Origin: Nonomuraea rubra
Lineage (GTDB): Bacteria > Actinomycetota > Actinomycetes > Streptosporangiales > Streptosporangiaceae
DNA: 64,000 nucleotides
Assembly: GCF_014207985.1 (NCBI RefSeq)
Contig: NZ_JACHMI010000001.1
Span: forward strand, 789,001 to 853,000
Reading direction: 5' to 3'
The position numbers were made by a program, and so were the translations under genes. A model generated the notes under the pieces. That model was not told where the DNA came from and searched no databases. It saw nothing but the letters and a program-made list of their open reading frames with translations. Below are positions 1-64,000 of the stretch, piece by piece; within the stretch, counting starts at the first letter, position 1; every line of letters begins with the position of its first letter.

Positions 1-982
1 CGTTGCGGAAGTCCCAGGCGGCGATGACGCTGCGGGTGTAGTAGCCGCGGGCCATGATCAGCGACGGGCGTTCGCCGTCCAGGTACGCGGTCCCGGCCAG
101 GAACCGGTCCACCCGGTTGCCGTAGTTGTCGCCCCAGGAGGAGACCGTGCCGCGAGGCGGGTCGTAGTTCACCGTGGACATGGCGGCGCCGGTCAGGCCG
201 TTGAACATGGTCAGGTACTCGGGGCCGCTGAGCACGTACCCGCTGGAGTTGCGGTGGTCGGCGCCTGAGCTGCCGATCACCGTGCCGGCGCCGTCCCTGG
301 TGCCGTCGGCGGTCTTCATGGCCACCTCGGCGCGGCCGTCGCCGTCGTAGTCGTAGACCTGGAACTGCGTGTAGTGTGCGCCGGCGCGGATGTTGCGGCC
401 CAGGTCGATGCGCCACAGCCGGGTGCCGTTCAGCCGGTACGCGTCCACGAACACGTTGCCGGTGTAACCGGACTGGGAGTTGTCCTTGGCGTTGGACGGG
501 TCCCACTTCAGCACGATCTCGTACTGGCCGTCGCCGTCCAGGTCGCCGACGCTGGCGTCGTTGGCGCTGTAGGTGTAGGAGACGCCGTCAGGGGTGGTGC
601 CGCCGGAGGGCGGCTGGATGGGCACGTCCAGGTAGGAGCCGCCGGTGAAGCGCAGCGAGGCCGGTGAGGCGGCCTGCTCGGAGCCGTTCACGACGGCCCG
701 GACCGTGTAGGAGGAGTCGGCGGCGGCGCCGTTGTCGAGGTAGTTGGTCGAGCCGGTCAGGCCGGACGCGACCCTGGTGGAGCCGCGGTAGACGTTGAAG
801 GAGACGCCGTCGGGGTCGGTGCCGAGCAGCCGCCAGGAGACGAGGTTGCCGGAGCCGGAGCGGACGCTGACCAGCCCCCGGTCCAGGTCCTCCATCTGCT
901 TGGTGGGCGGTGCGGCTTGGGCGGGGTACGCGGTCGCGGCCAGGGCCAGGACGGCGGCCGCGGCGGCCAGATGTAAGCGCAT
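1..982 (-). CDS. Rhamnogalacturonan lyase, PL11 family (3' end outside window)
   Basis: Secreted pectin-degrading lyase that cleaves the rhamnogalacturonan I backbone by beta-elimination. Only the N-terminal ~327 codons are present; the gene runs off the left edge. The start ATG (982) follows an AAAGGA ribosome site and opens a hydrophobic, alanine-rich signal peptide that ends near AQAA. The mature protein begins with MEDLDRGLVSV and a fibronectin-like segment (SWRLLGTDPDGVSFNVYRG), followed by DGDG calcium-type loops (SVGDLDGDGQYEIVLKWDPS, YDYDGDGRAEVAMKTADG) typical of the YesW/YesX propeller. Codon 3 is the rare leucine codon TTA. Two LacI-type palindromes lie upstream. Family identity is from recognised sequence pattern and is quite secure; exact exo/endo specificity cannot be told. 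Confidence 0.88.
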   Translation of the reverse strand, partial: MRLHLAAAAAVLALAATAYPAQAAPPTKQMEDLDRGLVSVRSGSGNLVSWRLLGTDPDGVSFNVYRGSTRVASGLTGSTNYLDNGAAADSSYTVRAVVNGSEQAASPASLRFTGGSYLDVPIQPPSGGTTPDGVSYTYSANDASVGDLDGDGQYEIVLKWDPSNAKDNSQSGYTGNVFVDAYRLNGTRLWRIDLGRNIRAGAHYTQFQVYDYDGDGRAEVAMKTADGTRDGAGTVIGSSGADHRNSSGYVLSGPEYLTMFNGLTGAAMSTVNYDPPRGTVSSWGDNYGNRVDRFLAGTAYLDGERPSLIMARGYYTRSVIAAWDFRN

Positions 983-1001
983 GGCGGTTTCCTTTGCGGC
1001 T

Positions 1002-1015
1002 GGTAAGCGCTTTCC
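1002..1015. promoter_or_regulatory. LacI-family-type operator, proximal
   Basis: Fourteen-base imperfect palindrome GGTAAGCGCTTTCC centred on the AGCGCT core favoured by LacI/CebR-type sugar regulators. It ends 20 bases upstream of the lyase ATG, between the presumed promoter and the ribosome site, a position suited to repression until plant-polysaccharide breakdown sugars appear. Regulator identity is inferred. Confidence 0.6.
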
Positions 1016-1056
1016 CGATGGGCAAAAAGAAAGTTTCATGAGGCGGGGCGGCGCGG

Positions 1057-1070
1057 TGATAGCGCTAACA
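1057..1070. promoter_or_regulatory. LacI-family-type operator, distal
   Basis: Second palindrome, TGATAGCGCTAACA, with the same AGCGCT core and one mismatched base pair between arms. Its centre lies 55 bases from that of the proximal site, so one dimer-of-dimers regulator could bridge them. A separate perfect GAAA-G-TTTC palindrome (1029-1037) lies between the two. Confidence 0.55.
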
Positions 1071-1322
1071 GGGTGGCGTGGAGATCGGTCATTGGTGCCC
1101 TACCTGCGGGAATGGTCACGAAAGCTCCTCGTTGGCGGCGGGGGCGGCTCGGTCGGCGCCAGGGCGTATTTAAAGCCAGCCGGTATGCGGTCCGCAAGAG
1201 GGTCCTTGCTCCCGCTCTGACTGGATGTCATTGATCGGGGAGACGCCGTGGAACCCAAACTCGCGAGCGACGTTGTATGACATGACAAGACTTATTGACT
1301 CATTCGATGATGGGCGGGTTAC

Positions 1323-2852
1323 ATGGTCGATCTCATCCTTCGCGGTGGCACCGTGTACGACGGTCTCGGGTCCCCGGCCATCGCCGGTGACGTCGCCATC
1401 TCGGGCGGCTGGGTCGTGGAGATCGGGCGGGAGCTCGGGGCCGCGCGCCGGGTGATCGACGTCACGGGGCTGGCCGTGGCGCCGGGGTTCGTGGACGCGC
1501 ACGCACATTCCGACCTGGTGCCGTTCATGGCGCAGCCGCAGCCGTTCAAGCTGCTGCAGGGCGTCACCACCGAGGTCAACGGCAACTGCGGCTTCTCCTA
1601 CGCGCCCGACGCCTCGGTGCTGGCGGAGGTGACCGGCGCCGCCGTGCCGGACTGGATGTTCGCCGAGTACCTGGAGACGATCACCGCGGCCGGCCCCACG
1701 AACCACATGGCCACCCTCATCGGGCACTCGACGCTGCGCGCGGCCGTGGCCGGGTTCGACGAGCGCCTGCGCGACGGCGATCTGGACCGGATGTGCGACC
1801 TCGCCGCGGCGGCCTTCGCGGCGGGCGCGTGCGGGCTGTCCAGCGGGCTGATCTACCCTCCGGGCGGTTACGCCGGCACCGACGAGCTGGTGGCGCTGGC
1901 CGGCGTGGCGCACGGGTACGGGGTGCCGTACGCCACGCACCTGCGTGACGAGGGTGCCGGGCTGGCGGCGGCGCTGGACGAGGCCATCGAGGTGGCGCGG
2001 CGGGCCCGGGTGCGGCTGCAGGTCTCGCACTGCAAGGTCGCCGGGCGGGCGAACCACGGGCGGGCCCGGATGTTGCTCGACCGGCTGCGCCAGGCCCGGA
2101 TGCGCGGGGTGGACGTGCGCGGGGACCAGTATCCGTACGTCGCGGGCGCGACCGTCCTGGCCGCGCTGCTGCCGCCGTCGGCGCTGGCCGGCGGCCGGGT
2201 GCGCGAGGTGCTGGCGGCGCCGTCCGAGCGGGACCGGCTGCGCGCGCGGGCCGAGGCGGGCGGCACGGGAGCGGGCCTGTGGCAGGACGTCACGCCGGAC
2301 GACGTGCTGGTCACCGCGCACGCCCAGCCCGCCTACACCGGCCGCTCGCTGGCCGACATCGCCCGCGGGCTGGAGGTGGACGCCTGGGCGGCCGCCTGCG
2401 CGCTGGTCGCCGCCGACCCCGCCGCCACGATGGTGGCCTTCCTGATGGCCGAGGAGGACCTGACCGAGATCATGGCCGATCCGCTCATCGGCATCGGCTC
2501 CGACAACGGGCTTCCCGCCGGCCTGGAGCACCCTCGTACGTGGGGCTGCTTCCCGCGCTTCCTCGGCACGTACGTGCGGGAGCGCCAGGTCGTCTCCTGG
2601 GAGGAGGCCGTACGCAAGGCGACCTCCGCGAACGCCGACCAGTTCGCCCTGCGCGGGAGGGGCTGGCTGGGACCCGGGGCCTGGGCCGACATCTGCGTCT
2701 TCGACCCGGCCACCATCGGCCACGCCGGCACCTACGCCGCCCCCTCCGTGCGGCCGTCCGGCATCGTGCACGTGCTGCTGGAAGGGCACGTGGTGGTGGA
2801 GTCCGGCGAGTTCACCGGCGAGCGCAAGGGCCGCGTCCTACGGGTGCGCTGA
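1323..2852 (+). CDS. N-acyl-D-amino-acid deacylase (D-aminoacylase, amidohydrolase superfamily)
   Basis: Zinc amidohydrolase that removes the acyl group from N-acyl-D-amino acids, or a close relative acting on hydantoin-like amides. The 509-residue length is normal for the family. It starts with the beta-sandwich strand DLILRGGTVYDG. The metal motif HAH is at residues 60-62, a cysteine in GNCGFS (residue 89) matches the metal-binding Cys of D-aminoacylases, and GSDNG carries the catalytic Asp (394). The motif HLRDEG lies in the middle of the barrel. The ATG has only a weak ribosome site. Its last 15 bases overlap the convergent MFS gene. Exact substrate is unknown; D-amino-acid scavenging from peptidoglycan is plausible. 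Confidence 0.85.
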   Translation: MVDLILRGGTVYDGLGSPAIAGDVAISGGWVVEIGRELGAARRVIDVTGLAVAPGFVDAHAHSDLVPFMAQPQPFKLLQGVTTEVNGNCGFSYAPDASVLAEVTGAAVPDWMFAEYLETITAAGPTNHMATLIGHSTLRAAVAGFDERLRDGDLDRMCDLAAAAFAAGACGLSSGLIYPPGGYAGTDELVALAGVAHGYGVPYATHLRDEGAGLAAALDEAIEVARRARVRLQVSHCKVAGRANHGRARMLLDRLRQARMRGVDVRGDQYPYVAGATVLAALLPPSALAGGRVREVLAAPSERDRLRARAEAGGTGAGLWQDVTPDDVLVTAHAQPAYTGRSLADIARGLEVDAWAAACALVAADPAATMVAFLMAEEDLTEIMADPLIGIGSDNGLPAGLEHPRTWGCFPRFLGTYVRERQVVSWEEAVRKATSANADQFALRGRGWLGPGAWADICVFDPATIGHAGTYAAPSVRPSGIVHVLLEGHVVVESGEFTGERKGRVLRVR

Positions 2853-4103
2853 CTCGGCCGCCTCTTCGGAGACCACCGGGTGCCGGGCGCGCAGCAGCGG
2901 GACGGCGGCGGCCATGGCCAGCGCCGTGGCCAGGACCAGGCCGGGAAGCAGGGGCAGCGGCGACGTCGCGTCCTCCGCGAGCTCGGCGAGCCAGTCCCCG
3001 GGCCGGCCCAGCAGCAGGGCCCCCGCGACCTCGCTCAGCGCGACCAGGGCGATCAGCGTGCCGCCGACCCGGCCGAGCAGCCGGTCGGGGGTGATCGCCT
3101 GGCGGTGACTCGTCAGCGCGATGGTGACGGCGATCGAGCCGGCCAGCGGGACGAGGCTGCCGAGCGTGTACCAGGTGAACCCGCCCGCCACCCCCGACAG
3201 GGCGAGCAACAGCGTGAACGGCTGGCTCGCCAGCAGGACCGCCGAGGCCAGGCGGTAGGCGCCGAGCCTGCGGTGCAGCAGCACGGCCACCAGCGGCCCC
3301 AGGATGATCGCGCCGTAGCTCGTGATCGTCAGGGACAGCGAGAAGGGCCCCGCCGACAGGCGGTTCTCCAGCAGCGCACCGCGGGCGGCGTCCACCACCT
3401 CGTCGGCGAACTCGGCGGACAGCGTCGTCACCACCAGGCACAGGGCGATCGCCCGCAGCACCGGTTCCTTCAGCGTGAAGCGCACTCCTTCCACCGCCTC
3501 CCGCCAGAGCCCGCTTCTGGCCGGTGGCGGCTCCTCGACCGCCTCGACCCCGCGGAACGCCACCGCGGCGAGGACCAGGAGCACGCAGACGGCGATCACG
3601 AGAGCCAGGTCCCTGTACTCGGCCCAGGACAGCACGATCCCGACCAGCACCATGACGAGCTGCGGCAGCACGTACAGCAGGGCGTTCGCCGGAACCAGCC
3701 GCTCGCGGCCCACGATCGACGGCAGGTACGCCTCGTGCCCGACCGGCCACAGGGCCGCCAGGCCGGCCGCCATGATCATCCCGGTCGTGACGGCGGGGGT
3801 GCCCGCCGCGTCCCATCCCGCCGCCGTCCCGCCCGCGATCGCGATCCCCGCCGCACCCACGAGCGGCAGCACGACCATCGGCGTACGGCGCCGCCGCGCC
3901 CGGTCCACGAGCACCCCGAGCAGCGGCGCCACCAGGACGGCCGCGACGGTCACCGCCAGACCGCGCAGGTGGTACACGCCCGGTGTCATGGCGGTCAGCT
4001 CGAACAGTGACGGTGCGCTGAAGGCGAAGGCGACGGAGGCGAGGGCGACGGCGAGGCCGAAGAGCGGCAGTCGTCGTGGCCGTAACGGGCTGGGGGCGAT
4101 CAT
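2838..4103 (-). CDS. MFS transporter
   Basis: Integral membrane permease of 421 residues with about twelve hydrophobic helices. A short basic N-terminus (PLRPRRLPLF) precedes helix 1, and the helix 2-3 loop carries the MFS-A-like basic motif GVLVDRARRRRTP near residue 65. The central loop holds an acidic/basic stretch (VEAVEEPPPARSG). Similar proteins are enterobactin-exporter-like or macrolide-efflux-like MFS members, but the substrate cannot be inferred. It stands alone, facing the D-aminoacylase gene tail to tail with a 15-base overlap, and its start is about 200 bases from the divergent P450 gene. Confidence 0.8.
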   Translation of the reverse strand: MIAPSPLRPRRLPLFGLAVALASVAFAFSAPSLFELTAMTPGVYHLRGLAVTVAAVLVAPLLGVLVDRARRRRTPMVVLPLVGAAGIAIAGGTAAGWDAAGTPAVTTGMIMAAGLAALWPVGHEAYLPSIVGRERLVPANALLYVLPQLVMVLVGIVLSWAEYRDLALVIAVCVLLVLAAVAFRGVEAVEEPPPARSGLWREAVEGVRFTLKEPVLRAIALCLVVTTLSAEFADEVVDAARGALLENRLSAGPFSLSLTITSYGAIILGPLVAVLLHRRLGAYRLASAVLLASQPFTLLLALSGVAGGFTWYTLGSLVPLAGSIAVTIALTSHRQAITPDRLLGRVGGTLIALVALSEVAGALLLGRPGDWLAELAEDATSPLPLLPGLVLATALAMAAAVPLLRARHPVVSEEAAESAHP

Positions 4104-4303
4104 CCGGACATCTTGCTACAACGGGCGGAGAAGGGCGCCATCCACCTCCTGGTGAGGGTGGGACTGGATGAAGTCGTCCCGTAGCAGAATGTAACTCCGG
4201 CGGCAGGTGTCGCCGACTGTGTGGTGACATGACCATGAAGCAGGCTGGCTCAGGTCGGTGGTTGAGCGGACAGTTGAAGTCCCTCCGACACGGGAGACTG
4301 CGC

Positions 4304-5530
4304 ATGGAACCCCTGCAGATTCCAGTCCCTGGTGAGCGAACGTCGCAGACGATCCGCCGGTTCAGGGACGAAGGCGGACCTGTCGTTCCCATCGAGTTGC
4401 CGGGCAAGGTCCACGCCTGGATGGTGGCCTCGTACGAGAGCGTCAGCGAGGTGCTGCTCAACGACGGCACCCTGTTCAGCAAGAACTCCCGCAACTGCCC
4501 CGCCATGCACGACGGCACCATCCCGCCCGACTGGCCGCTGCGCCAGCTCGTCGAGGGCGACCACCTGCTGACCAAGGACGGCGACGACCACCGCCGGCTG
4601 CGCGGTCTCATCAACCGCGCCTTCACCCCCGCCAGGGTGGCCGCCATGGCGCCGCGCATCCAGGAGATGACCGACGGGCTGCTCGACGGGCTGGCCGCCG
4701 AGGGCGAGGTGGTGGACCTCGTACGGCACTTCAGCGAGCCGCTGCCCATCGCCGTGATCTGCGAGCTGTTCGGCGTGCCGGAAGAGGAGCGCTACCAGCT
4801 CCGCGAGTGGACGAACGTGCTGCTCTTCCACACGGCCAGCCCGGAGCAGGCCGCCGAGGCCGCGCAGGCGATGCTGGGATACCTGGCCGCGTTCATCGAG
4901 CGCAGGCGCGCCGAGCCGGGCGACGACCTGACCACCGGCCTCATCCAGGCGCAGGAGGACGACGGGGACCGGCTGTCGGACAACGAGATGTTGTGGATCC
5001 TGTGGCTGGTGCTCGTCGCCGGTCACGAGACCACCGTGCACCTGATCGCGAACGCCGTCATCGCCCTGTGCGCCCATCCCGCCCAGGTGCCCGCCGCCGA
5101 CGACCAGGACTCCTGGGCGAAGGTGGTGGAGGAGGCGCTGCGCAGCCGCAACTCGGTGCTCAACGTGATGTTCCGCTACCCGCTCGAGGACGTGCAGGTG
5201 GCCGGGACGAAGATCCCGGCGGGCGAGCCGATCGTCGTCGCACTCGACGGGGCGGACACGGACCCGGCCAGGTACGGCGCGGACGCCGCCCGCTTCGACG
5301 CCTCCCGGGAGCCGGACGCGCACGTCGGGTTCGGGCGCGGGCCGCACTTCTGCCTGGGGGCGCCGCTGGCCAGGCTGGAGATGCGGATCGCGCTGTCGGC
5401 GTTGTTCGGGCGGTATCCGGGGTTGCGGCTGGCGGTCGGGGCGGACGAGATCGCGTACACGCCCTCGCTCATCACGGAGGGGCCGATGACGCTGCCGGTG
5501 GTGCTCGGGCCTCGAAACCCCGGAAGCTAG
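4304..5530 (+). CDS. Cytochrome P450 (bacterial class I, CYP)
   Basis: Soluble heme monooxygenase of 408 residues. The oxygen-binding I-helix motif AGHETT is at 239-244, the ExxR pair is E277/R280, and the heme loop FGRGPHFC has the ligand Cys350, followed by LGAPLAR. All catalytic residues are intact. I chose the ATG at 4304 because GGGAG sits 7-8 bases upstream and gives the usual P450 length; an in-frame ATG at 4229 adds 25 residues but lacks a ribosome site. The gene ends four bases into the convergent TetR gene. No ferredoxin or reductase gene is adjacent, so electrons must come from elsewhere. Substrate unknown. Confidence 0.9.
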   Translation: MEPLQIPVPGERTSQTIRRFRDEGGPVVPIELPGKVHAWMVASYESVSEVLLNDGTLFSKNSRNCPAMHDGTIPPDWPLRQLVEGDHLLTKDGDDHRRLRGLINRAFTPARVAAMAPRIQEMTDGLLDGLAAEGEVVDLVRHFSEPLPIAVICELFGVPEEERYQLREWTNVLLFHTASPEQAAEAAQAMLGYLAAFIERRRAEPGDDLTTGLIQAQEDDGDRLSDNEMLWILWLVLVAGHETTVHLIANAVIALCAHPAQVPAADDQDSWAKVVEEALRSRNSVLNVMFRYPLEDVQVAGTKIPAGEPIVVALDGADTDPARYGADAARFDASREPDAHVGFGRGPHFCLGAPLARLEMRIALSALFGRYPGLRLAVGADEIAYTPSLITEGPMTLPVVLGPRNPGS

Positions 5531-6156
5531 CCGGTGGGGTGGCGCTGGGCGACCGGACCCCGGAGCCGGCCGGTGAGGTGGTGCTGGATGACCGGCGCCA
5601 GCACGGACACGGCGTCCTGCCGGGACAGTGAGGCCAGCGGCCCGATGTGAAGCACGTACCGCGCCGTCGCCATGCCGAACAGGTGGGCTCCGGCGAGTGC
5701 GGCGCGCAGCTCGGGCTCGTCGGCCTCGATGGCCCGCGCCAGGGGCAACATCACCGCGTCCGTCATGAACGCCGTGACCATGGCCGACGCGCTCGGCGCG
5801 GCCGTGGCGGCCCGGATGACGGCCAGCATCCGGGGGCCCGTGTGCGGGTCCTCCCATAGCTCCAGATAGCGGCGGGCGAGGCGTACGCCGAGGTCGGCGG
5901 CCTCGCCCTCGCCGGCCAGCGTGACGAGGTCCCGCATGGGCGGGTCGGCACGCAGGGCGGCGTCGAAGAGCCCGTCCTTGCTGCCGAAGAACTGCACCAC
6001 CAGAGCGGGATCGACGCCCGCCGCCCTGGCCACCCCGCGGATCGTGGTGCCGTCGTAGCCGGAGTCGGCGAAGCTGCGCTGCGCGGCTTCGAGTATCTCC
6101 TCGCGCGTACGTGTCGCGCCTGGTCGCCGCCCTCCGGCCCGCTTCTGTTGTGGCAT
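5527..6156 (-). CDS. TetR/AcrR family transcriptional regulator
   Basis: 209-residue repressor. The N-terminal helix-turn-helix spans about residues 16-62 (TREEILEAAQRSFADSGY, then TTIRGVARAAGVDPALVVQFFGSKDGLF). The C-terminal ligand domain resembles the TetR_C subfamily with conserved DPHTGPRMLAVIRAA. The ATG at 6156 is immediately downstream of one of two palindromes in the divergent promoter, so autoregulation and control of the small gene at 6236 are likely. Its 3' end overlaps the P450 stop by four bases. Confidence 0.9.
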   Translation of the reverse strand: MPQQKRAGGRRPGATRTREEILEAAQRSFADSGYDGTTIRGVARAAGVDPALVVQFFGSKDGLFDAALRADPPMRDLVTLAGEGEAADLGVRLARRYLELWEDPHTGPRMLAVIRAATAAPSASAMVTAFMTDAVMLPLARAIEADEPELRAALAGAHLFGMATARYVLHIGPLASLSRQDAVSVLAPVIQHHLTGRLRGPVAQRHPTG

Positions 6157-6167
6157 GGGCCCAGATT

Positions 6168-6220
6168 AACTCACCGCTGTTGAGATTTGCCTGCTACAGT
6201 GAACTCAACAGTGTTGAGTT
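6168..6220. promoter_or_regulatory. Paired TetR operators in the divergent promoter
   Basis: A perfect 19-base palindrome AACTCAACA-G-TGTTGAGTT occupies 6202-6220. A diverged copy with the same half-sites (AACTCA ... TGTTGAG) occupies 6168-6187. One lies just upstream of the TetR start and the other just before the ribosome site of the divergent gene. Palindrome quality and position make them convincing targets of the adjacent TetR protein. Confidence 0.75.
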
Positions 6221-6235
6221 AGAGGAGTTCCAGCC

Positions 6236-6508
6236 ATGGAGTACCTGCTCATCAGGCAGCGGTTCACCGACTACGACACGTGGCGCGCGGCGTTCGACGA
6301 GCTGGCGGAGGTGCGGGAGGCGGCCGGGATGCGCACCGTCCTGGTCACCGTGGACGCCGAGCAGCCGGAGGAGGCGGTCGTCCTGTTCGAATGCGAGGAC
6401 GCCCAGGGGATGCGGCGGCACTTCGCCTCCGACGCGCTCAAGGAGGCACACCGGAAGGCGGGCGTGGTGCCCGGCAGCAACCAGGCCACCGTGCTGATCC
6501 CCCGCTAG
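6236..6508 (+). CDS. Small dimeric alpha/beta-barrel (ABM-like) protein
   Basis: Ninety-residue cytosolic protein that begins MEYLLIRQRFTDYDTWRAAFD, the strand-helix opening of ferredoxin-like dimeric barrels such as antibiotic-biosynthesis monooxygenases and cyclase-like proteins. The rest follows the same pattern (RTVLVTVDA, AVVLFECED, FASDALKEAHRKAG). GAGGAG lies 9 bases before the ATG. It is divergent from the TetR gene and its promoter holds that regulator's best operator, so it is probably the main regulated target. Catalytic residues of the fold are not conserved enough to name a reaction. Confidence 0.75.
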   Translation: MEYLLIRQRFTDYDTWRAAFDELAEVREAAGMRTVLVTVDAEQPEEAVVLFECEDAQGMRRHFASDALKEAHRKAGVVPGSNQATVLIPR

Positions 6509-6560
6509 AGCCTGCTTGTTCGCCGGCTCCTTCCGGGCATGATCGGCGCTGCCGTCGGCC

Positions 6561-6613
6561 CTCCGGGATTTCGTCCCGTTCAGCCGCCCCTTCCGAGACC
6601 TCGTCCCGATCAG
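6561..6613. repeat. Two degenerate copies of a ~23-base unit
   Basis: Between the convergent ABM-like and LysR genes, 6561-6583 and 6591-6613 share the pattern CCG-GA--TCGTCCCG-TCAG. The second copy runs into the LysR stop codon. No coding or terminator role is evident. Confidence 0.4.
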
Positions 6614-7533
6614 ACGAGCGTTTCCAGCAGGCCCGTGACGAGCGGGTCGGTGTCGCTCGCGCGCCAGGCCGCGGCCACGCTCGTGCGTACGCCGCCCGGC
6701 GTCACCCGGCGGAACGCCACCCCCTTGAGCCGGATCCGGCGGATGCTCGCAGGCGCCAGCGACACCCCCAGCCCCGCCTCCACCAGCGCGCACACGGTCT
6801 GCCACTCCACCGCGTGCTGCGCCACCTCGGGAGTGAACCCGGCGTCCTCGCACATCCCCACGATCCGGTCGTAGAGGCCGGGACCGTGCTCGCGCGGCAG
6901 CAACACGAACGGCGAGCCGGCCAGCCGCGCGATCTCGACCACCCGCCCGGCGGCGAGCGGGTGCCCGGTGGCGAGCGGGTGGCCGGTGGCGAGTTCGATG
7001 CCGGTCGGCAGCACGGCCACGAAAGGCTCTCGCAGCACGGTCGCGAACGCCAGCCCGGGCTCGTCGTCCGGCGGCTCCCGCAGCAGCCCGACGTCGATGC
7101 GCCGCTCCCGCAGGGCGTCGAGCTGCGGCGCGGTCGTCATCTCGTGGATCTCGATGCGCACGCGCGGGAACCGTTCCCGGTACGCGCTCAGCAACTTCGG
7201 CAGGATCGTCAAGGCCAGCGAGGCGGCGAACCCGACCCGGATCCGCCCCTCCCGCCCGCTGCCCACGGCCCGCGCCGCCGCCAGCCCGCCCGCCAGCTCG
7301 TCCAGCGCCCGGCGGGCCGCCGGCAGCAGCTCGCGACCGGCCGGGGTGAGCGCGACCCGGCCCGGCGTACGGCTGAACAGCGCGTGCCCCACCTTGCCCT
7401 CCAGCCGCCGGATCTGCTGGCTCAGCGGCGGCTGCGCGATGCCCAGGCGATCGGCGGCATGGCCGAAGTGCAGCTCCTCGGCGAGCACGACGAAGGCATG
7501 CAGCTGGGCCAGCGGCAGTTCCGGGCGATCCAT
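6610..7533 (-). CDS. LysR family transcriptional regulator
   Basis: 307-residue regulator. The winged helix-turn-helix is at residues 5-64 (LAQLHAFVVLAEELHFGHAA, LGIAQPPLSQQIRRLE, VALTPAGRELL), followed by the periplasmic-binding-like effector domain. ATG at 7533 gives the canonical LysR N-terminus; the reading frame stays open far upstream but without family similarity. An 18-base tandem duplication (6952-6987) puts two copies of LATGHP in the effector domain. It is divergent from the Rid gene with 72 bases between, the classical LysR/target arrangement. Confidence 0.92.
   Translation of the reverse strand: MDRPELPLAQLHAFVVLAEELHFGHAADRLGIAQPPLSQQIRRLEGKVGHALFSRTPGRVALTPAGRELLPAARRALDELAGGLAAARAVGSGREGRIRVGFAASLALTILPKLLSAYRERFPRVRIEIHEMTTAPQLDALRERRIDVGLLREPPDDEPGLAFATVLREPFVAVLPTGIELATGHPLATGHPLAAGRVVEIARLAGSPFVLLPREHGPGLYDRIVGMCEDAGFTPEVAQHAVEWQTVCALVEAGLGVSLAPASIRRIRLKGVAFRRVTPGGVRTSVAAAWRASDTDPLVTGLLETLV
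6952..6993. repeat. 18-base in-frame tandem repeat inside lysR-type gene
   Basis: Units 6952-6969 and 6970-6987 differ at one base, and a six-base third start follows. They encode the duplicated LATGHP segment. The near identity suggests recent slippage. Confidence 0.8.
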
Positions 7534-7605
7534 ACCTCTAGAGATATCAGCCCATCGTTCAGGCTGTATTAGACGTATCGGTGCTGGCCACGTACCGTTC
7601 CGCGC

Positions 7606-8037
7606 ATGACGGAGCGACGCGCGATCCTCAGCGGTTCCACGTTCGAGGAGCAGATCGGATACGCCAGGGCCGTGGTCGACGGTGACTGGGTGCACGTCTC
7701 GGGGACGACCGGGTTCGACTACTCGACCATGACCATCTCCGACGACGTGGTGGAGCAGGCCCGGCAGTGCCTGCGCAACATCGGCCAGGCGCTGGAGGAG
7801 GCCGGGTGCGGCTTCGCCGACGTCGTACGCGTGCGCTACCTCCTGCCCGACCGCGCCGACTTCGAGCCGTGCTGGCCCGTACTGCGCGAATGCTTCGGCA
7901 AGGTACGGCCGGCCGCCACGATGCTCATGTGCGGCCTGGCGGATCCACGGATGAAGATCGAGATCGAGGTGTACGCCCGGCGGCGGCTCGGGAGCGGGCG
8001 CGGTGTCCTGGAACGGGCTGCTCGGCCCGTTCGCTGA
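7606..8037 (+). CDS. Rid family (YjgF/YER057c/UK114) protein
   Basis: 143-residue trimeric Rid-fold protein. RidA relatives hydrolyse reactive enamine/imine intermediates made by PLP enzymes. The family signature is visible in VHVSGTTGFD near the start and VRPAATMLMCGLADPRMKIEIEV near the end; Arg101 corresponds to the substrate-binding arginine of active RidA. It may be a catabolic-pathway Rid subgroup rather than housekeeping RidA, since it pairs with a divergent LysR gene. The C-terminal tail after EVYARRR is extra and basic. Confidence 0.85.
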   Translation: MTERRAILSGSTFEEQIGYARAVVDGDWVHVSGTTGFDYSTMTISDDVVEQARQCLRNIGQALEEAGCGFADVVRVRYLLPDRADFEPCWPVLRECFGKVRPAATMLMCGLADPRMKIEIEVYARRRLGSGRGVLERAARPVR

Positions 8038-8081
8038 TCTCGCGTTACTTGTCGGGCAGCCCGGTTCCCCCGCGGCTCGTG

Positions 8082-9155
8082 TCAGCCGGTCAGCGACTTG
8101 AACAGGCTCGTCACGCCGATCGAGTCCAGGAGCGAGGTGGAGGTGCCGCCCGTCGAAACCGTGCCCGCGCAGAGTGCCGGGTAGCTGGCCAGCGTGCTCA
8201 GGATCTGGCTCACGCCGATGGCGTCCAGGAGCGTGGCCGGGCTCTGCGCCGGACTGGCCGCACCGGCGGCGGGAGAGCCGGCGGACGAAGCGGTGGACGA
8301 ACCGGTGGACGCGCCGGTGGAGGGGGAGGCGGCCGTCACGCAGGAGGCCGGAAGGCTGGTGGCGAGCGTTTCGAGATACCGGGCGATCTCCGAGGTGTCG
8401 ATGTCCGGCATGGGCGGCACCTCCGTGCCCGGGGCCGCCGTGGCGCGGGCGCACTCCAGCGCCCGGCCGATGAGGTCCTCGAAGATGGCCTGAACAGGAG
8501 AGACCGACGCCTCGCCCGCGTTCAGCGGGGCAGGGGCGAGGCTGGGCGCGGTGGACGCCGAGCCACCGGGAACCGTGGACACCGAGCCGCTCGGGGCGGC
8601 GGACGCGGAAGTACTCGGGGCGGCGGACGCGGAGGCCGAGGCTGAGGAGCTGGGGGCGGCGGACGGGCTCGGGTTGGCGCTCGCCGACAGGCTCGGACTG
8701 GGGCCGCCATACCCGGGCTGGCTCGGAATCGCCCCACCGGCCCCCGGCTGGCCTGTATCCGCGCCGTCACCGGCCCCCGGCTGGTACGTGGCGCCGTTCA
8801 GCGGCTGCCCCGGGAGGGCGTGCTGCGGCTCGTACGGCGCCGCGTACCGCGCCGCACCCCAAGGCATGACGTACGGCACGTACGGCACCGCCGGAACGGC
8901 AGGCGCCCCCGCGCCGGCCGAGAAGAACCCCTGTAGCCGGGACCCGGCGACGATCGTGTCCATCAGCCCCCTGATGTCATCGGCCGTGACGGTCCCGGCG
9001 AGCGGCGGGGGCGGCGACACGTTGATGCTGAACAGGTCGTGGTTGCTGCACTGGGCGGCGGGCTCGGGCTTGGGGTCGTCCGCGATCGCCGGTGCGGCGG
9101 TCGCGAGCAGGGCGGCGGAGGTGGCGGTGACGACGGCAACGGCATGCCGGTACAT
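8082..9155 (-). CDS. Secreted Ser/Ala/Pro-rich protein of unknown function
   Basis: No family recognised. The 357-residue product has a clear signal peptide (AVAVVTATSAALLATAAPAIA, cleavage near residue 25) and an AGGGAG ribosome site four bases before the ATG. A short folded-looking segment with a cysteine (AAQCSNHDLFSINVSPPPP) is followed by a Tyr/Pro/Gly-rich stretch, then a low-complexity Ser/Ala/Pro linker at roughly 140-205. Two more globular segments, each containing cysteine, flank a second Ser/Ala/Gly linker. The C-terminal part contains a duplicated motif LLD-IGV-----SL (LLDAIGVSQILSTL and LLDSIGVTSLFKSL). Four cysteines could form two disulfides. Probably a cell-wall or extracellular protein. 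Confidence 0.7.
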   Translation of the reverse strand: MYRHAVAVVTATSAALLATAAPAIADDPKPEPAAQCSNHDLFSINVSPPPPLAGTVTADDIRGLMDTIVAGSRLQGFFSAGAGAPAVPAVPYVPYVMPWGAARYAAPYEPQHALPGQPLNGATYQPGAGDGADTGQPGAGGAIPSQPGYGGPSPSLSASANPSPSAAPSSSASASASAAPSTSASAAPSGSVSTVPGGSASTAPSLAPAPLNAGEASVSPVQAIFEDLIGRALECARATAAPGTEVPPMPDIDTSEIARYLETLATSLPASCVTAASPSTGASTGSSTASSAGSPAAGAASPAQSPATLLDAIGVSQILSTLASYPALCAGTVSTGGTSTSLLDSIGVTSLFKSLTG

Positions 9156-9260
9156 GATGCTCCCTGAGGGTGATGATCCGGTTATCGCTGCGATCAGTAC
9201 CCTTAGTGGTGGTTCAATTACTTCATAGTTGGATCTAGCCCTCTTTACGCCGGGACTCCG

Positions 9261-9622
9261 TTGTCACGCTTCGTGAAATCGTTGAGGACCGCCGTCCTGG
9301 CGTGCGCGCTCCCCACCACGACCTGCGCGGAGCGCAAGGCCGGGAACGGCAACGTCAAGCAGGCCAGCACCTACTTCGACGCGGTCGTCACCTGCCTGGA
9401 GACGACGTGGGAGAACCACTTCACCGACGCCGGCCTGACCTATGGCAAGGTGAACGTGAAACACGTCACCAAGTTCCCCAAGAAGTGGTGCGGCATGGAG
9501 ACGGACAAGGACGACTCCCAGGCTTTGTACTGTGCCAAGAACCGCACCCTGCGACGTGTCTGGGCGTCGCCTTCATCAAGAGCGTCTGGCCGCTGAAGGG
9601 CCGCACGTCCAAGGTGGCCTGA
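9261..9622 (+). pseudogene. Remnant of a neutral zinc metallopeptidase (YpfJ-like)
   Basis: The frame from TTG 9261 encodes a segment resembling the N-terminal part of actinobacterial neutral zinc metallopeptidases (TYFDAVVTCLETTWENHFT, VKHVTKFPKKWCGM, SQALYCAKNRTL). It then loses similarity near 9550. From 9557 a different frame encodes CLGVAFIKSVWPLKGRTS, which resembles the C-terminal part of the same family, and stops at 9622. The catalytic HExxH region expected between them is missing. The simplest reading is an internal deletion of several hundred bases with a frame change. An alternative is a small secreted orphan protein of 111 residues. Confidence 0.62.
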
Positions 9623-9628
9623 AGAACC

Positions 9629-9660
9629 CCCCCGCGGCGGCCGCCCGGTCGCCGCGGGGG
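9629..9660. terminator. Strong GC hairpin
   Basis: Perfect 11-base inverted repeat (CCCCCGCGGCG / CGCCGCGGGGG) with a 10-base loop just after the metallopeptidase remnant stop. There is no U-tract, as is usual in actinomycetes. Confidence 0.65.
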
Positions 9661-9683
9661 CATCGGCCGGAAGGAGCCGAAGC

Positions 9684-10241
9684 ATGCGCCAGTTCCTCGC
9701 CTTCCTGTTAACCGCACTCGCCTTCGTCACGGCCTGCGGCGATCCCGCGCCCGTGAACCCGGCCCTCCGCACCGAACTGCTCGCCATGCTCAAACTGGAC
9801 CAGGAGGTCAGAACCCTGGACGCGTCCCAGGAGGACTGGGACCGCGTGGAGAAGGCGAACACCGACCGCATGCGCCAGATCCTCGACCAGCACGGCTGGC
9901 CCGGCTACGAACTGGTCGGCAAGGACGGCGCGCAGGCCGCCTGGGCGCTCATCCAGCACGCCGACCGCGACCTGGAGCTGCAGAAGCGCGGCCTGGAGCT
10001 GATGCGGCGGGCCGCCGACGAGGGCGACGCCGACCCGTCCGACCTGGCCTTCCTCGTGGACAGGGTGCGCGTGGCGGAGAAAAAGCCGCAGGTGTACGGC
10101 ACTCAGTGGGAGACCGATCCGCAGGGCAAGTGGCGGCCGCGCACCCCCATCGAGGACGAGGCGAAGGTGGACGAGCGGCGGGCCGGCGTCGGGTTGAAGC
10201 CCCTGAACGAGTATCTCGAGGAGCTCAAATCGGCACAGTGA
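9684..10241 (+). CDS. Lipoprotein with DUF6624-type domain
   Basis: 185-residue exported protein. The signal ends in a lipobox (V-T-A-C, Cys18), so it is probably anchored to the outer face of the membrane. The rest matches the DUF6624 pattern: LDQEVRTL, VEKANTDRMRQILDQHGWPGYELVGKDGAQAAWALIQHADRDLELQKR, a Leu-rich helix, then PQVYGTQW. AGGAG lies upstream of the ATG. Codon 9 is TTA, a rare leucine codon in such genomes. Function of the domain is unknown; its position after a decayed peptidase gene gives no further clue. Confidence 0.75.
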   Translation: MRQFLAFLLTALAFVTACGDPAPVNPALRTELLAMLKLDQEVRTLDASQEDWDRVEKANTDRMRQILDQHGWPGYELVGKDGAQAAWALIQHADRDLELQKRGLELMRRAADEGDADPSDLAFLVDRVRVAEKKPQVYGTQWETDPQGKWRPRTPIEDEAKVDERRAGVGLKPLNEYLEELKSAQ

Positions 10242-10289
10242 CTCTCAGGATATATTGAAGCGCTGTTACATCGCTGAGAGGAGCCCTCG

Positions 10290-11258
10290 TTGTATCCCCC
10301 GATCGAACCGTACGAGCACGGCATGCTCGACGTCGGCGACGGCAACCTCGTCTACTGGGAGGTCTGCGGCAATCCCGACGGCAAGCCGGCCGTGGTCGTG
10401 CACGGCGGGCCGGGCTCGGGCTGCTCCACCGGCTCGCGCCGCGTGTTCGACCCGGAACGTTTCCGCATCGTCCTGTTCGACCAGCGCAACTGCGGCCGCA
10501 GCCGCCCGCACGCCAGTGACCCGGCCACCGACCTGACGAACAACACCACCCGGCACCTGATCGCCGACATGGAGCTGCTGCGCGAGCACCTCGGCATCGA
10601 CCAGTGGCTGCTGTACGGCGGGTCGTGGGGCTCGACGCTGATCCTGGCCTACGCCGAGACCCATCCCGAACGCGTGTCGGAGATCGTCATCCCCGCCGTC
10701 ACGATGACACGCCGCTCGGAGATCGAGTGGCTCTACCGCGGCGTCGGCAGGTTCTTCCCCGAGGAGCAGGAGCGGTTCGTGCGGGGGGTGCCCGAGGCCG
10801 ATCGCGACGGGGACGTCTTCCAGGTGCTGGCCGCCTACTCGCGGCTGCTGTCCGACCCCGACCAGCGGGTCCGCGAGAAGGCCGCCCAGGACTGGGTGAC
10901 CTGGGAGGACGCGGTCATCTCCCAGGAGGCCAACGGCAAGCCCAACGCCTACAGCGACCGTCCGGGCGACGCCGTCATGGCCCTGGTCCGCATCTGCGCG
11001 CACTACTTCTCCAACGGCGCCTGGCTGGAGGAGGGCGAGCTGCTGCGGAACGCGGGACGGCTGGCCGGCATCCCCGGCGCGCTGGTCCACGGGCGCCTGG
11101 ACATGGGCGGCCCGCTCCAGACGGCATGGGAGCTGACCAGGGCCTGGCCGGACGCCGAGCTGCACGTGGTGGGGGACTCCGGGCACACGGGCAGCGAGAC
11201 GTTCAGGAAGGTGCTCCAGGAGGCCATCGAGAGGTTCTCTCCGGCCAAGGAGGGGTGA
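10290..11258 (+). CDS. pip: Proline iminopeptidase (alpha/beta hydrolase, S33)
   Basis: Cytosolic enzyme that removes N-terminal proline from peptides. The 322-residue protein carries the oxyanion motif HGGPGSG near residue 39, DQRNCGRS, and the nucleophile elbow GGSWGS. Asp and His of the triad fall in HGRLDMG and GDSGHTG near the C-terminus. These are the standard S33 iminopeptidase signatures. The start is TTG (10290) after GAGAGGAG; a more internal ATG would remove conserved N-terminal residues. It stands alone with a short AT-rich promoter-like segment (AGGATATATTG) upstream. Confidence 0.93.
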   Translation: MYPPIEPYEHGMLDVGDGNLVYWEVCGNPDGKPAVVVHGGPGSGCSTGSRRVFDPERFRIVLFDQRNCGRSRPHASDPATDLTNNTTRHLIADMELLREHLGIDQWLLYGGSWGSTLILAYAETHPERVSEIVIPAVTMTRRSEIEWLYRGVGRFFPEEQERFVRGVPEADRDGDVFQVLAAYSRLLSDPDQRVREKAAQDWVTWEDAVISQEANGKPNAYSDRPGDAVMALVRICAHYFSNGAWLEEGELLRNAGRLAGIPGALVHGRLDMGGPLQTAWELTRAWPDAELHVVGDSGHTGSETFRKVLQEAIERFSPAKEG

Positions 11259-11524
11259 ACCCGCGGCTCGCGATCATCTCTGGGGTTTGGACGGTGCCCC
11301 TGGTGACCATCGCCTCGCCGTCGGACGACTCCGTACGGGTGAGCCGCGGGTTCGCAGGCTGGCAGGCGGACAGGGCGCGGCGAGGCGCCGCCAGCAGCAT
11401 CGCCACCCCTTGTCCGCTCGCTGACCTGCCGTAACCGTAGCCGGGCGGCCCATTCGGCCACCACCTATTTAGCGTTGCGGCCAGCGCGTGTTCATCTTCT
11501 TTGTCTGGACGTGTCGGCAGGGGT
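11259..11524. other. Convergent intergenic region, 266 bases
   Basis: Lies between the 3' ends of the iminopeptidase and Lrp/AsnC genes. Small GC hairpins (for example GGCCCATTCGGCC at about 11449) are present, but I see no convincing gene, repeat or strong terminator. Confidence 0.4.
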
Positions 11525-12025
11525 TCAGCGTTTGCGGGCGGTGCGCGGGCGGGAAGGCCGCTCCGGTGGCAGCACCTCCACCGACGTCTTGCGGATGTGG
11601 TCGTAGACCAGCGAGGTGCGTACGTCCGCGATGTTGCGGTGCCGCGAGACGTGGTCGAGCACGAAGTCGCGCAGATGCCCGGCGTCCCGCACCCCGACCT
11701 GGATGATGAAGTCGTCACCGCCCGAGACGACGAACACGGCCAGCGTCTCCGGCAACGCGGCCACGTAGTCGCGGAACCCCTCCACGGCCTCGCGGATCTT
11801 GGGGTGCAGGCGCACGTTGATCAGCGCCTGCACCGGCCGGCCGATCGCGTCGAGGTTGACCTCGGCGTGGAAGCCCTCGATGACGCCGGACGAGCGCAGC
11901 GACCGCACCCGCTCCAGGCAGGTCGAGGGCGCGATGCCGAGGTGCTCGGCCAGCTCGCGGTTGGTCTGGCGGCCGTCGCGCTGCAACTCGGCGAGAATCG
12001 CCGTATCAAGTTCGTCCACGTGCAC
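11525..12025 (-). CDS. Lrp/AsnC family transcriptional regulator
   Basis: 166-residue feast/famine regulator. The N-terminal helix-turn-helix (LDTAILAELQRDGRQTNRELAEHLGIAPSTCLERVRSL) is followed by the RAM ligand/oligomerisation domain (ALINVRLHP ... VSGGDDFIIQVGVRDAGHLRDFVLDHV). The basic C-terminal tail (PRTARKR) is extra. The divergent intergenic region has a clean inverted repeat, and the opposite gene encodes a DUF2000 protein, a frequent partner of Lrp genes in actinobacteria. Amino-acid effector unknown. Confidence 0.92.
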   Translation of the reverse strand: MHVDELDTAILAELQRDGRQTNRELAEHLGIAPSTCLERVRSLRSSGVIEGFHAEVNLDAIGRPVQALINVRLHPKIREAVEGFRDYVAALPETLAVFVVSGGDDFIIQVGVRDAGHLRDFVLDHVSRHRNIADVRTSLVYDHIRKTSVEVLPPERPSRPRTARKR

Positions 12026-12038
12026 ATCGTGGCACGTC

Positions 12039-12059
12039 TTTCCGAATTTTCTTCGGAAA
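12039..12059. promoter_or_regulatory. Probable Lrp/AsnC operator
   Basis: Perfect eight-base arms TTTCCGAA and TTCGGAAA separated by five bases, 14 bases upstream of the Lrp start and about 75 bases before the DUF2000 start. It suits autoregulation and divergent control. Confidence 0.65.
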
Positions 12060-12133
12060 TACCGCTTCCTGGTTGGTGGAACGGCGGCCTAGGTGTGAAC
12101 CTTCTGGCACAACTTCGGAGGAGGGATCCGTCG

Positions 12134-12586
12134 ATGACCGTGCTGGACGAGCTCGAACGCCGTACCGATCTGCCCACCAAGGAGCTCGCGGTCAAGTGGG
12201 TGATCGTGATCGACCGCGACCTGCCCAGAGGACTGCAGGCCAACGCCGCGGCCTGCCTGGCCGCCTCCGTCGGGGTCGCCGTGCCGGCGATCGTCGGGTC
12301 GGGCGGCGTGGACGGCTCCGGGCTCCCGCACGCCGGGCTGCCGTGGACGGGCTGCACGGTGCTGGGGGCGCCGGCCGCGATCGTGAGCCGGATCAGGAAG
12401 GACGCCGCCGCCGAGCCCGGGCTGGTGGTGACCGACATGGCGGCCATCGCGCAGCGGACCAACGTCTACGACGACTATCTGGCCGAGCTGGCACGCACGG
12501 AGGAGCCGCCGTACTACGCGGTCAGCCTCTTCGGCCCCCGGGCGATCGTCGAACGGCTCACGGGGCGGCTGCCGCTGCTCCGGTGA
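12134..12586 (+). CDS. DUF2000 family protein
   Basis: 150-residue cytosolic protein. KWVIVIDRDLPRGLQANAAACLAASVG and the following hydrophobic strand (VPAIVGSG) match the DUF2000 domain, which has the peptidyl-tRNA hydrolase 2-like fold. The C-terminal part (VTDMAAIAQRTNVYDDYLAEL) is also typical. GGAGGAGGG lies 9 bases before the ATG. The longer open frame upstream has no family similarity, so I do not use it. The divergent Lrp regulator probably controls it. Biochemical function has not been established for the family as far as I know. Confidence 0.82.
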   Translation: MTVLDELERRTDLPTKELAVKWVIVIDRDLPRGLQANAAACLAASVGVAVPAIVGSGGVDGSGLPHAGLPWTGCTVLGAPAAIVSRIRKDAAAEPGLVVTDMAAIAQRTNVYDDYLAELARTEEPPYYAVSLFGPRAIVERLTGRLPLLR

Positions 12587-12591
12587 GCCCT

Positions 12592-13221
12592 CTACAGCAG
12601 CCTGGCAGCCAGGAGGACGGCGAAGACGATCAGCGCCGCCCCGCACGCCGCCTCCAGCACCCGTACGGCCACCGGAGGCAACGCCCTGCGCAGCACGGCG
12701 ATGAGCCCCGCCGAGACGAAGCACCAGGCCAGGGAGGACGTCATGAACCCGGCGAAGAACACAGCCAGGCTCCCGGCCCCCGCGTCCTCACCCAGCACGG
12801 CCCCGACCGCCCCGGCCGCCCCCGACCAGTACACGACGTTCCAGGGATTGCCCAGCGACATGGCGGCGCCGACCGCGACCGCACCCCGGCTGGACCGCCC
12901 ACCCGCGACCGCCCCCGCCGCCTCGGGGCCGGGCCGGGGGAAGGCGGCGTCGCGCAGGCCGGTCAGCCCGAGCCAGGCGAGCAGCACGCACCCGGCGACC
13001 GTGAGCGGCACCCGCAGCACGGGGACCGCGAACAGAGCCCCCACGCCCGCCAGCCCGAGCACCGCCCACACGGCGTCCCCCGCCAGCGACCCGGCCTGCA
13101 CCGCGAACGCCGGCCCGAACCCGCCCCGCACCCCCCTGCGCAACGACTCGCTGAACACCGCACCGGGCGCCGCGTTGAACACCAGCCCGATCCAGAGGGC
13201 CAGCGTGAAGATCTCGGACAT
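12592..13221 (-). CDS. LysE family translocator
   Basis: 209-residue membrane exporter with six predicted helices. LysE/RhtB members export amino acids or related small molecules. The opening LALWIGLVFNAAPGAVFSESLRRGVRGGF contains the family's conserved Pro-Gly and Gly-Arg-Gly elements, and MSLGNPWNVVYWSGAAGAV is the conserved NP loop of helix 4. ATG at 13221 is preceded by a GAGTGA-like site. It is the last gene of a minus-strand run MFS-MDMPI-AraC-LysE, 38 bases after the AraC gene, which may sense the exported compound. Confidence 0.88.
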   Translation of the reverse strand: MSEIFTLALWIGLVFNAAPGAVFSESLRRGVRGGFGPAFAVQAGSLAGDAVWAVLGLAGVGALFAVPVLRVPLTVAGCVLLAWLGLTGLRDAAFPRPGPEAAGAVAGGRSSRGAVAVGAAMSLGNPWNVVYWSGAAGAVGAVLGEDAGAGSLAVFFAGFMTSSLAWCFVSAGLIAVLRRALPPVAVRVLEAACGAALIVFAVLLAARLL

Positions 13222-13259
13222 GGCGTTCACTCTGTCGGCGGGCGTCGTACGGCGTCTTG

Positions 13260-14087
13260 TCAGATGTTGATGGCCCGGTAGCGCCCGGGCGTGATGGCGT
13301 ACGCGGCGGTGAAGTGCCGGTGGAAGTGGGCCTGGTCGGCGAACCCCAGCCCGTGCGCCACCTCCGCGACCGCCAGCCCGCCACGCAGCCGCCGGCGCCC
13401 CTCGGCCAGCCTGGCCTGCAGATGCCACGCGTACGGCGGGCAGCCCGTGGCCCGGGTGAAGGAGCGGACCAGATGCTCCCGGGACATCCCGGCCTCACCG
13501 GCGAGGTCGGCCAGCCGCGGCGCGCTGGACAGGTCGTCCCGCAGCCGCTCCAGCACGGCGGCGATCCTGGCATCCCCCGGCTCCGGCCCCGGGGACCGGC
13601 GGGCCAGGCCGGGAGCGGCGAGGTCGAGCAGCCGCAGCAGCACGAGCGTCAGCCGCTCCTCGACCAGAGCGAGCACCTCACCCCCACCGAGACAGTCGCT
13701 CCCAGAAGGATCGCCCCCCGTCACGGCCAGGTGGCGGGCCGCCCGGAGCAGTTCCCGCCGCAGCTGAGGAGCCCGGACGACGGGCCGCGAGAAGTCCGGA
13801 GCCGCCCCGCCGACCAGCCCTCCGACCACACCCGGCGGCACGTACCAGCTCACACAGGTGAACGCCACCCCCTCACCCGTCCGCGTCGTGCAGGACTGCA
13901 CCTGGCCGGGGTTGTACGCGGTCACCTCGTCCAGATCCACCTCGAACGAGGCCCGATCCAGCCGCACCCGCTCCCGCCCGCTGACGTTGACACTGATGAC
14001 GTACTCGTCATGGCTGTGCCGGGCGAACCCCCCGGACGCCGGCGTGACGACGGCGAGCTGGGTGCCGTTCACGTCCCTGACCTGCAT
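13260..14087 (-). CDS. AraC family transcriptional regulator
   Basis: 275-residue activator. The N-terminal cupin-like ligand domain (HSHDEYVISVNVSGRERV) is followed by two helix-turn-helices at the C-terminus (PRLADLAGEAGMSREHLVRSFTRATGCPPYAWHLQARLAEGRRRL and VAEVAHGLGFADQAHFHRHFTAAYAITPGRYR). It sits between the MDMPI gene (15-base gap) and the LysE gene (38-base gap) on the same strand. AraC/LysE pairs of this type often couple sensing with export, which is inference here. Confidence 0.92.
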   Translation of the reverse strand: MQVRDVNGTQLAVVTPASGGFARHSHDEYVISVNVSGRERVRLDRASFEVDLDEVTAYNPGQVQSCTTRTGEGVAFTCVSWYVPPGVVGGLVGGAAPDFSRPVVRAPQLRRELLRAARHLAVTGGDPSGSDCLGGGEVLALVEERLTLVLLRLLDLAAPGLARRSPGPEPGDARIAAVLERLRDDLSSAPRLADLAGEAGMSREHLVRSFTRATGCPPYAWHLQARLAEGRRRLRGGLAVAEVAHGLGFADQAHFHRHFTAAYAITPGRYRAINI

Positions 14088-14102
14088 GCCCGCCAGATTA
14101 GG

Positions 14103-14903
14103 TCATATGGGGGGAACCAGCTCGAAGTAGCGATCGAGCACGCCCTTGTCCCCCCGCACGGCCAGCGCGCCGGACGGGATCCGCTGCCACAGGAACAACA
14201 TGAGATCCGAGGCCGTGCCCGCCAGCTCGACCTCGAAATCGGCCCCGTCGCCCACGCGTACGTGCTCCCCGTCGAACCGCACCACCCACTCGCCCGGCCC
14301 GTCGGTCCGCAGGAAGCGGAAGCGCTCGCCCGCTCCCGGCGGCGCCGACGCCCAGGCCCGCCGGGCCGGCGCCATCACCTCGAACGTCTGCGTGATGGCG
14401 TCCACCGCGATCTCCTCGTGGATGGGGCCGGCCGCGCCGACGGCGTTCTCGGCGTCCCAGCGGTGCACGGCGGCCTCGATGGTCTGCATCCGCAGCCAGA
14501 ACCCGACCGTCTGCTCCCGCGACCAGGTCCACGCGGGATCGTCCGGCGAACGTTCCCTGAACAGCGCTTCGAGCCGGCCGGCGCCCTCCTCGAAGGCGTC
14601 CAGCAGGGTCGCCGGGATGGGCCCGGGAGTCGGGTTCCTGCCGTGGACCGGCCAGCCCGCCGTGTCGGGCGGGAACTCCGTCCTGCCCAGCTCGGCGGGG
14701 TCCGGGGGCTCGTCGAGCCGGTCCCTGATGATGGCGGTCACGAACCGGTGCACCGCGGCCAGGTGGAACACCAGATCGGACATGGTCCACTCGGGACAGG
14801 ACGGCACGAAGGGCGCGTCGCCCGCCTCAGCGGCCTCGCGGGCGGCGGCGTGGAAGGCGCGTACTTCCCGGTGGAAATGTGCGGCAGCATCCATGGACCT
14901 CAC
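14103..14903 (-). CDS. Maleylpyruvate isomerase family (MDMPI/DinB-like) mycothiol-dependent protein
   Basis: 266-residue protein. The N-terminal four-helix DinB/MDMPI domain contains the metal-ligand pattern (SCPEWTMSDLVFHLAAVHRFVTAII and TIEAAVHRWDAE, with the His ligands). The C-terminal domain is the MDMPI_C sterol-carrier-like fold (FRFLRTDGPGEWVVRFDG ... GTASDLMLFLWQRIP). Such enzymes use mycothiol, a thiol of actinomycetes. The GTG at 14903 shares GTGA with the stop of the MFS gene, so the two are probably translationally coupled; an ATG three codons later is the alternative start. Confidence 0.85.
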   Translation of the reverse strand: MRSMDAAAHFHREVRAFHAAAREAAEAGDAPFVPSCPEWTMSDLVFHLAAVHRFVTAIIRDRLDEPPDPAELGRTEFPPDTAGWPVHGRNPTPGPIPATLLDAFEEGAGRLEALFRERSPDDPAWTWSREQTVGFWLRMQTIEAAVHRWDAENAVGAAGPIHEEIAVDAITQTFEVMAPARRAWASAPPGAGERFRFLRTDGPGEWVVRFDGEHVRVGDGADFEVELAGTASDLMLFLWQRIPSGALAVRGDKGVLDRYFELVPPI

Positions 14904-16081
14904 TGTGCCGCACGCCGGAGATCGACCTCCATCGGTTTACGCCGTCCGCGCAACCCGGCGATCCCGGCGACGGCCAGCGCGAGCCCCACCAGCCCGGCGC
15001 TCACCCACAGCGGCGACCGGAACCCGAGCCCGGCCTCGATGGCCAGGCCGCCCAGCCCGGGGCCGAGGGTGGCGCCCACGTTGAACGCCGCCGTGGCGAA
15101 GGCGCCGCCCAGGGTGGGGGCGCCGGTGGCGGCGTACAGGACCTGCGAGATCAGCGTGGACCCGACCGCGAACGACAGCGTGCCCTGGACGAGGACCAGC
15201 CCGATCGCCGGCCCGGCAGCCCCGGCCGCCAGCGCGAACGCGGCCCAGCCGGCCGCCAGCGCCACCCCGCCGGCCACCATCAGCGGCACGGGCCGCCGGT
15301 CGGCGATCCGGCCGCCGATCGTCACCCCGGCGAACGAGCCGAGCCCGAACAGTGCGAGCATCGCCGGCATCCAGGAGGAGCCGATCCCGCTGACGCCGGT
15401 GAGCACCGGCGCGAGGTAGGTGAAGGTGCAGAAGGTGGCCCCGTTCACCAGGGCGCCGAGCACCAGGAGCAGCACGAGCCGGGGCCGCCGCAACGCCCGC
15501 ACCTCGCCCCGCACGCTCCCCGCACCCCCGTCAGGGGCTCCGCCGGGCACGGACTTCAGGACCGCGAGGATGGCCGGCACCAGCGCCAGCGCCACCGCCC
15601 AGAACGCCGACCGCCACCCCCACAGCTCGCCGAGCAGCGCCCCGCCGGGCACCCCGGCGACGCAGGCGATGGTCACCCCGCCCAGCAGGACGGAGGTGGC
15701 GCGCCCCTTGGCGTCCGCGGGCGCCAGGGCGACGGCGGTCGCCATGGCCACGGCCAGGAACCCGGCGTTGGCCAGCGCCGCCAGGACGCGGGTCACGACC
15801 AGCACCTCGTAGCTGGTGGTGACCGCGCCGACGACGTGCGCGGCGAGGAAGACGAGAAGGAAGGCGAGCAGCGCGGCCCGCCTGGACAGCCGCAGGCTCA
15901 GGGCGGCCATCAGCGGCGCCCCCACCACCATCCCGGCGGCGAACGCCGAGGTCAGCAGCCCCGCGGCGGGAATGGACACGCCCAGGTCGCGGGCGATGGC
16001 GGGCACGAGCCCGGACAACATGAACTCGGACGTGCCCTGGGCGAAGACCGCCAGCCCGAGCAGGTAGACAGCGAAAGGCAT
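14900..16081 (-). CDS. MFS transporter, chloramphenicol-efflux (Cmx/CmrA) type
   Basis: 393-residue drug:proton antiporter of the DHA1 group with twelve helices. LAVFAQGTSEFMLSGLVPAIARDLGVS is the characteristic N-terminal sequence of Cmx/CmlR and sugar-efflux relatives, and GALLGELWGWRSAFWAVALAL is the motif-C region with its conserved glycines. ATG at 16081 has GAGAG upstream; a longer frame adds 25 unlikely residues. It is first in the operon with MDMPI, AraC and LysE genes. Actual chloramphenicol resistance is possible but not demonstrated by sequence. Confidence 0.85.
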   Translation of the reverse strand: MPFAVYLLGLAVFAQGTSEFMLSGLVPAIARDLGVSIPAAGLLTSAFAAGMVVGAPLMAALSLRLSRRAALLAFLLVFLAAHVVGAVTTSYEVLVVTRVLAALANAGFLAVAMATAVALAPADAKGRATSVLLGGVTIACVAGVPGGALLGELWGWRSAFWAVALALVPAILAVLKSVPGGAPDGGAGSVRGEVRALRRPRLVLLLVLGALVNGATFCTFTYLAPVLTGVSGIGSSWMPAMLALFGLGSFAGVTIGGRIADRRPVPLMVAGGVALAAGWAAFALAAGAAGPAIGLVLVQGTLSFAVGSTLISQVLYAATGAPTLGGAFATAAFNVGATLGPGLGGLAIEAGLGFRSPLWVSAGLVGLALAVAGIAGLRGRRKPMEVDLRRAAQ

Positions 16082-16368
16082 CAGAGAGCTCTCACAGGAC
16101 GGCGGGCAGGCCGGCAGACCGGTCCCGCTCGCGATGGAACAGCCCGGCGCGACCACGCGAGAAGCGCGTCAAGCGGCTCAGGCTGGAATGGCCCGTGACA
16201 CGGTGATCCGGATGGCGAGAGCGCCCATGGAGAACACCCGCCTCAAGCGGCGGGGAGGCAGCGCGGAACAGCCACCGGACGACCGGTGGCTAGCGTCTTG
16301 ACGCCTCAGGGCTGGACATGAGCGTCAATTTAGCATGGACGCGACGGTGGAGCGCTAGGAGAAAACCC
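16082..16368. other. Divergent intergenic region, 287 bases
   Basis: Contains a perfect 8-base hairpin (GCCACCGG-acga-CCGGTGGC, 16271-16290) and an inverted repeat TTGACGC ... GCGTCAA (16298-16304 and 16322-16328) just upstream of the HAD gene. The hairpin could be a leader or attenuator and the inverted repeat an operator. No known riboswitch motif was recognised. Confidence 0.4.
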
Positions 16369-17019
16369 ATGAACGCCAGACCGCACGTTGTGATCTTCGA
16401 TGTGAACGAGACGCTGATCGACATGGAGCCGTTGCGGGCCAGGTTCGAGGACGTGGGGCTGTCAGGGGAGCAGTTGCCGACGTGGTTCGCGAGCGTGCTG
16501 CGCGACGGGTTCGCGCTCACGGTATCCGGTGGGTTCGCCGAGTTCGCCCGGATCGGCGCGGACGTGCTCAAGGGCATGCGGCTGCAGGACAAGGCGGTGG
16601 ACCACGTGCTGAGCGGGCTCGCCGGGCTGCGGGTGCACCCCGACGTGCCGGACGGCATGCGGAGCCTGCGCGAGGCGGGCATCAGGCTGTTCACCATGAC
16701 GAACGGCTCCGCCGCGACGACCGCGGGCATCCTGCGCCGCGAGGGCCTGCTGGACCTGGTGGAGGCCACGCTCGACGTGAGCGGCCCGCGCGCGTGGAAA
16801 CCCGCCAGGGCGGCCTACGAGTACGCCGTGGGCCTGGCGGGCGTGGTGCCGGCCCAGGCGGCCCTGGTGGCCGTGCACCCGTGGGACGTCCACGGCGCCC
16901 AGCGGGCGGGCTTGTCGGGGGCGTACCTGGACCGGCGCGGCGTGCCGTACCCGGACACGATGTCCGCCCCACACCTCACGGCCCCGGACCTGCGCGCGCT
17001 GGCGGCGCTCTGGCGGTGA
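16369..17019 (+). CDS. Haloacid dehalogenase type II (HAD hydrolase)
   Basis: 216-residue cytosolic HAD enzyme that resembles L-2-haloacid dehalogenases. The nucleophile motif VIFDVNETLID puts Asp12 first, as required. Motif II is FTMTNGSAAT, the motif III lysine is in RAWKPARAAYEYAV, and ALVAVHPWDVHGAQRAGL occupies the place of the motif IV DD region with a His/Asp variation typical of dehalogenases. ATG at 16369 follows AGGAGA; the longer frame from 16318 is unsupported. The last 21 bases including the stop are tandemly duplicated downstream. True dehalogenation versus phosphatase activity is not settled. Confidence 0.85.
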   Translation: MNARPHVVIFDVNETLIDMEPLRARFEDVGLSGEQLPTWFASVLRDGFALTVSGGFAEFARIGADVLKGMRLQDKAVDHVLSGLAGLRVHPDVPDGMRSLREAGIRLFTMTNGSAATTAGILRREGLLDLVEATLDVSGPRAWKPARAAYEYAVGLAGVVPAQAALVAVHPWDVHGAQRAGLSGAYLDRRGVPYPDTMSAPHLTAPDLRALAALWR

Positions 17020-17040
17020 CTGGCGGCGCTCTGGCAGTGA
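16999..17040. repeat. 21-base tandem duplication across a stop codon
   Basis: Copies 16999-17019 (end of the HAD gene, including TGA) and 17020-17040 differ at one base. The second copy lies in the 3' flank and keeps the in-frame TGA. Confidence 0.9.
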
Positions 17041-17045
17041 AGGAG

Positions 17046-17822
17046 TCAGTGCCGCCGCAGGAAGTCCAGCACCAGGGGGCTCGCCACCTGCCTGAACTCC
17101 TCGAAGTACGCGTGCCGCGCCCCCTCGATCATCCGCAGCTCCGCCCCCGGGACGCGTCCGGCCAGCAGCGGGGCGTTGGCCGCCGGGTTGAAGACGTCGT
17201 CGGTGCCGTGCACGACCAGCGTGGGCGCCGCGATGCCGGGCAGCGCGTCCCAGGCGTCGTGGCCGGCGCTGGCGGCCAGGTGGCGGCGGCGCGCGTGGGC
17301 GGGCATGTGCGGGTCGCCGATCGTGCGGTACGGGCCCGGGTGGGCGGCCAGCCAGGCGGGCGTGTACATGAGCTCCAGCAGCGCCCGCTCGGCGGCTGCC
17401 CGGTCGGGCTGGGCCAGCGACCCGCGTACCTCGTTGCTCCGCTCCACCCCGTGGGCGCCGCCCGGCGAGCTGCAGCCGAGCACCAGCGCCCCGACCCGCG
17501 CGGGATGGTCCGCCGCCAGCCACTGGGCCACCCGCCCGCCCATCGACGTGCCGTACACGTGCGCCCGCTCCACGCCCGCCTCGTCGAGCACGGCCAGCAC
17601 ATCGGCGGCGAACCCGCGCGTGCTGTACGGCTCGTCCGGCTTGTCGCTGCCGCCGGTGCCGCGGTAGTCGAGGGTGATGGTCAGGTAGGAGCCGAAGTCG
17701 TCGCGTACGGAGTCCCACCAGCGGTGGTCGTTGGCCTGCCCCTGCAGCAGCACGAGAGGCTCCCCGTGGCCGCGGACCTGGTAGGACAGCTTCACGCCTT
17801 CGGCTGTGGTTGCGTAGGACAC
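17046..17822 (-). CDS. Alpha/beta hydrolase
   Basis: 258-residue hydrolase of the fold-1 family. The oxyanion region is LVLLQGQANDHRWW, the strand-4 motif LDYRGTGGSDKP is typical, the nucleophile elbow is GTSMGG with the serine, and VVHGTDD and GARHAYF carry the Asp and His of the triad. Pattern resembles 3-oxoadipate enol-lactonases and haloalkane-type esterases, but substrate is unknown. The start is GTG 17822; the upstream open frame lacks similarity. It is divergent from the DGPF/sigma pair, so it could belong to that regulon, which is speculative. Confidence 0.85.
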   Translation of the reverse strand: MSYATTAEGVKLSYQVRGHGEPLVLLQGQANDHRWWDSVRDDFGSYLTITLDYRGTGGSDKPDEPYSTRGFAADVLAVLDEAGVERAHVYGTSMGGRVAQWLAADHPARVGALVLGCSSPGGAHGVERSNEVRGSLAQPDRAAAERALLELMYTPAWLAAHPGPYRTIGDPHMPAHARRRHLAASAGHDAWDALPGIAAPTLVVHGTDDVFNPAANAPLLAGRVPGAELRMIEGARHAYFEEFRQVASPLVLDFLRRH

Positions 17823-17903
17823 GAACTCGATGGTGCCATGTCCGGTGCGCTGCTCCGGCTCCGACGTCCCTGGTGAGAGCCCACGAGAGAGAGGACGATC
17901 CCG

Positions 17904-18320
17904 ATGAAGTACATGATCCTTTCGTACGCCTCCCAGCAGGACTACGACGAGATGTCCGGCAAGGACGCCGGGCGCGGCGCCTGGTCCGGGGAGGAGCTGG
18001 CGGCGATGACGACGTTCATGACGACCGTCAACAAGGAGCTGGAGGAGTCGGGCGAGCTGGTCGAGACCCGCGGCCTGGCGGCGCCCGTGCACACCCGCAG
18101 GGTCGGGCTGCGCGACGGGGTCCCGTACGTGACCGACGGGCCGTACGCCGAGACCCAGGAGGTGCTGGCCGGCTACTGGATCGTGGAGTGCGAGAGCTTC
18201 GACAGGGCCCTGGAGATCGCCGGCCGCCTGGGCCAGTGCCCGGCTCCCGAGGGCACCTACGCCAGCGCCTACGCCGACATCAGGCCCATCATGGAGTCGG
18301 CGGCGGACATGGGGTTCTGA
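17904..18320 (+). CDS. YCII-related / DGPF domain protein
   Basis: 138-residue ferredoxin-like protein. MKYMILSY opens the domain, and VTDGPYAETQEVLAGYWIVECESFDRALEIA holds the DGP(F/Y) signature. Such proteins are standard genetic partners of ECF42-group sigma factors, and here the sigma gene follows five bases downstream. The role of DGPF proteins is still unclear; they may act in the signalling output or detoxification controlled by that sigma factor. GAGAGAGGAC upstream provides a ribosome site. Confidence 0.87.
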   Translation: MKYMILSYASQQDYDEMSGKDAGRGAWSGEELAAMTTFMTTVNKELEESGELVETRGLAAPVHTRRVGLRDGVPYVTDGPYAETQEVLAGYWIVECESFDRALEIAGRLGQCPAPEGTYASAYADIRPIMESAADMGF

Positions 18321-18325
18321 TCGAC

Positions 18326-19588
18326 GTGAGCGCATCCGAGGACCTGCTGCGTGAGCTGGCGCCGCAGGTCCTCGGCGCGGTCGTGCGCCGTTACGGGCAC
18401 TTCGACCTCGCCGAGGACGCGGTTCAGGAGGCGCTGCTCGCGGCGGCGACGCAGTGGCCGCGCGACGGCGTGCCGGACGATCCCCGCGCCTGGCTGGTCA
18501 CGGTGGCCGCGCGCCGCCTGACCGACCTGCTCCGCGCCGAGCAGGCACGCCGCCGCCGCGAGGACACCGTCGCCGCCCGCGCGCTGCCGGACGACTGGCT
18601 GTCCCCGCCCGCCGACCGCCCGGCGCCCGCGTCGGACGACACGCTGGTGCTGCTGTTCATGTGCTGCCACCCGTCGTTGTCGCCGCCCTCGCAGCTCGCG
18701 CTCACGCTGCGCGCGGTCGGCGGCCTGACCACGGCGGAGATCGCCCGTGCCTTCATGGTGTCCGAGGCCACGATGACGCGCCGCATCACCCGGGCCAAGC
18801 AGCGGGTCAAGGACAGCGGCGTGCCGTTCCGCCTGCCGGGGGCCGCCGAGCGCGCCCAGCGGACGGGCGCGGTGCTGCACGTGCTCTACCTGATCTTCAA
18901 CGAGGGGTACGCCAGCACATCCGGCCCCGACCTGCACCGGGCCGAGCTGGCGGCCGAGGCGATCAGGCTGGCCCGCGTGGTGCACCGGCTGCTGCCCGAC
19001 GACCCCGAGGCGGCGGGGCTGCTGGCCCTCATGCTGCTCACCGACGCCCGCCGCCCGGCACGTACCGGCAGGGACGGCGCGCTGGTCCCGATGGCCGAGC
19101 AGGACCGCACGCTGTGGAACGCCGCGTTCATCGCCGAGGGCGTCGAGCTGGTCACGAACGCGCTCTCCCGGGGCGCTCCGGGCCCGTACCAGCTCCAGGC
19201 GGCCATCGCCGCCCTGCACGACGAGGCGCCGACCGCGGAGGAGACCGACTGGCCACAGATCACGGCCCTGTACGAGCTGCTGATGCGCGGCACGGACAAC
19301 CCCATGATCGCGCTCAACCACGCCGTCGCCGTGGCCATGGCACGAGGCCCAGGGGCCGGGCTCGACCTGCTCGACGGCCTCGCCGGCGACGAGCGGCTGT
19401 CGGGCGACCACCGGCTGTACGCGGTCCGCGCTCACCTGCTGGAGATGTCCGGCGACGACGAGGGCGCCCGCACGGCGTACAAGGAGGCGGCGGAGCGGGC
19501 CATGAGCCTGCCCCAGCAGCGCTACCTGCACGCCAGGGCCGCCAGGCTAGAGCCTGATGTGCCGGATGGTGACCCCGATCCGGCGTAG
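18326..19588 (+). CDS. ECF RNA polymerase sigma factor, ECF42-like with C-terminal TPR-type extension
   Basis: 420-residue alternative sigma factor. Region 2 is LAPQVLGAVVRRYGHFDLAEDAVQEALLAAATQWPRDGVPDDPRAWLVTVAARRLTDLLR; region 4 is LALTLRAVGGLTTAEIARAFMVSEATMTRRITRAKQRV. The remaining 230 residues are a helical extension (LHVLYLIFNEGY, LHRAELAAEAIRLARVVHRLLPDDPEAAGLLALMLL, LYELLMRGTDNPMIALNHAVAVAMARG) as in ECF42, which lacks a classical anti-sigma factor. Start GTG 18326 lies 5 bases after the DGPF gene, so the two form one operon. The 3' end overlaps the opposite gene by 42 bases. Confidence 0.9.
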   Translation: MSASEDLLRELAPQVLGAVVRRYGHFDLAEDAVQEALLAAATQWPRDGVPDDPRAWLVTVAARRLTDLLRAEQARRRREDTVAARALPDDWLSPPADRPAPASDDTLVLLFMCCHPSLSPPSQLALTLRAVGGLTTAEIARAFMVSEATMTRRITRAKQRVKDSGVPFRLPGAAERAQRTGAVLHVLYLIFNEGYASTSGPDLHRAELAAEAIRLARVVHRLLPDDPEAAGLLALMLLTDARRPARTGRDGALVPMAEQDRTLWNAAFIAEGVELVTNALSRGAPGPYQLQAAIAALHDEAPTAEETDWPQITALYELLMRGTDNPMIALNHAVAVAMARGPGAGLDLLDGLAGDERLSGDHRLYAVRAHLLEMSGDDEGARTAYKEAAERAMSLPQQRYLHARAARLEPDVPDGDPDPA

Positions 19589-20146
19589 CCGGTGGCGTAG
19601 CGGGCCGTCGGCGTTGGCCGCCAGGCTCAGCCCGGCGGAGGCCGCGATCCGGTCGGCGACCTGCGGCACCGTCAGCCGGTCCGTCTCGACGTGCTCGGCG
19701 AACTCCGGCGTGCGCAGCCGTTCCAGGCACCCGTCGAGCTTGGCGACCGCGAACGCCTCCCGCTTGAGGCTGCGGCTCAGCGAACGTTCCCGCAGCCGCG
19801 CCAGCACCGTCTCCCGATCGGCGAGCAGCGCGAAGTGGCGCACCTCGTGGCCGGCCTCGCGCAGCCGGCCCAGGATCTCGTCGTAGTAGGCGGGCTCCGT
19901 CAGCGTCATCGGCGCGATGACCACGCCCTGCTGCTTGCCCAGCACCAGGTCCAGCACCTCGAACACGCCCTGCCGCCAGGCGGGGTGCAGCTGGAAGTCC
20001 GAGCGCAGCGCGGGCGGGGTCATCCTGTGCAGGCCCAGGCCGACGTGCTCGGGGTCGCACACCACGCTTCCCGGCAGCCTCCGGTGCAGCTCGTACGCGG
20101 TCTGCGTCTTGCCCACCCCGAACGTGCCGTTGATCCACACGAGCAT
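19547..20146 (-). CDS. P-loop ATPase, tunicamycin-resistance (TmrB)-like
   Basis: 199-residue cytosolic P-loop protein. It begins MLVWINGTFGVGKTQTAYEL, a Walker A loop (GTFGVGKT) near the N-terminus, as in TmrB. The lid region holds LLADRETVLARLRERSL. TmrB-type proteins bind ATP and confer tunicamycin resistance in Bacillus, but most actinobacterial relatives are unassigned kinases. ATG 20146 is preferred over a longer frame because the Walker A strand then sits at residue 2, as in homologues. It overlaps the sigma gene tail by 42 bases and is divergent from a MerR gene. Confidence 0.8.
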   Translation of the reverse strand: MLVWINGTFGVGKTQTAYELHRRLPGSVVCDPEHVGLGLHRMTPPALRSDFQLHPAWRQGVFEVLDLVLGKQQGVVIAPMTLTEPAYYDEILGRLREAGHEVRHFALLADRETVLARLRERSLSRSLKREAFAVAKLDGCLERLRTPEFAEHVETDRLTVPQVADRIAASAGLSLAANADGPLRHRLRRIGVTIRHIRL

Positions 20147-20216
20147 GCCGCTCAGCTTAGGGCGGAAGATGGCGGGACTTCTCACGTTTCGAGCGGACGT
20201 GGCGTCGAATGGGACC

Positions 20217-20672
20217 ATGGACGACACGATCCCGATCGGCGAGGCCGCCCGCCTGCTCGGCGTGAACGCCTCCGCCCTGCGGTACTACGAGGAGCGTGCC
20301 CTGGTCGCCCCCGCACGGCGCCACCAGGGGCGGCGCGTCTACGGCAGGCAGGAGCTGCGGCGGCTGGTCTTCCTGCGCACGATGCAGCGGCTCGGCGTGC
20401 CCCTGGACACCGCCGGGGCGATGCTGGACGCGCCCGGCGAGCAGTGGCGGGCGGCGGTGCGGGAGCGGATCGGCGAGCTGGAGGCGGTGATCATCCGGGC
20501 CAGGGTGGCCCAGGAGGTGCTCCGCCACGGGCTGCGCTGCCAGGAGGAACATCCGGCCGCGGAGTGCGAGGTCGCGGTCGCGATGCTGGACCGGCTCATC
20601 GACGGCTGCACGTTCGAGCAACTGGCGGCGGAGCACGATCCGCGGTGGACCGGACGGCCCGCCGGAAAATAA
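20217..20672 (+). CDS. MerR family transcriptional regulator
   Basis: 151-residue regulator. The winged helix-turn-helix is at the N-terminus (IPIGEAARLLGVNASALRYYEERALVAPARRHQGRRVY), followed by a long dimerisation helix (EQWRAAVRERIGELEAVIIRARVAQEVLRHGL). A C-terminal C-(8)-C stretch (CQEEHPAAEC) could bind metal or sense redox, in the style of other short MerR proteins. The ATG has no strong ribosome site. A powerful hairpin about 165 bases downstream terminates it. Confidence 0.88.
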   Translation: MDDTIPIGEAARLLGVNASALRYYEERALVAPARRHQGRRVYGRQELRRLVFLRTMQRLGVPLDTAGAMLDAPGEQWRAAVRERIGELEAVIIRARVAQEVLRHGLRCQEEHPAAECEVAVAMLDRLIDGCTFEQLAAEHDPRWTGRPAGK

Positions 20673-20838
20673 TCGCCGTGGCGGGGGAATGGATCCCGCC
20701 GAGGTGTGGTTACATATCTCGTGGCCGGTGTGCCCAGTGTCCCCGGGCCTCACCTATTGCCTTCACGGAATACCGTTCGGCTGGAGCCGTGTTGTGCCTT
20801 TCGCCGAGAGGCGACACGCACACCGGTACGCACTCGTA

Positions 20839-20870
20839 GAGCGCCCGTCCTCCCCGGAGGGCGGGCGCTC
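20839..20870. terminator. Bidirectional terminator
   Basis: Fifteen-base stem (GAGCGCCCGTCCTCC paired with its near-perfect complement, one G-T) with a minimal loop, between the convergent MerR and DUF5996 genes. The stem reaches into the DUF5996 stop codon. The rest of the 196-base gap (20673-20868) shows nothing recognisable. Confidence 0.8.
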
Positions 20871-21804
20871 ACGTGTGTGTCCGCAGGTACGGGTCCGTGA
20901 TGCCGCCGGGAGAGGCCAGCGCCTCGGAGTCGAGCCCGGTCAGCCGCGCCCCCGCCTGGTAGGCGCTGTCCAGGAACTCCAGCACGGCCCCCACCGGGTC
21001 CTCCATGGCCCGTACGTCGTCGTAGCGCAGCACGGCCAGATGGCTGCCCCTGGCGGTGATCCACTCGGCCTGGGCGGGCCACAGCGGCTCCCGTTCCAGC
21101 CCCTCGGGCTCCGGCGCGGTGTAGGAGTAGAACGCCGGATAGGGCCGCTCCTTGTCCCCGAACCAGAACCCCGAGCTGATCACCTCCCAGCTGTAGGCCT
21201 CCCGCGTCACCGGGTCGGCGTCGGGCGAGACCTTCACCACCCGCCCGGTGAAGCGGGTGACCGCGATGTCGAAGGTGTGCCAGAAGTGGTGCACGGGGCT
21301 CGTCTTCCCGGCGAAGTCGGCGGCGAACCGGTCCAGGAGCTGCACCACCTGCGACAGGATCCGCCAGTACCGGTTGATGAGCACCGGGTCGTAACGCGCG
21401 TGCAGGGTGTCGTCGGCGAACGGCGTGTCGTCGCTCAGGTCGAACGGCACGGCCCAGATCTCCGGCCGGATCCCCAGCCCGGCCAGCGTCTCGAAGAGCC
21501 GGTCGTGGAACGAGGCCACCGACCTGCCGATCAGGCTGAACTCGGCGCTGCGCCCGTCGAAGACGTCCACGACCAGCCGGTGGCGTACGAGGTCGAAGTC
21601 GACGCAGAACAGCGGCTGCTCGCCCAGCCCGCCCATCGGCCGGGTGGTGAGCCCCCGCCCCGTCGGGTGGAACGGCACCTGCCACCAGTGGTTGCGCCGG
21701 TTGCTCGACGCCAGCCGGATCTTCCCCACGATCTGGGCGAACCTGTGAAAGGTCTCCTTTGCCTCTGTCCACTCCGCGAGCGGCATGGCCGGGAACAGCT
21801 CCAT
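20869..21804 (-). CDS. DUF5996 family protein
   Basis: 311-residue cytosolic protein of an actinobacteria-rich family of unknown function. Signature segments are WTEAKETFHRFAQIVGKIRLA near the start, NRRNHWWQVPFHPTGRGLTTRPM, FCVDFDLVRHRLVVDVFDGR, and HHFWHTFDIAVTRFTGR. Many aromatic residues and conserved His suggest a ligand or metal site. GGAGGGGG precedes ATG 21804. It lies 41 bases after the MBL-fold gene on the same strand and is probably co-transcribed with it. Confidence 0.8.
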   Translation of the reverse strand: MELFPAMPLAEWTEAKETFHRFAQIVGKIRLASSNRRNHWWQVPFHPTGRGLTTRPMGGLGEQPLFCVDFDLVRHRLVVDVFDGRSAEFSLIGRSVASFHDRLFETLAGLGIRPEIWAVPFDLSDDTPFADDTLHARYDPVLINRYWRILSQVVQLLDRFAADFAGKTSPVHHFWHTFDIAVTRFTGRVVKVSPDADPVTREAYSWEVISSGFWFGDKERPYPAFYSYTAPEPEGLEREPLWPAQAEWITARGSHLAVLRYDDVRAMEDPVGAVLEFLDSAYQAGARLTGLDSEALASPGGITDPYLRTHT

Positions 21805-21845
21805 GACGGCCCCCTCCGACGTAGAGCATTTCCCGACAATCGTAA

Positions 21846-22640
21846 CTACTGGGAGTATTCGGTCAGCTCCCAGGGGTCGTGCGCGGAGAAGACCGCCACC
21901 CCGTGGTCGTTCGCGAGCGAGCGCAACCGCTCCTGGCTCGACAGCCGCCGCCCCTCGTCCACCTGGGCCTGGAGCTGCACGAGGTCCATCAGCGGGTGGG
22001 GTCTCGGCTCGCGGGCCAGCTCGCCGTGGTAGAAGTACGCGTCCCCGGCGTGCAGCAGCCACCGGTCGCCGTCCCTGACCGCCACCCCCGCGTGGCCGTC
22101 CGAGTGGCCGTCGAGCGGCACGTACAGGAAGTCCTCCTCCGGCAGGCCGGTCAGCGGCCGCACCCCGTCCACGCCCAGCCAGCGGGTGCCCGTGCCCGGA
22201 TACGTCACCCAGCGCGGCGCGTGCGCCCAGTGCGAGGGGCGGTAGCGGCGGTTCGGGCCCTGGGCCAGCGCGGCCTTCAGCTCGGCCTCCATGACGTGCA
22301 CCTCGGCGTGCGGGAAGTCGGGCAGGCCGCCGCTGTGGTCCACGTCCAGGTGGGTCAGCACGATGTGGCGCACGTCGGCGGGGTCGTGCCCGAGCGCCGC
22401 CACCTGTCGCACGGCCGTCTCGGCGGGGGACAGCACCGGCTCGACCAGCTCCGTCCACTCGCGTTCGAGATGTACGGCGGGGTCGGCCACGTCGTCCAGG
22501 CCGAGGCCCGACTCCACGAGGACCAGCCCGGAGGCCGGGGTCTCGACGAGCAGCGCGTGGCAGACGGCGGGCTGGGAGGGCCGGCCGTCGGGGGAGTCGA
22601 GCTCGCGCATCGAGGCGAGGTTGAGATGGTGAATTCGCAT
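21846..22640 (-). CDS. MBL-fold metallohydrolase (lactonase-like)
   Basis: 264-residue dinuclear zinc hydrolase. The core motif is LTHLDVDHSGG (HxDxDH) near residue 96; further ligands are in LDGHSDGHAG, LHAGDAYF and FSAHDP. The order matches quorum-quenching N-acyl-homoserine lactonases and related lactonases, although the substrate may be a different ester or lactone. The start ATG 22640 lies 52 bases from the divergent MerR gene, whose operator fills the gap; MerR control is therefore likely. DUF5996 follows in the same operon. Confidence 0.85.
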   Translation of the reverse strand: MRIHHLNLASMRELDSPDGRPSQPAVCHALLVETPASGLVLVESGLGLDDVADPAVHLEREWTELVEPVLSPAETAVRQVAALGHDPADVRHIVLTHLDVDHSGGLPDFPHAEVHVMEAELKAALAQGPNRRYRPSHWAHAPRWVTYPGTGTRWLGVDGVRPLTGLPEEDFLYVPLDGHSDGHAGVAVRDGDRWLLHAGDAYFYHGELAREPRPHPLMDLVQLQAQVDEGRRLSSQERLRSLANDHGVAVFSAHDPWELTEYSQ

Positions 22641-22653
22641 GCGGATAGACTGC

Positions 22654-22675
22654 GACTTGAAGTGCGGTTCAAGTC
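22654..22675. promoter_or_regulatory. MerR-type operator
   Basis: Perfect inverted repeat GACTTGAA-(6)-TTCAAGTC in the 52-base gap between MBL-fold and MerR genes. MerR regulators bind such palindromes inside a promoter with an over-long spacer. It is 18 bases before the MerR GTG. Confidence 0.75.
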
Positions 22676-22692
22676 AAGGAGCGAGCCAGGAC

Positions 22693-23091
22693 GTGGACGA
22701 CACGTTGATCGACATCGGTGACGTGGCCAGGCAGAGTGGCCTGGCCGCGTCCGCGCTGCGGTTCTACGAGCGCAAGGGGCTCATCCAGGCCGAGGGGCGC
22801 AACGGGCTGCGCCGCGCGTACCGGCCGGAGACGCTGGAGCGGCTGGCGCTGATCTCCTGCGCCCGCGACGCCGGGTTCACGCTCTCCGAGATCGGCGAGT
22901 TCCTGCGGGCCGGGCCGTCCGACGAGCGGCTGCGGGCCCGGATGGCCGCCAAGGAGCGCGAGGTGTCGCAGCGGGTCGACCAGCTCACCCGGCTGCGCGA
23001 CAGCCTGCGCCACGCGGTGGTCTGCACGCACGACCCGCTGGTGGAATGCCCCGAGTTCAAGCAGGCCGTACGGCGGGTGCCCCAGGGCTGA
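22693..23091 (+). CDS. MerR family transcriptional regulator
   Basis: 132-residue regulator with winged helix-turn-helix (IDIGDVARQSGLAASALRFYERKGLIQAEGRNGLRRAYRPETLERL) and a dimerisation helix ending in VVCTHDPLVECPEF. The C-terminal cysteine pair (C-8-C) resembles metal or redox sensing sites. The start GTG 22693 directly follows the operator; starting further upstream would place the coding region inside the palindrome. It probably controls itself and the divergent MBL-fold/DUF5996 operon. Confidence 0.88.
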   Translation: MDDTLIDIGDVARQSGLAASALRFYERKGLIQAEGRNGLRRAYRPETLERLALISCARDAGFTLSEIGEFLRAGPSDERLRARMAAKEREVSQRVDQLTRLRDSLRHAVVCTHDPLVECPEFKQAVRRVPQG

Positions 23092-23155
23092 CCCAGGGCG
23101 ACCCGCCGGCGTTTCTCAGGCCGAGCTGAGCGGGCACCCGCCCGCCGTTCGCGGT

Positions 23156-24370
23156 TCAGGCCGAGCTCACGTACTTCCTCGGCCGCAGGGCGTGGGCGCG
23201 CAGGGCCGCCAGGGCGGCGAACTGCCCCGGCCGGTCCATCCGTACGGCCAGGTCGTCGCTGAACGCCAGGCCCAGGGCCGTGAGCTGGGCCACCAGATCG
23301 GTCACCGGCCCGGTGACGTCCTCCAGGCTCGTCGCCGGATGCCAGCCCTCGCCGCCCACCACCTCGGCCACCCGCTCGCGCAGCTTCGCGGGCGACATGA
23401 GCGTGCCGTCGGCCAGCAGCATCAGCGCCGCCTCCCTGGCCGACACCTCGAACTCGTGCTCGCCCCTGGCCAGCAGCAGCCGGGTGACCGCCGACCACAT
23501 GGCCGACTTCGACTGCAGCAGCCGCAGGCCGTACTCGGTGATGGCCAGCTTGGCGCCCTCGCGGCGGATCGCGCCCAGCTCCCGCTCGGCCAGGTCACGC
23601 AGCCGCGCCGCCTCGGGCGAGGGCGCCAGCCGCAGCGGCAGCGACTCCCCGGAGGCGGCCACGGACAGCAGCCGGTGCAGCGCGGGCAGCGGCTGCGGGG
23701 TGACGGGCGCGTGCAGCCGCACCTCGAACGGCTGCGCCAGCTCCCGCCTGGCCGGGCCGCGCCCCAGCACCCAGCGGTTCAGCCGCTCGCCGTGCACGCG
23801 GTTGAGCCAGCTGTCGCCTCCCAGGTCGGCGCGGGGCTCGGTGAGCCAGCGCCGGGTCAGGGCCGTGCGGTCGACGCTCTCGCCGGCCACGATCGCCAGC
23901 TCCAGGGCGGCGGAGCAGGCGATGTGCGCGCCCAGCTCCTCCGGCCCCATGATCATGCTCCACTGCAGCTCGGGCACGTCGGGCGGGAGCACACCCGTGG
24001 CCTCCAGCGCCTGCTGGTAGGCGGTGGTGCCGGCGTCCTCGCCCTCGCGGGCGTAGGTGCGCAGGATCTGTACGGTCGTCGGGGACACGCACATGGCGGC
24101 GTACCGGTCCATGCCGCCGAGCTGGAGCAACCGCCCCAGGGAACGTGCCAGGCGCTCCATGTCGCCGCTGCCCTTGGCCGCCCCGGCAGTGGGCGGCGCG
24201 ACCTTGAGCGGCAACGTGTACCAGAGGAACTCGCAGACGTCGAGCTGGGTCACCGTCTCCAGCGGCTCCCCACCCGTCAACCATTCGACGGCGGTCCTGG
24301 CCTCCTCGGCCAGATCCGGGTGAGATCGCTCCAACTCGGCGAGAAGGGCGGTGACATCCGGTGCACTCAT
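23156..24370 (-). CDS. Conserved hypothetical protein, mostly helical
   Basis: 404-residue cytosolic protein that I do not recognise as a named family. It opens MSAPDVTALLAELERSHPDLAEEARTAVEWLTGGEPLETVTQLDVCEFLWYTLPLK. No signal peptide, membrane helix or catalytic motif is evident. Leu/Ala/Arg-rich helices dominate and the C-terminal half (LWSAVTRLLLARGEHEFEVSAREAALMLLADG) looks like a repeat-helix scaffold. Start ATG 24370 is preferred to a longer frame. A 12-base segment at its stop (TCAGGCCGAGCT, 23156-23167) is repeated 40 bases downstream (23116-23127). It follows the pmt gene by 113 bases on the same strand. Confidence 0.7.
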   Translation of the reverse strand: MSAPDVTALLAELERSHPDLAEEARTAVEWLTGGEPLETVTQLDVCEFLWYTLPLKVAPPTAGAAKGSGDMERLARSLGRLLQLGGMDRYAAMCVSPTTVQILRTYAREGEDAGTTAYQQALEATGVLPPDVPELQWSMIMGPEELGAHIACSAALELAIVAGESVDRTALTRRWLTEPRADLGGDSWLNRVHGERLNRWVLGRGPARRELAQPFEVRLHAPVTPQPLPALHRLLSVAASGESLPLRLAPSPEAARLRDLAERELGAIRREGAKLAITEYGLRLLQSKSAMWSAVTRLLLARGEHEFEVSAREAALMLLADGTLMSPAKLRERVAEVVGGEGWHPATSLEDVTGPVTDLVAQLTALGLAFSDDLAVRMDRPGQFAALAALRAHALRPRKYVSSA

Positions 24371-24483
24371 GCCTCGAAGTTTGCCGTATCGACCCCGGGC
24401 CTGACGATGACCGAATCCGGTGCGTATTGGGTCTTGCACAGCGACTACCCTAAGAAACCCCTATTGAGCCGACTGTAACGTGA

Positions 24484-26130
24484 TCATATCCACCGTTTCT
24501 CGAACAACATGCGGGCCTTCCAGTCCACGTACGGGATCAGCTCGGCGGAGAGAATGGGGTGCAGCCACCAGAAGTTGATGAGCGCGAGCAGCGCGAACGC
24601 GCCGACGACGGCGGCACCGAGCGTACGCCGCATCGGCGTCGCCCCCTTGACGGCCGGCGCGGACGGCCCGATCAGCAGCCCGGCGCACAACGTGATGGCC
24701 AGCACCATGAACGGCACCATCGGGATGGCGTAGAACAGGAACATCGTGCGGTTGTCGGCGATGGCGAAGTAGAACCACGGCAGCCAGCCCATCGCGTAGG
24801 CCAGCAGCACGGCCCCGGCCCGCCAGTCGCGCGAGGAGAAGTACCACGCCACCAGCGCCACCAGCGCGGCCACCGCGCCGAACCAGATCACCGGCGTGCC
24901 CACGCCGAGCACGGCCTGCGAGCAGTCCTTGACGCCGCACGTGTTCTGCTTGCCCTCGTAGAAGAAGGCCACGGGGCGCAGCAGCAGCGGCCAGGACCAC
25001 GGCTCCGACATGTACGGGTGCGAGGTCTCCAGCCCGCTGTGGAAGGTGAAGACCTGCCACTGGTACTGCACCCACGACCGCATCGAGTCGAAGACGAAGA
25101 AGAGCGGGTTGCCCGGCGAGGTGGCCTGGTCCCAGTTGCGCCCGTAACCGGACGCGTTGACGAACCAGCCCGTCCAGGTGGCCATGTACGCCACGAACGG
25201 CACCACGCCGAACGCCACGACCCCCTGCGGCACGTCCTTGTTGATCGCCCCCAGGTACGGCCGGCGCAGCCCCACGGCGCGGCGCGCGCCGAAGTCCCAC
25301 ATCAGCGACATGATCGCGAACGCCACCGCGAACGCCAGGCCCGACCACTTGACCGACATCGCGAAGGCCAGGCACACCCCGGCCCCGATCCGCCACCACC
25401 TGATGCCCAGCGACGGGCCCTGCGGCGACAGGGGCGAGCCCTCGTACCACGTGACCAGCTTCTCGCGCGCGCGGTCACGGTCGACCACCAGGCAGGCGAA
25501 CGCCGCCAGCACCCAGAACATCAGGAAGATGTCCAGCAGTGCCGTGCGGGAGAGCACGTAGTGCAGGCCGTCGAGCGCCAGCAGCAGGCCGGCGAAGCAG
25601 CCCAGCAGCGTCGAGCGGGTCATCCGGCGGGCCACCCTGGCCAGGATGAGGATGGACAGCGTGCCGACCACGGCGGCGGCGAAGCGCCAGCCGAACGGGT
25701 TGAGCCCGAACAGCCACTCGCCGACGCCGATCATCCACTTGCCCATCGGCGGGTGCACCACGTAGGAGGCACACTTGCCGAGGTCGTCCGGCGTGCACGC
25801 CTGCCAGATGTCGGTGTTCCCCGCGATGATCGCCTTGTCGGCGTCCTTGACGGTGACCTTCTCGACCCCGTGGGTGATGAGCGAGAAGGCGTCCTTCATG
25901 TAGTACGTCTCGTCGAACACCACGGCCTTGGGATGACCGAGCTGTATGAAGCGGAGGATTCCGCCGAACAGGGTGACGAGCAGTGGCCCCACCCATCCCC
26001 ACAACACGCTGCCGCGCATGGGGGGCACGACCCGCTCGCGTACGGACCGGGTCTTCGGATGCGCTGTGGGATGGCTCTCGCCGACCTCCGAGCTCTCGTA
26101 GGCCTGGTACGGGGAATCGGTCACCGCCAT
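24484..26130 (-). CDS. pmt: Protein O-mannosyltransferase (Pmt, GT39), paralogue 1
   Basis: 548-residue GT-C membrane enzyme that transfers mannose from polyprenyl-phosphate-mannose to Ser/Thr of exported proteins. A cytosolic tail of ~40 residues precedes helix 1. The catalytic Asp-Glu of the first outside loop is D73-E74 in KAVVFDETYY. The conserved HPPMGKWMIG and RMTRSTLLGC, SVKWSG and IADNRTMFLFY segments are all present. Synteny with rsmI immediately divergent matches the M. tuberculosis Rv1002c/Rv1003 pair. A close paralogue lies on the other side of rsmI. Two cysteine-containing loops (QACTPDDLGKCAS, TCGVKDC) probably form external disulfides. Confidence 0.93.
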   Translation of the reverse strand: MAVTDSPYQAYESSEVGESHPTAHPKTRSVRERVVPPMRGSVLWGWVGPLLVTLFGGILRFIQLGHPKAVVFDETYYMKDAFSLITHGVEKVTVKDADKAIIAGNTDIWQACTPDDLGKCASYVVHPPMGKWMIGVGEWLFGLNPFGWRFAAAVVGTLSILILARVARRMTRSTLLGCFAGLLLALDGLHYVLSRTALLDIFLMFWVLAAFACLVVDRDRAREKLVTWYEGSPLSPQGPSLGIRWWRIGAGVCLAFAMSVKWSGLAFAVAFAIMSLMWDFGARRAVGLRRPYLGAINKDVPQGVVAFGVVPFVAYMATWTGWFVNASGYGRNWDQATSPGNPLFFVFDSMRSWVQYQWQVFTFHSGLETSHPYMSEPWSWPLLLRPVAFFYEGKQNTCGVKDCSQAVLGVGTPVIWFGAVAALVALVAWYFSSRDWRAGAVLLAYAMGWLPWFYFAIADNRTMFLFYAIPMVPFMVLAITLCAGLLIGPSAPAVKGATPMRRTLGAAVVGAFALLALINFWWLHPILSAELIPYVDWKARMLFEKRWI

Positions 26131-26208
26131 TCGGACATCGTACGGGCCCCAGAGCGGTGGTTACCAAGGAAACACGGTCTAATTGGGATGCCCTGCAACA
26201 ATGGCCTG

Positions 26209-27057
26209 GTGACTGGGAACGGCAGGTTGGTGCTGGCAGGAGCCCCCATCGGCCAGGTCGGAGACGTCTCGCCGCGGCTGCGTGAGCTGCTGGCGGGCGC
26301 CGACGTGGTGGCGGCGGAGGACACCAGGCGGCTGCGCAGGCTCGCGGCCGACCTCGGCGTCGAGCTCACGGGCAGGGTGGTGTCCTACTACGACCAGAAC
26401 GAGGCGGGCCGGGCCCAGGAGCTCGTCGAGACGCTGAAACAGGGCCGCACGGTCGTGGTGATCACGGACGCGGGCATGCCCGGCGTGTCCGACCCCGGCT
26501 ACCGGCTGACGCAGCTCGCGGTCGAGGCGGGTGTCACGGTCACCGCGCTGCCGGGACCGAGCGCCGTCACCACCGCGCTGGCCGTGTCGGGGCTGGCCAG
26601 CGACAGGTTCTGCTTCGAGGGCTTCCCTCCGCGCAAGACCGGCGAGCGGGCCCGCCGCCTGGGCGCGCTGGCGGCCGAGGAGCGCACGATGGTCTTCTTC
26701 GAGTCGCCGCACCGGCTGGAGGAGTCCCTGCGGGCCATGGCCGAGGCGTTCGGGCCCGACCGGCGGGCCGCGGTGTGCAGGGAGCTGACCAAGACCTACG
26801 AGGAGGTCCGCAGGGGCGGGCTCGGCGAGCTGGCCGAGTGGGCGGCGAAGGGCGTCAAGGGCGAGATCACGATCGTGGTGGCGGGGTTCGCGCCGGGCGA
26901 GGCCGAGCCCGACCTCGACGCCCTGGCGGCGGAGGTCGACCGCAGGGTGGCCGCGGGGGAGCGGCGCAGCCTGGCCGTGGCCGAGGTGGCCAGGGGCGCG
27001 GGCGTTCCCAGGCGAGAGCTGTACGACCTGGTTCACAGGAGAACCGCCACGCCATAG
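26209..27057 (+). CDS. rsmI: 16S rRNA (cytidine1402-2'-O)-methyltransferase RsmI
   Basis: SAM-dependent ribosomal RNA methyltransferase that acts on C1402 of 16S rRNA in the decoding centre. The 282-residue protein has the tetrapyrrole-methylase fold: RLVLAGAPIGQVGDVSPRLRELL, the AAEDTRRLRRL motif, ITDAGMPGVSDPG for SAM binding, and ALPGPSAVTTAL. Start GTG 26209 gives the usual VTGNGRLVLAG opening; ATG 26188 is in frame and would add 7 residues, and neither has a good ribosome site. Divergent from pmt 1 and one helical turn before pmt 2. Confidence 0.95.
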   Translation: MTGNGRLVLAGAPIGQVGDVSPRLRELLAGADVVAAEDTRRLRRLAADLGVELTGRVVSYYDQNEAGRAQELVETLKQGRTVVVITDAGMPGVSDPGYRLTQLAVEAGVTVTALPGPSAVTTALAVSGLASDRFCFEGFPPRKTGERARRLGALAAEERTMVFFESPHRLEESLRAMAEAFGPDRRAAVCRELTKTYEEVRRGGLGELAEWAAKGVKGEITIVVAGFAPGEAEPDLDALAAEVDRRVAAGERRSLAVAEVARGAGVPRRELYDLVHRRTATP

Positions 27058-27067
27058 GGTGCGCATC

Positions 27068-28654
27068 GTGAGGAACTGGGGGGTGCCGGCACAGCGGCTG
27101 ATCCCGCCGATGCAGGGCGGGGCCCTCCTGGGCTGGCTGGCGCCGCTCGCGGTGGCGATCTTCGGCGGCATCCTGCGGTTCGTCCGGCTGGGCGAGCCCA
27201 AGGCCGTCGTCTTCGACGAGACGTTCTACGTCAAGGACGCGTACTCGCTGATCGTCCACGGCGTCGAGATGGCCACGCTCGGCGACGCCAAGAACCCCAT
27301 CGCCGACCGGCGCCTCATCGCCGGGAACCTGGACATCTTCAAGCAGTGCGCGCAGCCGTCCGAGTGCGCCTCCTTCGTGGCCCACCCGCCGCTCGGCAAG
27401 TGGATGATCGGCGCCGGGGAGTGGCTGTTCGGGATGAACCCGTTCGGCTGGCGCTTCGCCGCCGCGCTGGCCGGCACGCTGTCCGTCCTCGTCCTGGCCA
27501 GGGTGGCGCGCAGGATGACCCGCTCGACGCTGCTGGGCTGCCTGGCCGGGCTGCTGCTGGCGCTCGACGGGCTGCACCTGGTGCTGTCGCGGACGGCGCT
27601 GCTGGACATCTTCCTGATGTTCTGGGTGCTGTGCGGGTTCGCGTGCCTGGTGGCCGACCGCGACTGGGCGCGGCGCAAGCTGGTCGCCTGGTACGAGAGC
27701 GCGCCCGTCACCGAGACGGGCCCGCGGCTGGGGCTGCGGCCGTGGCGGCTGGCGGCGGGGGCCTGCCTGGGTGCGGCGTGCGCGGTCAAGTGGTCGGGGA
27801 TCTTCTTCCTCGTCGCCTTCGCCGTGCTGTCGATCATGTGGGACCTGGGGGCCCGTCGGGCGCTGGGGCTGCGCGAGCCGTACCGGGGGGCGCTGTCGTA
27901 CGACCTGCCCGGCGGGGCCGGAGCGATGGTGCTGGTGCCCGCGCTGGTGTTCACGGCGTCGTGGGCCGGCTGGTTCGCCTCCGCCGACGGCTGGGGCCGC
28001 AACTGGGACCGGGCCACCTCCTCGGGGCCGGTGTTCTTCGTCTTCGACTCGTTACGGTCGTGGGTGCAGTACCAGACGCAGGTGCTGGGCTTCCACAGCG
28101 GCCTGGAGGACTACCACCCGTACATGTCGGAGCCGTGGTCCTGGCCGCTGCTGCTGCGGCCGGTCTCCTTCCACTACCCCACCGACCTGCCGGCCTCCGC
28201 CTGCGGCGGCGGCCAGTGCTCCCAGGCCGTGCTCGGCGTCGGCACCCCCGCGCTCTGGTACGCCGCCGCGCTCGCCCTGCTCGGCCTCATCGCCTGGTAC
28301 GTCTCCTCGCGCGACTGGCGGGCCGGGGCGGCGCTGCTGGGCTTCGCGGCCGGCTGGCTGCCGTGGTTCTACTACGCCATCGCCGACAACCGCACGATGT
28401 ACCTGTTCTACATGATCCCCGTGGTGCCGTTCATGGTGCTGGCGCTGGTGCTCATGGCGGGGCTCGCCCTCGGCAAGCAGGACGCCCCCGCGCCCCGGAG
28501 GGCGGCGGGGGCCGCGGTCGTGGGCGCGTTCGCGCTCGTCGTGCTGATCAACTTCTGGTGGCTCCACCCGGTGCTGACCGCCGAGACGATCACGCACGCA
28601 CAGTGGTGGGCTCGGATGCTGATGAGCTCTTGGGTGACCGCCGCACCCAAGTGA
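27068..28654 (+). CDS. Protein O-mannosyltransferase (Pmt, GT39), paralogue 2
   Basis: 528-residue homologue of the Pmt encoded at 24484-26130. It shares LGEPKAVVFDETFY (catalytic D50-E51), HPPLGKWMIGAGEWLFGMNPFGWRFAA, RMTRSTLLGC, AVKWSG and the NRTMYLFYMIP segment almost word for word, but has a shorter cytosolic N-terminus and an altered external loop (ASACGGGQCSQAVLG). I prefer GTG 27068, which has AGGG eight bases upstream; GTG 27059 adds three residues. The gene follows rsmI by 10 bases. Codon 329 is TTA. Its 3' end overlaps the opposite GT-C gene by 65 bases. It may differ in acceptor preference. Confidence 0.9.
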   Translation: MRNWGVPAQRLIPPMQGGALLGWLAPLAVAIFGGILRFVRLGEPKAVVFDETFYVKDAYSLIVHGVEMATLGDAKNPIADRRLIAGNLDIFKQCAQPSECASFVAHPPLGKWMIGAGEWLFGMNPFGWRFAAALAGTLSVLVLARVARRMTRSTLLGCLAGLLLALDGLHLVLSRTALLDIFLMFWVLCGFACLVADRDWARRKLVAWYESAPVTETGPRLGLRPWRLAAGACLGAACAVKWSGIFFLVAFAVLSIMWDLGARRALGLREPYRGALSYDLPGGAGAMVLVPALVFTASWAGWFASADGWGRNWDRATSSGPVFFVFDSLRSWVQYQTQVLGFHSGLEDYHPYMSEPWSWPLLLRPVSFHYPTDLPASACGGGQCSQAVLGVGTPALWYAAALALLGLIAWYVSSRDWRAGAALLGFAAGWLPWFYYAIADNRTMYLFYMIPVVPFMVLALVLMAGLALGKQDAPAPRRAAGAAVVGAFALVVLINFWWLHPVLTAETITHAQWWARMLMSSWVTAAPK

Positions 28655-30137
28655 CCCCGCGGCGCAGCGTGATCGCCGCCGCGATGCAGGCCAGGGGGAC
28701 GGCCGGGAGCACGTACCGGTAGTCGAACTCCGCCGTGGCCGCCGGTGCCAGCAGCAGCCCGACCGCGCCCAGCCACGGCAGCACCACGGGGCCGCCGAAC
28801 TTCCGCCAGCGCACGACCACGCCGTACAGGCCGATCAGCAGGATGCCGCCGACCATGATGCCGCGCAGGTAGAAGACCTTCTGGTAGTTGCTCATGATCG
28901 TGGCCCACGGCTGCACGATCCGGGTCTCCGGCGGGCCCTGCTCGTAGCTGAAGGCGTCGGTGTCGGTGCGGCCGCCCGCGTACGACGACCACTTCGGCAG
29001 CCGCTTGGGCTGGCCGGTCTCGTCGCGCTCCACGTACGGCTTGAACTGGTACATGTTGTAAGTCGACTCGTCGGGGAAGCGTGGACGTGCCCAGTGGAAG
29101 GAGCGGAAGAAATCGCGCGCCACGACCTTCAGGTAGTCACCCGGCTGCGACAGGATCGCCCGGGTGGCGAACTTGCTGGCCGCGTCGTTGGTGATCTCGC
29201 TCCACTTCTTGTTGATGCCCCACCGGTGCAGCACCTCGCCGGTGCCGGTGCCGTCGCCGTTGCCCTGACCCCACAGGTACCACTGCGCGTAGTCCTTGCG
29301 CTGGCTGACCGGGTCGTTGATGCACAGCAGCAGGAGCTGGACCTCTTTGTACTTGTCGATGTCCATCTTGTTGCAGTCGGCGAAGATCGCGGTGCGCATG
29401 TAGAGGATCAGGCCGTCGCTGTTGGTCATCGCGAACTTCCCGTACGCCGAGGCGAACCACCCCATGTAGACCATCACCGGGATCGCGCAGGCGGTGATCA
29501 CGGCGGCGATCGGCCGCCAGCCGGTGCGCTTGACCAGCAGGTAGAGCACGACCAGAGCCAGGATCGGCAGCCCGATCGAGCGGGTCAGCCAGGTCAGCGC
29601 CAGCAGCAGCCCGACGACCGCGCCCGCCTTCCACGTCAGCCGCCGCTTCCACAGCACCATCGTGATCACGCCCACCACCAGCAGCATGAACAGGGTGTCG
29701 GACATCACCATCTGCTCGAGCTGGATCTGGTAGGCGTCGAACAGGACCGGCGCCGCGGCCAGCGTGGCCCCCCACTTCGGCAGCCTGAACTTGATCCGTA
29801 GCAACGCGTAGATCAGGCAGGCCGTGGCCAGGCCCATGAGGTGCTGCGTGAACGTCAGCAGGGTGAAGCTGTGGAACGGCTGGAGCAGCATCAGCCAGAA
29901 GCTGTAGCCGTCGGGCCTGATCGGGTGCGGCCGCGGGTGCAGCGCCACCGAGACGTACTCGTAGGAGTCGTTGAACCACATGGCCGGGCCGTAGCCGAGC
30001 ATGGTGACGAGCCGCAGCACGGCGCCCACGCCGAAGGCCGCGGCGAACACCCGATGCCTGCGCACCATGGCCAGCAGACGGGCCGTCCTGCCAGGGGCGG
30101 AGGGGTCCACAGGGGTAATCTCCGCAACGCTCACCAT
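28590..30137 (-). CDS. GT-C type membrane glycosyltransferase (ArnT/PMT-like)
   Basis: 515-residue polytopic membrane protein with 11-13 helices. The first external loop reads GYGPAMWFNDSYEYVSVALHPRPHP; the acidic residues in NDSYEY fit the GT-C catalytic position. Large external loop with MRTAIFADCNKMDIDKYKEVQLLLLCIND and a proline-rich segment lies in the middle. It resembles uncharacterised actinobacterial polyprenyl-phosphate-dependent transferases more than Pmt. It is divergent from a GT2 polyprenyl-phosphate sugar synthase gene, which could supply its donor. The last 65 bases overlap pmt 2 on the other strand. Confidence 0.78.
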   Translation of the reverse strand: MVSVAEITPVDPSAPGRTARLLAMVRRHRVFAAAFGVGAVLRLVTMLGYGPAMWFNDSYEYVSVALHPRPHPIRPDGYSFWLMLLQPFHSFTLLTFTQHLMGLATACLIYALLRIKFRLPKWGATLAAAPVLFDAYQIQLEQMVMSDTLFMLLVVGVITMVLWKRRLTWKAGAVVGLLLALTWLTRSIGLPILALVVLYLLVKRTGWRPIAAVITACAIPVMVYMGWFASAYGKFAMTNSDGLILYMRTAIFADCNKMDIDKYKEVQLLLLCINDPVSQRKDYAQWYLWGQGNGDGTGTGEVLHRWGINKKWSEITNDAASKFATRAILSQPGDYLKVVARDFFRSFHWARPRFPDESTYNMYQFKPYVERDETGQPKRLPKWSSYAGGRTDTDAFSYEQGPPETRIVQPWATIMSNYQKVFYLRGIMVGGILLIGLYGVVVRWRKFGGPVVLPWLGAVGLLLAPAATAEFDYRYVLPAVPLACIAAAITLRRGVTWVRRSPKSSSASEPTTVRA

Positions 30138-30236
30138 GCTGTAAAGAATGCCAGTCGTTTTCGGGTCTGTGCCCGAGCACGGACACGTTCAGGGCATGAT
30201 GGTTCACTGGAAGAGCCTTAACTGAAGGGTAGACAC

Positions 30237-31457
30237 GTGGAACTGACGGTGGTCATGCCCTGCCTCAACGAGGCGGAGACCGTGGAAGTCTGTGTACGCA
30301 AGGCATTGGCGTGCATGGAGGAGCACGGCATCGAGGGCGAAGTGCTGATCGCCGACAACGGCAGCACGGACGGCTCACAGCAGCTCGCCCGAGACGCCGG
30401 GGCCCGCGTGGTCCATGTGGACGAGAAGGGGTACGGAAACGCCCTCATGGGCGGAATCAGGGCGGCGCGCGGCAAGTACGTCATCATGGGCGACGCCGAC
30501 GATTCCTACGATTTCACCGCGCTGTTGCCGTTCGTCGAGCAGTTGCGCGACGGCGCCGACCTGGTCATGGGCAACCGCTTCAGGGGTGGCATCTCCCCTG
30601 GCGCCATGCCGCCGCTCCACCGCTACCTGGGCAACCCGGTGCTGTCGTTCATCGGGCGGCTGTTCTTCCCCTCGGCGATCAAGGACTTCCACTGCGGGCT
30701 GCGCGGCTTCCGGCGCGACTCGATCCTGCGCCTGCAGCTCCAGACGGGCGGCATGGAGTTCGCCTCCGAGATGGTGGTCCGCTCCACCCTGGCCGGCCTC
30801 GACGTGCGCGAGGTCCCGACCACGCTCTCGCCCGACGGCCGCTCCCGCCCGCCGCACCTGCGCTCCTGGCGCGACGGCTGGCGTCACCTGCGCTTCCTGC
30901 TCCTCTACAGCCCGAAGTGGCTGTTCTTCTACCCCGGCGTGCTGATGATGATCGTCGGGCTCGTCGCGGGCACGGCGCTGGTGTTCGGGCCGGTGGAGAT
31001 CGGCGAGCTGGCCTTCGACGTCGACACCCTGGTCGGATCGGCTGCCCTGGTGGTGATCGGCTTCCAGGCGGCGCTGTTCGCGGTGTTCACGAAGGTGTAC
31101 GCGGCGGAGGAGGGCTTCCTGCCCGAGTCGCCGCGGATCCGGCGGCTGATCGACATCGTGAGCCTGGAGAAGGGGCTCGTCGTCGGCGGGCTGCTGGCCG
31201 TGGCCGGCCTCGTCGGCCTGGTGATGTCGCTGGTGCACTGGCAGGTGCGCGACTTCGGCGAGCTGGACCCGCGCGAGTCCCTGCGCATCGTGGTGCCCGC
31301 GGCCACGGCGCTCATCATGAGCTTCCAGACGATCTTCGCGGCGCTGTTCATCAGCATCCTCGGCATCCGCCGCACCCGCGAGACCTCCATCGACAACGCC
31401 GCCGCCGCGGCCGAGGAGGCCGCCGCCGCGATCACTCTCGAAGAGACGAAGCGTTAG
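30237..31457 (+). CDS. Glycosyltransferase family 2, polyprenyl-phosphate sugar synthase-like
   Basis: 406-residue enzyme. The N-terminal GT-A domain (about 1-230) begins ELTVVMPCLNEAETVEVCV, with ADNGSTDGS and VIMGDADDSYDF (the metal-binding DAD-like motif), as in DPM1/DPG synthases. The C-terminal part has four hydrophobic helices (WLFFYPGVLMMIVGLVAGTALVF and others), typical of bacterial DPM-like enzymes that stay in the membrane. A tail of alternating Ala and Glu ends the protein. Start GTG 30237 follows GAAGGG. It may make the lipid-linked sugar used by the divergent GT-C enzyme; the sugar is not known. Confidence 0.85.
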   Translation: MELTVVMPCLNEAETVEVCVRKALACMEEHGIEGEVLIADNGSTDGSQQLARDAGARVVHVDEKGYGNALMGGIRAARGKYVIMGDADDSYDFTALLPFVEQLRDGADLVMGNRFRGGISPGAMPPLHRYLGNPVLSFIGRLFFPSAIKDFHCGLRGFRRDSILRLQLQTGGMEFASEMVVRSTLAGLDVREVPTTLSPDGRSRPPHLRSWRDGWRHLRFLLLYSPKWLFFYPGVLMMIVGLVAGTALVFGPVEIGELAFDVDTLVGSAALVVIGFQAALFAVFTKVYAAEEGFLPESPRIRRLIDIVSLEKGLVVGGLLAVAGLVGLVMSLVHWQVRDFGELDPRESLRIVVPAATALIMSFQTIFAALFISILGIRRTRETSIDNAAAAAEEAAAAITLEETKR

Positions 31458-31556
31458 GGATTCCTTTACGGGCCGCCGTGGTCAGCCACCCCGCCGTACC
31501 CGGCGGCCACGGCACCGCGTAACAAAACAATCTCGAAGACCCGTAGGCTGAGCACC
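31458..31556. promoter_or_regulatory. Hairpin and probable leaderless promoter before metG
   Basis: GGCCGCCG (31471-31478) can pair with CGGCGGCC (31501-31508), a likely terminator of the GT2 gene. TAGGCT (31544-31549) stands 7 bases before the metG ATG, where no ribosome site exists, so metG mRNA probably begins at or next to its start codon. Confidence 0.5.
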
Positions 31557-33341
31557 ATGACCCAGCACATTCTGACTGCCGTGGCATGGCCGTATGCGAA
31601 CGGGCCACGCCATATCGGGCACGTATCCGGGTTCGGCGTGCCGTCCGACGTCTTCAGCCGTTACCAGCGGATGGCGGGCAACAACGTGCTGATGGTCTCA
31701 GGCACGGACGAGCACGGCACCCCCATCCAGGTCCAGGCCGACAAGGAGGGCGTCAGCGCCAAGGAGCTGGCCGACCGCTACAACCGCGTCATCGCCGAAG
31801 ACCTGACCGGCCTCGGCCTGTCCTACGACCTGTTCACCCGGACCACGACGAAGAACCACTACGCCGTCACGCAGGAGATCTTCAAGGGTCTCTACAACAA
31901 CGGCTACATCTTCCCCAAGACCACGATGGGCGCCATCTCGCCCTCCACCGGCCGTACGCTCCCCGACCGCTACATCGAGGGCACCTGCCCCATCTGCGGC
32001 TACGACGGCGCGCGCGGCGACCAGTGCGACAACTGCGGCAACCAGCTCGACCCGATCCAGCTCGTCAACCCCAAGAGCCGCATCAACGGCGAGACGCCGA
32101 AGTTCGTCGAGACCGAGCACTTCATGCTCGACCTGCCCGCCTTCGCCGAGGTGCTCGGCTCCTACCTGCAGTCCAAGCAGGGCGAGTGGCGCCCCAACGT
32201 GCTGAAGTTCGCCCTCAACCTGCTCGGCGACCTCCAGCCCAGGGCGATCAGCCGCGACCTCGACTGGGGCGTGCCGATCCCGCTCGACGGCTGGCGCGAG
32301 CAGCCCAACAAGCGGCTGTACGTGTGGTTCGACGCCGTCATCGGCTACCTGTCCGCCTCCATCGAGTGGGCCAGGCGCTCGGGCGACCCCGACGCGTGGC
32401 GCCAGTGGTGGCAGAACCCCGACGCCCGCGGCTACTACTTCATGGGCAAGGACAACATCGTCTTCCACGCCGAGATCTGGCCTGCGATGCTGTTCGGCTA
32501 CAGCGGCATCGGCGCGCGCGACGGCTCGCCCGGCTCGCTGGGCGCGCTCGACGTGCCGTCCGAGGTGGTCTCCAGCGAGTTCCTGACGATGGAGGGCAGG
32601 AAGTTCTCCTCCTCCCGGCAGGTCGTCATCTACGTGCGCGACTTCCTGGCCCGCTACGACGCCGACGCCCTGCGCTACTACATCGCCGTGGCCGGCCCCG
32701 AGAACCAGGACACCGACTTCACCTGGCAGGAGTTCGTCAACCGCAACAACGGCGAGCTGGTCGCGGCCTGGGGCAACCTGGTCAACCGGTCCATCTCGAT
32801 GGCGGCGAAGAACTTCGGGGCCGTGCCCGAGCCCGGCGACCTCACCGACGCCGACAGGGCGCTGCTGGAGCGCTCGCGCAACGCGTTCGGGCCCGTGGGG
32901 GCGGAGCTGGGCCGTTCGCGCTTCAAGAACGCCATCACGGAGGCGTTCGACGTGGTGCGCGAGGCCAACAAGTACCTCGCCGACCAGGAGCCCTGGAAGC
33001 TCAAGGACGACCCCGAGCGGCAGAAGTCCATCCTGCACGTCGCGCTGCAGGTCGTGGACGACGCCAAGACGATGCTCACGCCGTTCCTGCCCGGCTCGTC
33101 CAACAAGGTCTTCACCATGCTGGGCGGCGAGGGCGTGTGGTCGGGCATGCCGGAGATCCGCGAGGTCGACGAGGACGGCGGCACCCCGTACCCGGTGATC
33201 ACGGGCGACTACGCGGACAGCGCCGCGCGGTGGGAGCACCGGCCGATCAGGCCGGGCACGCCGCTGGCGCCGCCCGTGCCGCTGTTCAAGAAGCTCGACC
33301 CGAAGGTCATCGACGAGGAGCTGGCCCGGCTGGGTGAGTGA
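31557..33341 (+). CDS. metG: Methionyl-tRNA synthetase
   Basis: Charges tRNA-Met, including the initiator. The 594-residue protein is the zinc-containing MetG1 type without the C-terminal tRNA-binding domain. HIGH is at residues 19-22. Knuckle cysteines are in [18 protein letters not shown], and the active-site region is [16 protein letters not shown]. The KMSKS loop has the variant KFSSS ([18 protein letters not shown]), which I recall in other actinobacterial enzymes. The anticodon-binding domain (NLVNRSISM ... EPWKL) completes it. It opens the conserved metG-tatD-rpfB-ksgA-ispE block. There is no ribosome site; a -10 like TAGGCT lies 7 bases upstream. Confidence 0.97.
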
Positions 33342-33402
33342 CGGAGAGGCTCGGTGCGGCGGGGCGGCTCGGGTGAGTGACGGCGGGGCCCGGCGCGGCG
33401 GC

Positions 33403-33408
33403 TAGGCT
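33403..33408 (+). promoter_or_regulatory. -10 element for leaderless tatD
   Basis: TAGGCT, the same hexamer as before metG, sits eight bases before the tatD GTG, which has no ribosome site. The arrangement predicts a leaderless transcript. Confidence 0.5.
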
Positions 33409-33416
33409 TTGATGGC

Positions 33417-34271
33417 GTGACCAAGCTTCCCGCCGCGCCAGAGCCGCTCTCCTCGCCCGTGTTCGACAGTCACTGCCACCTCGACATCATGGTCGGCAAC
33501 AGGCAGGCGTCGTCGGGCGACCCGGTGGCGCAGGCCGCGCAGGCCGCCTCGGCGAGCGTACGGAGCATCCTCGACGACGCCCGGGCCGTGGGCGTGACGA
33601 GGCTGGTCACGATCGGCTACGACCTGGCCTCGTCCCGCTGGAACGCCGAGGTGGCCGCCGCGCAGGAGGGCGTGTACGCCGGGGTGGCCATCCACCCGAA
33701 CGAGGCGCACGAGGCCACCCCGGAGGTGCTGGCCGAGATCGAGGCGCTGGCCGGGCGGCCCGAGGTGCGCGCGGTGGGGGAGACGGGGCTCGACTACTAC
33801 CGCGACTGGGCGAGCAAGGACGACCAGCACGCCAGCTTCCGGGCGCACATCGAGATCGCCAAGCGCACCGGCAAGGCGCTGGTCATCCACGACCGCGAGG
33901 CGCACGACGACGTGCTGAAGGTGCTGGCCGCCGAGGGGGCCCCGGACAAGGTGGTCTTCCACAGCTTCTCCGGGGACGCCGAAATGGCGAAGAAGTGCGT
34001 CGAAGCCGGATATTTCATGTCGTTCTCCGGGCCTGTGACGTACAAGAACGCCGGCTACCTCCGCGAGGCGGCCGAGGTCGCGCCCGCCGAGCTCATGCTG
34101 GTCGAGACCGACGCCCCCTACCTGCCCCCGGTCCCGCACCGCGGCAAGCCCAACGCGCCCTACCTCATCCCCCTCACCCTGCGATGCCTGGCCGAGGTCA
34201 AGAACGTCCACCCGGACGAGTTGTGCGGGGCGATCAGCGTCAACGGAGTCACTGTTTTCGGCGAGTGGTGA
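33417..34271 (+). CDS. tatD: TatD family metal-dependent deoxyribonuclease
   Basis: 284-residue TIM-barrel 3'-5' exonuclease. Metal ligands are in FDSHCHLD (about 16-23), AVGETGLDYYRDWA, VIHDREAHDD, VVFHSFSGDAEMA and ETDAPYL, in the expected order. Position between metG and rpfB matches M. tuberculosis Rv1008. Start GTG 33417 fits both the N-terminus of homologues and the nearby -10 element. Likely roles are DNA repair after oxidative damage and DNA turnover. Confidence 0.95.
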   Translation: MTKLPAAPEPLSSPVFDSHCHLDIMVGNRQASSGDPVAQAAQAASASVRSILDDARAVGVTRLVTIGYDLASSRWNAEVAAAQEGVYAGVAIHPNEAHEATPEVLAEIEALAGRPEVRAVGETGLDYYRDWASKDDQHASFRAHIEIAKRTGKALVIHDREAHDDVLKVLAAEGAPDKVVFHSFSGDAEMAKKCVEAGYFMSFSGPVTYKNAGYLREAAEVAPAELMLVETDAPYLPPVPHRGKPNAPYLIPLTLRCLAEVKNVHPDELCGAISVNGVTVFGEW

Positions 34272-34352
34272 CCAACTTTTGGCGAACTCCTCGATACAAG
34301 CACCGGACAAGCGTAAAGTTCGGGCCGTCTGGCACCACACCGGAGGTGGCTC

Positions 34353-35273
34353 GTGCGAGGAAAGAGGCGTGCGCCCCGACCGCCTGTTCCATGGCGTTCC
34401 CCGTGGACGCCGGTGGTCTGCGTGGCGGGGGCGGTGGCCGTCGGCGCGCTCGTCATGGTGTCGTTCCTGGTCAAAGAGGTCATCGTGGTCGTCGATGGCG
34501 AGCGCAGGCACGTCCGCGCGTTCGGTGGAACGGTCCAAGAGGTGCTCGCCGACGCCGAGGTGTCCGTGGGGTACGGGGACGTCGTACGGCCGTCCACGCA
34601 GGCGCCGGTGGACGACGGCGCCACGATCGAGGTGCGCCGCGCCCGTCCCCTCACCCTGACCCTCGACGGCCGCACCAGCACCCACCTGGTCACCGCCACG
34701 AACGTGGGCGACGCCCTGGCCGAGCTGGACATCGCCCCCGCCGCCAGCAAGCTCTCCGCCCCGCCCGGCGACAAGGTGCCGCTGGAGGGGATGGAGCTGA
34801 CCGTGTACACGCGGAGGCGGGTGTACGTGGTGGCCGGCACCACGCGGGTGAGCTCGCGCACGACAGCCAGGACGGTGCGCGAGGTGCTCAAGCAGAAGCG
34901 CATCGCACTGCGCCGCGGGTACCTGGTGAACCCGCCGCTGGGCAGCTTCCCCAAGGACGGCACGGTCATCACGGTCACCCCGCCGAGGACCGTACAGATC
35001 CAGCCGGAGGTCGCCCAGCTCGACTGGGAGGCGCTGGCGGAGTGCGAGTCACGTGGCGATCCGGAGGCGTACAACCCGGACGGGCCGTACTACGGGCTGT
35101 ACCAGTTCAGCCTGCCGATGTGGGAGTCGGTGGGCGGGATGGACACGCCGAGCACGTGGCCGGAGGAGGAGCAGACGTACCGGGCTCAGGTCCTGTACCA
35201 GCAGGTGGGCGGCCGGTGGCAGGGCCAGTGGCCGCACTGCGGCGACCGCCTGTTCACCATGACCGCCTACTGA
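34353..35273 (+). CDS. rpfB: Resuscitation-promoting factor, RpfB-like
   Basis: Secreted or membrane-anchored muralytic enzyme that cleaves peptidoglycan glycan strands and aids exit from dormancy. The 306-residue protein has a membrane anchor (WTPVVCVAGAVAVGALVMVSFLV, about 18-40), then two to three DUF348 ubiquitin-like domains (VIVVVDGERRHVRAFGGTVQEVLADAEV and LTLTLDGRTSTHLVTATNVGDALAEL). The C-terminal Rpf domain contains LDWEALAECESRGDPEAYN with the catalytic Glu232 and YYGLYQFSLPMWESVGG. The G5 domain of mycobacterial RpfB is absent. GGAGG precedes GTG 34353. Unlike many actinobacterial rpf genes, the 81-base upstream gap is too short for a c-di-AMP riboswitch. Confidence 0.93.
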   Translation: MRGKRRAPRPPVPWRSPWTPVVCVAGAVAVGALVMVSFLVKEVIVVVDGERRHVRAFGGTVQEVLADAEVSVGYGDVVRPSTQAPVDDGATIEVRRARPLTLTLDGRTSTHLVTATNVGDALAELDIAPAASKLSAPPGDKVPLEGMELTVYTRRRVYVVAGTTRVSSRTTARTVREVLKQKRIALRRGYLVNPPLGSFPKDGTVITVTPPRTVQIQPEVAQLDWEALAECESRGDPEAYNPDGPYYGLYQFSLPMWESVGGMDTPSTWPEEEQTYRAQVLYQQVGGRWQGQWPHCGDRLFTMTAY

Positions 35274-35330
35274 CCCCGCACCCCTGCGCCTCTGCGCCCG
35301 CACTCCTGCGCCCTGCCCCGCCCACCCGCT

Positions 35331-35467
35331 CGGCCCGCTGATGGCACGCCCGGCGCTCACCGGTGGCACGCGCAGCAGCTCGCCGGTAGCGCGCCCGGCA
35401 GTTCGCGGGTGGCCCGCTTGTCAGTTCGCGCCCGGCGCGCCTCGCAGTTCGCCGGCGGGTGCCCGGC
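35331..35467. repeat. 23-base tandem repeat, five to six degenerate units
   Basis: Units start at 35376, 35399, 35422 and 35445 exactly 23 bases apart, each opening CAG(T/C)TCGC and ending in a GC-rich GCCCGG-like tail. A clear further unit fills 35354-35375 and a weaker one 35331-35353. The array lies in the convergent gap between rpfB and the FG-GAP gene (35274-35472), which holds nothing else I recognise. Confidence 0.7.
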
Positions 35468-35472
35468 GTTCG

Positions 35473-36696
35473 TCAACCGGCGAGTGAGACGCCGAAGTCG
35501 GCACCCTTCGAGGGCTGGAGCAGCTGGGGTGCCGCCTCGTCGTTGCGGGCCGCCACCGCGACCTTCCCGTAAGGCGCGGCGTCCGGCTGCCCCACATACA
35601 GCTTGTTCCCGCTGAACGCCACCGACCAGCCGAACAGCCCGTCAGCGGTCGCCAGCTCCCGCTCCTCGGCGGCGTCCTTCCACGAGACGATCCGGACACC
35701 ACCACCGTAGGGCGCGCCGATCGCCAGCCGCCCGTCCGCCGAGACGGCCATCGAGAACCCGAACGCCTGCTTGCCCCCCTGCGTCACCCTCCTGGTGGGT
35801 TTCCGCGCGAGATCGAGGAACTGCACGTACCCGGGCCCGGGCGAGCCGACCGCGTAGCCGGAGCCCTCGGCGTACGCGACGGAGTACCCGAACCGGTCGC
35901 CCGAGGCGTTCGTCGGCGAGTCCAGCTTGAACGAGCTGATCTGCGGCGCCAGCACGTCGTCGATGAACACCACCGAGCCCGAGTCGATCTTGCCGGCCTC
36001 GATCTGCCGGCCCGCGCCGTCGTCGTTCTCGTACGGCACCCCGACGACCAGCCCGTTCTCCGGCCCGAACGCCATCGCCCAGCCGAACTGGTCGCCCACC
36101 TCGCTGTTGCCCCGCACGTCCACGCTCTCCTGGCTCACCCTGCGCAGCTCACCCGCACCCTTGCGCACGTAGACGGCGCCCACGTCGAGCAGCTGGGCCT
36201 CGTCCTCGTACGGCGCGCCGATCGCCACCAGGTCGCCACGCGCGGCCATCGACCAGCCGAAGTGCGCGAACCGCTGGGGTCGCGGCGGCGTCAGACGCTC
36301 GGGGGCCGCCGCGCCGCCGCCGTAGACGACGTACACGACGCCGGCGTCCTCGGTGCCGTCCACGTCCGCGTACGGTGCACCGATCACCAGGTCGGCGCAG
36401 TCGTCACCGTTGACCTGCGCCATCCGCACGGACCACCCGAAGCCATCACCCCTGGCCAGCCCGGGAACACCGACCGGCACCACCTTGCCGCCGGACAGCA
36501 CGTGCACCGCGCCCTTCTGATCGTCCGCGAACGGATCACCCACCGCCACGTCGTCCGCACCGTCACCATCGAAGTCGGAAGCCCCGGCGCAGGCCGCCGC
36601 CGCGCTCACGCCGGACGCATGAGCCGCCGCTGTCCCGGGGGTCACGGTTGTCCCGGCCACGAGCGCGAGCGCTGCGAGGGTCGCTCTGATCGTCAC
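35473..36696 (-). CDS. Secreted FG-GAP repeat (integrin-like) beta-propeller protein
   Basis: 407-residue exported protein. Signal peptide TLAALALVAGTTVTPGTAAAHA is followed by about seven FG-GAP blades: SDFDGDGADDVAVGDPF, GDDCADLVIGAPYADVDG, FGWSMAARGDLVAIGAPYED, FGWAMAFGPENGLVVGVPYEND, FGYSVAYAEGSGYAVGSP, FGFSMAVSADGRLAIGAPYG and FGWSVAFSGNKLYVGQPD. DxDGDG loops bind calcium in such proteins. Start GTG 36696 shares GTGA with the stop of the kinase gene, so translation is coupled. It may be an extracellular partner or ligand sensor for that kinase; this is inference from operon structure. Confidence 0.87.
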   Translation of the reverse strand: MTIRATLAALALVAGTTVTPGTAAAHASGVSAAAACAGASDFDGDGADDVAVGDPFADDQKGAVHVLSGGKVVPVGVPGLARGDGFGWSVRMAQVNGDDCADLVIGAPYADVDGTEDAGVVYVVYGGGAAAPERLTPPRPQRFAHFGWSMAARGDLVAIGAPYEDEAQLLDVGAVYVRKGAGELRRVSQESVDVRGNSEVGDQFGWAMAFGPENGLVVGVPYENDDGAGRQIEAGKIDSGSVVFIDDVLAPQISSFKLDSPTNASGDRFGYSVAYAEGSGYAVGSPGPGYVQFLDLARKPTRRVTQGGKQAFGFSMAVSADGRLAIGAPYGGGVRIVSWKDAAEERELATADGLFGWSVAFSGNKLYVGQPDAAPYGKVAVAARNDEAAPQLLQPSKGADFGVSLAG

Positions 36697-39047
36697 AGCG
36701 CCACCTCGATCAGCTTGCCGTTCTCCAGCAGGGTCGCCGTCATCCTCATCGGCTTGCGATACATGGCCAGGTCGAACACGAACGCGCTGTCCACCCGCGC
36801 ACCCGGCAGGATGGCCGGCGGCAACGTGACGGGCGCCGGGTCGTGCTCGCCGCCCCGGTCGTCGATCATGGTCACCACGGGCTGGACCAGCACCCGGCGC
36901 TCGCCGCCCGGGTTGAGCATCGTCCAGCGGATCACGCAGAGCTGGCCCTTGACGGACGTGATCCCCTCGAACTCCTTCACCCCGCACTCCGGCGCCCCGG
37001 TCACGATCGCGACGGGGTCGTCGAAGTTCGCGCCCAGCGCGAACCTGCGGCCCACGTCGTTCGGGCTGGGGCTGCCCGCGGCCTGGGTCGGGGTGCCCGA
37101 GGTCACGGTGGTGGTCGTGTCGCGCGCCGAGGTGACGATCAGTACGGCGCCCGTCACCACGATGGCCAGCACCGCGGCCGCGGCGGCGATGAGCCACCGG
37201 GTGCCGGGCGTGCGCGTGCCGCCGATGGTGTCGTCCTCGCCGGCCCGCTCGGCGGGGGAGGCCAGCGTGCCAGGGTGCGTGTCCGCCCCTAAGCCGGCTC
37301 CCTGCCGCACGTGCCCCAGGGCCGCCTCGGGCCGCGGGACCGCCGCATCCGGTCGCGGGACGGCTGCGTCCCGCCGTGAGACGGCTGCATCCAGGTGTGG
37401 GACGGCTGCGTCCGGGTGTGGGACCTGCGCCCCACTGCCCGCCGCCGCGAACCCCGGCCCACTTCCCGCCGTCCCTGGCCCGCTGCCCGCCGACGCGAGC
37501 CCTGGCCCGCCGGCCTGACGCTCGAGTCCCGGTCCGGTGCCCTGGCGCCCAGGTCGCTGCCCAGCGCCTGGCTGTCCAGCACCCGACTGCTCAGCTCCCT
37601 GCCCCGTGCCCGGCCGCTCTGGTCCCGGGCCCTGCAATGACTGGGCGGGCCCATCTTGCGGCTGCCCGGGCACCTGCTCCGGCTTCTGCCGCGACGACTT
37701 GCCCGAGCGGAACAGCCCGAGGCGCCGCCGGGGAGCCTCCGCCTGCCCTGGCACCTGCCAGCGCGCCAGCTCCTCCCGTGCCGCCTCCTCCTCCCGCCGC
37801 GCCCGCTCTTCCAGGGACGGCGCCGGCGCGCCCGCCGCCTCGCCGGGCCCGCGCACGCCGGCGGAACCCGGCACGTTCGCGGACCCCGGCACGCTCGCGG
37901 ACCCCGGCACGCTCGCGGAACCTGGCACGCCGGCGGAACCTGGCACGCCGGCGGAACCCGGCGCGGTGAACGGCGCTGCAGGACCGGTCGCTGGGCTGGC
38001 GGCCTGGGGATCGGCGCCGGGAACCGAGGAGGCTCCAGCATGGGCTCCGGGGGCCGTGGGGGCTCCGGGGGCCGTGCCCCGCTGCCCGGTCGCGTCGCTG
38101 GGCGGAGGTGTCGTGAAGGTGGCCGTGATGTCCGGCTCGTTCACCACGTTCTGTGGCGGCTGCCAGTCGCTGAGCATCTCGGTCGCCACCAGCGTCGGCG
38201 GATCGGCCGCCGCGGGCATCGGCGCGTTCCCTCCCACCAGCGAGATCAGCAGCTCCTGCGCCGTGGGCCGCAGCGCCGGGTCCATGGACGTGGCCCGCCG
38301 CACGAGCTCGTTCAGAGGCGCGGGCAACGCCCCCAGGTCGGGCGGCGTGTTGAGCACCCGGGAGGCCATGGTGATGGGGTCGCCGCGCCCGAACGGATGC
38401 CGTCCGTTCCCGGCGTAGGCCACCAGGCAACCCCAGGCGAAGATGTCGACCGCCGGGCTGACCGGCTCGCCGCGCACCTGCTCGGGCGCCCACCAGCCTG
38501 GACTGCCCAGCAGCTCCCCGGAGAGCGTGAACCCCGTCTCCCGGTCGAGCGCCCTGGCGATCCCGAAATCGATCACCCGGGGCCCGGACAGCGAGAGGAT
38601 CACGTTCGCCGGCTTGAGATCCCGGTGCACCAACTCGGCCACGTGGATGGCCGCCAGCGCGGCCGCGACGCCGAGCGCGACGCCGTGCAGCGGCCCCGGC
38701 TCCAGCGCGCCGTACTTCGTTATCTGATCCGACAGGGGAGTGCCGGCGATGTACTCGGTCACCATGTACGGCCGGCCGTCACCGGTGTTGCCGTTGTCCA
38801 GGACCTGGGCCGTACAGAACGACGCCACCCGCCGGGCGTTGTCCACCTCCACGTGGAACCTCGCCGCGAACCCCTCCTGATTGGCGAACTCGGCCTTGAC
38901 CACCTTGAGCGCGACGAACCGCCCCGTCGGCGCCCGCGCGAGGAACACGGTTCCCATGCCGCCCTCGCCCAACCGGCCCAGTAACCGGTACGGCCCGATC
39001 GCGCGCAGGTCGGTCGGCCGTAGCGGCGCGGCGCCCGTTGGTTCCAT
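36693..39047 (-). CDS. Membrane Ser/Thr protein kinase (PknB-like) with repeat-rich linker
   Basis: 784-residue eukaryotic-type kinase. The G-loop is GRLGEGGMG (24-32), the ATP lysine is K48, the catalytic loop HRDLKPAN has D143, and DFG has D160; SPGWWAPEQ is the P+1 region. After residue ~270 comes a Pro/Gly/Ala-rich linker with in-frame repeats (PGSA-V hexapeptides and DAAVPRP octapeptides). One transmembrane helix (about 618-640) leads to a ~140-residue external domain with two cysteines ([19 protein letters not shown]). I prefer ATG 39047, with AGGAAGGG nine bases upstream, over ATG 39104. The FG-GAP gene is coupled downstream. Confidence 0.92.
37317..37440. repeat. 24-base in-frame repeats in the kinase linker
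   Basis: About five copies encode variations of DAAVPRP (for example [28 protein letters not shown]). They are juxtamembrane, inside the cell. Confidence 0.75.
37854..37964. repeat. 18-base in-frame repeats in the kinase linker
   Basis: Six copies encode PGSA(G/S/N)V hexapeptides. Copies are nearly identical, so copy number probably varies between strains. Confidence 0.8.
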
Positions 39048-39135
39048 GAGCGACGTCCCTTCCTGTTCCACGCCATCCTCTCCTTTGGTCTCCCCATCCG
39101 CCATCGCACGTTCTTCGATGCGGGAGACTGGTTGG

Positions 39136-39978
39136 ATGATGAGGCTGTTGGGCCCTGCAGAAATACGTATTTTGGCGAACAAGCTAGATCTACGTCCGAC
39201 AAAAAAACTGGGCCAGAACTTCGTGATCGACGCAGGGACCGTCCGTCGCATCGTCCGCGTGGCCGACCTCTCGCCTGATGACGTGGTCATCGAGGTGGGT
39301 CCGGGCCTCGGCTCGCTCACGCTCGCGCTCCTGCCGGCGGCCGCGCACGTGGTCGCCGTCGAGATCGACCCGGTGCTGGCCGGGCAGCTCCCGATCACGG
39401 TGGCCGAGCGCGAGGCCGCCGACAGCCTCACGGTCGTCAACGCCGACGCCATGAAGATCACGCTCGACGACCTCTCGGGTCACACCCCCACGGCCCTGGT
39501 GGCGAACCTGCCGTACAACGTGGCCGTCCCGGTGGTGCTGCACGTCCTGGAGGTGCTGCCGTCGCTGCGCAAGGGCCTGGTGATGGTGCAGTCGGAGGTG
39601 GCCGACCGGCTGGCCGCCGGTCCCGGCTCGAAGGTGTACGGGGTGCCGTCGGTCAAGGCCGCCTGGTACGCCGACGTACGCCGGGCCGGGCCCGTGGGCC
39701 GTAGCGTCTTCTGGCCCGTTCCCAACGTCGACTCCGGCCTCGTCTCCCTGGTCCGCCGCGACCCGCCGGCCACGTCGGCGTCGCGGGAGGAGGTGTTCGA
39801 GGTGGTGGACGCGGCCTTCGCGCAGCGCCGCAAGACCCTGAGAGCGGCGCTCGCCTCCTGGGCCGGCACGGCCGCCGACGCCGAGCGTACGCTGCGTGCG
39901 GCCGGGGTGGACCCGTCGGCGAGAGGCGAGCAACTCGACGTCACGGCCTTCGCCCGCATCGCCGAGCTCAGACCCTGA
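39136..39978 (+). CDS. rsmA: 16S rRNA (adenine1518/1519-N6) dimethyltransferase
   Basis: KsgA/RsmA dimethylates A1518 and A1519 of 16S rRNA late in 30S assembly. The 280-residue protein has [24 protein letters not shown]-binding [24 protein letters not shown], the catalytic [11 protein letters not shown] (NxPY), and the C-terminal RRKTLRAAL. Two consecutive ATG codons (39136 and 39139) follow GGGAG; the first has the better spacing. It is divergent from the kinase gene. The rpfB-ksgA-ispE order of actinobacteria is kept, but the kinase/FG-GAP and SDR/TetR pairs are inserted. Confidence 0.96.
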
Positions 39979-40146
39979 CCCTCAGGGCCACCGCGGCGCC
40001 GGGAGCCCGCTGCGCGCGAACGCCCTGCCGCCCAAGCGCCTCGCCGCCCAAGAGCTTGGAGGCACGCAGCCGGGAGGAGCACGCCAGCCCGGAGCCTCGC
40101 CACGCTCGGAGGCATGCGAGCCATGTGGGGGCGGGAGCTTCGCGCG
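39979..40146. other. Convergent intergenic region, 168 bases
   Basis: Lies between rsmA and the SDR gene. It contains a short direct repeat (CCGCCCAAG, twice about 18 bases apart near 40030) but no clear terminator or gene. Confidence 0.35.
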
Positions 40147-40878
40147 TCACTCGAAGGCGCTGATGGTCGCCTCGGGCCGGTCCCGCTTGGTGTAGAGGTC
40201 CCAGGCGGTGCCGGCGATCAGGTCCGGGTCGAGGGTCCTGATGCCCACGTCCCCGAACCGCTCGGGCTGGGAGACCACGTGCGTGTGGATGTCCCCCCGC
40301 TCGACCAGCCCACCGATGATCAGGCTCCCGGCGTAGACCCCCTGCCCGGCCAGCGCCGTGTTGAGCGTCAGTGAGTAGTTGCGCAGCGCCGCGGACGAGA
40401 CCGCCAGCCCGCCGAGCGCGGGCATCGGCACGACGGCGCTGAGCCCGCCGGCGAACAGCAGCCCGCCCTCACCCCTCTCGACCATGCCCGGCAGCACCCT
40501 GCCGACCAGGTCGACCGCCGGATACACCAGCCCCATCGCCTCCTGCACGTCGCCTGAGGTGATGGACGTGATGGGGGCGGGCGCGGCGTCCAGGGTGGTG
40601 GCTCCGGGCCCGTAGTAGAGAACGTCGATCGCGCCGAACCGCTCGCCGATCGCGTCCAGCGCGGCCGCCGCCTGGCCGCGGTCCCGTACGTCGGCGACGA
40701 ACGCCGCCGCCTCCACCCCGGCCTCGGCCAGCGACGCCACATAACCGGCATGGCGGGCGTCGCTGCGGGACACGAGCGCCACGGCGTACCCCTCGCGGCC
40801 GAACCGGTGGGCGATGGACATGCCGAGCCCCGGCCCGGCTCCGATGACGACGACGGTCTTGCGTGCTGCTGCGGGCAT
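40147..40878 (-). CDS. SDR-fold protein lacking the catalytic Tyr-Lys pair
   Basis: 243-residue Rossmann protein. The nucleotide loop is VVVIGAGPGLGMSIAHRFGREGY (GxxxGxG-like). FVADVRDRGQAAAAL and YYGPGATT follow. In the place of the usual YxxxK the sequence reads MPALGGLAVSSAALRNYSLTL, which has no Tyr-x-x-x-Lys, so a classical reductase mechanism is doubtful. The protein may bind NAD(P) as a regulator or use a different chemistry. It is divergent from a TetR gene; two matching operators lie between, the first 22 bases before the SDR start, so strong repression is likely. Confidence 0.8.
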   Translation of the reverse strand: MPAAARKTVVVIGAGPGLGMSIAHRFGREGYAVALVSRSDARHAGYVASLAEAGVEAAAFVADVRDRGQAAAALDAIGERFGAIDVLYYGPGATTLDAAPAPITSITSGDVQEAMGLVYPAVDLVGRVLPGMVERGEGGLLFAGGLSAVVPMPALGGLAVSSAALRNYSLTLNTALAGQGVYAGSLIIGGLVERGDIHTHVVSQPERFGDVGIRTLDPDLIAGTAWDLYTKRDRPEATISAFE

Positions 40879-40899
40879 GACGGTGCCTTCCCTTCAACT

Positions 40900-40965
40900 A
40901 AGTCGAGGGCTCCCTCAACTTCGAGAGCCTGAATGTACCACAAAACTTGAGGGCTCCCTCGATTT
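40900..40965. promoter_or_regulatory. Paired TetR operators, 44 bases apart
   Basis: Two 22-base palindromes at 40900-40921 and 40944-40965 share the core GAGGG-CT-CCCTC with AACT/AAGT-type outer arms. Their centres are 44 bases apart, about four helical turns, so two dimers bind the same face of DNA. Confidence 0.8.
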
Positions 40966-40979
40966 CGTATGATGGACGG

Positions 40980-41633
40980 ATGGCAGCCGGAACCAAGCCG
41001 CTGCGGTCGGATGCCGCGCGCAATCGCGACAAACTGCTGGTCGCCGCCACTCAGCTCTTCGCCGAGCGCGGGCTCGACGTGCCCTTGGAGCACGTCGCCC
41101 GCCGCGCCGGCGTCAGCATCGGCACCCTCTACAACCACTTCCCGACCCGTGAGGCCCTCTTCGGCGCGATCATGCCCCAGCGGCTGGCGGCCCTGGAGCA
41201 GATCACCGCGACGGCGCTGGCCGACCCCGACCCATGGGCGGGGTTCGCCGGCTTCCTGGAAGGGCTGTTCGCGCTGCAGGCCGAGGACCACGGCCTGAAC
41301 GAGGCCCTGGCCCAGGGCTTCTCCCTGGCCAGTGACGTGAGCCAGGCGTGTCACCAGGGCTTCGTGGACGCCCAGCGGATCATCGAGCGCGCCAAGGCCG
41401 CCGGCCGGCTCCGCGCCGACTTCGGGCCGCAGGACCTGATCACCGTGATCTGGGCGATGTCCCAGGTCATCCGCGAATCGATGGACACCGCTCCGGCCGC
41501 CTGGCGCCGCTGCCTGGCCTTCTTCCTCGACGGCCTGCGCGCCGAGGCCGCCCACCCGATCCCGGACGAGGCCACACAGCTCGCGCCGGGCGAGGCAGCA
41601 CAGCCGAGGTCGGGCGAGGCCGCCTCCCGTTAG
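40980..41633 (+). CDS. TetR/AcrR family transcriptional regulator
   Basis: 217-residue repressor. The helix-turn-helix is RDKLLVAATQLFAERGLDVPLEHVARRAGVSIGTLYNHFPTREALF, followed by a helical ligand domain (FAGFLEGLFALQAEDHGLNEALAQGF ...). The tail contains a short repeated acidic motif (DEATQLAPGEAAQPRSGEAASR). ATG 40980 is used because the second operator ends 14 bases before it. It probably represses itself and the divergent SDR gene. Confidence 0.9.
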   Translation: MAAGTKPLRSDAARNRDKLLVAATQLFAERGLDVPLEHVARRAGVSIGTLYNHFPTREALFGAIMPQRLAALEQITATALADPDPWAGFAGFLEGLFALQAEDHGLNEALAQGFSLASDVSQACHQGFVDAQRIIERAKAAGRLRADFGPQDLITVIWAMSQVIRESMDTAPAAWRRCLAFFLDGLRAEAAHPIPDEATQLAPGEAAQPRSGEAASR

Positions 41634-41785
41634 CGGCCCGGCAAATGCCCACCAACTTGACTCTCCGTGTCGGCGAGCCGTCGTGTCCTGCGGTTCATAT
41701 TTCAAGAATCGCATGTCAGGCCAGCGTGCCCGGATAACATCGAGTGTCCTTGACCCCGGCAAGCGATGAGAGTGGCAGAAGATCG
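41634..41785. other. Intergenic region before ispE, 152 bases
   Basis: AT-richer than its neighbours (for example TTCATATTTCAAGAATCGCATG near 41695), which suggests the ispE promoter. No palindrome or RNA motif was recognised. Confidence 0.35.
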
Positions 41786-42688
41786 ATGAGTTCGGTGACC
41801 GTACGTGTGCCCGCGAAGGTCAACGTGCAGCTTTCTGTCGGCCCGCTCAGGGAAGATGGCTACCACGACCTGGTCAACGTCTTCCACGCGGTATCGATCT
41901 TCGATGAGGTGGTGGCCAAGGAGTCCGAGTCGATCACCGTCCAGGTCGACGGCAAGTGGTCCGACCAGGTGCCCGTCGACGACACCAACCTCGCCATCCG
42001 GGCCGCCCGCGCCCTGGCCAAGCACGCGGGCCGCACCTACGGCGCCGACCTCGTCATCCAGAAGGACATCCCCGTGGCCGGCGGCATGGCGGGCGGCAGC
42101 GCCGACGCCGCGGGCGCGCTGGTGGCCTGCAACGAGCTGTGGGGCCTGGGGCTGCCGATCGAGGACCTGATGGAGATCGCCGGTGATCTGGGCAGCGACG
42201 TCCCGTTCTCGCTGATCGGCGGCACGGCGGTCGGCACCGGCCGCGGCGAGCAGCTCAGCGAACTGCCCACGGGAGGCACGTTCCACTGGGTGTTCGCACT
42301 GGCCAACGGCGGGCTCTCGACGGCCAGCGTGTACGCGGAATGCGACCGGCTCAGGGCCGCCACGGGCGCCCAGGTGCCGTGGCCCCAGCTCAACGACTCG
42401 CTGATGGAGGCCCTCGGCACCGGCGACGCGTACGCCCTCGGCTCGAACCTCAGCAACGACCTCCAGGCGGCAGCGCTCAACCTCCGCCCCGAGCTGGCGC
42501 CGACCCTCGACGCGGGCCGCCAGCACGGAGCGCTCGGCGCGATCGTCTCCGGCTCCGGCCCCACCTGCGCCTTCCTGGCCATCGACGCCACCCACGCCCG
42601 CGACCTGGCCCAGAGCCTGACCGCGACGGGCGCGGCCCACACCGCGGTGGCCGCCCACGGCCCCGTCCAGGGCGCCGTCCTGATCTGA
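41786..42688 (+). CDS. ispE: 4-diphosphocytidyl-2-C-methyl-D-erythritol kinase
   Basis: GHMP kinase of the MEP isoprenoid pathway, phosphorylating CDP-ME with ATP. The 300-residue protein contains VRVPAKVNVQLSVGPLREDGYHDLVNVFHAVSIFDEV (substrate site Lys and Asp-Gly-Tyr-His), the ATP loop IPVAGGMAGGSADAAGAL, LGSDVPFSLIGGTAVGTGRGE with the catalytic Asp, and VSGSGPTCAFL. ATG 41786 is favoured; GTG 41744 adds 14 unsupported residues. It lies 60 bases before the ABC-F gene and downstream of ksgA as in mycobacteria. Confidence 0.96.
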   Translation: MSSVTVRVPAKVNVQLSVGPLREDGYHDLVNVFHAVSIFDEVVAKESESITVQVDGKWSDQVPVDDTNLAIRAARALAKHAGRTYGADLVIQKDIPVAGGMAGGSADAAGALVACNELWGLGLPIEDLMEIAGDLGSDVPFSLIGGTAVGTGRGEQLSELPTGGTFHWVFALANGGLSTASVYAECDRLRAATGAQVPWPQLNDSLMEALGTGDAYALGSNLSNDLQAAALNLRPELAPTLDAGRQHGALGAIVSGSGPTCAFLAIDATHARDLAQSLTATGAAHTAVAAHGPVQGAVLI

Positions 42689-42748
42689 CCGGAGCGGCCC
42701 GAAGCGACGGCAGGGAGGCCCGCGGGAAGCCGATACCCTGGGAAGGCC

Positions 42749-44560
<1,812 letters not shown>

Positions 44561-44650
44561 CGCCACCCCGCGCCGGAGCCGGCGGAGGGTAGCCGAGGGC
44601 CGGCACGAGGGCTCGAGCCCGCGCCGAGGGGACCGCGCGGCTGTTCACGT

Positions 44651-44714
44651 GGGTGCGGAAGGCCGTGCGGCTGCTCGCGAAGGGGTGCGGAAGGCCGTGC
44701 GGCTGCTCGCGAAG
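44651..44714. repeat. Exact 32-base tandem duplication
   Basis: Two perfect copies (44651-44682, 44683-44714) with a degraded partial copy on each side, in the convergent gap between the ABC-F and MarR genes (44561-44738). Each unit contains TGCGGAAGGCCGTGCGGCTG. No further feature is seen in this gap. Confidence 0.9.
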
Positions 44715-44738
44715 GGGTGCCCGGGAGGCGGGCCGGGG

Positions 44739-45245
44739 TCAGAGCGGGGAGTCGAAGGGCGTGAGGAGGGTGCGGAGCAGCGACGCGAGAGCACGCTGTT
44801 CCGCCGCCCCCAGCCCCGACAACAACTCCCGCTCCCGCCGCAGCAGGTCGTCGAAGGCGGCGTCCACCCGCCCCAGCCCCGTATCGGTCAGCGAGACCAG
44901 CACGCCACGCCGATCCTCGGGATCGGGCCGCCGCCGCACCAGCCCCGCCTGGGCGAGCCGGTCGATGCGGTTGGTCATCGTGCCGGAGGTCACCAGCGTG
45001 GCCCGCAGCAGGGCTCCGGGGCTGAGCTCGTAGGGTTTGCCGGCCCGCCGCAGGGCGGTGAGCACGTCGAACTCCCACGGCTCCAGATCGTGTTCGGCGA
45101 ACGCCGCCCGCCGCGCACGGTCGAGATGCTTGGCGAGTCGTGACACTCTAGAGAGCACCTGGAGCGGCTCGACATCAAGGTCGGGGCGCTCCGCTCGCCA
45201 AGCCGCGACGAGGCGATCGACCTCGTCCCTAGCATCCTCCGTCAT
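44739..45245 (-). CDS. MarR family transcriptional regulator
   Basis: 168-residue repressor with winged helix-turn-helix (LEPWEFDVLTALRRAGKPYELSPGALLRATLVTSGTMTNRIDRLAQAGLVRRRPDPEDRRGVLVSLT) and flanking dimerisation helices. The wing motif DPEDRRGV is canonical. It is divergent from the trans-aconitate methyltransferase gene, and the 57-base gap is filled by long palindromes that cover that gene's promoter and start codon. Ligand unknown; trans-aconitate or a related tricarboxylate would be a reasonable candidate by analogy, not by evidence. Confidence 0.92.
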   Translation of the reverse strand: MTEDARDEVDRLVAAWRAERPDLDVEPLQVLSRVSRLAKHLDRARRAAFAEHDLEPWEFDVLTALRRAGKPYELSPGALLRATLVTSGTMTNRIDRLAQAGLVRRRPDPEDRRGVLVSLTDTGLGRVDAAFDDLLRRERELLSGLGAAEQRALASLLRTLLTPFDSPL

Positions 45246-45263
45246 GACACAAGAGTGTACTGT

Positions 45264-45310
45264 CTTGACATCGAGATATCTCTCTCGATATCAATTATCT
45301 CTATGTCAAG
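45264..45310. promoter_or_regulatory. MarR operator overlapping a consensus promoter and the start codon
   Basis: Outer arms CTTGACAT (45264-45271) and ATGTCAAG (45303-45310), with inner AGATA/TATCT, form a 47-base inverted repeat. A consensus -35 TTGACA (45265-45270) lies in the left arm. TATCAA (45289-45294) is the -10 with an 18-base spacer, and the right arm begins with the ATG of the methyltransferase gene. GATATC occurs twice inside. Confidence 0.78.
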
Positions 45311-46073
45311 AGATATTTGGGACCCTGTCACGTACGCGGTCTACGCCGACGAGCGGTCACGGCCGTTCATCGAGCTGATCTCCCGCGTCGGAGCCGTCGA
45401 GCCCGACTACGTCGTGGACGCCGGCTGCGGCAGCGGCGAGCTCACCGTGGAGCTGACCAGCCGCTGGCCCAACGCGACCGTGGAGGGCTACGACTCCTCG
45501 CCGGCGATGATCACCAAGGCCCGCAAGCTGGAGTCGCCGGTCAGGTTCGCGGTGGCCGACGTCGCCACATGGCGCCCCGACCGCCCCATGGACGTGATCG
45601 TCTCCAACGCCGTGCTGCAGTGGGTGCCCGCCCACCGCGACGTGCTGGAGCACTGGGTCGAGGAGCTGGCCCCCGGCGGCTGGCTGGCCTTCCAGGTGCC
45701 GGGGAACTTCGACGCCCCCAGCCACGTCGCGATCCGCGAGCTGTGCTCCTCCCGCACCTGGTCCGACAGGCTCGGCGACCTGTCCAGGGGCATGCCCGTC
45801 GCGGAGCCGCTGGAGTACGTCGACCTGCTCAACCAGGGCGGTTCCCAGGTGGACGCGTGGGAGACGACGTACGTGCACGTCCTGCACGGCGAGAACCCGG
45901 TGCTCGAGTGGGTCTCCGGCACCGCCCTGCGCCCCGTCTTCGACCGCCTCGACCCCGACGAGCAGCGGCGCTTCAAGCACGACCTCGCCAAGCCGCTGGC
46001 CGAGGCCTACCCCGCCAGGAGCTACGGCACCCCGTTCCCGTTCAGGAGGATCTTCGTGGTGGCGCAGAAATGA
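45303..46073 (+). CDS. tam: Trans-aconitate 2-methyltransferase
   Basis: SAM-dependent enzyme that methylates trans-aconitate, a toxic TCA-cycle by-product. The 256-residue protein begins MSRDIWDPVTYAVYADERSRPF, typical of Tam. SAM motif I is VVDAGCGSGELT, and VSNAVLQWVPAH and LAPGGWLAFQVPGNFDAPSH are conserved in the family. There is no ribosome site. The ATG lies nine bases after the -10 hexamer, so the mRNA is probably leaderless. It overlaps the VOC gene by four bases (ATGA). Confidence 0.9.
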   Translation: MSRDIWDPVTYAVYADERSRPFIELISRVGAVEPDYVVDAGCGSGELTVELTSRWPNATVEGYDSSPAMITKARKLESPVRFAVADVATWRPDRPMDVIVSNAVLQWVPAHRDVLEHWVEELAPGGWLAFQVPGNFDAPSHVAIRELCSSRTWSDRLGDLSRGMPVAEPLEYVDLLNQGGSQVDAWETTYVHVLHGENPVLEWVSGTALRPVFDRLDPDEQRRFKHDLAKPLAEAYPARSYGTPFPFRRIFVVAQK

Positions 46074-46420
46074 CGATCAAGGGGCTGCACCACGTGCAGC
46101 TCGCCGCGCCGGCGGGCAGCGAGCCGGCGTTACGCGCGTTCTACGCGGGCGTGCTGGGCCTGCGCGAGGTGCCCAAGCCCGCCGAGCTGGCCAGGCGCGG
46201 CGGGGTCTGGTTCAGGGGTGAAGGGATGGAGGTCCACCTCGGCGTCGAGGAGGAGTTCAGGCCCGCGCGCAAGGCCCATCCCGCCTTCCTGGTGGACGAT
46301 CTCGACGCGTACGCGAAGAAGATCCCCGGCGCGCAGGAAGACACGCTCTTCCCTGGATACCGGCGCATCTACGTCTCTGACCCGGTAGGCAACAGAATCG
46401 AACTCCTGCAACCCGTGTGA
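46070..46420 (+). CDS. VOC (glyoxalase/bleomycin resistance) superfamily protein
   Basis: 116-residue beta-alpha-beta-beta-beta protein. HHVQLAAPAGSEPALRAFYAGVLGLREVPKPAELARRGG opens the first module, and VSDPVGNRIELLQP closes the second, with the usual metal-site His and Glu (HVQLAA, RIELLQ). Such small VOC proteins dimerise to form two sites. ATGA overlap with tam indicates translational coupling and shared MarR control. Codon 21 is TTA. Substrate unknown; a role in handling a methylated or aldehyde metabolite is speculative. Confidence 0.82.
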   Translation: MTIKGLHHVQLAAPAGSEPALRAFYAGVLGLREVPKPAELARRGGVWFRGEGMEVHLGVEEEFRPARKAHPAFLVDDLDAYAKKIPGAQEDTLFPGYRRIYVSDPVGNRIELLQPV

Positions 46421-46472
46421 TGTTCACCTTCCGGTGGCATCATGGTCCGAAATCGGACACTTGTGAGGTGTA

Positions 46473-47951
46473 GTGGGCATCGAGATCGAGGACAAGTTCG
46501 ACGTCCCTCCGGAGTACGAGATCCCCGACCTCGGCGGTCTCGCAGACGTCGCCGGCCCGAAGAGCTACCAGCTGGTGGCTCTCTACTTCGACACCCCCGA
46601 CCTGCGGCTGGCGGCGCGCGGTGTCACGCTGAGGCGAAGACGGGGCGGTGCCGATGCCGGCTGGCATCTGAAGCTGCCCAAGGCCAAGGGCGTACGCCAG
46701 GAGATCACCCATCCACTCACTCGCAGTACCAAGATCGTCCCCCCGGAGCTGGCCGAACTGGTGCGCGCCTACGCCCGGGGCGCCGAGCTGAAGGTGGTCG
46801 CCGAGCTGGAGACCCGCAGAAGCGTCACGATCCTCAAGGACGGCGAGACCGGGCTGGTCGAGATCGCCGACGACCGCGTCAAGGGCACCGTGTACGGCGA
46901 CGAGCCCAAGATCGTACGCTGGCGCGAGGTCGAGGCCGAGCTGCTCGAAGGCGGCACCAGGCAACTGCTGGCCAAGGTCGGCAAGCGGCTCAGGAAGGCC
47001 GGCGCGAGCGCGTCCGAGTCCACCAGCAAGCTCGCGAAACTCCTCGAACCCGCTCCCCTCCCCACGGCCCCCACGAAACCGGGCAGCGCCGGTGAGGTCG
47101 TCGTCGGCTATCTGGAAGGCCAGGTCAAGGCCCTGCTCTCCCAGGACCCGCGCGTGCGCAGGGCCGAGGAGGACGCCGTCCACCAGATGCGCGTGGCCGC
47201 CAGGAGGCTGCGCAGCGCGCTCAAGGCGTTCAAGACCGTCGTGACGGAGACCGGCGAGGTGCAGGAGGAGCTGCGCTGGCTCGGCACCGTGCTCGGCGAG
47301 GCCCGCGACCTGGAGGTGATCAGGGCCAGGTTCGGCAAGGCGCTCGCCGGGCTGGCGCCGGAGCTGGTCACGGGCCCCATCCAGGCCCGGCTCGGCTCGG
47401 ACCTGCGCAAACGCGAGGAAGAGGCGTACGAGCGGATCAAGGAGGCGCTCAGCGGCGACCGCTACTACGTGCTGCTGGACGCGCTCGACCGGCTCGTCGC
47501 CGCTCCGGCCCTGGGCAAGGCGGCCGCCAAGCCCGCGCAGACGGAACTGCGCAGCGTCGCCGCCGCCAACTGGAACCGGGTCACCAAGCGGTACGACGAG
47601 GCCCAGGCCATCGAGGACGAGGAGCGCCGCGAGATCGCCATGCACGACGTGCGCAAGGCGGCCAAGCGGGCCCGCTACACCGCCGAGGCGCTCCAGCCGA
47701 GCCTGGGCGCCGACCTGGGCAGGCTCGCCAAGCACGCCGAGAACGTCCAGGAGGTGCTGGGCACCTACCAGGACGGCGTGGTCGCGCAGGAGACGCTGGC
47801 CAAGGAGGCCGAGACCGCCCGGCAGGCGGGCGAGGACACCTTCACGTACGGGCTGCTGATCGGGATCGAGCGCAACGCGGCCGAGCGGGCACACGCCGAG
47901 TTCCCCCGAGTCTGGAAGGAGACCGTCAAAGCGGTTAGTAAGGTTCTATGA
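46473..47951 (+). CDS. CYTH-CHAD domain protein (triphosphate tunnel metalloenzyme plus polyphosphate-binding domain)
   Basis: 492-residue cytosolic protein. The N-terminal CYTH domain (1-200) starts with the diagnostic ExExK (E4-I-E6-D-K8) and has VALYFDTPDLRLAARGVTLRRRRGG and WHLKLP; the domain hydrolyses or binds triphosphates. The C-terminal CHAD domain (about 210-490) is rich in conserved basic helices (AVHQMRVAARRLRSALKAF, LGEARDLEVIRARF, MHDVRKAAKRARYTAEAL), which bind polyphosphate. Start GTG 46473 follows GAGG. A P450 gene overlaps by four bases downstream, and ppk and mutT1 are close, so the neighbourhood concerns polyphosphate and nucleotide metabolism. Confidence 0.92.
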   Translation: MGIEIEDKFDVPPEYEIPDLGGLADVAGPKSYQLVALYFDTPDLRLAARGVTLRRRRGGADAGWHLKLPKAKGVRQEITHPLTRSTKIVPPELAELVRAYARGAELKVVAELETRRSVTILKDGETGLVEIADDRVKGTVYGDEPKIVRWREVEAELLEGGTRQLLAKVGKRLRKAGASASESTSKLAKLLEPAPLPTAPTKPGSAGEVVVGYLEGQVKALLSQDPRVRRAEEDAVHQMRVAARRLRSALKAFKTVVTETGEVQEELRWLGTVLGEARDLEVIRARFGKALAGLAPELVTGPIQARLGSDLRKREEEAYERIKEALSGDRYYVLLDALDRLVAAPALGKAAAKPAQTELRSVAAANWNRVTKRYDEAQAIEDEERREIAMHDVRKAAKRARYTAEALQPSLGADLGRLAKHAENVQEVLGTYQDGVVAQETLAKEAETARQAGEDTFTYGLLIGIERNAAERAHAEFPRVWKETVKAVSKVL

Positions 47952-49123
47952 GGAGCCTTCCTACCATCCCCTTCGAACGCAGCAGTCTGCTCGAGGTGCC
48001 CGAGGCGTACCGGGAACTGCGGGCGGAGAAGGGCATCGCGAAGGTACGCACTCCGGCGGGCGACGAGGTCTGGCTGGTCAGCGGGTACGAGGACGCCCGC
48101 GCCCTGTTCAACGACGGCCGGCTGGGACGCTCACACCCGGACCCGGACAACGCGCCACGCCTGTCGGGCTCGCCGCTGCTCGGCGGGCCCCGCGGCGACG
48201 TGGCCACGGAGAAGGCCGAGCACGACCGCATGCGCAGGTTGTTCATGCCGGCCTTCTCCGCTCGCCGCATGAAGCGGCTCAGCGGGCACGTCGGCACGCT
48301 GGTGGACGAGCGGCTGGAGCACCTCGCCAAGCTCACGCCGCCGGCGGATCTGCACGCCGAGCTGTCCTTCCCGCTTCCCGTGCTGGTGATCTGCCAGCTC
48401 CTGGGCGTCCCGTTCGAGGACAGGGAGTACTTCAGCGGCCTGTCGTACCGGATGGGCGACATGCGCGACCGGGAGCGGGCGCAGGCCGCCATGGACGAGA
48501 TGAGCGCGTACACGGCGGGCCTGATCGAGCGCAAGCGGCACGAGCCGGCCGAGGACGTCCTGTCGGACCTGGCGAAGGAGCTGGACGACGACGGGACGAT
48601 CGCCGAGCTGGCCGGATCGTTGCTGTTCGCCGGGCACGAGACGACCGTCAACCGCATCGACTTCGGCGTGCTGCTCCTGCTCGCCAACCCTGGCCAGCTC
48701 GGCCTGCTCAGGGCCGATCCGGGGCTGGCGCAGGGGGCGGTCGAGGAGATCCTGCGCCTGGCCTCGCCCAGCCTGCACGGCCTGGCCAGGTACGCGCACG
48801 AGGACATCGAGATCGGCGGCCTGACGATCCGCAGGGGAGAGGCCGTCGTGATCACACCGGGGGCGGCCAACCGGGACGAGCGGATCTATCCGGATCCGGA
48901 CGCGTTCGACCTGCGCCGCCCGCTGACCGACCCGCACCTGAGCTTCGGGTACGGCCCGCGCTTCTGCATCGGCGCCAGCCTGGCCAGGGTCGAGCTGGAG
49001 GCGGTCTTCAGCCGCCTGTTCCAGCGCCTGCCCACGCTGCGGCTGGCCGTGCCGGAGCGGGAGCTGCCCCGCACGGAGGGGAGGATCGCCGACGGGTACG
49101 CCGAGCTGCCCGTCACGTGGTGA
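47948..49123 (+). CDS. Cytochrome P450 (bacterial class I)
   Basis: 391-residue P450, complete: I-helix AGHETT (228-233), ExxR pair E267/R270, heme loop FGYGPRFC with Cys340 then IGASLAR. The residue two before Cys is Arg instead of the usual His, as seen in a minority of bacterial P450s. ATG 47948 shares ATGA with the CYTH-CHAD stop, so translation is coupled to a polyphosphate-type protein, an unexpected partner. Three bases separate its stop from the convergent mutT1 stop. No redox partner nearby. Substrate unknown. Confidence 0.92.
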   Translation: MRSLPTIPFERSSLLEVPEAYRELRAEKGIAKVRTPAGDEVWLVSGYEDARALFNDGRLGRSHPDPDNAPRLSGSPLLGGPRGDVATEKAEHDRMRRLFMPAFSARRMKRLSGHVGTLVDERLEHLAKLTPPADLHAELSFPLPVLVICQLLGVPFEDREYFSGLSYRMGDMRDRERAQAAMDEMSAYTAGLIERKRHEPAEDVLSDLAKELDDDGTIAELAGSLLFAGHETTVNRIDFGVLLLLANPGQLGLLRADPGLAQGAVEEILRLASPSLHGLARYAHEDIEIGGLTIRRGEAVVITPGAANRDERIYPDPDAFDLRRPLTDPHLSFGYGPRFCIGASLARVELEAVFSRLFQRLPTLRLAVPERELPRTEGRIADGYAELPVTW

Positions 49124-49126
49124 GGT

Positions 49127-49969
49127 TCAGGTCGGGTAACGCTCGACGCTGACGACCCGCCCGCCGGCCCTGTGCAGCACCCCGAACGAGCCCTTGCGCA
49201 GGTGCACGTCCTTGCCGCTGAGGGCCTCGATCAGGCCGGGCAGCACCTTGCCGTGGCTGCACACGGCCGCGGGTGCGGAAAGGCTCCCGACCAGGGCGGG
49301 GGTCTTCTCCGGGTCCTGGCTCTCCTCGCTGAGCAGCGGCTCGGTCCTGATCTCCGCCCCCGTCCCGCCCGCGTACGGCTCCAGCGTCTGCACGCAGCGG
49401 GTGCTGGGGGAGCTCAGCAGCAGCTCGGGCCGGTAGGCGGGCAGCGCGGTGGCCAGGTTCGCCGCCTGGGAGAGCCCGTAGGTGTCGAGGGGCCGCGCGG
49501 CGTCGTCGCCCTGCCACTCGCTCCTGGAGCCGGCCGAGCCGTGCCGGACGAGGAGGAGGGGCACCGTGGCCAGCGGCGCGGCGCCCAGGGCCCGCAGCAG
49601 CCCGGCGTCCCACTCGTACGTCAGCAGCCGCCTGGCCTCCGCCACGGGCAGCCAGCGCAGCTCGTCCACCTCCTCGCCCGGCTCGAAGCCGTCGTCGGCG
49701 ACGGCCCGCGCCACCCAGTAGTCGACCCGCTTGAGCCGGCCGGCGCTCATGTAGTGGACGGGCGGCAGCGCGCGGCCGAGCAGCACGGTCAGGCCGGTCT
49801 CCTCGCGGACCTCGCGGAGGCCGGCGGCGATCACGTGCTCCCCGGACTTCATCTTGCCCTTGGGGAGGGTCCAGTCGTCGTAGTTCGGGCGGTGGATGAC
49901 GGCCACCTCGGGGCTGCTCTCGTCGCCCCTCCAGACCACGGCTCCGGCGGCGCGGAGCAGGTCAGTCAT
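49127..49969 (-). CDS. mutT1: Nudix hydrolase with histidine phosphatase domain (MutT1-like)
   Basis: 280-residue two-domain enzyme like mycobacterial MutT1 (Rv2985). The Nudix box [23 protein letters not shown] (GX5EX7REUXEEXGU) is complete. The C-terminal domain has the RHG motif VRHGSAG, and the second catalytic His is in VCSHGKVLP. Such enzymes hydrolyse diadenosine polyphosphates and sanitise 8-oxo-GTP in steps. ATG 49969 has GGAGG seven bases upstream and overlaps the ppk end by eight bases. The ppk-mutT1 pair is conserved in actinobacteria. Confidence 0.93.
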
Positions 49970-52022
49970 CAACGGTCCTCCATCGACGCGTACCGATGAG
50001 ACGGCTCTGCATGTCCTCGCCGAGATGGCGGACCCAGGTGCCGTCGGAGTTCAGCCACCACGTGGTGGTGGTGTCGGCCATGGCCTGGTCCATCAGGTCG
50101 ATGAGGTAGGCCTTGTGCTGCTGGGAGGTCACCTTGACCAGGGCTTCGACGCGCCTGTCCAGATTCCTGCGCATCAGGTCGGCGCTGCCGATCCACACCT
50201 CTGGCCGCCTGCCCAGGCCGAACTCGTACACCCTGGAGTGTTCGAGGAAGCGGCCCAGCACCGAACGCACGCGGATGTTCTCCGACAGGTCGGGAATGCC
50301 CGGACGCAGGATGCAGATGCCGCGCACGCAGAGGTCCACCGGGACGCCCGCCCTGGACGCCCGGTAGAGCGCGTCGATGATCGGCTCGTCCACCAGGGAG
50401 TTCGTCTTGATCCTGATCCGGGCGGGCCGCCCGGCCTGCTGGTGGGCGATCTCCCGCTCGATCCTGGCCACCAGCCCGCTGCGCATCGAGTGCGGCGCGA
50501 CCAGCAGCCGCCGGTAGGCGGAGTGGTGGGAGTAGCCGGTCAGGTGGATGAACAGGTCCGTCACGTCCTCGCCGACCAGCGGGTCGGCCGTGAGCAGGCC
50601 GAAGTCCTCGTACTGGCGGGCGGTCTTGGGGTTGTAGTTGCCGGTGCCGATGTGGCAGTAGCGGCGCAGCTCGCCGGAGGCCTCCTGGCGGACGACGAGG
50701 GCGAGCTTGCAGTGGGTCTTCAGCCCGACCACGCCGTAGACGACGTGGCAGCCGGCCCGCTCCAGCTTGCGGGCCCAGGAGATGTTGGCGTGCTCGTCGA
50801 AGCGGGCCTTGATCTCCACGACCACGACGACCTGCTTGCCCGCCTCCGCCGCGTCGATGAGGGCGTCCACGATGGGGGAGTCGCCGCTGGTCCGGTAGAG
50901 GGTCTGCTTGATCGCCAGCACGCGCGGGTCGTTGGCGGCCACCTCGATGAAGCGCTGCACGCTGGTGGCGAACGAGTCGTACGGGTGGTGCAGCAGCACG
51001 TCGCGCTCGCGCAGCGTCGAGAAGATGTCGTCCTCGGCGTTGATCACCTCGGCGGGCACGAACGGCCGGTAGCTCAGCTCGCCCCTGTCGAGGTCGGCGA
51101 TGGCGTGCAGGCCGGTCAGGTCGAGCGGTCCGGGCAGCCGGTAGATCTCGTGCGGGGCCAGCTCCAGCTCCTCCACGAGCGGCGCCAGCACCTCGGGCGT
51201 GATGGTGTCCTCGACCTCCAGCCGTACGGGAGGGCCGAAGCGCCGCTTGAGCAGCTCCTTCTCCAGGGCCTGCATGAGGTTCTCCGTGACGTCCTCGTCC
51301 ACGTCGAGATCCTCGTTCCTGGTCACGCGGAAGACGTGGTGCTGGAGGATCTCCATGCCCTTGAAGAGCTGCCCGAGATGGGCGGCGATGACGTCTTCGA
51401 GCGGTACGAACCGGTCCTTCGACGCCTGGACGAACCTGGGCAGCTGCGAAGGAACCTTGACCCGGGCGAACACGGTGTGATCGGTCGCCGGATTCCGCAC
51501 CAGGACCGCCAGGTTCAGGCTGAGCCCGGAAATATACGGAAACGGGTGGGCGGGGTCCACGGCGAGCGGCGTCAGGACGGGCCTGATCCGCTCCCTGAAC
51601 AGCTTGCGCAGCTCCGTGCGCTCCTCGCGGCCCAGATCGTCCCACCGGACGATCTCGATGCCCTCGGTCGCTAGCTGCGGGCAGATCTGCCGGTGGAAGG
51701 CCGCCGCGTGCCGCCTGGCCAGATCGTCCGCGATCGTGGCGATCCGCACCAGCTCCTCGCGCGGCTTGAGCCCGCTCTTGGTGCGCAGCAGCAGGCCCGT
51801 GGCCATGCGCCGCTTGAGCCCGGCGACCCGCACCCGGAAGAACTCGTCCAGGTTGCTGGCGAAGATGGCCAGGAAGCGCACCCGTTCGAGCAGTGGCAGC
51901 GAGGGATCCTCGGCCAGTTCGAGCACGCGCAGGTTGAACTGGAGCCAGCTCTCCTCGCGGTTGAGAAAGCGCTCCTGTGGCAGGGGCAGGTCATTGGCAG
52001 GCTCGAACGGTTCCGCGGACAT
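49962..52022 (-). CDS. ppk: Polyphosphate kinase 1
   Basis: Membrane-associated enzyme that makes long-chain polyphosphate from ATP and can run in reverse. The 686-residue protein begins with the N-domain [22 protein letters not shown] and [19 protein letters not shown]. The autophosphorylated His is H437 in GLKTHCKL, and the second essential His is H595 in [32 protein letters not shown] is the conserved middle motif. A PHO-box-like direct repeat lies 23 bases upstream of the ATG, so phosphate-limitation control by PhoP is likely. MutT1 overlaps downstream. Confidence 0.96.
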
Positions 52023-52044
52023 ATGGCGTATATTGCCCCGTTTG

Positions 52045-52062
52045 GTTGAACAGAACGTTAAC
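52045..52062 (-). promoter_or_regulatory. PHO-box-like direct repeat upstream of ppk
   Basis: Read on the minus strand it is GTTAACG-TTCT-GTTCAAC, two 7-base units with 4-base spacing, close to the PhoP direct repeat GTTCACC-N4-GTTCACC. TATACG near 52029 may be the -10 element. Confidence 0.6.
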
Positions 52063-52140
52063 GTAGCCGCAACGGCTCACCTGTGATGGTCAGCCCAGCT
52101 CAACCCAATCGTCACTCTCCGCGCCCATCCCGTTCAAGAG

Positions 52141-53055
52141 TCACTCGGGATGATCTACCTGTTCGAGACGGGCGGCGCGCTCGGCGAGCCTGGCCTCCCG
52201 CTGGCGGATCTTCTCCTCCCGCTCGCGGGCCTTCTCGGCCTCCTTCAGTAGCCGCTCGCGCTCCTTCAGCTCGCGTACGCGGGCCTTCTCGGCCTCCTTG
52301 AGCTCCCGCTGGCGGACCTTCTCCGCCTCCTTGAGCTCCTTCTCGCGGGCCTTCTCCAGCTCGCGCAGCTCCTTCTCGCTGGTCTGGCGCGGCTGCGGCG
52401 GCTTGGCGGCGTTCGTCACGGCCCGGCTGGTGGCGGTGATCGTCGGATTGGGGTTGAGCCCGGTCAGGCCGTTCCAGGCCAGGTTGACCAGGTGGGCGGC
52501 GACCTCCTCGCGGCCCGGCTTGCGCACGTCGAGCCACCACTGGCCGGTCAGGGCGACCATGCCGACCAGCATCTGGGCGTACATCGGGGCCAGCTTGGGG
52601 TCGTAGCCGCGGGCCGCGAACTCGTCGGCCAGCACGTCCTCGACCTGACTGGCGATCTCGCTGATCAGGCTCGCGAACGTGCCGGTGCCGGAGGCGGCGT
52701 GGGAATCGCGCACGAGGATGCGGAAGCCCTCGCTGCTCTCCTCGATGTAGCGGAGCAGGGCCAGCGCGGCCCGCTCCAGCTTGATGAGGGAATGGGAGGC
52801 GGCCAGGGCCTCGGTGATCATGCCGAGCAGCTTCTGCATCTCGCGGTCGACGACGACCGCGTAGACGCCTTCCTTGCCGCCGAAATGCTCGTACACCACG
52901 GGTTTCGACACCTGTGCGGTCGCTGCGATCTCTTCGATAGAGGTCCCGTCGAACCCCTTCTCCGCGAAGAGGGTGCGGCTGATCTGGATCAGCTGCTCTC
53001 TTCGCTCGCTACCGGACATGCGCCTGCGAGATCGGGGTTCGGTCACGGTTTCCAT
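52141..53055 (-). CDS. TetR family regulator with a long charged C-terminal helix
   Basis: 304-residue regulator. The helix-turn-helix (REQLIQISRTLFAEKGFDGTSIEEIAATAQVSKPVVYEHFGGKEGVY) and ligand domain occupy about 20-215. From ~223 to the end comes a Glu/Lys/Arg-rich helix with an 11-residue period (EKELRELEKAR, EKELKEAEKVR, QRELKEAEKAR ...), predicted as a coiled coil or single alpha helix. Such a tail is unusual for TetR. I use ATG 53055, just after a perfect palindrome; in-frame starts exist at 53067 and 53019. It follows the desaturase gene by 43 bases and probably belongs to its operon. Confidence 0.88.
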   Translation of the reverse strand: METVTEPRSRRRMSGSERREQLIQISRTLFAEKGFDGTSIEEIAATAQVSKPVVYEHFGGKEGVYAVVVDREMQKLLGMITEALAASHSLIKLERAALALLRYIEESSEGFRILVRDSHAASGTGTFASLISEIASQVEDVLADEFAARGYDPKLAPMYAQMLVGMVALTGQWWLDVRKPGREEVAAHLVNLAWNGLTGLNPNPTITATSRAVTNAAKPPQPRQTSEKELRELEKAREKELKEAEKVRQRELKEAEKARVRELKERERLLKEAEKAREREEKIRQREARLAERAARLEQVDHPE

Positions 53056-53060
53056 AATGA

Positions 53061-53080
53061 CGGTCATGCCCGCATGACCG
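53061..53080. promoter_or_regulatory. Palindrome at the TetR start
   Basis: CGGTCATGC-CC-GCATGACCG, nine-base arms, five bases upstream of the chosen ATG and between the desaturase and TetR genes. A good autoregulatory operator candidate. Confidence 0.65.
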
Positions 53081-53098
53081 CTCACCGCCTGTTTGGCG

Positions 53099-54037
53099 CT
53101 AGGCAATGCGCTTCGCCGCCAGCCGCTCAGGCGTCGGCCAGCGCACGTCGTACACCCATCCCAGCTTCTCGAAGATCCGGATCAGGCCGGCGCTCAGGTC
53201 GATCTGGCCCTTGAGCGCGCCGTGCCTGGCGCAGGTCGGGTCGGAGTGGTGCAGGTTGTGCCACGACTCGCCGAAGGACGGGATGGCCAGCCACCACACG
53301 TTGCGGGACTTGTCGCGGACCTGGAAGTCCTCCTCGCCGAAGACGTGGCAGATCGAGTTGATCGACCAGGTCACGTGGTGCAGCAGGCCGATGCGTACCA
53401 GCGAGCCCCAGAACAGCGCGGTCAGGCCGCCCTGCCAGGACCAGGTGAACAGCATGCCCAGCACGCCCGGCAGCAGGATCGAGGTGAGGGCGATCGGGCC
53501 GAACCACTTGTGCAGCTTCAGCACGTCCTGGTCCTTGCACAGGTCGGGAGCGTACTTCTCCCTGTTGGTGCGCTCGCTCTCGAACAGCCAGCCCATGTGG
53601 GCGTAGAGCAGGCCCTTGGCCATGTTCTTGAACCCGGGGCCGAAGCGCCACGGCGAGTGCGGGTCGCCCTCCTTGTCGGAGAACTTGTGGTGCTTGCGGT
53701 GCGTGGCGACCCAGTCCAGCACGGACATCTCCAGGGACAGGCTGCCCGCGATGCCCATGGCGATCTTCAGCGGCCGCTTGGCCTTGAAGGAGCCGTGCGT
53801 GAAGTAGCGGTGCAGGCCGACGGTGACGCCCAGGCCGGAGACCACGTAGAAGACGAAGGCGATGGCGATGTCCGTCCAGCCGAGTCCCCATCCCCACGCG
53901 AACGGCACGGCGGCCGCGATCGCGACCAGGGGCAGTCCGACGACCAGGCCGAAGGTGAACAGCTCGGACTTCGACTTCGGTTCGGCTTCGAAATCGGGCT
54001 TGGGGGCAGGTGCAGAGCGCTCGGCGACAACGGTCAT
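53099..54037 (-). CDS. Acyl-CoA/acyl-lipid delta-9 desaturase
   Basis: Membrane di-iron desaturase of 312 residues that introduces a cis double bond into saturated acyl chains, so it tunes membrane fluidity. Histidine boxes are HRYFTH, HRKHH and HNLHH, in the expected order and spacing, with four membrane helices around them (LVVGLPLVAIAAAVPFAWGW, IAIAFVFYVVSGLGVTVGL). ATG 54037 follows TTGGAGG. Downstream, the TetR gene is separated by 43 bases. Two copies of a CTACGC-NN-(C/G)CGTAA box lie upstream and should bind its controller. Confidence 0.94.
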   Translation of the reverse strand: MTVVAERSAPAPKPDFEAEPKSKSELFTFGLVVGLPLVAIAAAVPFAWGWGLGWTDIAIAFVFYVVSGLGVTVGLHRYFTHGSFKAKRPLKIAMGIAGSLSLEMSVLDWVATHRKHHKFSDKEGDPHSPWRFGPGFKNMAKGLLYAHMGWLFESERTNREKYAPDLCKDQDVLKLHKWFGPIALTSILLPGVLGMLFTWSWQGGLTALFWGSLVRIGLLHHVTWSINSICHVFGEEDFQVRDKSRNVWWLAIPSFGESWHNLHHSDPTCARHGALKGQIDLSAGLIRIFEKLGWVYDVRWPTPERLAAKRIA

Positions 54038-54077
54038 CGGCGACCTCCAAGGGCATGTATGAGATTGAATGTCCGGG

Positions 54078-54107
54078 CTACGCAACCGTAACCTACGCCA
54101 GCGTAAG
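54078..54107. promoter_or_regulatory. Tandem operator boxes before the desaturase gene
   Basis: CTACGC-AA-CCGTAA (54078-54091) and CTACGC-CA-GCGTAA (54093-54106) are two partly palindromic 14-base boxes 15 bases apart, 40-70 bases before the ATG. They do not match the palindrome at the TetR gene, so either two regulators act or the TetR protein tolerates both. Confidence 0.55.
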
Positions 54108-54303
54108 TAAGGAAGACCTAAGGCTGGAATGGCCAGAAGGTGATGCGTGCCGGCTCAAGGTGAGTGGGATTCGTGTCTTGTGTCTTTTCGGCCGGTCTGT
54201 TACCCACGCGCGGGCGGGACATGCGCAAGGGCCAATATCGGGCGCGCGTGCGGGTGCGGGGTCGGTATCGTAGGGGGGTGTCGGACATCACGTGTCCGAT
54301 CTG
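54108..54303. other. Intergenic region upstream of tRNA-Gln
   Basis: Holds a possible -10 (TATCGT, 54266-54271) and a perfect seven-base hairpin TCGGACA-tcacg-TGTCCGA (54281-54299) that ends five bases before the mature tRNA, a plausible 5' leader processed by RNase P. Nothing else recognised. Confidence 0.45.
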
Positions 54304-54375
54304 TCCCGGATCGTCTAATCGGCAGGACAAGTGGTTTTGGTCCACTTTGTAGGGGTTCGAGTCCTCTTCCGGGAG
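54304..54375 (+). tRNA. tRNA-Gln (anticodon TTG)
   Basis: Cloverleaf folds fully: acceptor TCCCGGA/TCCGGGA, D arm with GGC, anticodon stem AGTGG/CCACT around loop TTTTGGT with anticodon TTG, variable TTTGT, T arm AGGGG-TTCGAGT-CCTCT, discriminator G. The CCA end is not fully encoded (CC then TT). It reads the CAA codon. It lies between the desaturase and glmU genes. Confidence 0.95.
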
Positions 54376-54384
54376 CCTTGATGA

Positions 54385-54412
54385 CCTCCCCCAGAGAATG
54401 TTCTGGGGGAGG
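54385..54412. terminator. Terminator after tRNA-Gln
   Basis: Perfect 11-base stem CCTCCCCCAGA / TCTGGGGGAGG with a six-base loop, 10 bases after the tRNA. Confidence 0.8.
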
Positions 54413-54449
54413 CCAGGTATCCTCACGGTGTCGGGAGGGTAGCGGTGCG

Positions 54450-54488
54450 GTTGACGTACCGAACGCCCTGAGTAGTTGACGTACCGAA
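54450..54488. repeat. Direct repeat before glmU
   Basis: GTTGACGTACCGAA occurs at 54450-54463 and 54475-54488, exactly 25 bases apart, ending 34 bases before the glmU GTG. Each copy contains a -35-like TTGACG, so either tandem promoters or an activator site are possible. Confidence 0.6.
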
Positions 54489-54522
54489 GCCCGATCCGTC
54501 CAGTCACAGGGAGCCTCAGCCC

Positions 54523-55971
54523 GTGAGTGTGCCGCGCCCGGCAGCCGTGATCGTCCTCGCCGCCGGCGAGGGCACCCGGATGAAGAGCCAGACCCCGAAA
54601 GTCCTGCATGAGGTGTGCGGCCGCGCGCTGGTCGACCACATGCTCGCCGCCGCCCGCGACCTCGGTCCCGAGCAGCTCATCGTCGTCATCGGCCACGCGC
54701 TGGAGCGGGTCGGCGGCCACCTGGCCGCCACCAGCCCCGACGCCCGCGCCGTCGTGCAGCGGGAGCAGCGCGGCACCGGCCACGCCGTGCGGACGGTGAT
54801 CGAAGAGGTCGGCACGATCTCCGGCACCGTCCTCGTCACCTACGGCGACGTGCCTCTCCTGCGCACCCAGACCCTCACCGACCTGCTCGAACGGCACGCC
54901 GCCGAGGGCAACGCGGTCACCGTGCTGACGGCCGAGGTGCCCGACCCGACCGGTTACGGCCGGATCATCCGCGACGAGGCCGGCGCCGTGCTGGAGATCG
55001 TCGAGGAGAAGGACGCCAGCCCGGAGCAGCGCGCCATCAGGGAGATGAACTCCGGCATCTACGCCTTCGACGGCCTGCTCCTGGCCGACGCCGTCAAGCG
55101 TGTGTCCACCGACAACGCCCAGGGCGAGGAGTACCTCACCGACGTCCTGTCCATCCTGCGCCGCGACGGCCACCGGGTGGGCGCCTGCGTCGCCGGCGAC
55201 TTCGTCGAGGTCGAGGGCGTCAACGACCGCGTGCAGCTCGCCGCCGCCCGCAAGGTGCTCAACCAGCGCCTGCTGGAGCGGCACATGCGCGCCGGCGTCA
55301 CGATCGTCGACCCCGGCAGCACCTGGATCGACGTCGGCGTGCGCATCGGCCCCGACGCCGTCGTCCACCCCGGCACCCAGCTCCACGGCGCCACCGTCAT
55401 CGAGTCCGGCGCCGAGGTCGGCCCCGCCACCACGCTGACCGACACCCTCGTCGGCGAGGGCGCGGTGGTCCGCAACACCGTCGCCGACCACGCCGAGATC
55501 GGCCCCGAGGCCAGCGTCGGGCCGTACGCCTACTTGCGCCCCGGCACCGTGCTCGGCCGCAGGTCCAAGGCCGGCACGTTCGTCGAGATGAAGAACACCA
55601 AGGTCGGCGAGCGCTCCAAGGTGCCGCACCTGACCTACGCCGGTGACGCCACCATCGGCGAGGACGTGAACATCGGCGCCTCCACCGTCTTCGTCAACTA
55701 CGACGGGGTCAACAAGCACCACACCACCGTGCGCGACGGCGCGTTCATCGGGTGCGACACCATGCTGGTCGCTCCCCTGACGGTTAACGAAGGCGCCTAC
55801 ACGGCGGCGGGTTCGACCATCACCAACGACGTTCCGCCGGGCGCGATGGGTGTGGCACGTGCGCGACAGCGCAACATCGAGAAATGGGTCTTGCGCAGGC
55901 GCGCGGGCACGAAGTCGGCCGCGCACGCACAACGGGCGCTGGCCGAGCAAGAGCAGGAGAATCAGCAGTGA
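54523..55971 (+). CDS. glmU: Bifunctional N-acetylglucosamine-1-phosphate uridyltransferase/glucosamine-1-phosphate acetyltransferase
   Basis: Makes UDP-GlcNAc for peptidoglycan and other envelope glycans in two steps. The 482-residue protein has the N-terminal pyrophosphorylase signature VIVLAAGEGTRMKSQTPKVLHEVCGRALV and the QREQRGTGHAV and YGDVPLL motifs. The C-terminal left-handed beta helix contains LRPGTVLGRRSKAGTFVEMKNTKVGERSKVPHLTYAGDATIGEDVNIGA, with the acetyltransferase His/Lys region. Start GTG follows GGGAG. Its stop overlaps the prs start by four bases (GTGA). Mtb Rv1018c is syntenic. Confidence 0.97.
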   Translation: MSVPRPAAVIVLAAGEGTRMKSQTPKVLHEVCGRALVDHMLAAARDLGPEQLIVVIGHALERVGGHLAATSPDARAVVQREQRGTGHAVRTVIEEVGTISGTVLVTYGDVPLLRTQTLTDLLERHAAEGNAVTVLTAEVPDPTGYGRIIRDEAGAVLEIVEEKDASPEQRAIREMNSGIYAFDGLLLADAVKRVSTDNAQGEEYLTDVLSILRRDGHRVGACVAGDFVEVEGVNDRVQLAAARKVLNQRLLERHMRAGVTIVDPGSTWIDVGVRIGPDAVVHPGTQLHGATVIESGAEVGPATTLTDTLVGEGAVVRNTVADHAEIGPEASVGPYAYLRPGTVLGRRSKAGTFVEMKNTKVGERSKVPHLTYAGDATIGEDVNIGASTVFVNYDGVNKHHTTVRDGAFIGCDTMLVAPLTVNEGAYTAAGSTITNDVPPGAMGVARARQRNIEKWVLRRRAGTKSAAHAQRALAEQEQENQQ

Positions 55972-56945
55972 CCAGCATCAAGCAGCCCGGAGAGAAGAAC
56001 CTCATGCTCTTCTCCGGGCGGGCCCACCCGGAGCTGGCCGCGGAGGTCGCAGAGCACGTCGGCGTCTCCCTCACCCCCACCAAACTCATCGACTTCGCCA
56101 ACGGTGAGATCTACGCCCGCTATCTGGAGTCCGTACGCGGCTGCGACGCCTTCGTCATCCAGAGCCACACCGGGCCCATCAACAAGTGGATCATGGAACA
56201 GCTCATCATGGTCGACGCGCTCAAGCGGGCCTCCGCCAAGCGCATCACCGTGGTCATGCCGTTCTACGGCTACGCCCGGCAGGACAAGAAGGGCCGAGGC
56301 CGCGAGCCCATCACGGCCAGGCTCATCGCCGACATGTTCAAGACCGCGGGTGCCGACCGGCTGATGTCGATCGACCTGCACACCTCCCAGATCCAGGGCT
56401 TCTTCGACGGCCCGGTGGACCACCTGTTCGCCATGCCGGTCCTGGAGAGCTACCTCAAGAACAAGCTCGACCTGGAGAACACCACCGTCGTCTCGCCCGA
56501 CACCGGCCGCGTGCGGCTGTCGGAGCGCTGGGCCGACACGCTCGGCACGCCGCTGGCGTTCATCCACAAGCGCCGCGACCTCGACGTGGCCAACTCGGTG
56601 AAGGTCAGCGAGGTCGTGGGCAAGGTGCGGGGCCGTACCTGCGTGCTGATCGACGACATGATCGACACCGCGGGGACGATCTGCAAGGCCTCCGACGCCC
56701 TCTACGAGCAGGGCGCCACCAACGTCATCGTGGCCGCCACCCACGCGGTCTTCTCCGACCCGGCCGTCGATCGCCTCAAGAACTCCCGGATCTCCGAGGT
56801 CATCGTCACCAACACGCTGCCGCTGTCGCAGGCGTCCCGGTTCGACAAGCTCACCGTGCTGTCGATCGCGCCGCTCATCGCCCGCGCCATCACGGAGATC
56901 TTCCAGGACGGCTCCGTCACGAGCCTGTTCGAGGGCGACACGTAA
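55968..56945 (+). CDS. prs: Ribose-phosphate pyrophosphokinase (PRPP synthetase)
   Basis: Forms PRPP from ribose-5-phosphate and ATP for nucleotide, His and Trp synthesis and for decaprenyl-phosphoryl arabinose. The 325-residue protein has YGYARQDKKGRGREPITARLIADM, SIDLHTSQIQGFFDGPVDHL and the PRPP loop VLIDDMIDTAGTICKA. The flexible-loop region VVSPDTGRVRLSERWAD differs from the textbook DxGG but is a known variant. GTG 55968 after AGGAGA overlaps the glmU stop. Syntenic with Mtb Rv1017c. Confidence 0.97.
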   Translation: MTSIKQPGEKNLMLFSGRAHPELAAEVAEHVGVSLTPTKLIDFANGEIYARYLESVRGCDAFVIQSHTGPINKWIMEQLIMVDALKRASAKRITVVMPFYGYARQDKKGRGREPITARLIADMFKTAGADRLMSIDLHTSQIQGFFDGPVDHLFAMPVLESYLKNKLDLENTTVVSPDTGRVRLSERWADTLGTPLAFIHKRRDLDVANSVKVSEVVGKVRGRTCVLIDDMIDTAGTICKASDALYEQGATNVIVAATHAVFSDPAVDRLKNSRISEVIVTNTLPLSQASRFDKLTVLSIAPLIARAITEIFQDGSVTSLFEGDT

Positions 56946-57044
56946 GCCAGTAAGCTAAGAGGGTTGCGCTCGTAACGCCTTCCGCTAGGGCGGGTGAGGG
57001 TGAGCGCCGAAGACCATCCGACTACTGCATCCCTAGGAGATGTC

Positions 57045-57674
57045 GTGTCCGAAGTACGTATCGCCGCCGAGCCGCGCACCACGTTCGGCAAGGGCGCCGC
57101 TCGCAAGATCCGCCGCGCCGACAAGGTGCCCGCCGTCCTCTACGGGCACGGCATCGACCCCAAGCACCTGACCCTGCCGGGCCACGAGGTGCTGCTCGCC
57201 CTGCGCACCCCCAACGTGCTGATCCACCTCAAGGGTGAGGGCGTCGACGAGCTCGCCCTGCCCAAGGGCGTGCAGCGCGACCCGATCAAGGGCTTCGTCG
57301 AGCACGTCGACCTGCTCCTGGTCAAGCGCGGCGAGAAGGTCACCGTCGAGATCCCGGTCACCACGGTCGGCGACGTCAACTCCGAGGGCCTGCTCGACCA
57401 GCAGCTCGTCTCCGTCGCCGTGGAGGCCGAGGCCACCCACATCCCGACGGGTGTCGAGGTCGATGTCGAGGGCCTGGAGATCGGCACGGTCGTCACCGCC
57501 GCCGACCTCAAGCTCCCGAAGGGCGCCACCCTGGTCGCCGACGCCGAGACCGTCATCCTCCAGGTCATCAACAAGCCGGTCGAGGCCCCCGCCGAGGAGG
57601 CCGAGGAGGCTGCCGAGGGCGAGACCGCCGAGGCCGCCGAGGGCGAGACCGCGGAGGCTCCCGCCGCCGAGTAG
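57045..57674 (+). CDS. rplY: 50S ribosomal protein L25 (Ctc form)
   Basis: 209-residue 5S-rRNA-binding protein with the C-terminal TL5/Ctc extension. RTTFGKGAARKIRRADKVPAVLYGHG is the L25 core, followed by VHLKGEG-like strands, VQRDPIKGFVEHVDLLLVKRGEKV and the second beta domain. The acidic Ala/Glu tail holds a repeated AEGETAEA motif. GTG 57045 has AGGAGA eight bases upstream; the earlier GTG 56994 is less likely. It follows prs by 99 bases, as in mycobacteria. Confidence 0.96.
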   Translation: MSEVRIAAEPRTTFGKGAARKIRRADKVPAVLYGHGIDPKHLTLPGHEVLLALRTPNVLIHLKGEGVDELALPKGVQRDPIKGFVEHVDLLLVKRGEKVTVEIPVTTVGDVNSEGLLDQQLVSVAVEAEATHIPTGVEVDVEGLEIGTVVTAADLKLPKGATLVADAETVILQVINKPVEAPAEEAEEAAEGETAEAAEGETAEAPAAE

Positions 57675-57692
57675 GCGACGGGTTCACTCGTG

Positions 57693-57723
57693 AACGGGGC
57701 GGCCGGACTCGAGCCGTCCCGTT
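57693..57723. terminator. Hairpin after rplY
   Basis: AACGGGGCGGC can pair with GCCGTCCCGTT (one G-U) around a nine-base loop. Just before it lies a smaller GTTCAC-tc-GTGAAC palindrome. Confidence 0.6.
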
Positions 57724-57730
57724 CCGCATA

Positions 57731-57764
57731 TGAGGGGCCGCAGCTGAGGGGCCGCAGGTGAGGG
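57731..57764. repeat. 14-base tandem repeat before pth
   Basis: TGAGGGGCCGCAG-type units at 57731, 57745 and (partial) 57759. The last carries the GAGGGG ribosome site of pth. Confidence 0.75.
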
Positions 57765-57771
57765 GTAGGGC

Positions 57772-58356
57772 ATGGATCGCTGGCTGATCGCCGGACTGGG
57801 CAACCCGGGGGCCGAATACGCGGGCAACCGGCACAACGCGGGCTTCATGGTGCTCGACGAGCTGGCAGCCAGGGCGAGCGGGCGGTTCAAGGCGCACAAG
57901 AGCAGGGCCGAGGTGTGCGAGACCAGCACCGCCATCCTGGCCAAGCCCCTGACGTACATGAACCTCTCCGGCGGGCCCGTCAAGGCGCTCTCCGACTTCT
58001 ACAAGATCGGCCCGGAGCGGCTGATCGTCGTCCACGACGAGCTGGACGTGCCGTACGGCGCGCTGCGCGCCAAGCTGGGCGGCGGCGACAACGGCCACAA
58101 CGGGCTCAAGTCCATCACCAAGGTCCTCGGCACCCGTGACTACCTGCGGGTCCGCTTCGGCATCGGGCGCCCGCCCGGCCGCATGGACCCGGCCTCCTTC
58201 GTGCTGCGCGACTTCGCCACCATGGAGCGCAAGGACCTGCCCTTCCTCGTGGACCGGGCGGCCGACGTCGTGGAGTCGCTGATGGCCCGCGGCCTGGAGG
58301 CCACCCAGAACGAGTTCCACCGGGCTGATCTGCACATTTCCGGCCCTCCTCGCTGA
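57772..58356 (+). CDS. pth: Peptidyl-tRNA hydrolase
   Basis: Essential 194-residue enzyme that frees tRNA from peptidyl-tRNA dropped by ribosomes. [28 protein letters not shown] contains the catalytic His and the Asn, [13 protein letters not shown] the peptide site, and [30 protein letters not shown] the Asp and Asn-Gly-His-Asn-Gly motif. The rplY-pth pair is conserved in actinobacteria. Confidence 0.97.
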
Positions 58357-58463
58357 TCCCCGCATAGGGTCGTTCGCCAGTCGGCCGGTTCCCGCGCGGC
58401 TACTATCTGTGACTGTCCGTTCAGGGAGATCGTTCGTCACACAACACCTCCTGGAGGCTAGGC

Positions 58464-59921
58464 GTGCGCGGCCACGAGCTCTTGACCGTCGTCTGGTCGG
58501 GTCAAGGGGTCACTTGGGGAAGCAGGCCGCGCACGCCCTCCTGGGTCCACTCCTACCGGCTCAGGGCCGTGCTGGGCGATCTGTGCGGGGCCTGGCTGGG
58601 GGCCGGGGCGGCGTTCACGGTCAGGTTCGGCGGGCTCACCCCGTACGTGCTGCCGTACCTGCTGGTCAGCCTGGCGTTGCCGCTGGTGTGGTGCTGCGCG
58701 GTGGCGCTCAGCCGCGCCTACGAGCCGCGCATGCTCGGCGTCGGCTCCGAGGAGTTCCGCCGGGTCGTCCAGGCCGGGGTGGCGCTGACGGCGGGCACGG
58801 CCATCGGCTCCTACGTCACCAAGACCGACGTCGCGCGCGGCTATGTCGTGCTGGCCCTGCCCCTGGTCACGCTGCTCACGCTGGTCTTCAGGCACGCCCT
58901 GCGCCGCTCGCTGTACCGCCGCAGGGCCGCGGGGGCGTGCATGCGCAGGGTCGTCGCCGTCGGCCACGCCGCCTCGATCGCCGAGCTGGTCCGCCTGTTC
59001 CGCAGGGAACGCCACCACGGCATGGACGTCGTGGCCGCCTGCCTGCCCGGCGGTCATGCCGGGAAGCGGCTGGACGAGGTGCCCGTCGCGGGCGACCTCA
59101 GCGACGTGCCCCTCGCGGTGGAGCACTTCGACGCCGACACGGTGGCCGTGCTGGCCTGCCCCGAGATGGACGGCCAGGCGCTGCGCCGGCTGGCCTGGCG
59201 GCTGGAGCGCAGCCACACCGAGCTCGTCGTGGCCCCCGCGCTGATGGACGTGGCCGGCCCGCGCACCACGATCAGGCCGGTGGCGGGGATGCCGCTGCTG
59301 CACGTCGAGCACCCCGAGCTGGCCGGCGTCAGGCAGCTCGTCAAGAACGTCTTCGACCGGCTGGTGGCCGCCGCCCTGCTGGTTGTGCTGTCGCCGCTGC
59401 TGGCGGGGCTGGCCATCGCGGTGCGGGCGACCAGCCCGGGGCCCGCGCTGTTCCGCCAGACCAGGGTGGGCAGGGACGGGCGGCTGTTCACGATCCTGAA
59501 GTTCCGTACCATGCGGCGCGGCTCGGAGGAGCAGAAGATCACCCTGGTGAGCGACAGGGAGGGCGTGCTGTTCAAGATCCGCAACGATCCGCGGGTCACG
59601 CCGCTCGGCGTGCTGATGCGCAGGCACTCGCTGGACGAGCTGCCGCAGCTGCTCAACGTCGTACGTGGCCACATGTCGCTCGTCGGCCCCCGGCCGCCGC
59701 TGCCGGACGAGGTGGCACGCTACGGTGACGATGTGCGCAGACGACTCCTCGTACGCCCTGGGCTGACCGGGCTGTGGCAGGTCAGTGGCAGATCTGACCT
59801 ATCGTGGGAGGAATCCGTGCGTCTCGACCTGCGTTACGTGGAGAACTGGTCCCTCACCCTGGACCTCCAGATCCTGTGGAAGACTTGGTCGGCCGTCGCC
59901 CGCGGGCAAGGAGCATATTGA
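58464..59921 (+). CDS. Initiating undecaprenyl-phosphate sugar-1-phosphate transferase (exopolysaccharide biosynthesis)
   Basis: 485-residue polyisoprenyl-phosphate hexose-1-phosphate transferase that begins repeat-unit assembly on the membrane. Four N-terminal helices and a CoA-binding-like domain (VVAVGHAASIAELVRLF) are followed by a final transmembrane helix (FDRLVAAALLVVLSPLLAGLAIAV) and the catalytic domain: ALFRQTRVGRDGRLFTILKFRTM, TPLGVLMRRHSLDELPQLLNVVRGHMSLVGPRPPLPDEVARY and RPGLTGLWQVSGRS. GTG 58464 follows GGAGG. It opens a run of genes for sulfate activation and sulfate transfer, which suggests that the product is a sulfated glycan. Confidence 0.92.
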   Translation: MRGHELLTVVWSGQGVTWGSRPRTPSWVHSYRLRAVLGDLCGAWLGAGAAFTVRFGGLTPYVLPYLLVSLALPLVWCCAVALSRAYEPRMLGVGSEEFRRVVQAGVALTAGTAIGSYVTKTDVARGYVVLALPLVTLLTLVFRHALRRSLYRRRAAGACMRRVVAVGHAASIAELVRLFRRERHHGMDVVAACLPGGHAGKRLDEVPVAGDLSDVPLAVEHFDADTVAVLACPEMDGQALRRLAWRLERSHTELVVAPALMDVAGPRTTIRPVAGMPLLHVEHPELAGVRQLVKNVFDRLVAAALLVVLSPLLAGLAIAVRATSPGPALFRQTRVGRDGRLFTILKFRTMRRGSEEQKITLVSDREGVLFKIRNDPRVTPLGVLMRRHSLDELPQLLNVVRGHMSLVGPRPPLPDEVARYGDDVRRRLLVRPGLTGLWQVSGRSDLSWEESVRLDLRYVENWSLTLDLQILWKTWSAVARGQGAY

Positions 59922-60685
59922 TGACGATTCGCGACGACCACGCCCTCGCCGCCGACCTGGCGACCGAGGCGGGCGAGAGGCTGTTGCGGGTCCGCGAGCG
60001 GGTGGGGTTCGCCGACTCCGCCGCGCTGCGGGCCGAAGGCGACAGGTCCTCTCACGTCTACCTCATGGAGTCGCTGGCCCGGTTGCGGCCCAGCGACAGC
60101 GTGCTGTCGGAGGAGGCCACCCGCGAGGAGCGCCTCGACCCCAGGAGGCTGACGGCCGAACGGGTCTGGATCGTGGATCCGCTCGACGGCACCAGGGAGT
60201 TCTCCGAGGAGGGCAGGGCCGACTGGGCCGTGCACGTGGCGCTGTGGGAGCGGGGGAAGCTGGCCGCCGGGGCCGTGGCGCTGCCCGCGCAGGGGCGCAC
60301 GCTGACGACCGCCGAGCCGCCCAAGCTGCCGTCCTTCGACAAGGGGCGCTTCCGCATCGCGGTGAGCCGTACGCGGCCGCCCGAGTTCGTGCAGAAGCTG
60401 GCCTACCTCGTGGGGGCCGACCTCGTGCCGATCGGCTCGGCCGGGGCCAAGATCTCCGCGGTGCTCACCGGCGAGGTGGAGGCGTACGTGCACGCCGGAG
60501 GCCAGTACGAGTGGGACTCCGCCGCGCCCGTGGCCGTCGCGCTGGCGGCGGGGGCGCACGCGAGCCGCATCGACGGCTCGGAGGCCACCTACAACCAAGC
60601 CGACCCCTCACTACCAGATATTCTGGTTTCCCTACCGGAGCTGGCGGCATCCCTGCTCGCCGGAATCCGGGACCTGCACCGCTGA
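59921..60685 (+). CDS. cysQ: 3'(2'),5'-bisphosphate nucleotidase CysQ-like
   Basis: 254-residue member of the inositol-monophosphatase fold. The metal motif is VWIVDPLDGTREFSEEG (DPLDGT, D86 first), SEEAT precedes it, and YEWDSAAPVAVALAAGAHAS (WDxAAP) is near the end. CysQ removes phosphate from PAP, the by-product of sulfotransferases and PAPS reduction, which prevents product inhibition. The ATG overlaps the previous stop by one base (TGATG) and AAGGAG lies nine bases upstream. Its place between the sugar transferase and CysD fits recycling of PAP made by the sulfotransferase at 62969. Confidence 0.92.
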   Translation: MTIRDDHALAADLATEAGERLLRVRERVGFADSAALRAEGDRSSHVYLMESLARLRPSDSVLSEEATREERLDPRRLTAERVWIVDPLDGTREFSEEGRADWAVHVALWERGKLAAGAVALPAQGRTLTTAEPPKLPSFDKGRFRIAVSRTRPPEFVQKLAYLVGADLVPIGSAGAKISAVLTGEVEAYVHAGGQYEWDSAAPVAVALAAGAHASRIDGSEATYNQADPSLPDILVSLPELAASLLAGIRDLHR

Positions 60686-60704
60686 ACCCGCCGGAGGGAG
60701 CTCC

Positions 60705-61619
60705 ATGCTGCAGCGCGACTACACGACGTCGCAGCTCGACGTGCTCGAAGCAGAGGCCATTCACATCATGCGAGAAGTGGCGGCCGAGTTCGAGCGTCCC
60801 TGTCTGCTCTTCTCCGGAGGCAAGGACTCGATCGTCATGCTCCGCATCGCGGAGAAGGCGTTCTGGCCCGCCGCGATCCCGTTCCCGCTCATGCACGTGG
60901 ACACGGGCCACAACTTCGACGAGGTCATCGAGTTCCGCGACCGCCGCTCCGCCGAGCTGGGCGCGCGGCTGATCGTCGCCAGCGTGCAGGACTCCATCGA
61001 CCAGGGCCGCGTGGTGGAGGAGACCGGCCGGCGCGCCTCGCGCAACCGCCTGCAGACCACCACGCTGCTCGACGCGATCGAGGAACACGAGTTCGACGCC
61101 GTCTTCGGCGGCGCCAGGCGCGACGAGGAGAAGGCCCGCGCCAAGGAGCGGGTGTTCTCCTTCCGCGACGACTTCGGGCAGTGGGACCCGAAGAACCAGC
61201 GCCCCGAGCTGTGGAGCCTGTACAACTCGCGCATCCGCAAGGGTGAGCACATCCGCGTCTTCCCGCTGTCCAACTGGACCGAGCTCGACGTCTGGGACTA
61301 CATCAGGCGCGAGGGCATCGAGATCCCCTCCATCTACTTCGCCCACACCCGCAAGGTCTTCGAGCGCGACGGCATGCTGCTGCCCGACGCCGACGTCGTC
61401 CAGCGCGGCGAGGACGAGCCGCTGTTCGAGTCCGTGGTGCGCTACCGCACCGTGGGCGACATGACCTGCACCGGCGCCGTGCAGTCCACGGCCGCCACGG
61501 TCGAGGAGATCATCGAGGAGATCGCGGCCACCCGGATCACCGAGCGCGGGGCCACCAGGGCCGACGACCGCTCCTCCGAGGCCGCGATGGAAGACCGGAA
61601 GCGAGAGGGCTACTTCTAA
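60705..61619 (+). CDS. cysD: Sulfate adenylyltransferase subunit 2
   Basis: ATP-pyrophosphatase subunit that, with CysN, makes APS from sulfate and ATP. The 304-residue protein has the PP-loop LLFSGGKDSIVMLRIA (37-42), MHVDTGHNFDEVIEFRD, GGARRDEEKARAKERVFSFRD and PLSNWTELDVWDYIRREGIEIPSIY, all standard. It lies 19 bases after cysQ, with GGAGGGAG as ribosome site, and 2 bases before cysN. Confidence 0.96.
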   Translation: MLQRDYTTSQLDVLEAEAIHIMREVAAEFERPCLLFSGGKDSIVMLRIAEKAFWPAAIPFPLMHVDTGHNFDEVIEFRDRRSAELGARLIVASVQDSIDQGRVVEETGRRASRNRLQTTTLLDAIEEHEFDAVFGGARRDEEKARAKERVFSFRDDFGQWDPKNQRPELWSLYNSRIRKGEHIRVFPLSNWTELDVWDYIRREGIEIPSIYFAHTRKVFERDGMLLPDADVVQRGEDEPLFESVVRYRTVGDMTCTGAVQSTAATVEEIIEEIAATRITERGATRADDRSSEAAMEDRKREGYF

Positions 61620-61621
61620 CG

Positions 61622-62884
61622 ATGGACATTCTGCGCTTTGCCACGGCGGGAAGCGTCGACGACGGCAAGTCCACCCTCATCGGACGGTTGCTCTTCGACT
61701 CCAAGGCGATCTTCGAGGACCAGCTCGAGGCCGTCGAGCGCACCTCCCGCGACCGCGGCACCGAGTACACCGACCTGTCGCTGCTGACCGACGGCCTGCG
61801 GGCCGAGCGGGAGCAGGGCATCACGATCGACGTGGCGTACCGCTACTTCGCGACCCCGCGCCGCAAGTTCATCATCGCCGACACGCCCGGGCACATCCAG
61901 TACACGCGCAACATGGTCACCGGCGCCTCCACGGCCGACCTGGCGATCGTGCTCATCGACGCCCGCAAGGGGGTGCTGGAGCAGTCGCGGCGGCACGCGT
62001 TCCTGACCTCGCTGCTGCGCGTCCCGCACCTGGTGCTCGCCGTCAACAAGATGGACCTGGTCGACTACTCGCAGGAGCGCTTCGAGGAGATCAAGGACGA
62101 GTTCACGGCGTTCGCTTCCAAGCTGAACATCGCCGACCTCACCTTCATCCCGATCTCCGCGCTCAACGGCGACAACGTGGTCTCCCGCTCCGAGAACATG
62201 CCGTGGTACCTCGGCACGTCCCTCCTGCACCACCTGGAGAACGTGCACATCGCCTCCGACCGCAACCTGACCGACGTGCGCTTCCCCGTGCAGTACGTCA
62301 TCCGCCCGCAGCGGGCCACCGACCCGGCCTTCCACGACTACCGCGGCTACGCGGGGCAGGTGGCCGGCGGCGTGCTCAAGCCCGGTGACGAGGTCGTGCA
62401 CCTGCCGTCGGGCCTGACCACGCGCATCGCCTCGATCGACACCTTCGACGGGCCGGTCGAGGAGGCGTTCCCGCCCATGTCGGTGACGCTGCGGTTCGAG
62501 GACGACCTGGACGTCTCGCGCGGCGACATGATCGCCCGCCCGAACAACCAGCCGCAGGCGGCGCAGGAGCTGGAGGCGATGGTCTGCTGGATGGCCGACG
62601 GCGTCAAGCTCGGGCCGCGCTCCAAGCTGACGATCAAGCACACCACCCGTACGGCCCGCGCGCTCGTCCGCGACCTGCACTACCGGCTCGACGTCAACAC
62701 CCTGCACCGGGACGAGGAGGCGACCTCCCTCGGCCTGAACGAGATCGGCAGGGTGTCGCTGCGCGTCACGCAGCCGCTGTTCGTGGACGACTACGCCCGT
62801 AACCGCGCCACCGGCGGCTTCATCCTCGTGGACGAGTCCACGAACGCCACTGTCGGCGCCGGCATGGTCATCGACGCAAGGTAG
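61622..62884 (+). CDS. cysN: Sulfate adenylyltransferase subunit 1 (GTPase), no CysC fusion
   Basis: 420-residue translational-GTPase-fold subunit that drives APS synthesis. The P-loop is AGSVDDGKSTLIGRLL (10-18), switch II DTPGHIQYTRNMVTGAS, NKMD and a C-terminal beta-barrel domain (GYAGQVAGGVLKPGDEVV). The protein ends after domain III, so no APS kinase domain is fused; CysC must be supplied elsewhere, perhaps beyond the right edge. Only two bases separate it from cysD. Confidence 0.95.
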   Translation: MDILRFATAGSVDDGKSTLIGRLLFDSKAIFEDQLEAVERTSRDRGTEYTDLSLLTDGLRAEREQGITIDVAYRYFATPRRKFIIADTPGHIQYTRNMVTGASTADLAIVLIDARKGVLEQSRRHAFLTSLLRVPHLVLAVNKMDLVDYSQERFEEIKDEFTAFASKLNIADLTFIPISALNGDNVVSRSENMPWYLGTSLLHHLENVHIASDRNLTDVRFPVQYVIRPQRATDPAFHDYRGYAGQVAGGVLKPGDEVVHLPSGLTTRIASIDTFDGPVEEAFPPMSVTLRFEDDLDVSRGDMIARPNNQPQAAQELEAMVCWMADGVKLGPRSKLTIKHTTRTARALVRDLHYRLDVNTLHRDEEATSLGLNEIGRVSLRVTQPLFVDDYARNRATGGFILVDESTNATVGAGMVIDAR

Positions 62885-62968
62885 ATCTTTTAGCGTTCAG
62901 TTACCGATCGTTTACTCTCCGCAGTAGGGTCGTCGCGTTCCGTTGTCGTGACGGGAAGGCCCTCCTCC
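62885..62968. promoter_or_regulatory. Short intergenic region before the sulfotransferase gene
   Basis: Contains TAGGGT (62926-62931), a -10-like element, in an AT-richer stretch (TCTTTTAGCGTTCAGTTACC). A second promoter for the downstream genes is possible. Confidence 0.35.
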
Positions 62969-63865
62969 GTGACTGATCGCGCGCCCGCCCAGGTGATCTA
63001 CCTGGGCGGCCTCGGCCGAAGCGGCACCACGCTGCTCGAGAGGCTCCTCGGCGAGCTTCCCGGGGTGGTCCCGCTGGGCGAGGTGGTGCATCTGTGGGAC
63101 CGGGGGGTTCTCGCGGAGGAGCTCTGCGGGTGCGGTTCGGCGTTCCCCGCCTGTCCGTTCTGGGTGGCGGTCGGGGAGCGGGCGTTCGGCGGCTGGCGAT
63201 CGGAACACGCCGAGCGCATGGTCCTGTTGCGTGGCAGGATCGACCGCACCCGCAGGATCGCGCGGATCGCGCATCCCGATCTGGCCGAGTACGCGCGGGC
63301 GTACCGGCTGCTGTACGACGCGACCGGGGCACGGGTCGTGATCGACTCCAGCAAGCACGCGTCGCTGGCCTGCTGCCTGCTGGCGAGCGGCGTGGACGTA
63401 CGCGTCGTGCACGTCGTCAGGGACCCGCGCGCCGTCGCGCACTCCTGGGGCAGGACGGTGCGCAGGCCCGAGGACGGGCGGCCGATGACCCGGTGGGGCC
63501 CGGCCCGCACCGCGCTCCACTGGTCGGCCCAGAACACCGCGTTGGAGCTGCTGCCCGGGCGCGGCGCCCGGGTGACCCGGGTCCGTTACGAGGACCTGCT
63601 CGCCGCGCCCGGCGCCACCCTGACGGCGCTGGCGCTGCGGCTCGGGCTGCCGGAGCCGGAGCTGCCGTTCCTCCAGGGCCGCACGGCCTGGCTGGGGCCC
63701 TCGCACACCGCTTCGGGCAACCCCATGCGCTTCCACGTCGGGCGGGTCGAGCTGCGGCGCGACGACTCCTGGCGCAACGGCCTGCCCGACGCGGACCGGC
63801 GGGTCGTCAACGCCCTCACCTGGCCGCTCAGGGCCCGCTACGGCTACTGGGGGGTGGTGAGGTGA
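62969..63865 (+). CDS. PAPS-dependent sulfotransferase
   Basis: 298-residue cytosolic sulfotransferase. The 5'-phosphosulfate loop is YLGGLGRSGTTLLERLL (about 11-27) and the 3'-phosphate motif is VVHVVRDPRAVAHSW. A Cys-rich loop CGCGSAFPACPFW, common in bacterial glycan sulfotransferases, follows the P-loop region. GTG 62969 has GGGAAGG upstream; GTG 62948 is an alternative. The stop overlaps the next GT2 start (GTGA). Acceptor is probably a sugar of the glycan built by neighbouring enzymes. Confidence 0.9.
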   Translation: MTDRAPAQVIYLGGLGRSGTTLLERLLGELPGVVPLGEVVHLWDRGVLAEELCGCGSAFPACPFWVAVGERAFGGWRSEHAERMVLLRGRIDRTRRIARIAHPDLAEYARAYRLLYDATGARVVIDSSKHASLACCLLASGVDVRVVHVVRDPRAVAHSWGRTVRRPEDGRPMTRWGPARTALHWSAQNTALELLPGRGARVTRVRYEDLLAAPGATLTALALRLGLPEPELPFLQGRTAWLGPSHTASGNPMRFHVGRVELRRDDSWRNGLPDADRRVVNALTWPLRARYGYWGVVR

Positions 63866-64000
63866 GCCCGTCGGTAGGCGTCGTCATCCCGACGCGCGGC
63901 GACCGGCCCGCGCTGCTCCGCCAGGCCGTGGACGCGGTGCTGCTGCAGGACTACCCGGGCGAGCTGCAGGTGGTCGTGGTGGCCGACGGCCGCTCGCCCG
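63862..64000 (+). CDS. Glycosyltransferase family 2 (5' end only)
   Basis: The first 46 codons read SPSVGVVIPTRGDRPALLRQAVDAVLLQ and VVVVADGRSP, the opening beta strand and helix and the DG motif of GT-A fold family 2 enzymes. Start GTG shares GTGA with the sulfotransferase stop, so the genes are coupled. The rest lies beyond the window. Confidence 0.82.
   Translation, partial: MSPSVGVVIPTRGDRPALLRQAVDAVLLQDYPGELQVVVVADGRSP

Follow-up and report, generated by a model that had tools for sequence, protein, structure and literature searches.

Based on the genes identified between pth and mfd in Nonomuraea rubra, this interval is probably a polysaccharide locus of the Wzx/Wzy type whose product is a sulfated glycan of the cell surface, and its left part lies in the window, the stretch of 64,000 nucleotides that was analysed. 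Judged from the predicted genes, the route by which PAPS is made, used and recycled is complete within this single polysaccharide locus. The same gene order recurs in relatives, so the arrangement is not due to chance.

Gene layout and polysaccharide machinery

The first-pass annotation had placed six genes on the forward strand at the right end of the window, from a phosphosugar transferase to a GT2 gene, and profile matches together with ORF coordinates bore this out. The genes with their left boundary, and one gene right of the window, are as follows.

57772..58356, + strand: pth, peptidyl-tRNA hydrolase, left boundary of the locus (PF01195 E 6.1e-64; TIGR00447 above cut-off)
58464..59921, + strand: PGT, predicted polyprenyl glycosylphosphotransferase (PF02397, Bac_transf, E 2.1e-65; TIGR03025, EPS_sugtrans, 407.7 bits, cut-off 295.55)
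59921..60685, + strand: cysQ, predicted PAP phosphatase, PAP to AMP (PF00459, Inositol_P, E 7.2e-32; best PDB relative 5djf)
60705..61619, + strand: cysD, predicted ATP sulfurylase small subunit (TIGR02039 457.3 bits, cut-off 396.6)
61622..62884, + strand: cysN, predicted ATP sulfurylase GTPase subunit without fused APS kinase (TIGR02034 577.9 bits, cut-off 336.1)
62948..63865, + strand: ST1, predicted sulfotransferase (PF13469 E 1.5e-13, 51.9 bits, cut-off 27)
63862.., + strand: predicted GT2 glycosyltransferase, truncated by the window end at 64000, complete at L002:862-1746 (PF00535 E 2.4e-17)
L002:11277-12491, right of the window: PUA-APSK, predicted PUA-APS-kinase fusion (N-terminal PUA region and APS kinase)

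By their ORF coordinates PGT and cysQ overlap by one base and ST1 and GT2 by four bases, and the remaining gaps are 19 nt (cysQ to cysD), 2 nt (cysD to cysN) and 63 nt (cysN to ST1). For ST1 the likelier start is the GTG at 62969, preceded by GGAAGG as read by eye. Within 58464-64000 neither cysH nor cysI nor a sulfate transporter gene was seen, in agreement with the earlier statement that no gene for APS reductase, sulfite reductase or sulfate transport is interspersed there.

Extension of the sequence to the right, where the annotation had suggested looking for an APS kinase, a flippase/polymerase pair and more glycosyltransferases, revealed an APS kinase, genes resembling those for a flippase, a polymerase and a length-control protein, one further glycosyltransferase, and a second and a third sulfotransferase. 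This part of the locus contains WecG, ST2, ST3, Wzx-, Wzy- and Wzz-like genes with the run wzx-ST3-wpsI-wzy-wzz, a WpsI-like gene, GH26, a TauE/SafE-type permease gene about 9.4 kb past the window end, the PUA-APS-kinase fusion and a methyltransferase, and then mfd. Beside PGT, the glycosyltransferases GT2 (PF00535) and WecG (PF03808) scored above cut-off, as did GH26, the methyltransferase and the Wzz-like gene (PF02706 36.8 bits, cut-off 25.5). The Wzx-like matches (PF13440 22.0 with cut-off 23; PF01554 22.2 with cut-off 24.9) and the Wzy-like match (PF04932 29.3 with cut-off 31.7) are sub-threshold, and the WpsI-like gene was assigned by position only, its relative in L092 matching APH. The start of the GH26-like protein resembles a lipobox when read by eye, and the enzyme is probably exported. 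The motif GCCGAWA, which we take to be of a developmental sigma-factor type, was not found in the locus, and comparison of intergenic regions by shared k-mers gave no interpretable signal.

In the working that we propose, PGT would initiate the repeat unit by transferring a sugar phosphate to undecaprenyl phosphate, after which GT2 and WecG would extend it. CysDN would form APS from sulfate and ATP, the PUA-APS-kinase fusion would convert APS to PAPS, and up to three sulfotransferases (ST1, ST2 and ST3) may sulfate the repeat unit within the cytosol. PAP is an inhibitor of sulfotransferases, and CysQ would remove it. Export by Wzx, polymerisation by Wzy and length control by Wzz would follow, and the GH26-like enzyme may trim the polymer. 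The glycan may have a role in spore or envelope material.

Sulfate activation and the link to cysteine synthesis

The best solved relative of CysQ in the PDB comparison was 5djf, a 3'-phosphoadenosine 5'-phosphate phosphatase (E 5e-67), and on the TIGR01331 CysQ equivalog the protein scored 103.4 bits, under the cut-off of 228.8. CysN carries the GTPase motifs GSVDDGKST, DTPGH and NKMD. A single cysD was found in the genome, as was a single APS kinase, which lies inside this locus (150 of 183 initial candidates scored); a PF01747 ATP sulfurylase was not found in the genome. We rejected the PUA-APSK as a bifunctional ATP sulfurylase, as it showed no PF01747 match, no other match to the ATP-sulfurylase catalytic domain and no QxRN motif, and CysDN would therefore be needed.

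The genome has CysH with a sulfite/nitrite-reductase gene at C1:3.15 Mb, 2.3 Mb from the locus and without cysDN. Its cysteines (CC and CAPC) follow what we take to be the APS-reductase pattern; since CysH thus looks like an APS reductase, APS kinase and CysQ would be the sulfation-specific parts. As the only cysD was found here and no other ATP sulfurylase, CysDN must also feed cysteine synthesis, and APS would be the branch point between the locus and the distant reductase-cysH operon. An ordinary assimilatory cys operon was rejected because there is no cysH or sulfite reductase near cysDN. A second, sulfation-only copy of cysDN was likewise rejected, the copy in the locus being the only one found.

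These results change the picture of the first-pass annotation in several ways. The second cysDN with cysH that it had considered elsewhere in the genome was not found. It had regarded a sole cysDN followed by cysH and cysI as evidence against its reading; cysD is indeed the only copy found, yet cysH and cysI do not adjoin it. The idea of a dedicated sulfation cassette would hold for APS kinase and CysQ, but not for cysDN, with its double duty.

Conservation in relatives and alternative explanations

Among the best 80 of 192 confirmed related loci, 61 are at least 20 kb long; they were gathered by match to the sulfotransferase and are thus a biased sample, in which cysD and cysN were each present in 60 of 61 loci, PGT and cysQ each in 59 and pth in 58. 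A family sample of 150 genomes was chosen independently of that match, and in it cysH matches were taken at E <= 1e-20 and PGT matches at E <= 1e-60. Its listed matches cover 146 of 147 genomes with cysD, the shortest distance was taken where a genome had several copies, and the genome counts share ancestry and so are not independent. Of the 104 genomes with both cysD and wzy among the matches listed, 89 have the two on one contig, always within 40 kb (89/89, median 10.9 kb), and the other 15 have them on different contigs, where they may still be close as many sampled genomes are fragmented. A wzy match was absent in 42 of 146 cysD genomes among those listed, and a PGT match at most 6 kb from cysD was listed for 90/104 wzy-bearing versus 5/42 wzy-lacking genomes. 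For cysD and cysH the listed matches fell on the same contig in 26 of 143 genomes with both, never closer than 951 kb, and on different contigs in 117.

The locus was also compared with relatives that lack wzy, of which 6 of 42 were inspected (L092-L095, L109, L110), plus five PGT-bearing ones and G105 (L111-L117). In L094 pth-cysQDN lies near mfd and the stretch between them has no glycan gene; L093 and L109 also have it near mfd, with no glycan-query match, the comparison there being by queries. In L113-L116 it accompanies a rhamnose-type cassette, with no sulfotransferase among those of its ORFs that were scanned. At least one Sulfotransfer_3 match was present in all 8 wzy-lacking relatives tested. 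Position alone is thus no proof of a role in sulfation, as pth-cysQDN is near mfd also without detected glycan or sulfotransferase genes. The earlier claim that the whole route is placed inside a polysaccharide operon gains from the glycan genes downstream, but the same caution applies to it.

These relatives favour an alternative in which cysQDN is an ordinary sulfate-activation block between pth and mfd, and the glycan cluster shares the slot without a functional or regulatory link. The single cysD fits this as well, and in the genome of N. rubra Sulfotransfer_3 matches, three of which are weak, fall in eight ORFs that lie outside the locus and are other possible PAPS users; such genes would explain the retention of APS kinase and CysQ. 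We nevertheless consider this explanation unlikely. Cysteine synthesis does not need CysQ and APS kinase if CysH reduces APS; PGT and cysQ overlap; and cysH, the housekeeping partner, was far from cysD in each of the 26 same-contig genomes. In the class sample (genomes of at least 90% completeness; cysD E <= 1e-40, ST3 E <= 1e-30, mfd E <= 1e-200), an ST3 relative was at most 40 kb from mfd in 8/19 genomes outside the family, wider than the cysD-mfd neighbourhood (2/83), among the matches listed. This points to cysQDN having been added to a glycan locus. Outside the family an ST3 relative was near cysD in only 1/17 genomes among the matches listed, which agrees with the housekeeping explanation. 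In G172, from another family, cysQDN, glycan genes, tauE and APS kinase are joined as well.

A different alternative concerns the acceptor, with the sulfotransferases acting on a lipid, peptide or small glycolipid instead of a polymer and the product being a sulfated oligosaccharide or natural product. The three PF13469 genes of the locus scored 51.9, 44.2 and 45.3 bits (cut-off 27), and ST1 contains GRSGTT and RDPR, presumably PAPS-binding motifs. Its sole PDB relative up to E 0.1 was a weak match, the CurM sulfotransferase (4gbm, E 8.4e-5), which we take to be a polyketide-pathway enzyme; for ST2 no PDB structure matched up to E 0.01, and Sulfotransfer_3 enzymes have many acceptors, all of which would suit a small acceptor. 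ST3, however, resembles heparan sulfate sulfotransferases: after 3rnl, an unnamed sulfotransferase (E 2.7e-19), its next PDB relatives were heparan sulfate N- and 3-O-sulfotransferases (1nst, E 6.6e-12; 1t8t, E 2.6e-11). As Wzx-, Wzy- and Wzz-like genes are also interleaved with ST2 and ST3, we regard a small acceptor as very improbable.

For the sulfated polysaccharide locus itself, we tentatively suggest, at somewhat less than even chances, that in the Streptosporangium/Nonomuraea family the pth-mfd interval is a capsule-like modular locus. It would have constant arms, PGT-cysQ-cysD-cysN on the left and tauE-APS kinase-methyltransferase on the right, with an exchangeable polymer cassette between them, and would have captured the cell's only ATP sulfurylase. 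If so, much of this family would share, as a core trait, the sulfation of a glycan of its spores or envelope, and cysteine synthesis would depend for its APS on a developmental operon for a polysaccharide.

Comparison with known sulfated polysaccharide clusters

Among the papers listed in literature searches, none dealt with sulfated glycans from Nonomuraea or Streptosporangium. In the accessible text of PMC8205485 and PMC13390465 bacterial sulfated polysaccharides are described as confined to cyanobacteria, yet sulfated capsules of marine Vibrio (PMC11641403) and Cobetia (PMC11766843) have been published. If the sulfation route is real across this family of soil actinomycetes, sulfated surface glycans would be a widespread actinomycete trait and a source of new carbohydrate sulfotransferases, and sulfur metabolism would be tied, in a way open to testing, to the development of spores or sporangia.

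The suggestion that the cassette may be undescribed needs amending, as a cluster of much the same gene types was already published, wps-1 of Actinoplanes missouriensis, with a predicted sulfated EPS (Tezuka and Ohnishi 2026, published June 2026; PMC13390465). As far as the accessible text describes it, wps-1 encodes GT2, a sulfotransferase, a WecG/TagA glycosyltransferase, GH26, a methyltransferase, Wzx, a second sulfotransferase, WpsI, Wzy and Wzz. Compared by gene type and order, the run annotated wzx-ST3-wpsI-wzy-wzz in Nonomuraea corresponds in order to wpsG-H-I-J-K, and ST1-GT2-WecG is ordered differently from wpsA-B-C (GT2, sulfotransferase, WecG), with ST1 as the proposed counterpart of WpsB and GT2 of WpsA. 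Two blocks occur in Dactylosporangium (L084), GH26..wzx-ST3-wpsI-wzy-wzz and wecG-ST1-GT2. A requirement for sporangium formation is among the traits of the wps-1 type; Nonomuraea forms mostly spore chains. In Nonomuraea GH26 and the methyltransferase sit elsewhere than in wps-1, a third sulfotransferase and tauE are present unlike in wps-1, and the DUF4262 protein of wps-1 was not seen among the locus ORFs scanned; PGT, cysQ, cysD and cysN are not named for wps-1 in the accessible text. Deletion of a neighbouring Sat/APS-kinase family gene (AMIS_7390) caused an unexpected sporangium defect, for which loss of PAPS is a possible explanation. That protein is read as APS-forming (PMC13390465), whereas its proposed Nonomuraea counterpart is without an ATP-sulfurylase domain, and its activity would be that of an APS kinase.

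The synechan xss cluster of Synechocystis (PMC8205485) is likewise of the Wzx/Wzy type, with a sulfated EPS and two sulfotransferase genes; for this cyanobacterial cluster, cysD, PAPS and sulfate adenylyltransferase are absent from the main text of the paper. Cobetia marina KMM 1449 (PMC11766843) and Vibrio sp. KMM 8419 (PMC11641403) are reported to have cysN (or cysN/C), cysD, APS kinase and sulfotransferases in a polysaccharide cluster and a product structure that is sulfated, and the Cobetia capsule cluster, with cysN/C and cysD, also includes cysQ and a sulfate permease gene. Unlike the Nonomuraea locus, both are described as exporting by an ABC transporter in marine Gram-negative hosts, and the Vibrio cys genes are second copies whereas the Nonomuraea cysDN is the only copy found. 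With genes for ATP sulfurylase, APS kinase and PAP phosphatase inside a polysaccharide cluster, the Nonomuraea locus shares the trait reported for Cobetia. PAPS genes in such clusters are already known from there, and the pth-mfd version of actinomycetes is a variant.

The pth–mfd locus

The locus described by the first-pass annotation as a dedicated sulfation cassette starting a glycan locus is real and recurring, and its product is, judged from gene content, most likely a sulfated polysaccharide. Its six-gene anatomy, from a polyprenyl glycosylphosphotransferase (PGT) through cysQ, cysD, cysN and a sulfotransferase to a GT2 gene, was borne out by gene coordinates and family matches, and all genes from pth through GT2 lie on one strand. 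Extension to the right, suggested in the same annotation, revealed the APS kinase, a Wzx-/Wzy-like pair and WecG in L002 (C1:852001-872000; C1 is contig NZ_JACHMI010000001.1, on which the window spans 789001-853000).

Genes of the locus (ST1 to ST3, sulfotransferases)
window 58464-59921, +, PGT
window 59921-60685, +, cysQ
window 60705-61619, +, cysD
window 61622-62884, +, cysN
window 62948-63865, +, ST1
window from 63862, complete as L002 862-1746, +, GT2
L002 1775-2674, +, WecG/TagA/CpsF
L002 2628-3581, -, ST2
L002 3578-4825, -, Wzx-like (match just under Pfam cut-offs)
L002 4813-5658, -, ST3
L002 5664-6572, -, WpsI-like
L002 6569-7837, -, Wzy-like (match just under Pfam cut-off)
L002 7831-9144, -, Wzz
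L002 9372-10454, +, GH26-like
L002 10399-11289, -, TauE/SafE
L002 11277-12491, -, PUA-APS kinase
L002 12601-13338, -, methyltransferase
L002 13817-17326, +, mfd

The WpsI-like protein of the source genome, assigned by position relative to the wps-1 cluster, gave no match in a Pfam search; its relative in L092, a locus from a related genome, matched APH (phosphotransferase family) with E 5.7e-7. The nearest named relative found was Nonomuraea thailandensis, in which pth, PGT, cysQ, cysD, cysN and ST1 were 95-100% identical. Read by eye from its translation, the gene at window 52141-53106 (-) resembles a regulator: the N-terminus looks like that of TetR, and ~100 residues form a long tail that is repetitive and highly charged.

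Sulfate activation and its proposed sharing

As predicted enzymes, the full PAPS route is in place in the locus. A single copy of cysD and no PF01747 ATP sulfurylase were found in the 12.9 Mb source genome, and its one APS kinase match (150 of 183 first-look candidates scored) was the fusion protein of the locus. This protein has retained a PUA-like N-terminus and the APS kinase; the stretch between them gave no ATP-sulfurylase catalytic domain match, and the QxRN motif, which was looked for, was absent. A relative adjoining cysQDN in L106 combines APS kinase with a shorter N-terminal part that has no PUA_2 match. The nearest solved structure to CysQ was the PAP phosphatase 5djf (E 5e-67), although CysQ itself scored under the NCBIfam CysQ cut-off.

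The only cysH found in the genome is at C1:3.15 Mb, flanked by genes for a sulfite/nitrite reductase and CbiX, with cysD elsewhere. CysH carries the CC and CAPC cysteines, which we take to be the mark of iron-sulfur APS reductases, and therefore APS would be the branch point: CysH would take it for cysteine, and APS kinase with the sulfotransferases would take it for sulfation. On these predicted functions CysDN is common to both branches, and APS kinase and CysQ are sulfation-specific. Given what CysH looks like, the term 'dedicated' thus fits APS kinase and CysQ, but not CysDN, the only copy found; of the second cysDN set envisaged beside a distant cysH, the distant cysH was found and a second cysD was not.

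Recurrence and variation among relatives

ST1 served as query against named genomes; of the 192 loci confirmed we kept the best 80, 61 of which were at least 20 kb. Among these 61, all picked by their ST1 match, WecG and GT2 were each present in 61, cysD and cysN each in 60, PGT and cysQ each in 59, pth in 58, ST3, WpsI and Wzy each in 55, ST2 and Wzz each in 54, and Wzx in 53.

A second sample, of 150 genomes of the family Streptosporangiaceae, was selected independently of ST1. In it, 147 genomes had cysD, 128 of them with one match each by hand count from the table, 145 had cysH and 105 had wzy. Among the matches listed, cysD and wzy shared a contig in 89/104 genomes, less than 40 kb apart in all 89 (median 10.9 kb), and were on separate contigs in 15/104; cysD and cysH shared a contig in 26/143, at a minimum distance of 951 kb, and were on separate contigs in 117/143. 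A PGT match lay at most 6 kb from cysD in 90/104 wzy-bearing versus 5/42 wzy-lacking genomes (among the matches listed), a contrast for which any p value would be too small, as the genomes are related by descent.

In the wzy-lacking relatives inspected the sulfate block was still beside pth, and near mfd where the stretch extends that far. L094 has the order pth-cysQ-cysD-cysN-tauE-APSK-methyltransferase-mfd, without glycan genes between; L093 and L109 gave no match to the glycan queries, with only part of their cysN-mfd ORFs identified, and L092, L095 and L110 retained a few glycan-gene matches. Five PGT-bearing genomes had no wzy match (G001, G048, G089, G114, G131). The G114 locus (L112) has ST1, GT2, GH26 and Wzx matches and stops at a contig end, and that of G001 (L111), on a short contig, has only a GH26 match past cysN. 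The other three (G131, G048, G089; L113-L116) carry a different cassette to the right of PGT-cysQDN, with dTDP-rhamnose-type genes and other glycosyltransferases; L113 and L116 also encode a beta-helix protein and a different protein of the Wzy_C family. Of those of their ORFs that were scanned, none was a sulfotransferase. Cassettes may thus be exchanged here in the manner of capsule loci, and the locus appears modular. Because the sulfate block also occurs without glycan genes or with a rhamnose-type cassette, cysQDN beside glycan genes is not itself proof of sulfation, and since at least one PF13469 match occurred somewhere in each of 10 genomes tested, 8 of them wzy-lacking, PAPS has other possible users.

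Some loci showed further differences. Between cysN and ST1, L089 (G031) carries SIR2-like, glycosyltransferase and D-Ala-D-Ala ligase genes and two AraC-type regulators (10092-16131). In Microbispora L064, L066, L070, L074 and L083 and Planotetraspora L079, no match to ST3 through Wzz turned up in the 20 kb retrieved, and L074 reaches ST2 at its end; here the cluster may be spread out, not lost. G015, which also has a main locus, holds a second wzy, ST3 and PGT group (G015:C7:1509750-1524886) that may be a further cluster for a sulfated glycan.

We also sampled 196 genomes across the class. Counted from the matches listed, an ST3 relative lay less than 40 kb from mfd in 11/16 genomes of the family and 8/19 from other families; in G194, G211 and G223, which are among the eight, its identity to ST3 was only 35-38%. 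By the same count and distance, cysD was near mfd in 12/19 and 2/83, and ST3 near cysD in 15/16 and 1/17, respectively. L099 reads pth-GT2-ST1-wzx-ST3-wpsI-wzy-wzz-mfd without cysQDN, the 60 kb of L101-L103 (G172) unite cysQDN, glycan genes, tauE and APS kinase, and L106 (G277) reads mfd-cysQ-cysD-cysN-APSK with no glycan matches. Our reading is that the glycan locus at the pth-mfd site would be wider in distribution than the arrival of cysQDN, and perhaps older.

Comparison with known systems

Our searches of open-licence PMC papers showed no Wzx/Wzy-type actinomycete version that has a PGT, three sulfotransferases and the sole cysDN found in its genome. The portions available of two capsule reports place PAPS genes within polysaccharide clusters of Cobetia (PMC11766843) and Vibrio (PMC11641403), so the concept is already known. 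According to the available part of its report (PMC13390465), the wps-1 cluster of Actinoplanes missouriensis has gene types, and in part their order, in common with the Nonomuraea locus; its deletion disturbs sporangia. The product predicted by the authors is a sulfated polysaccharide, for which they call for experimental proof. Deletion of its neighbour AMIS_7390, a Sat/APS-kinase family gene, caused a severe defect that they termed unexpected (PMC13390465). If the AMIS_7390 protein resembles the PUA-APS-kinase fusion, loss of PAPS would account for that defect.
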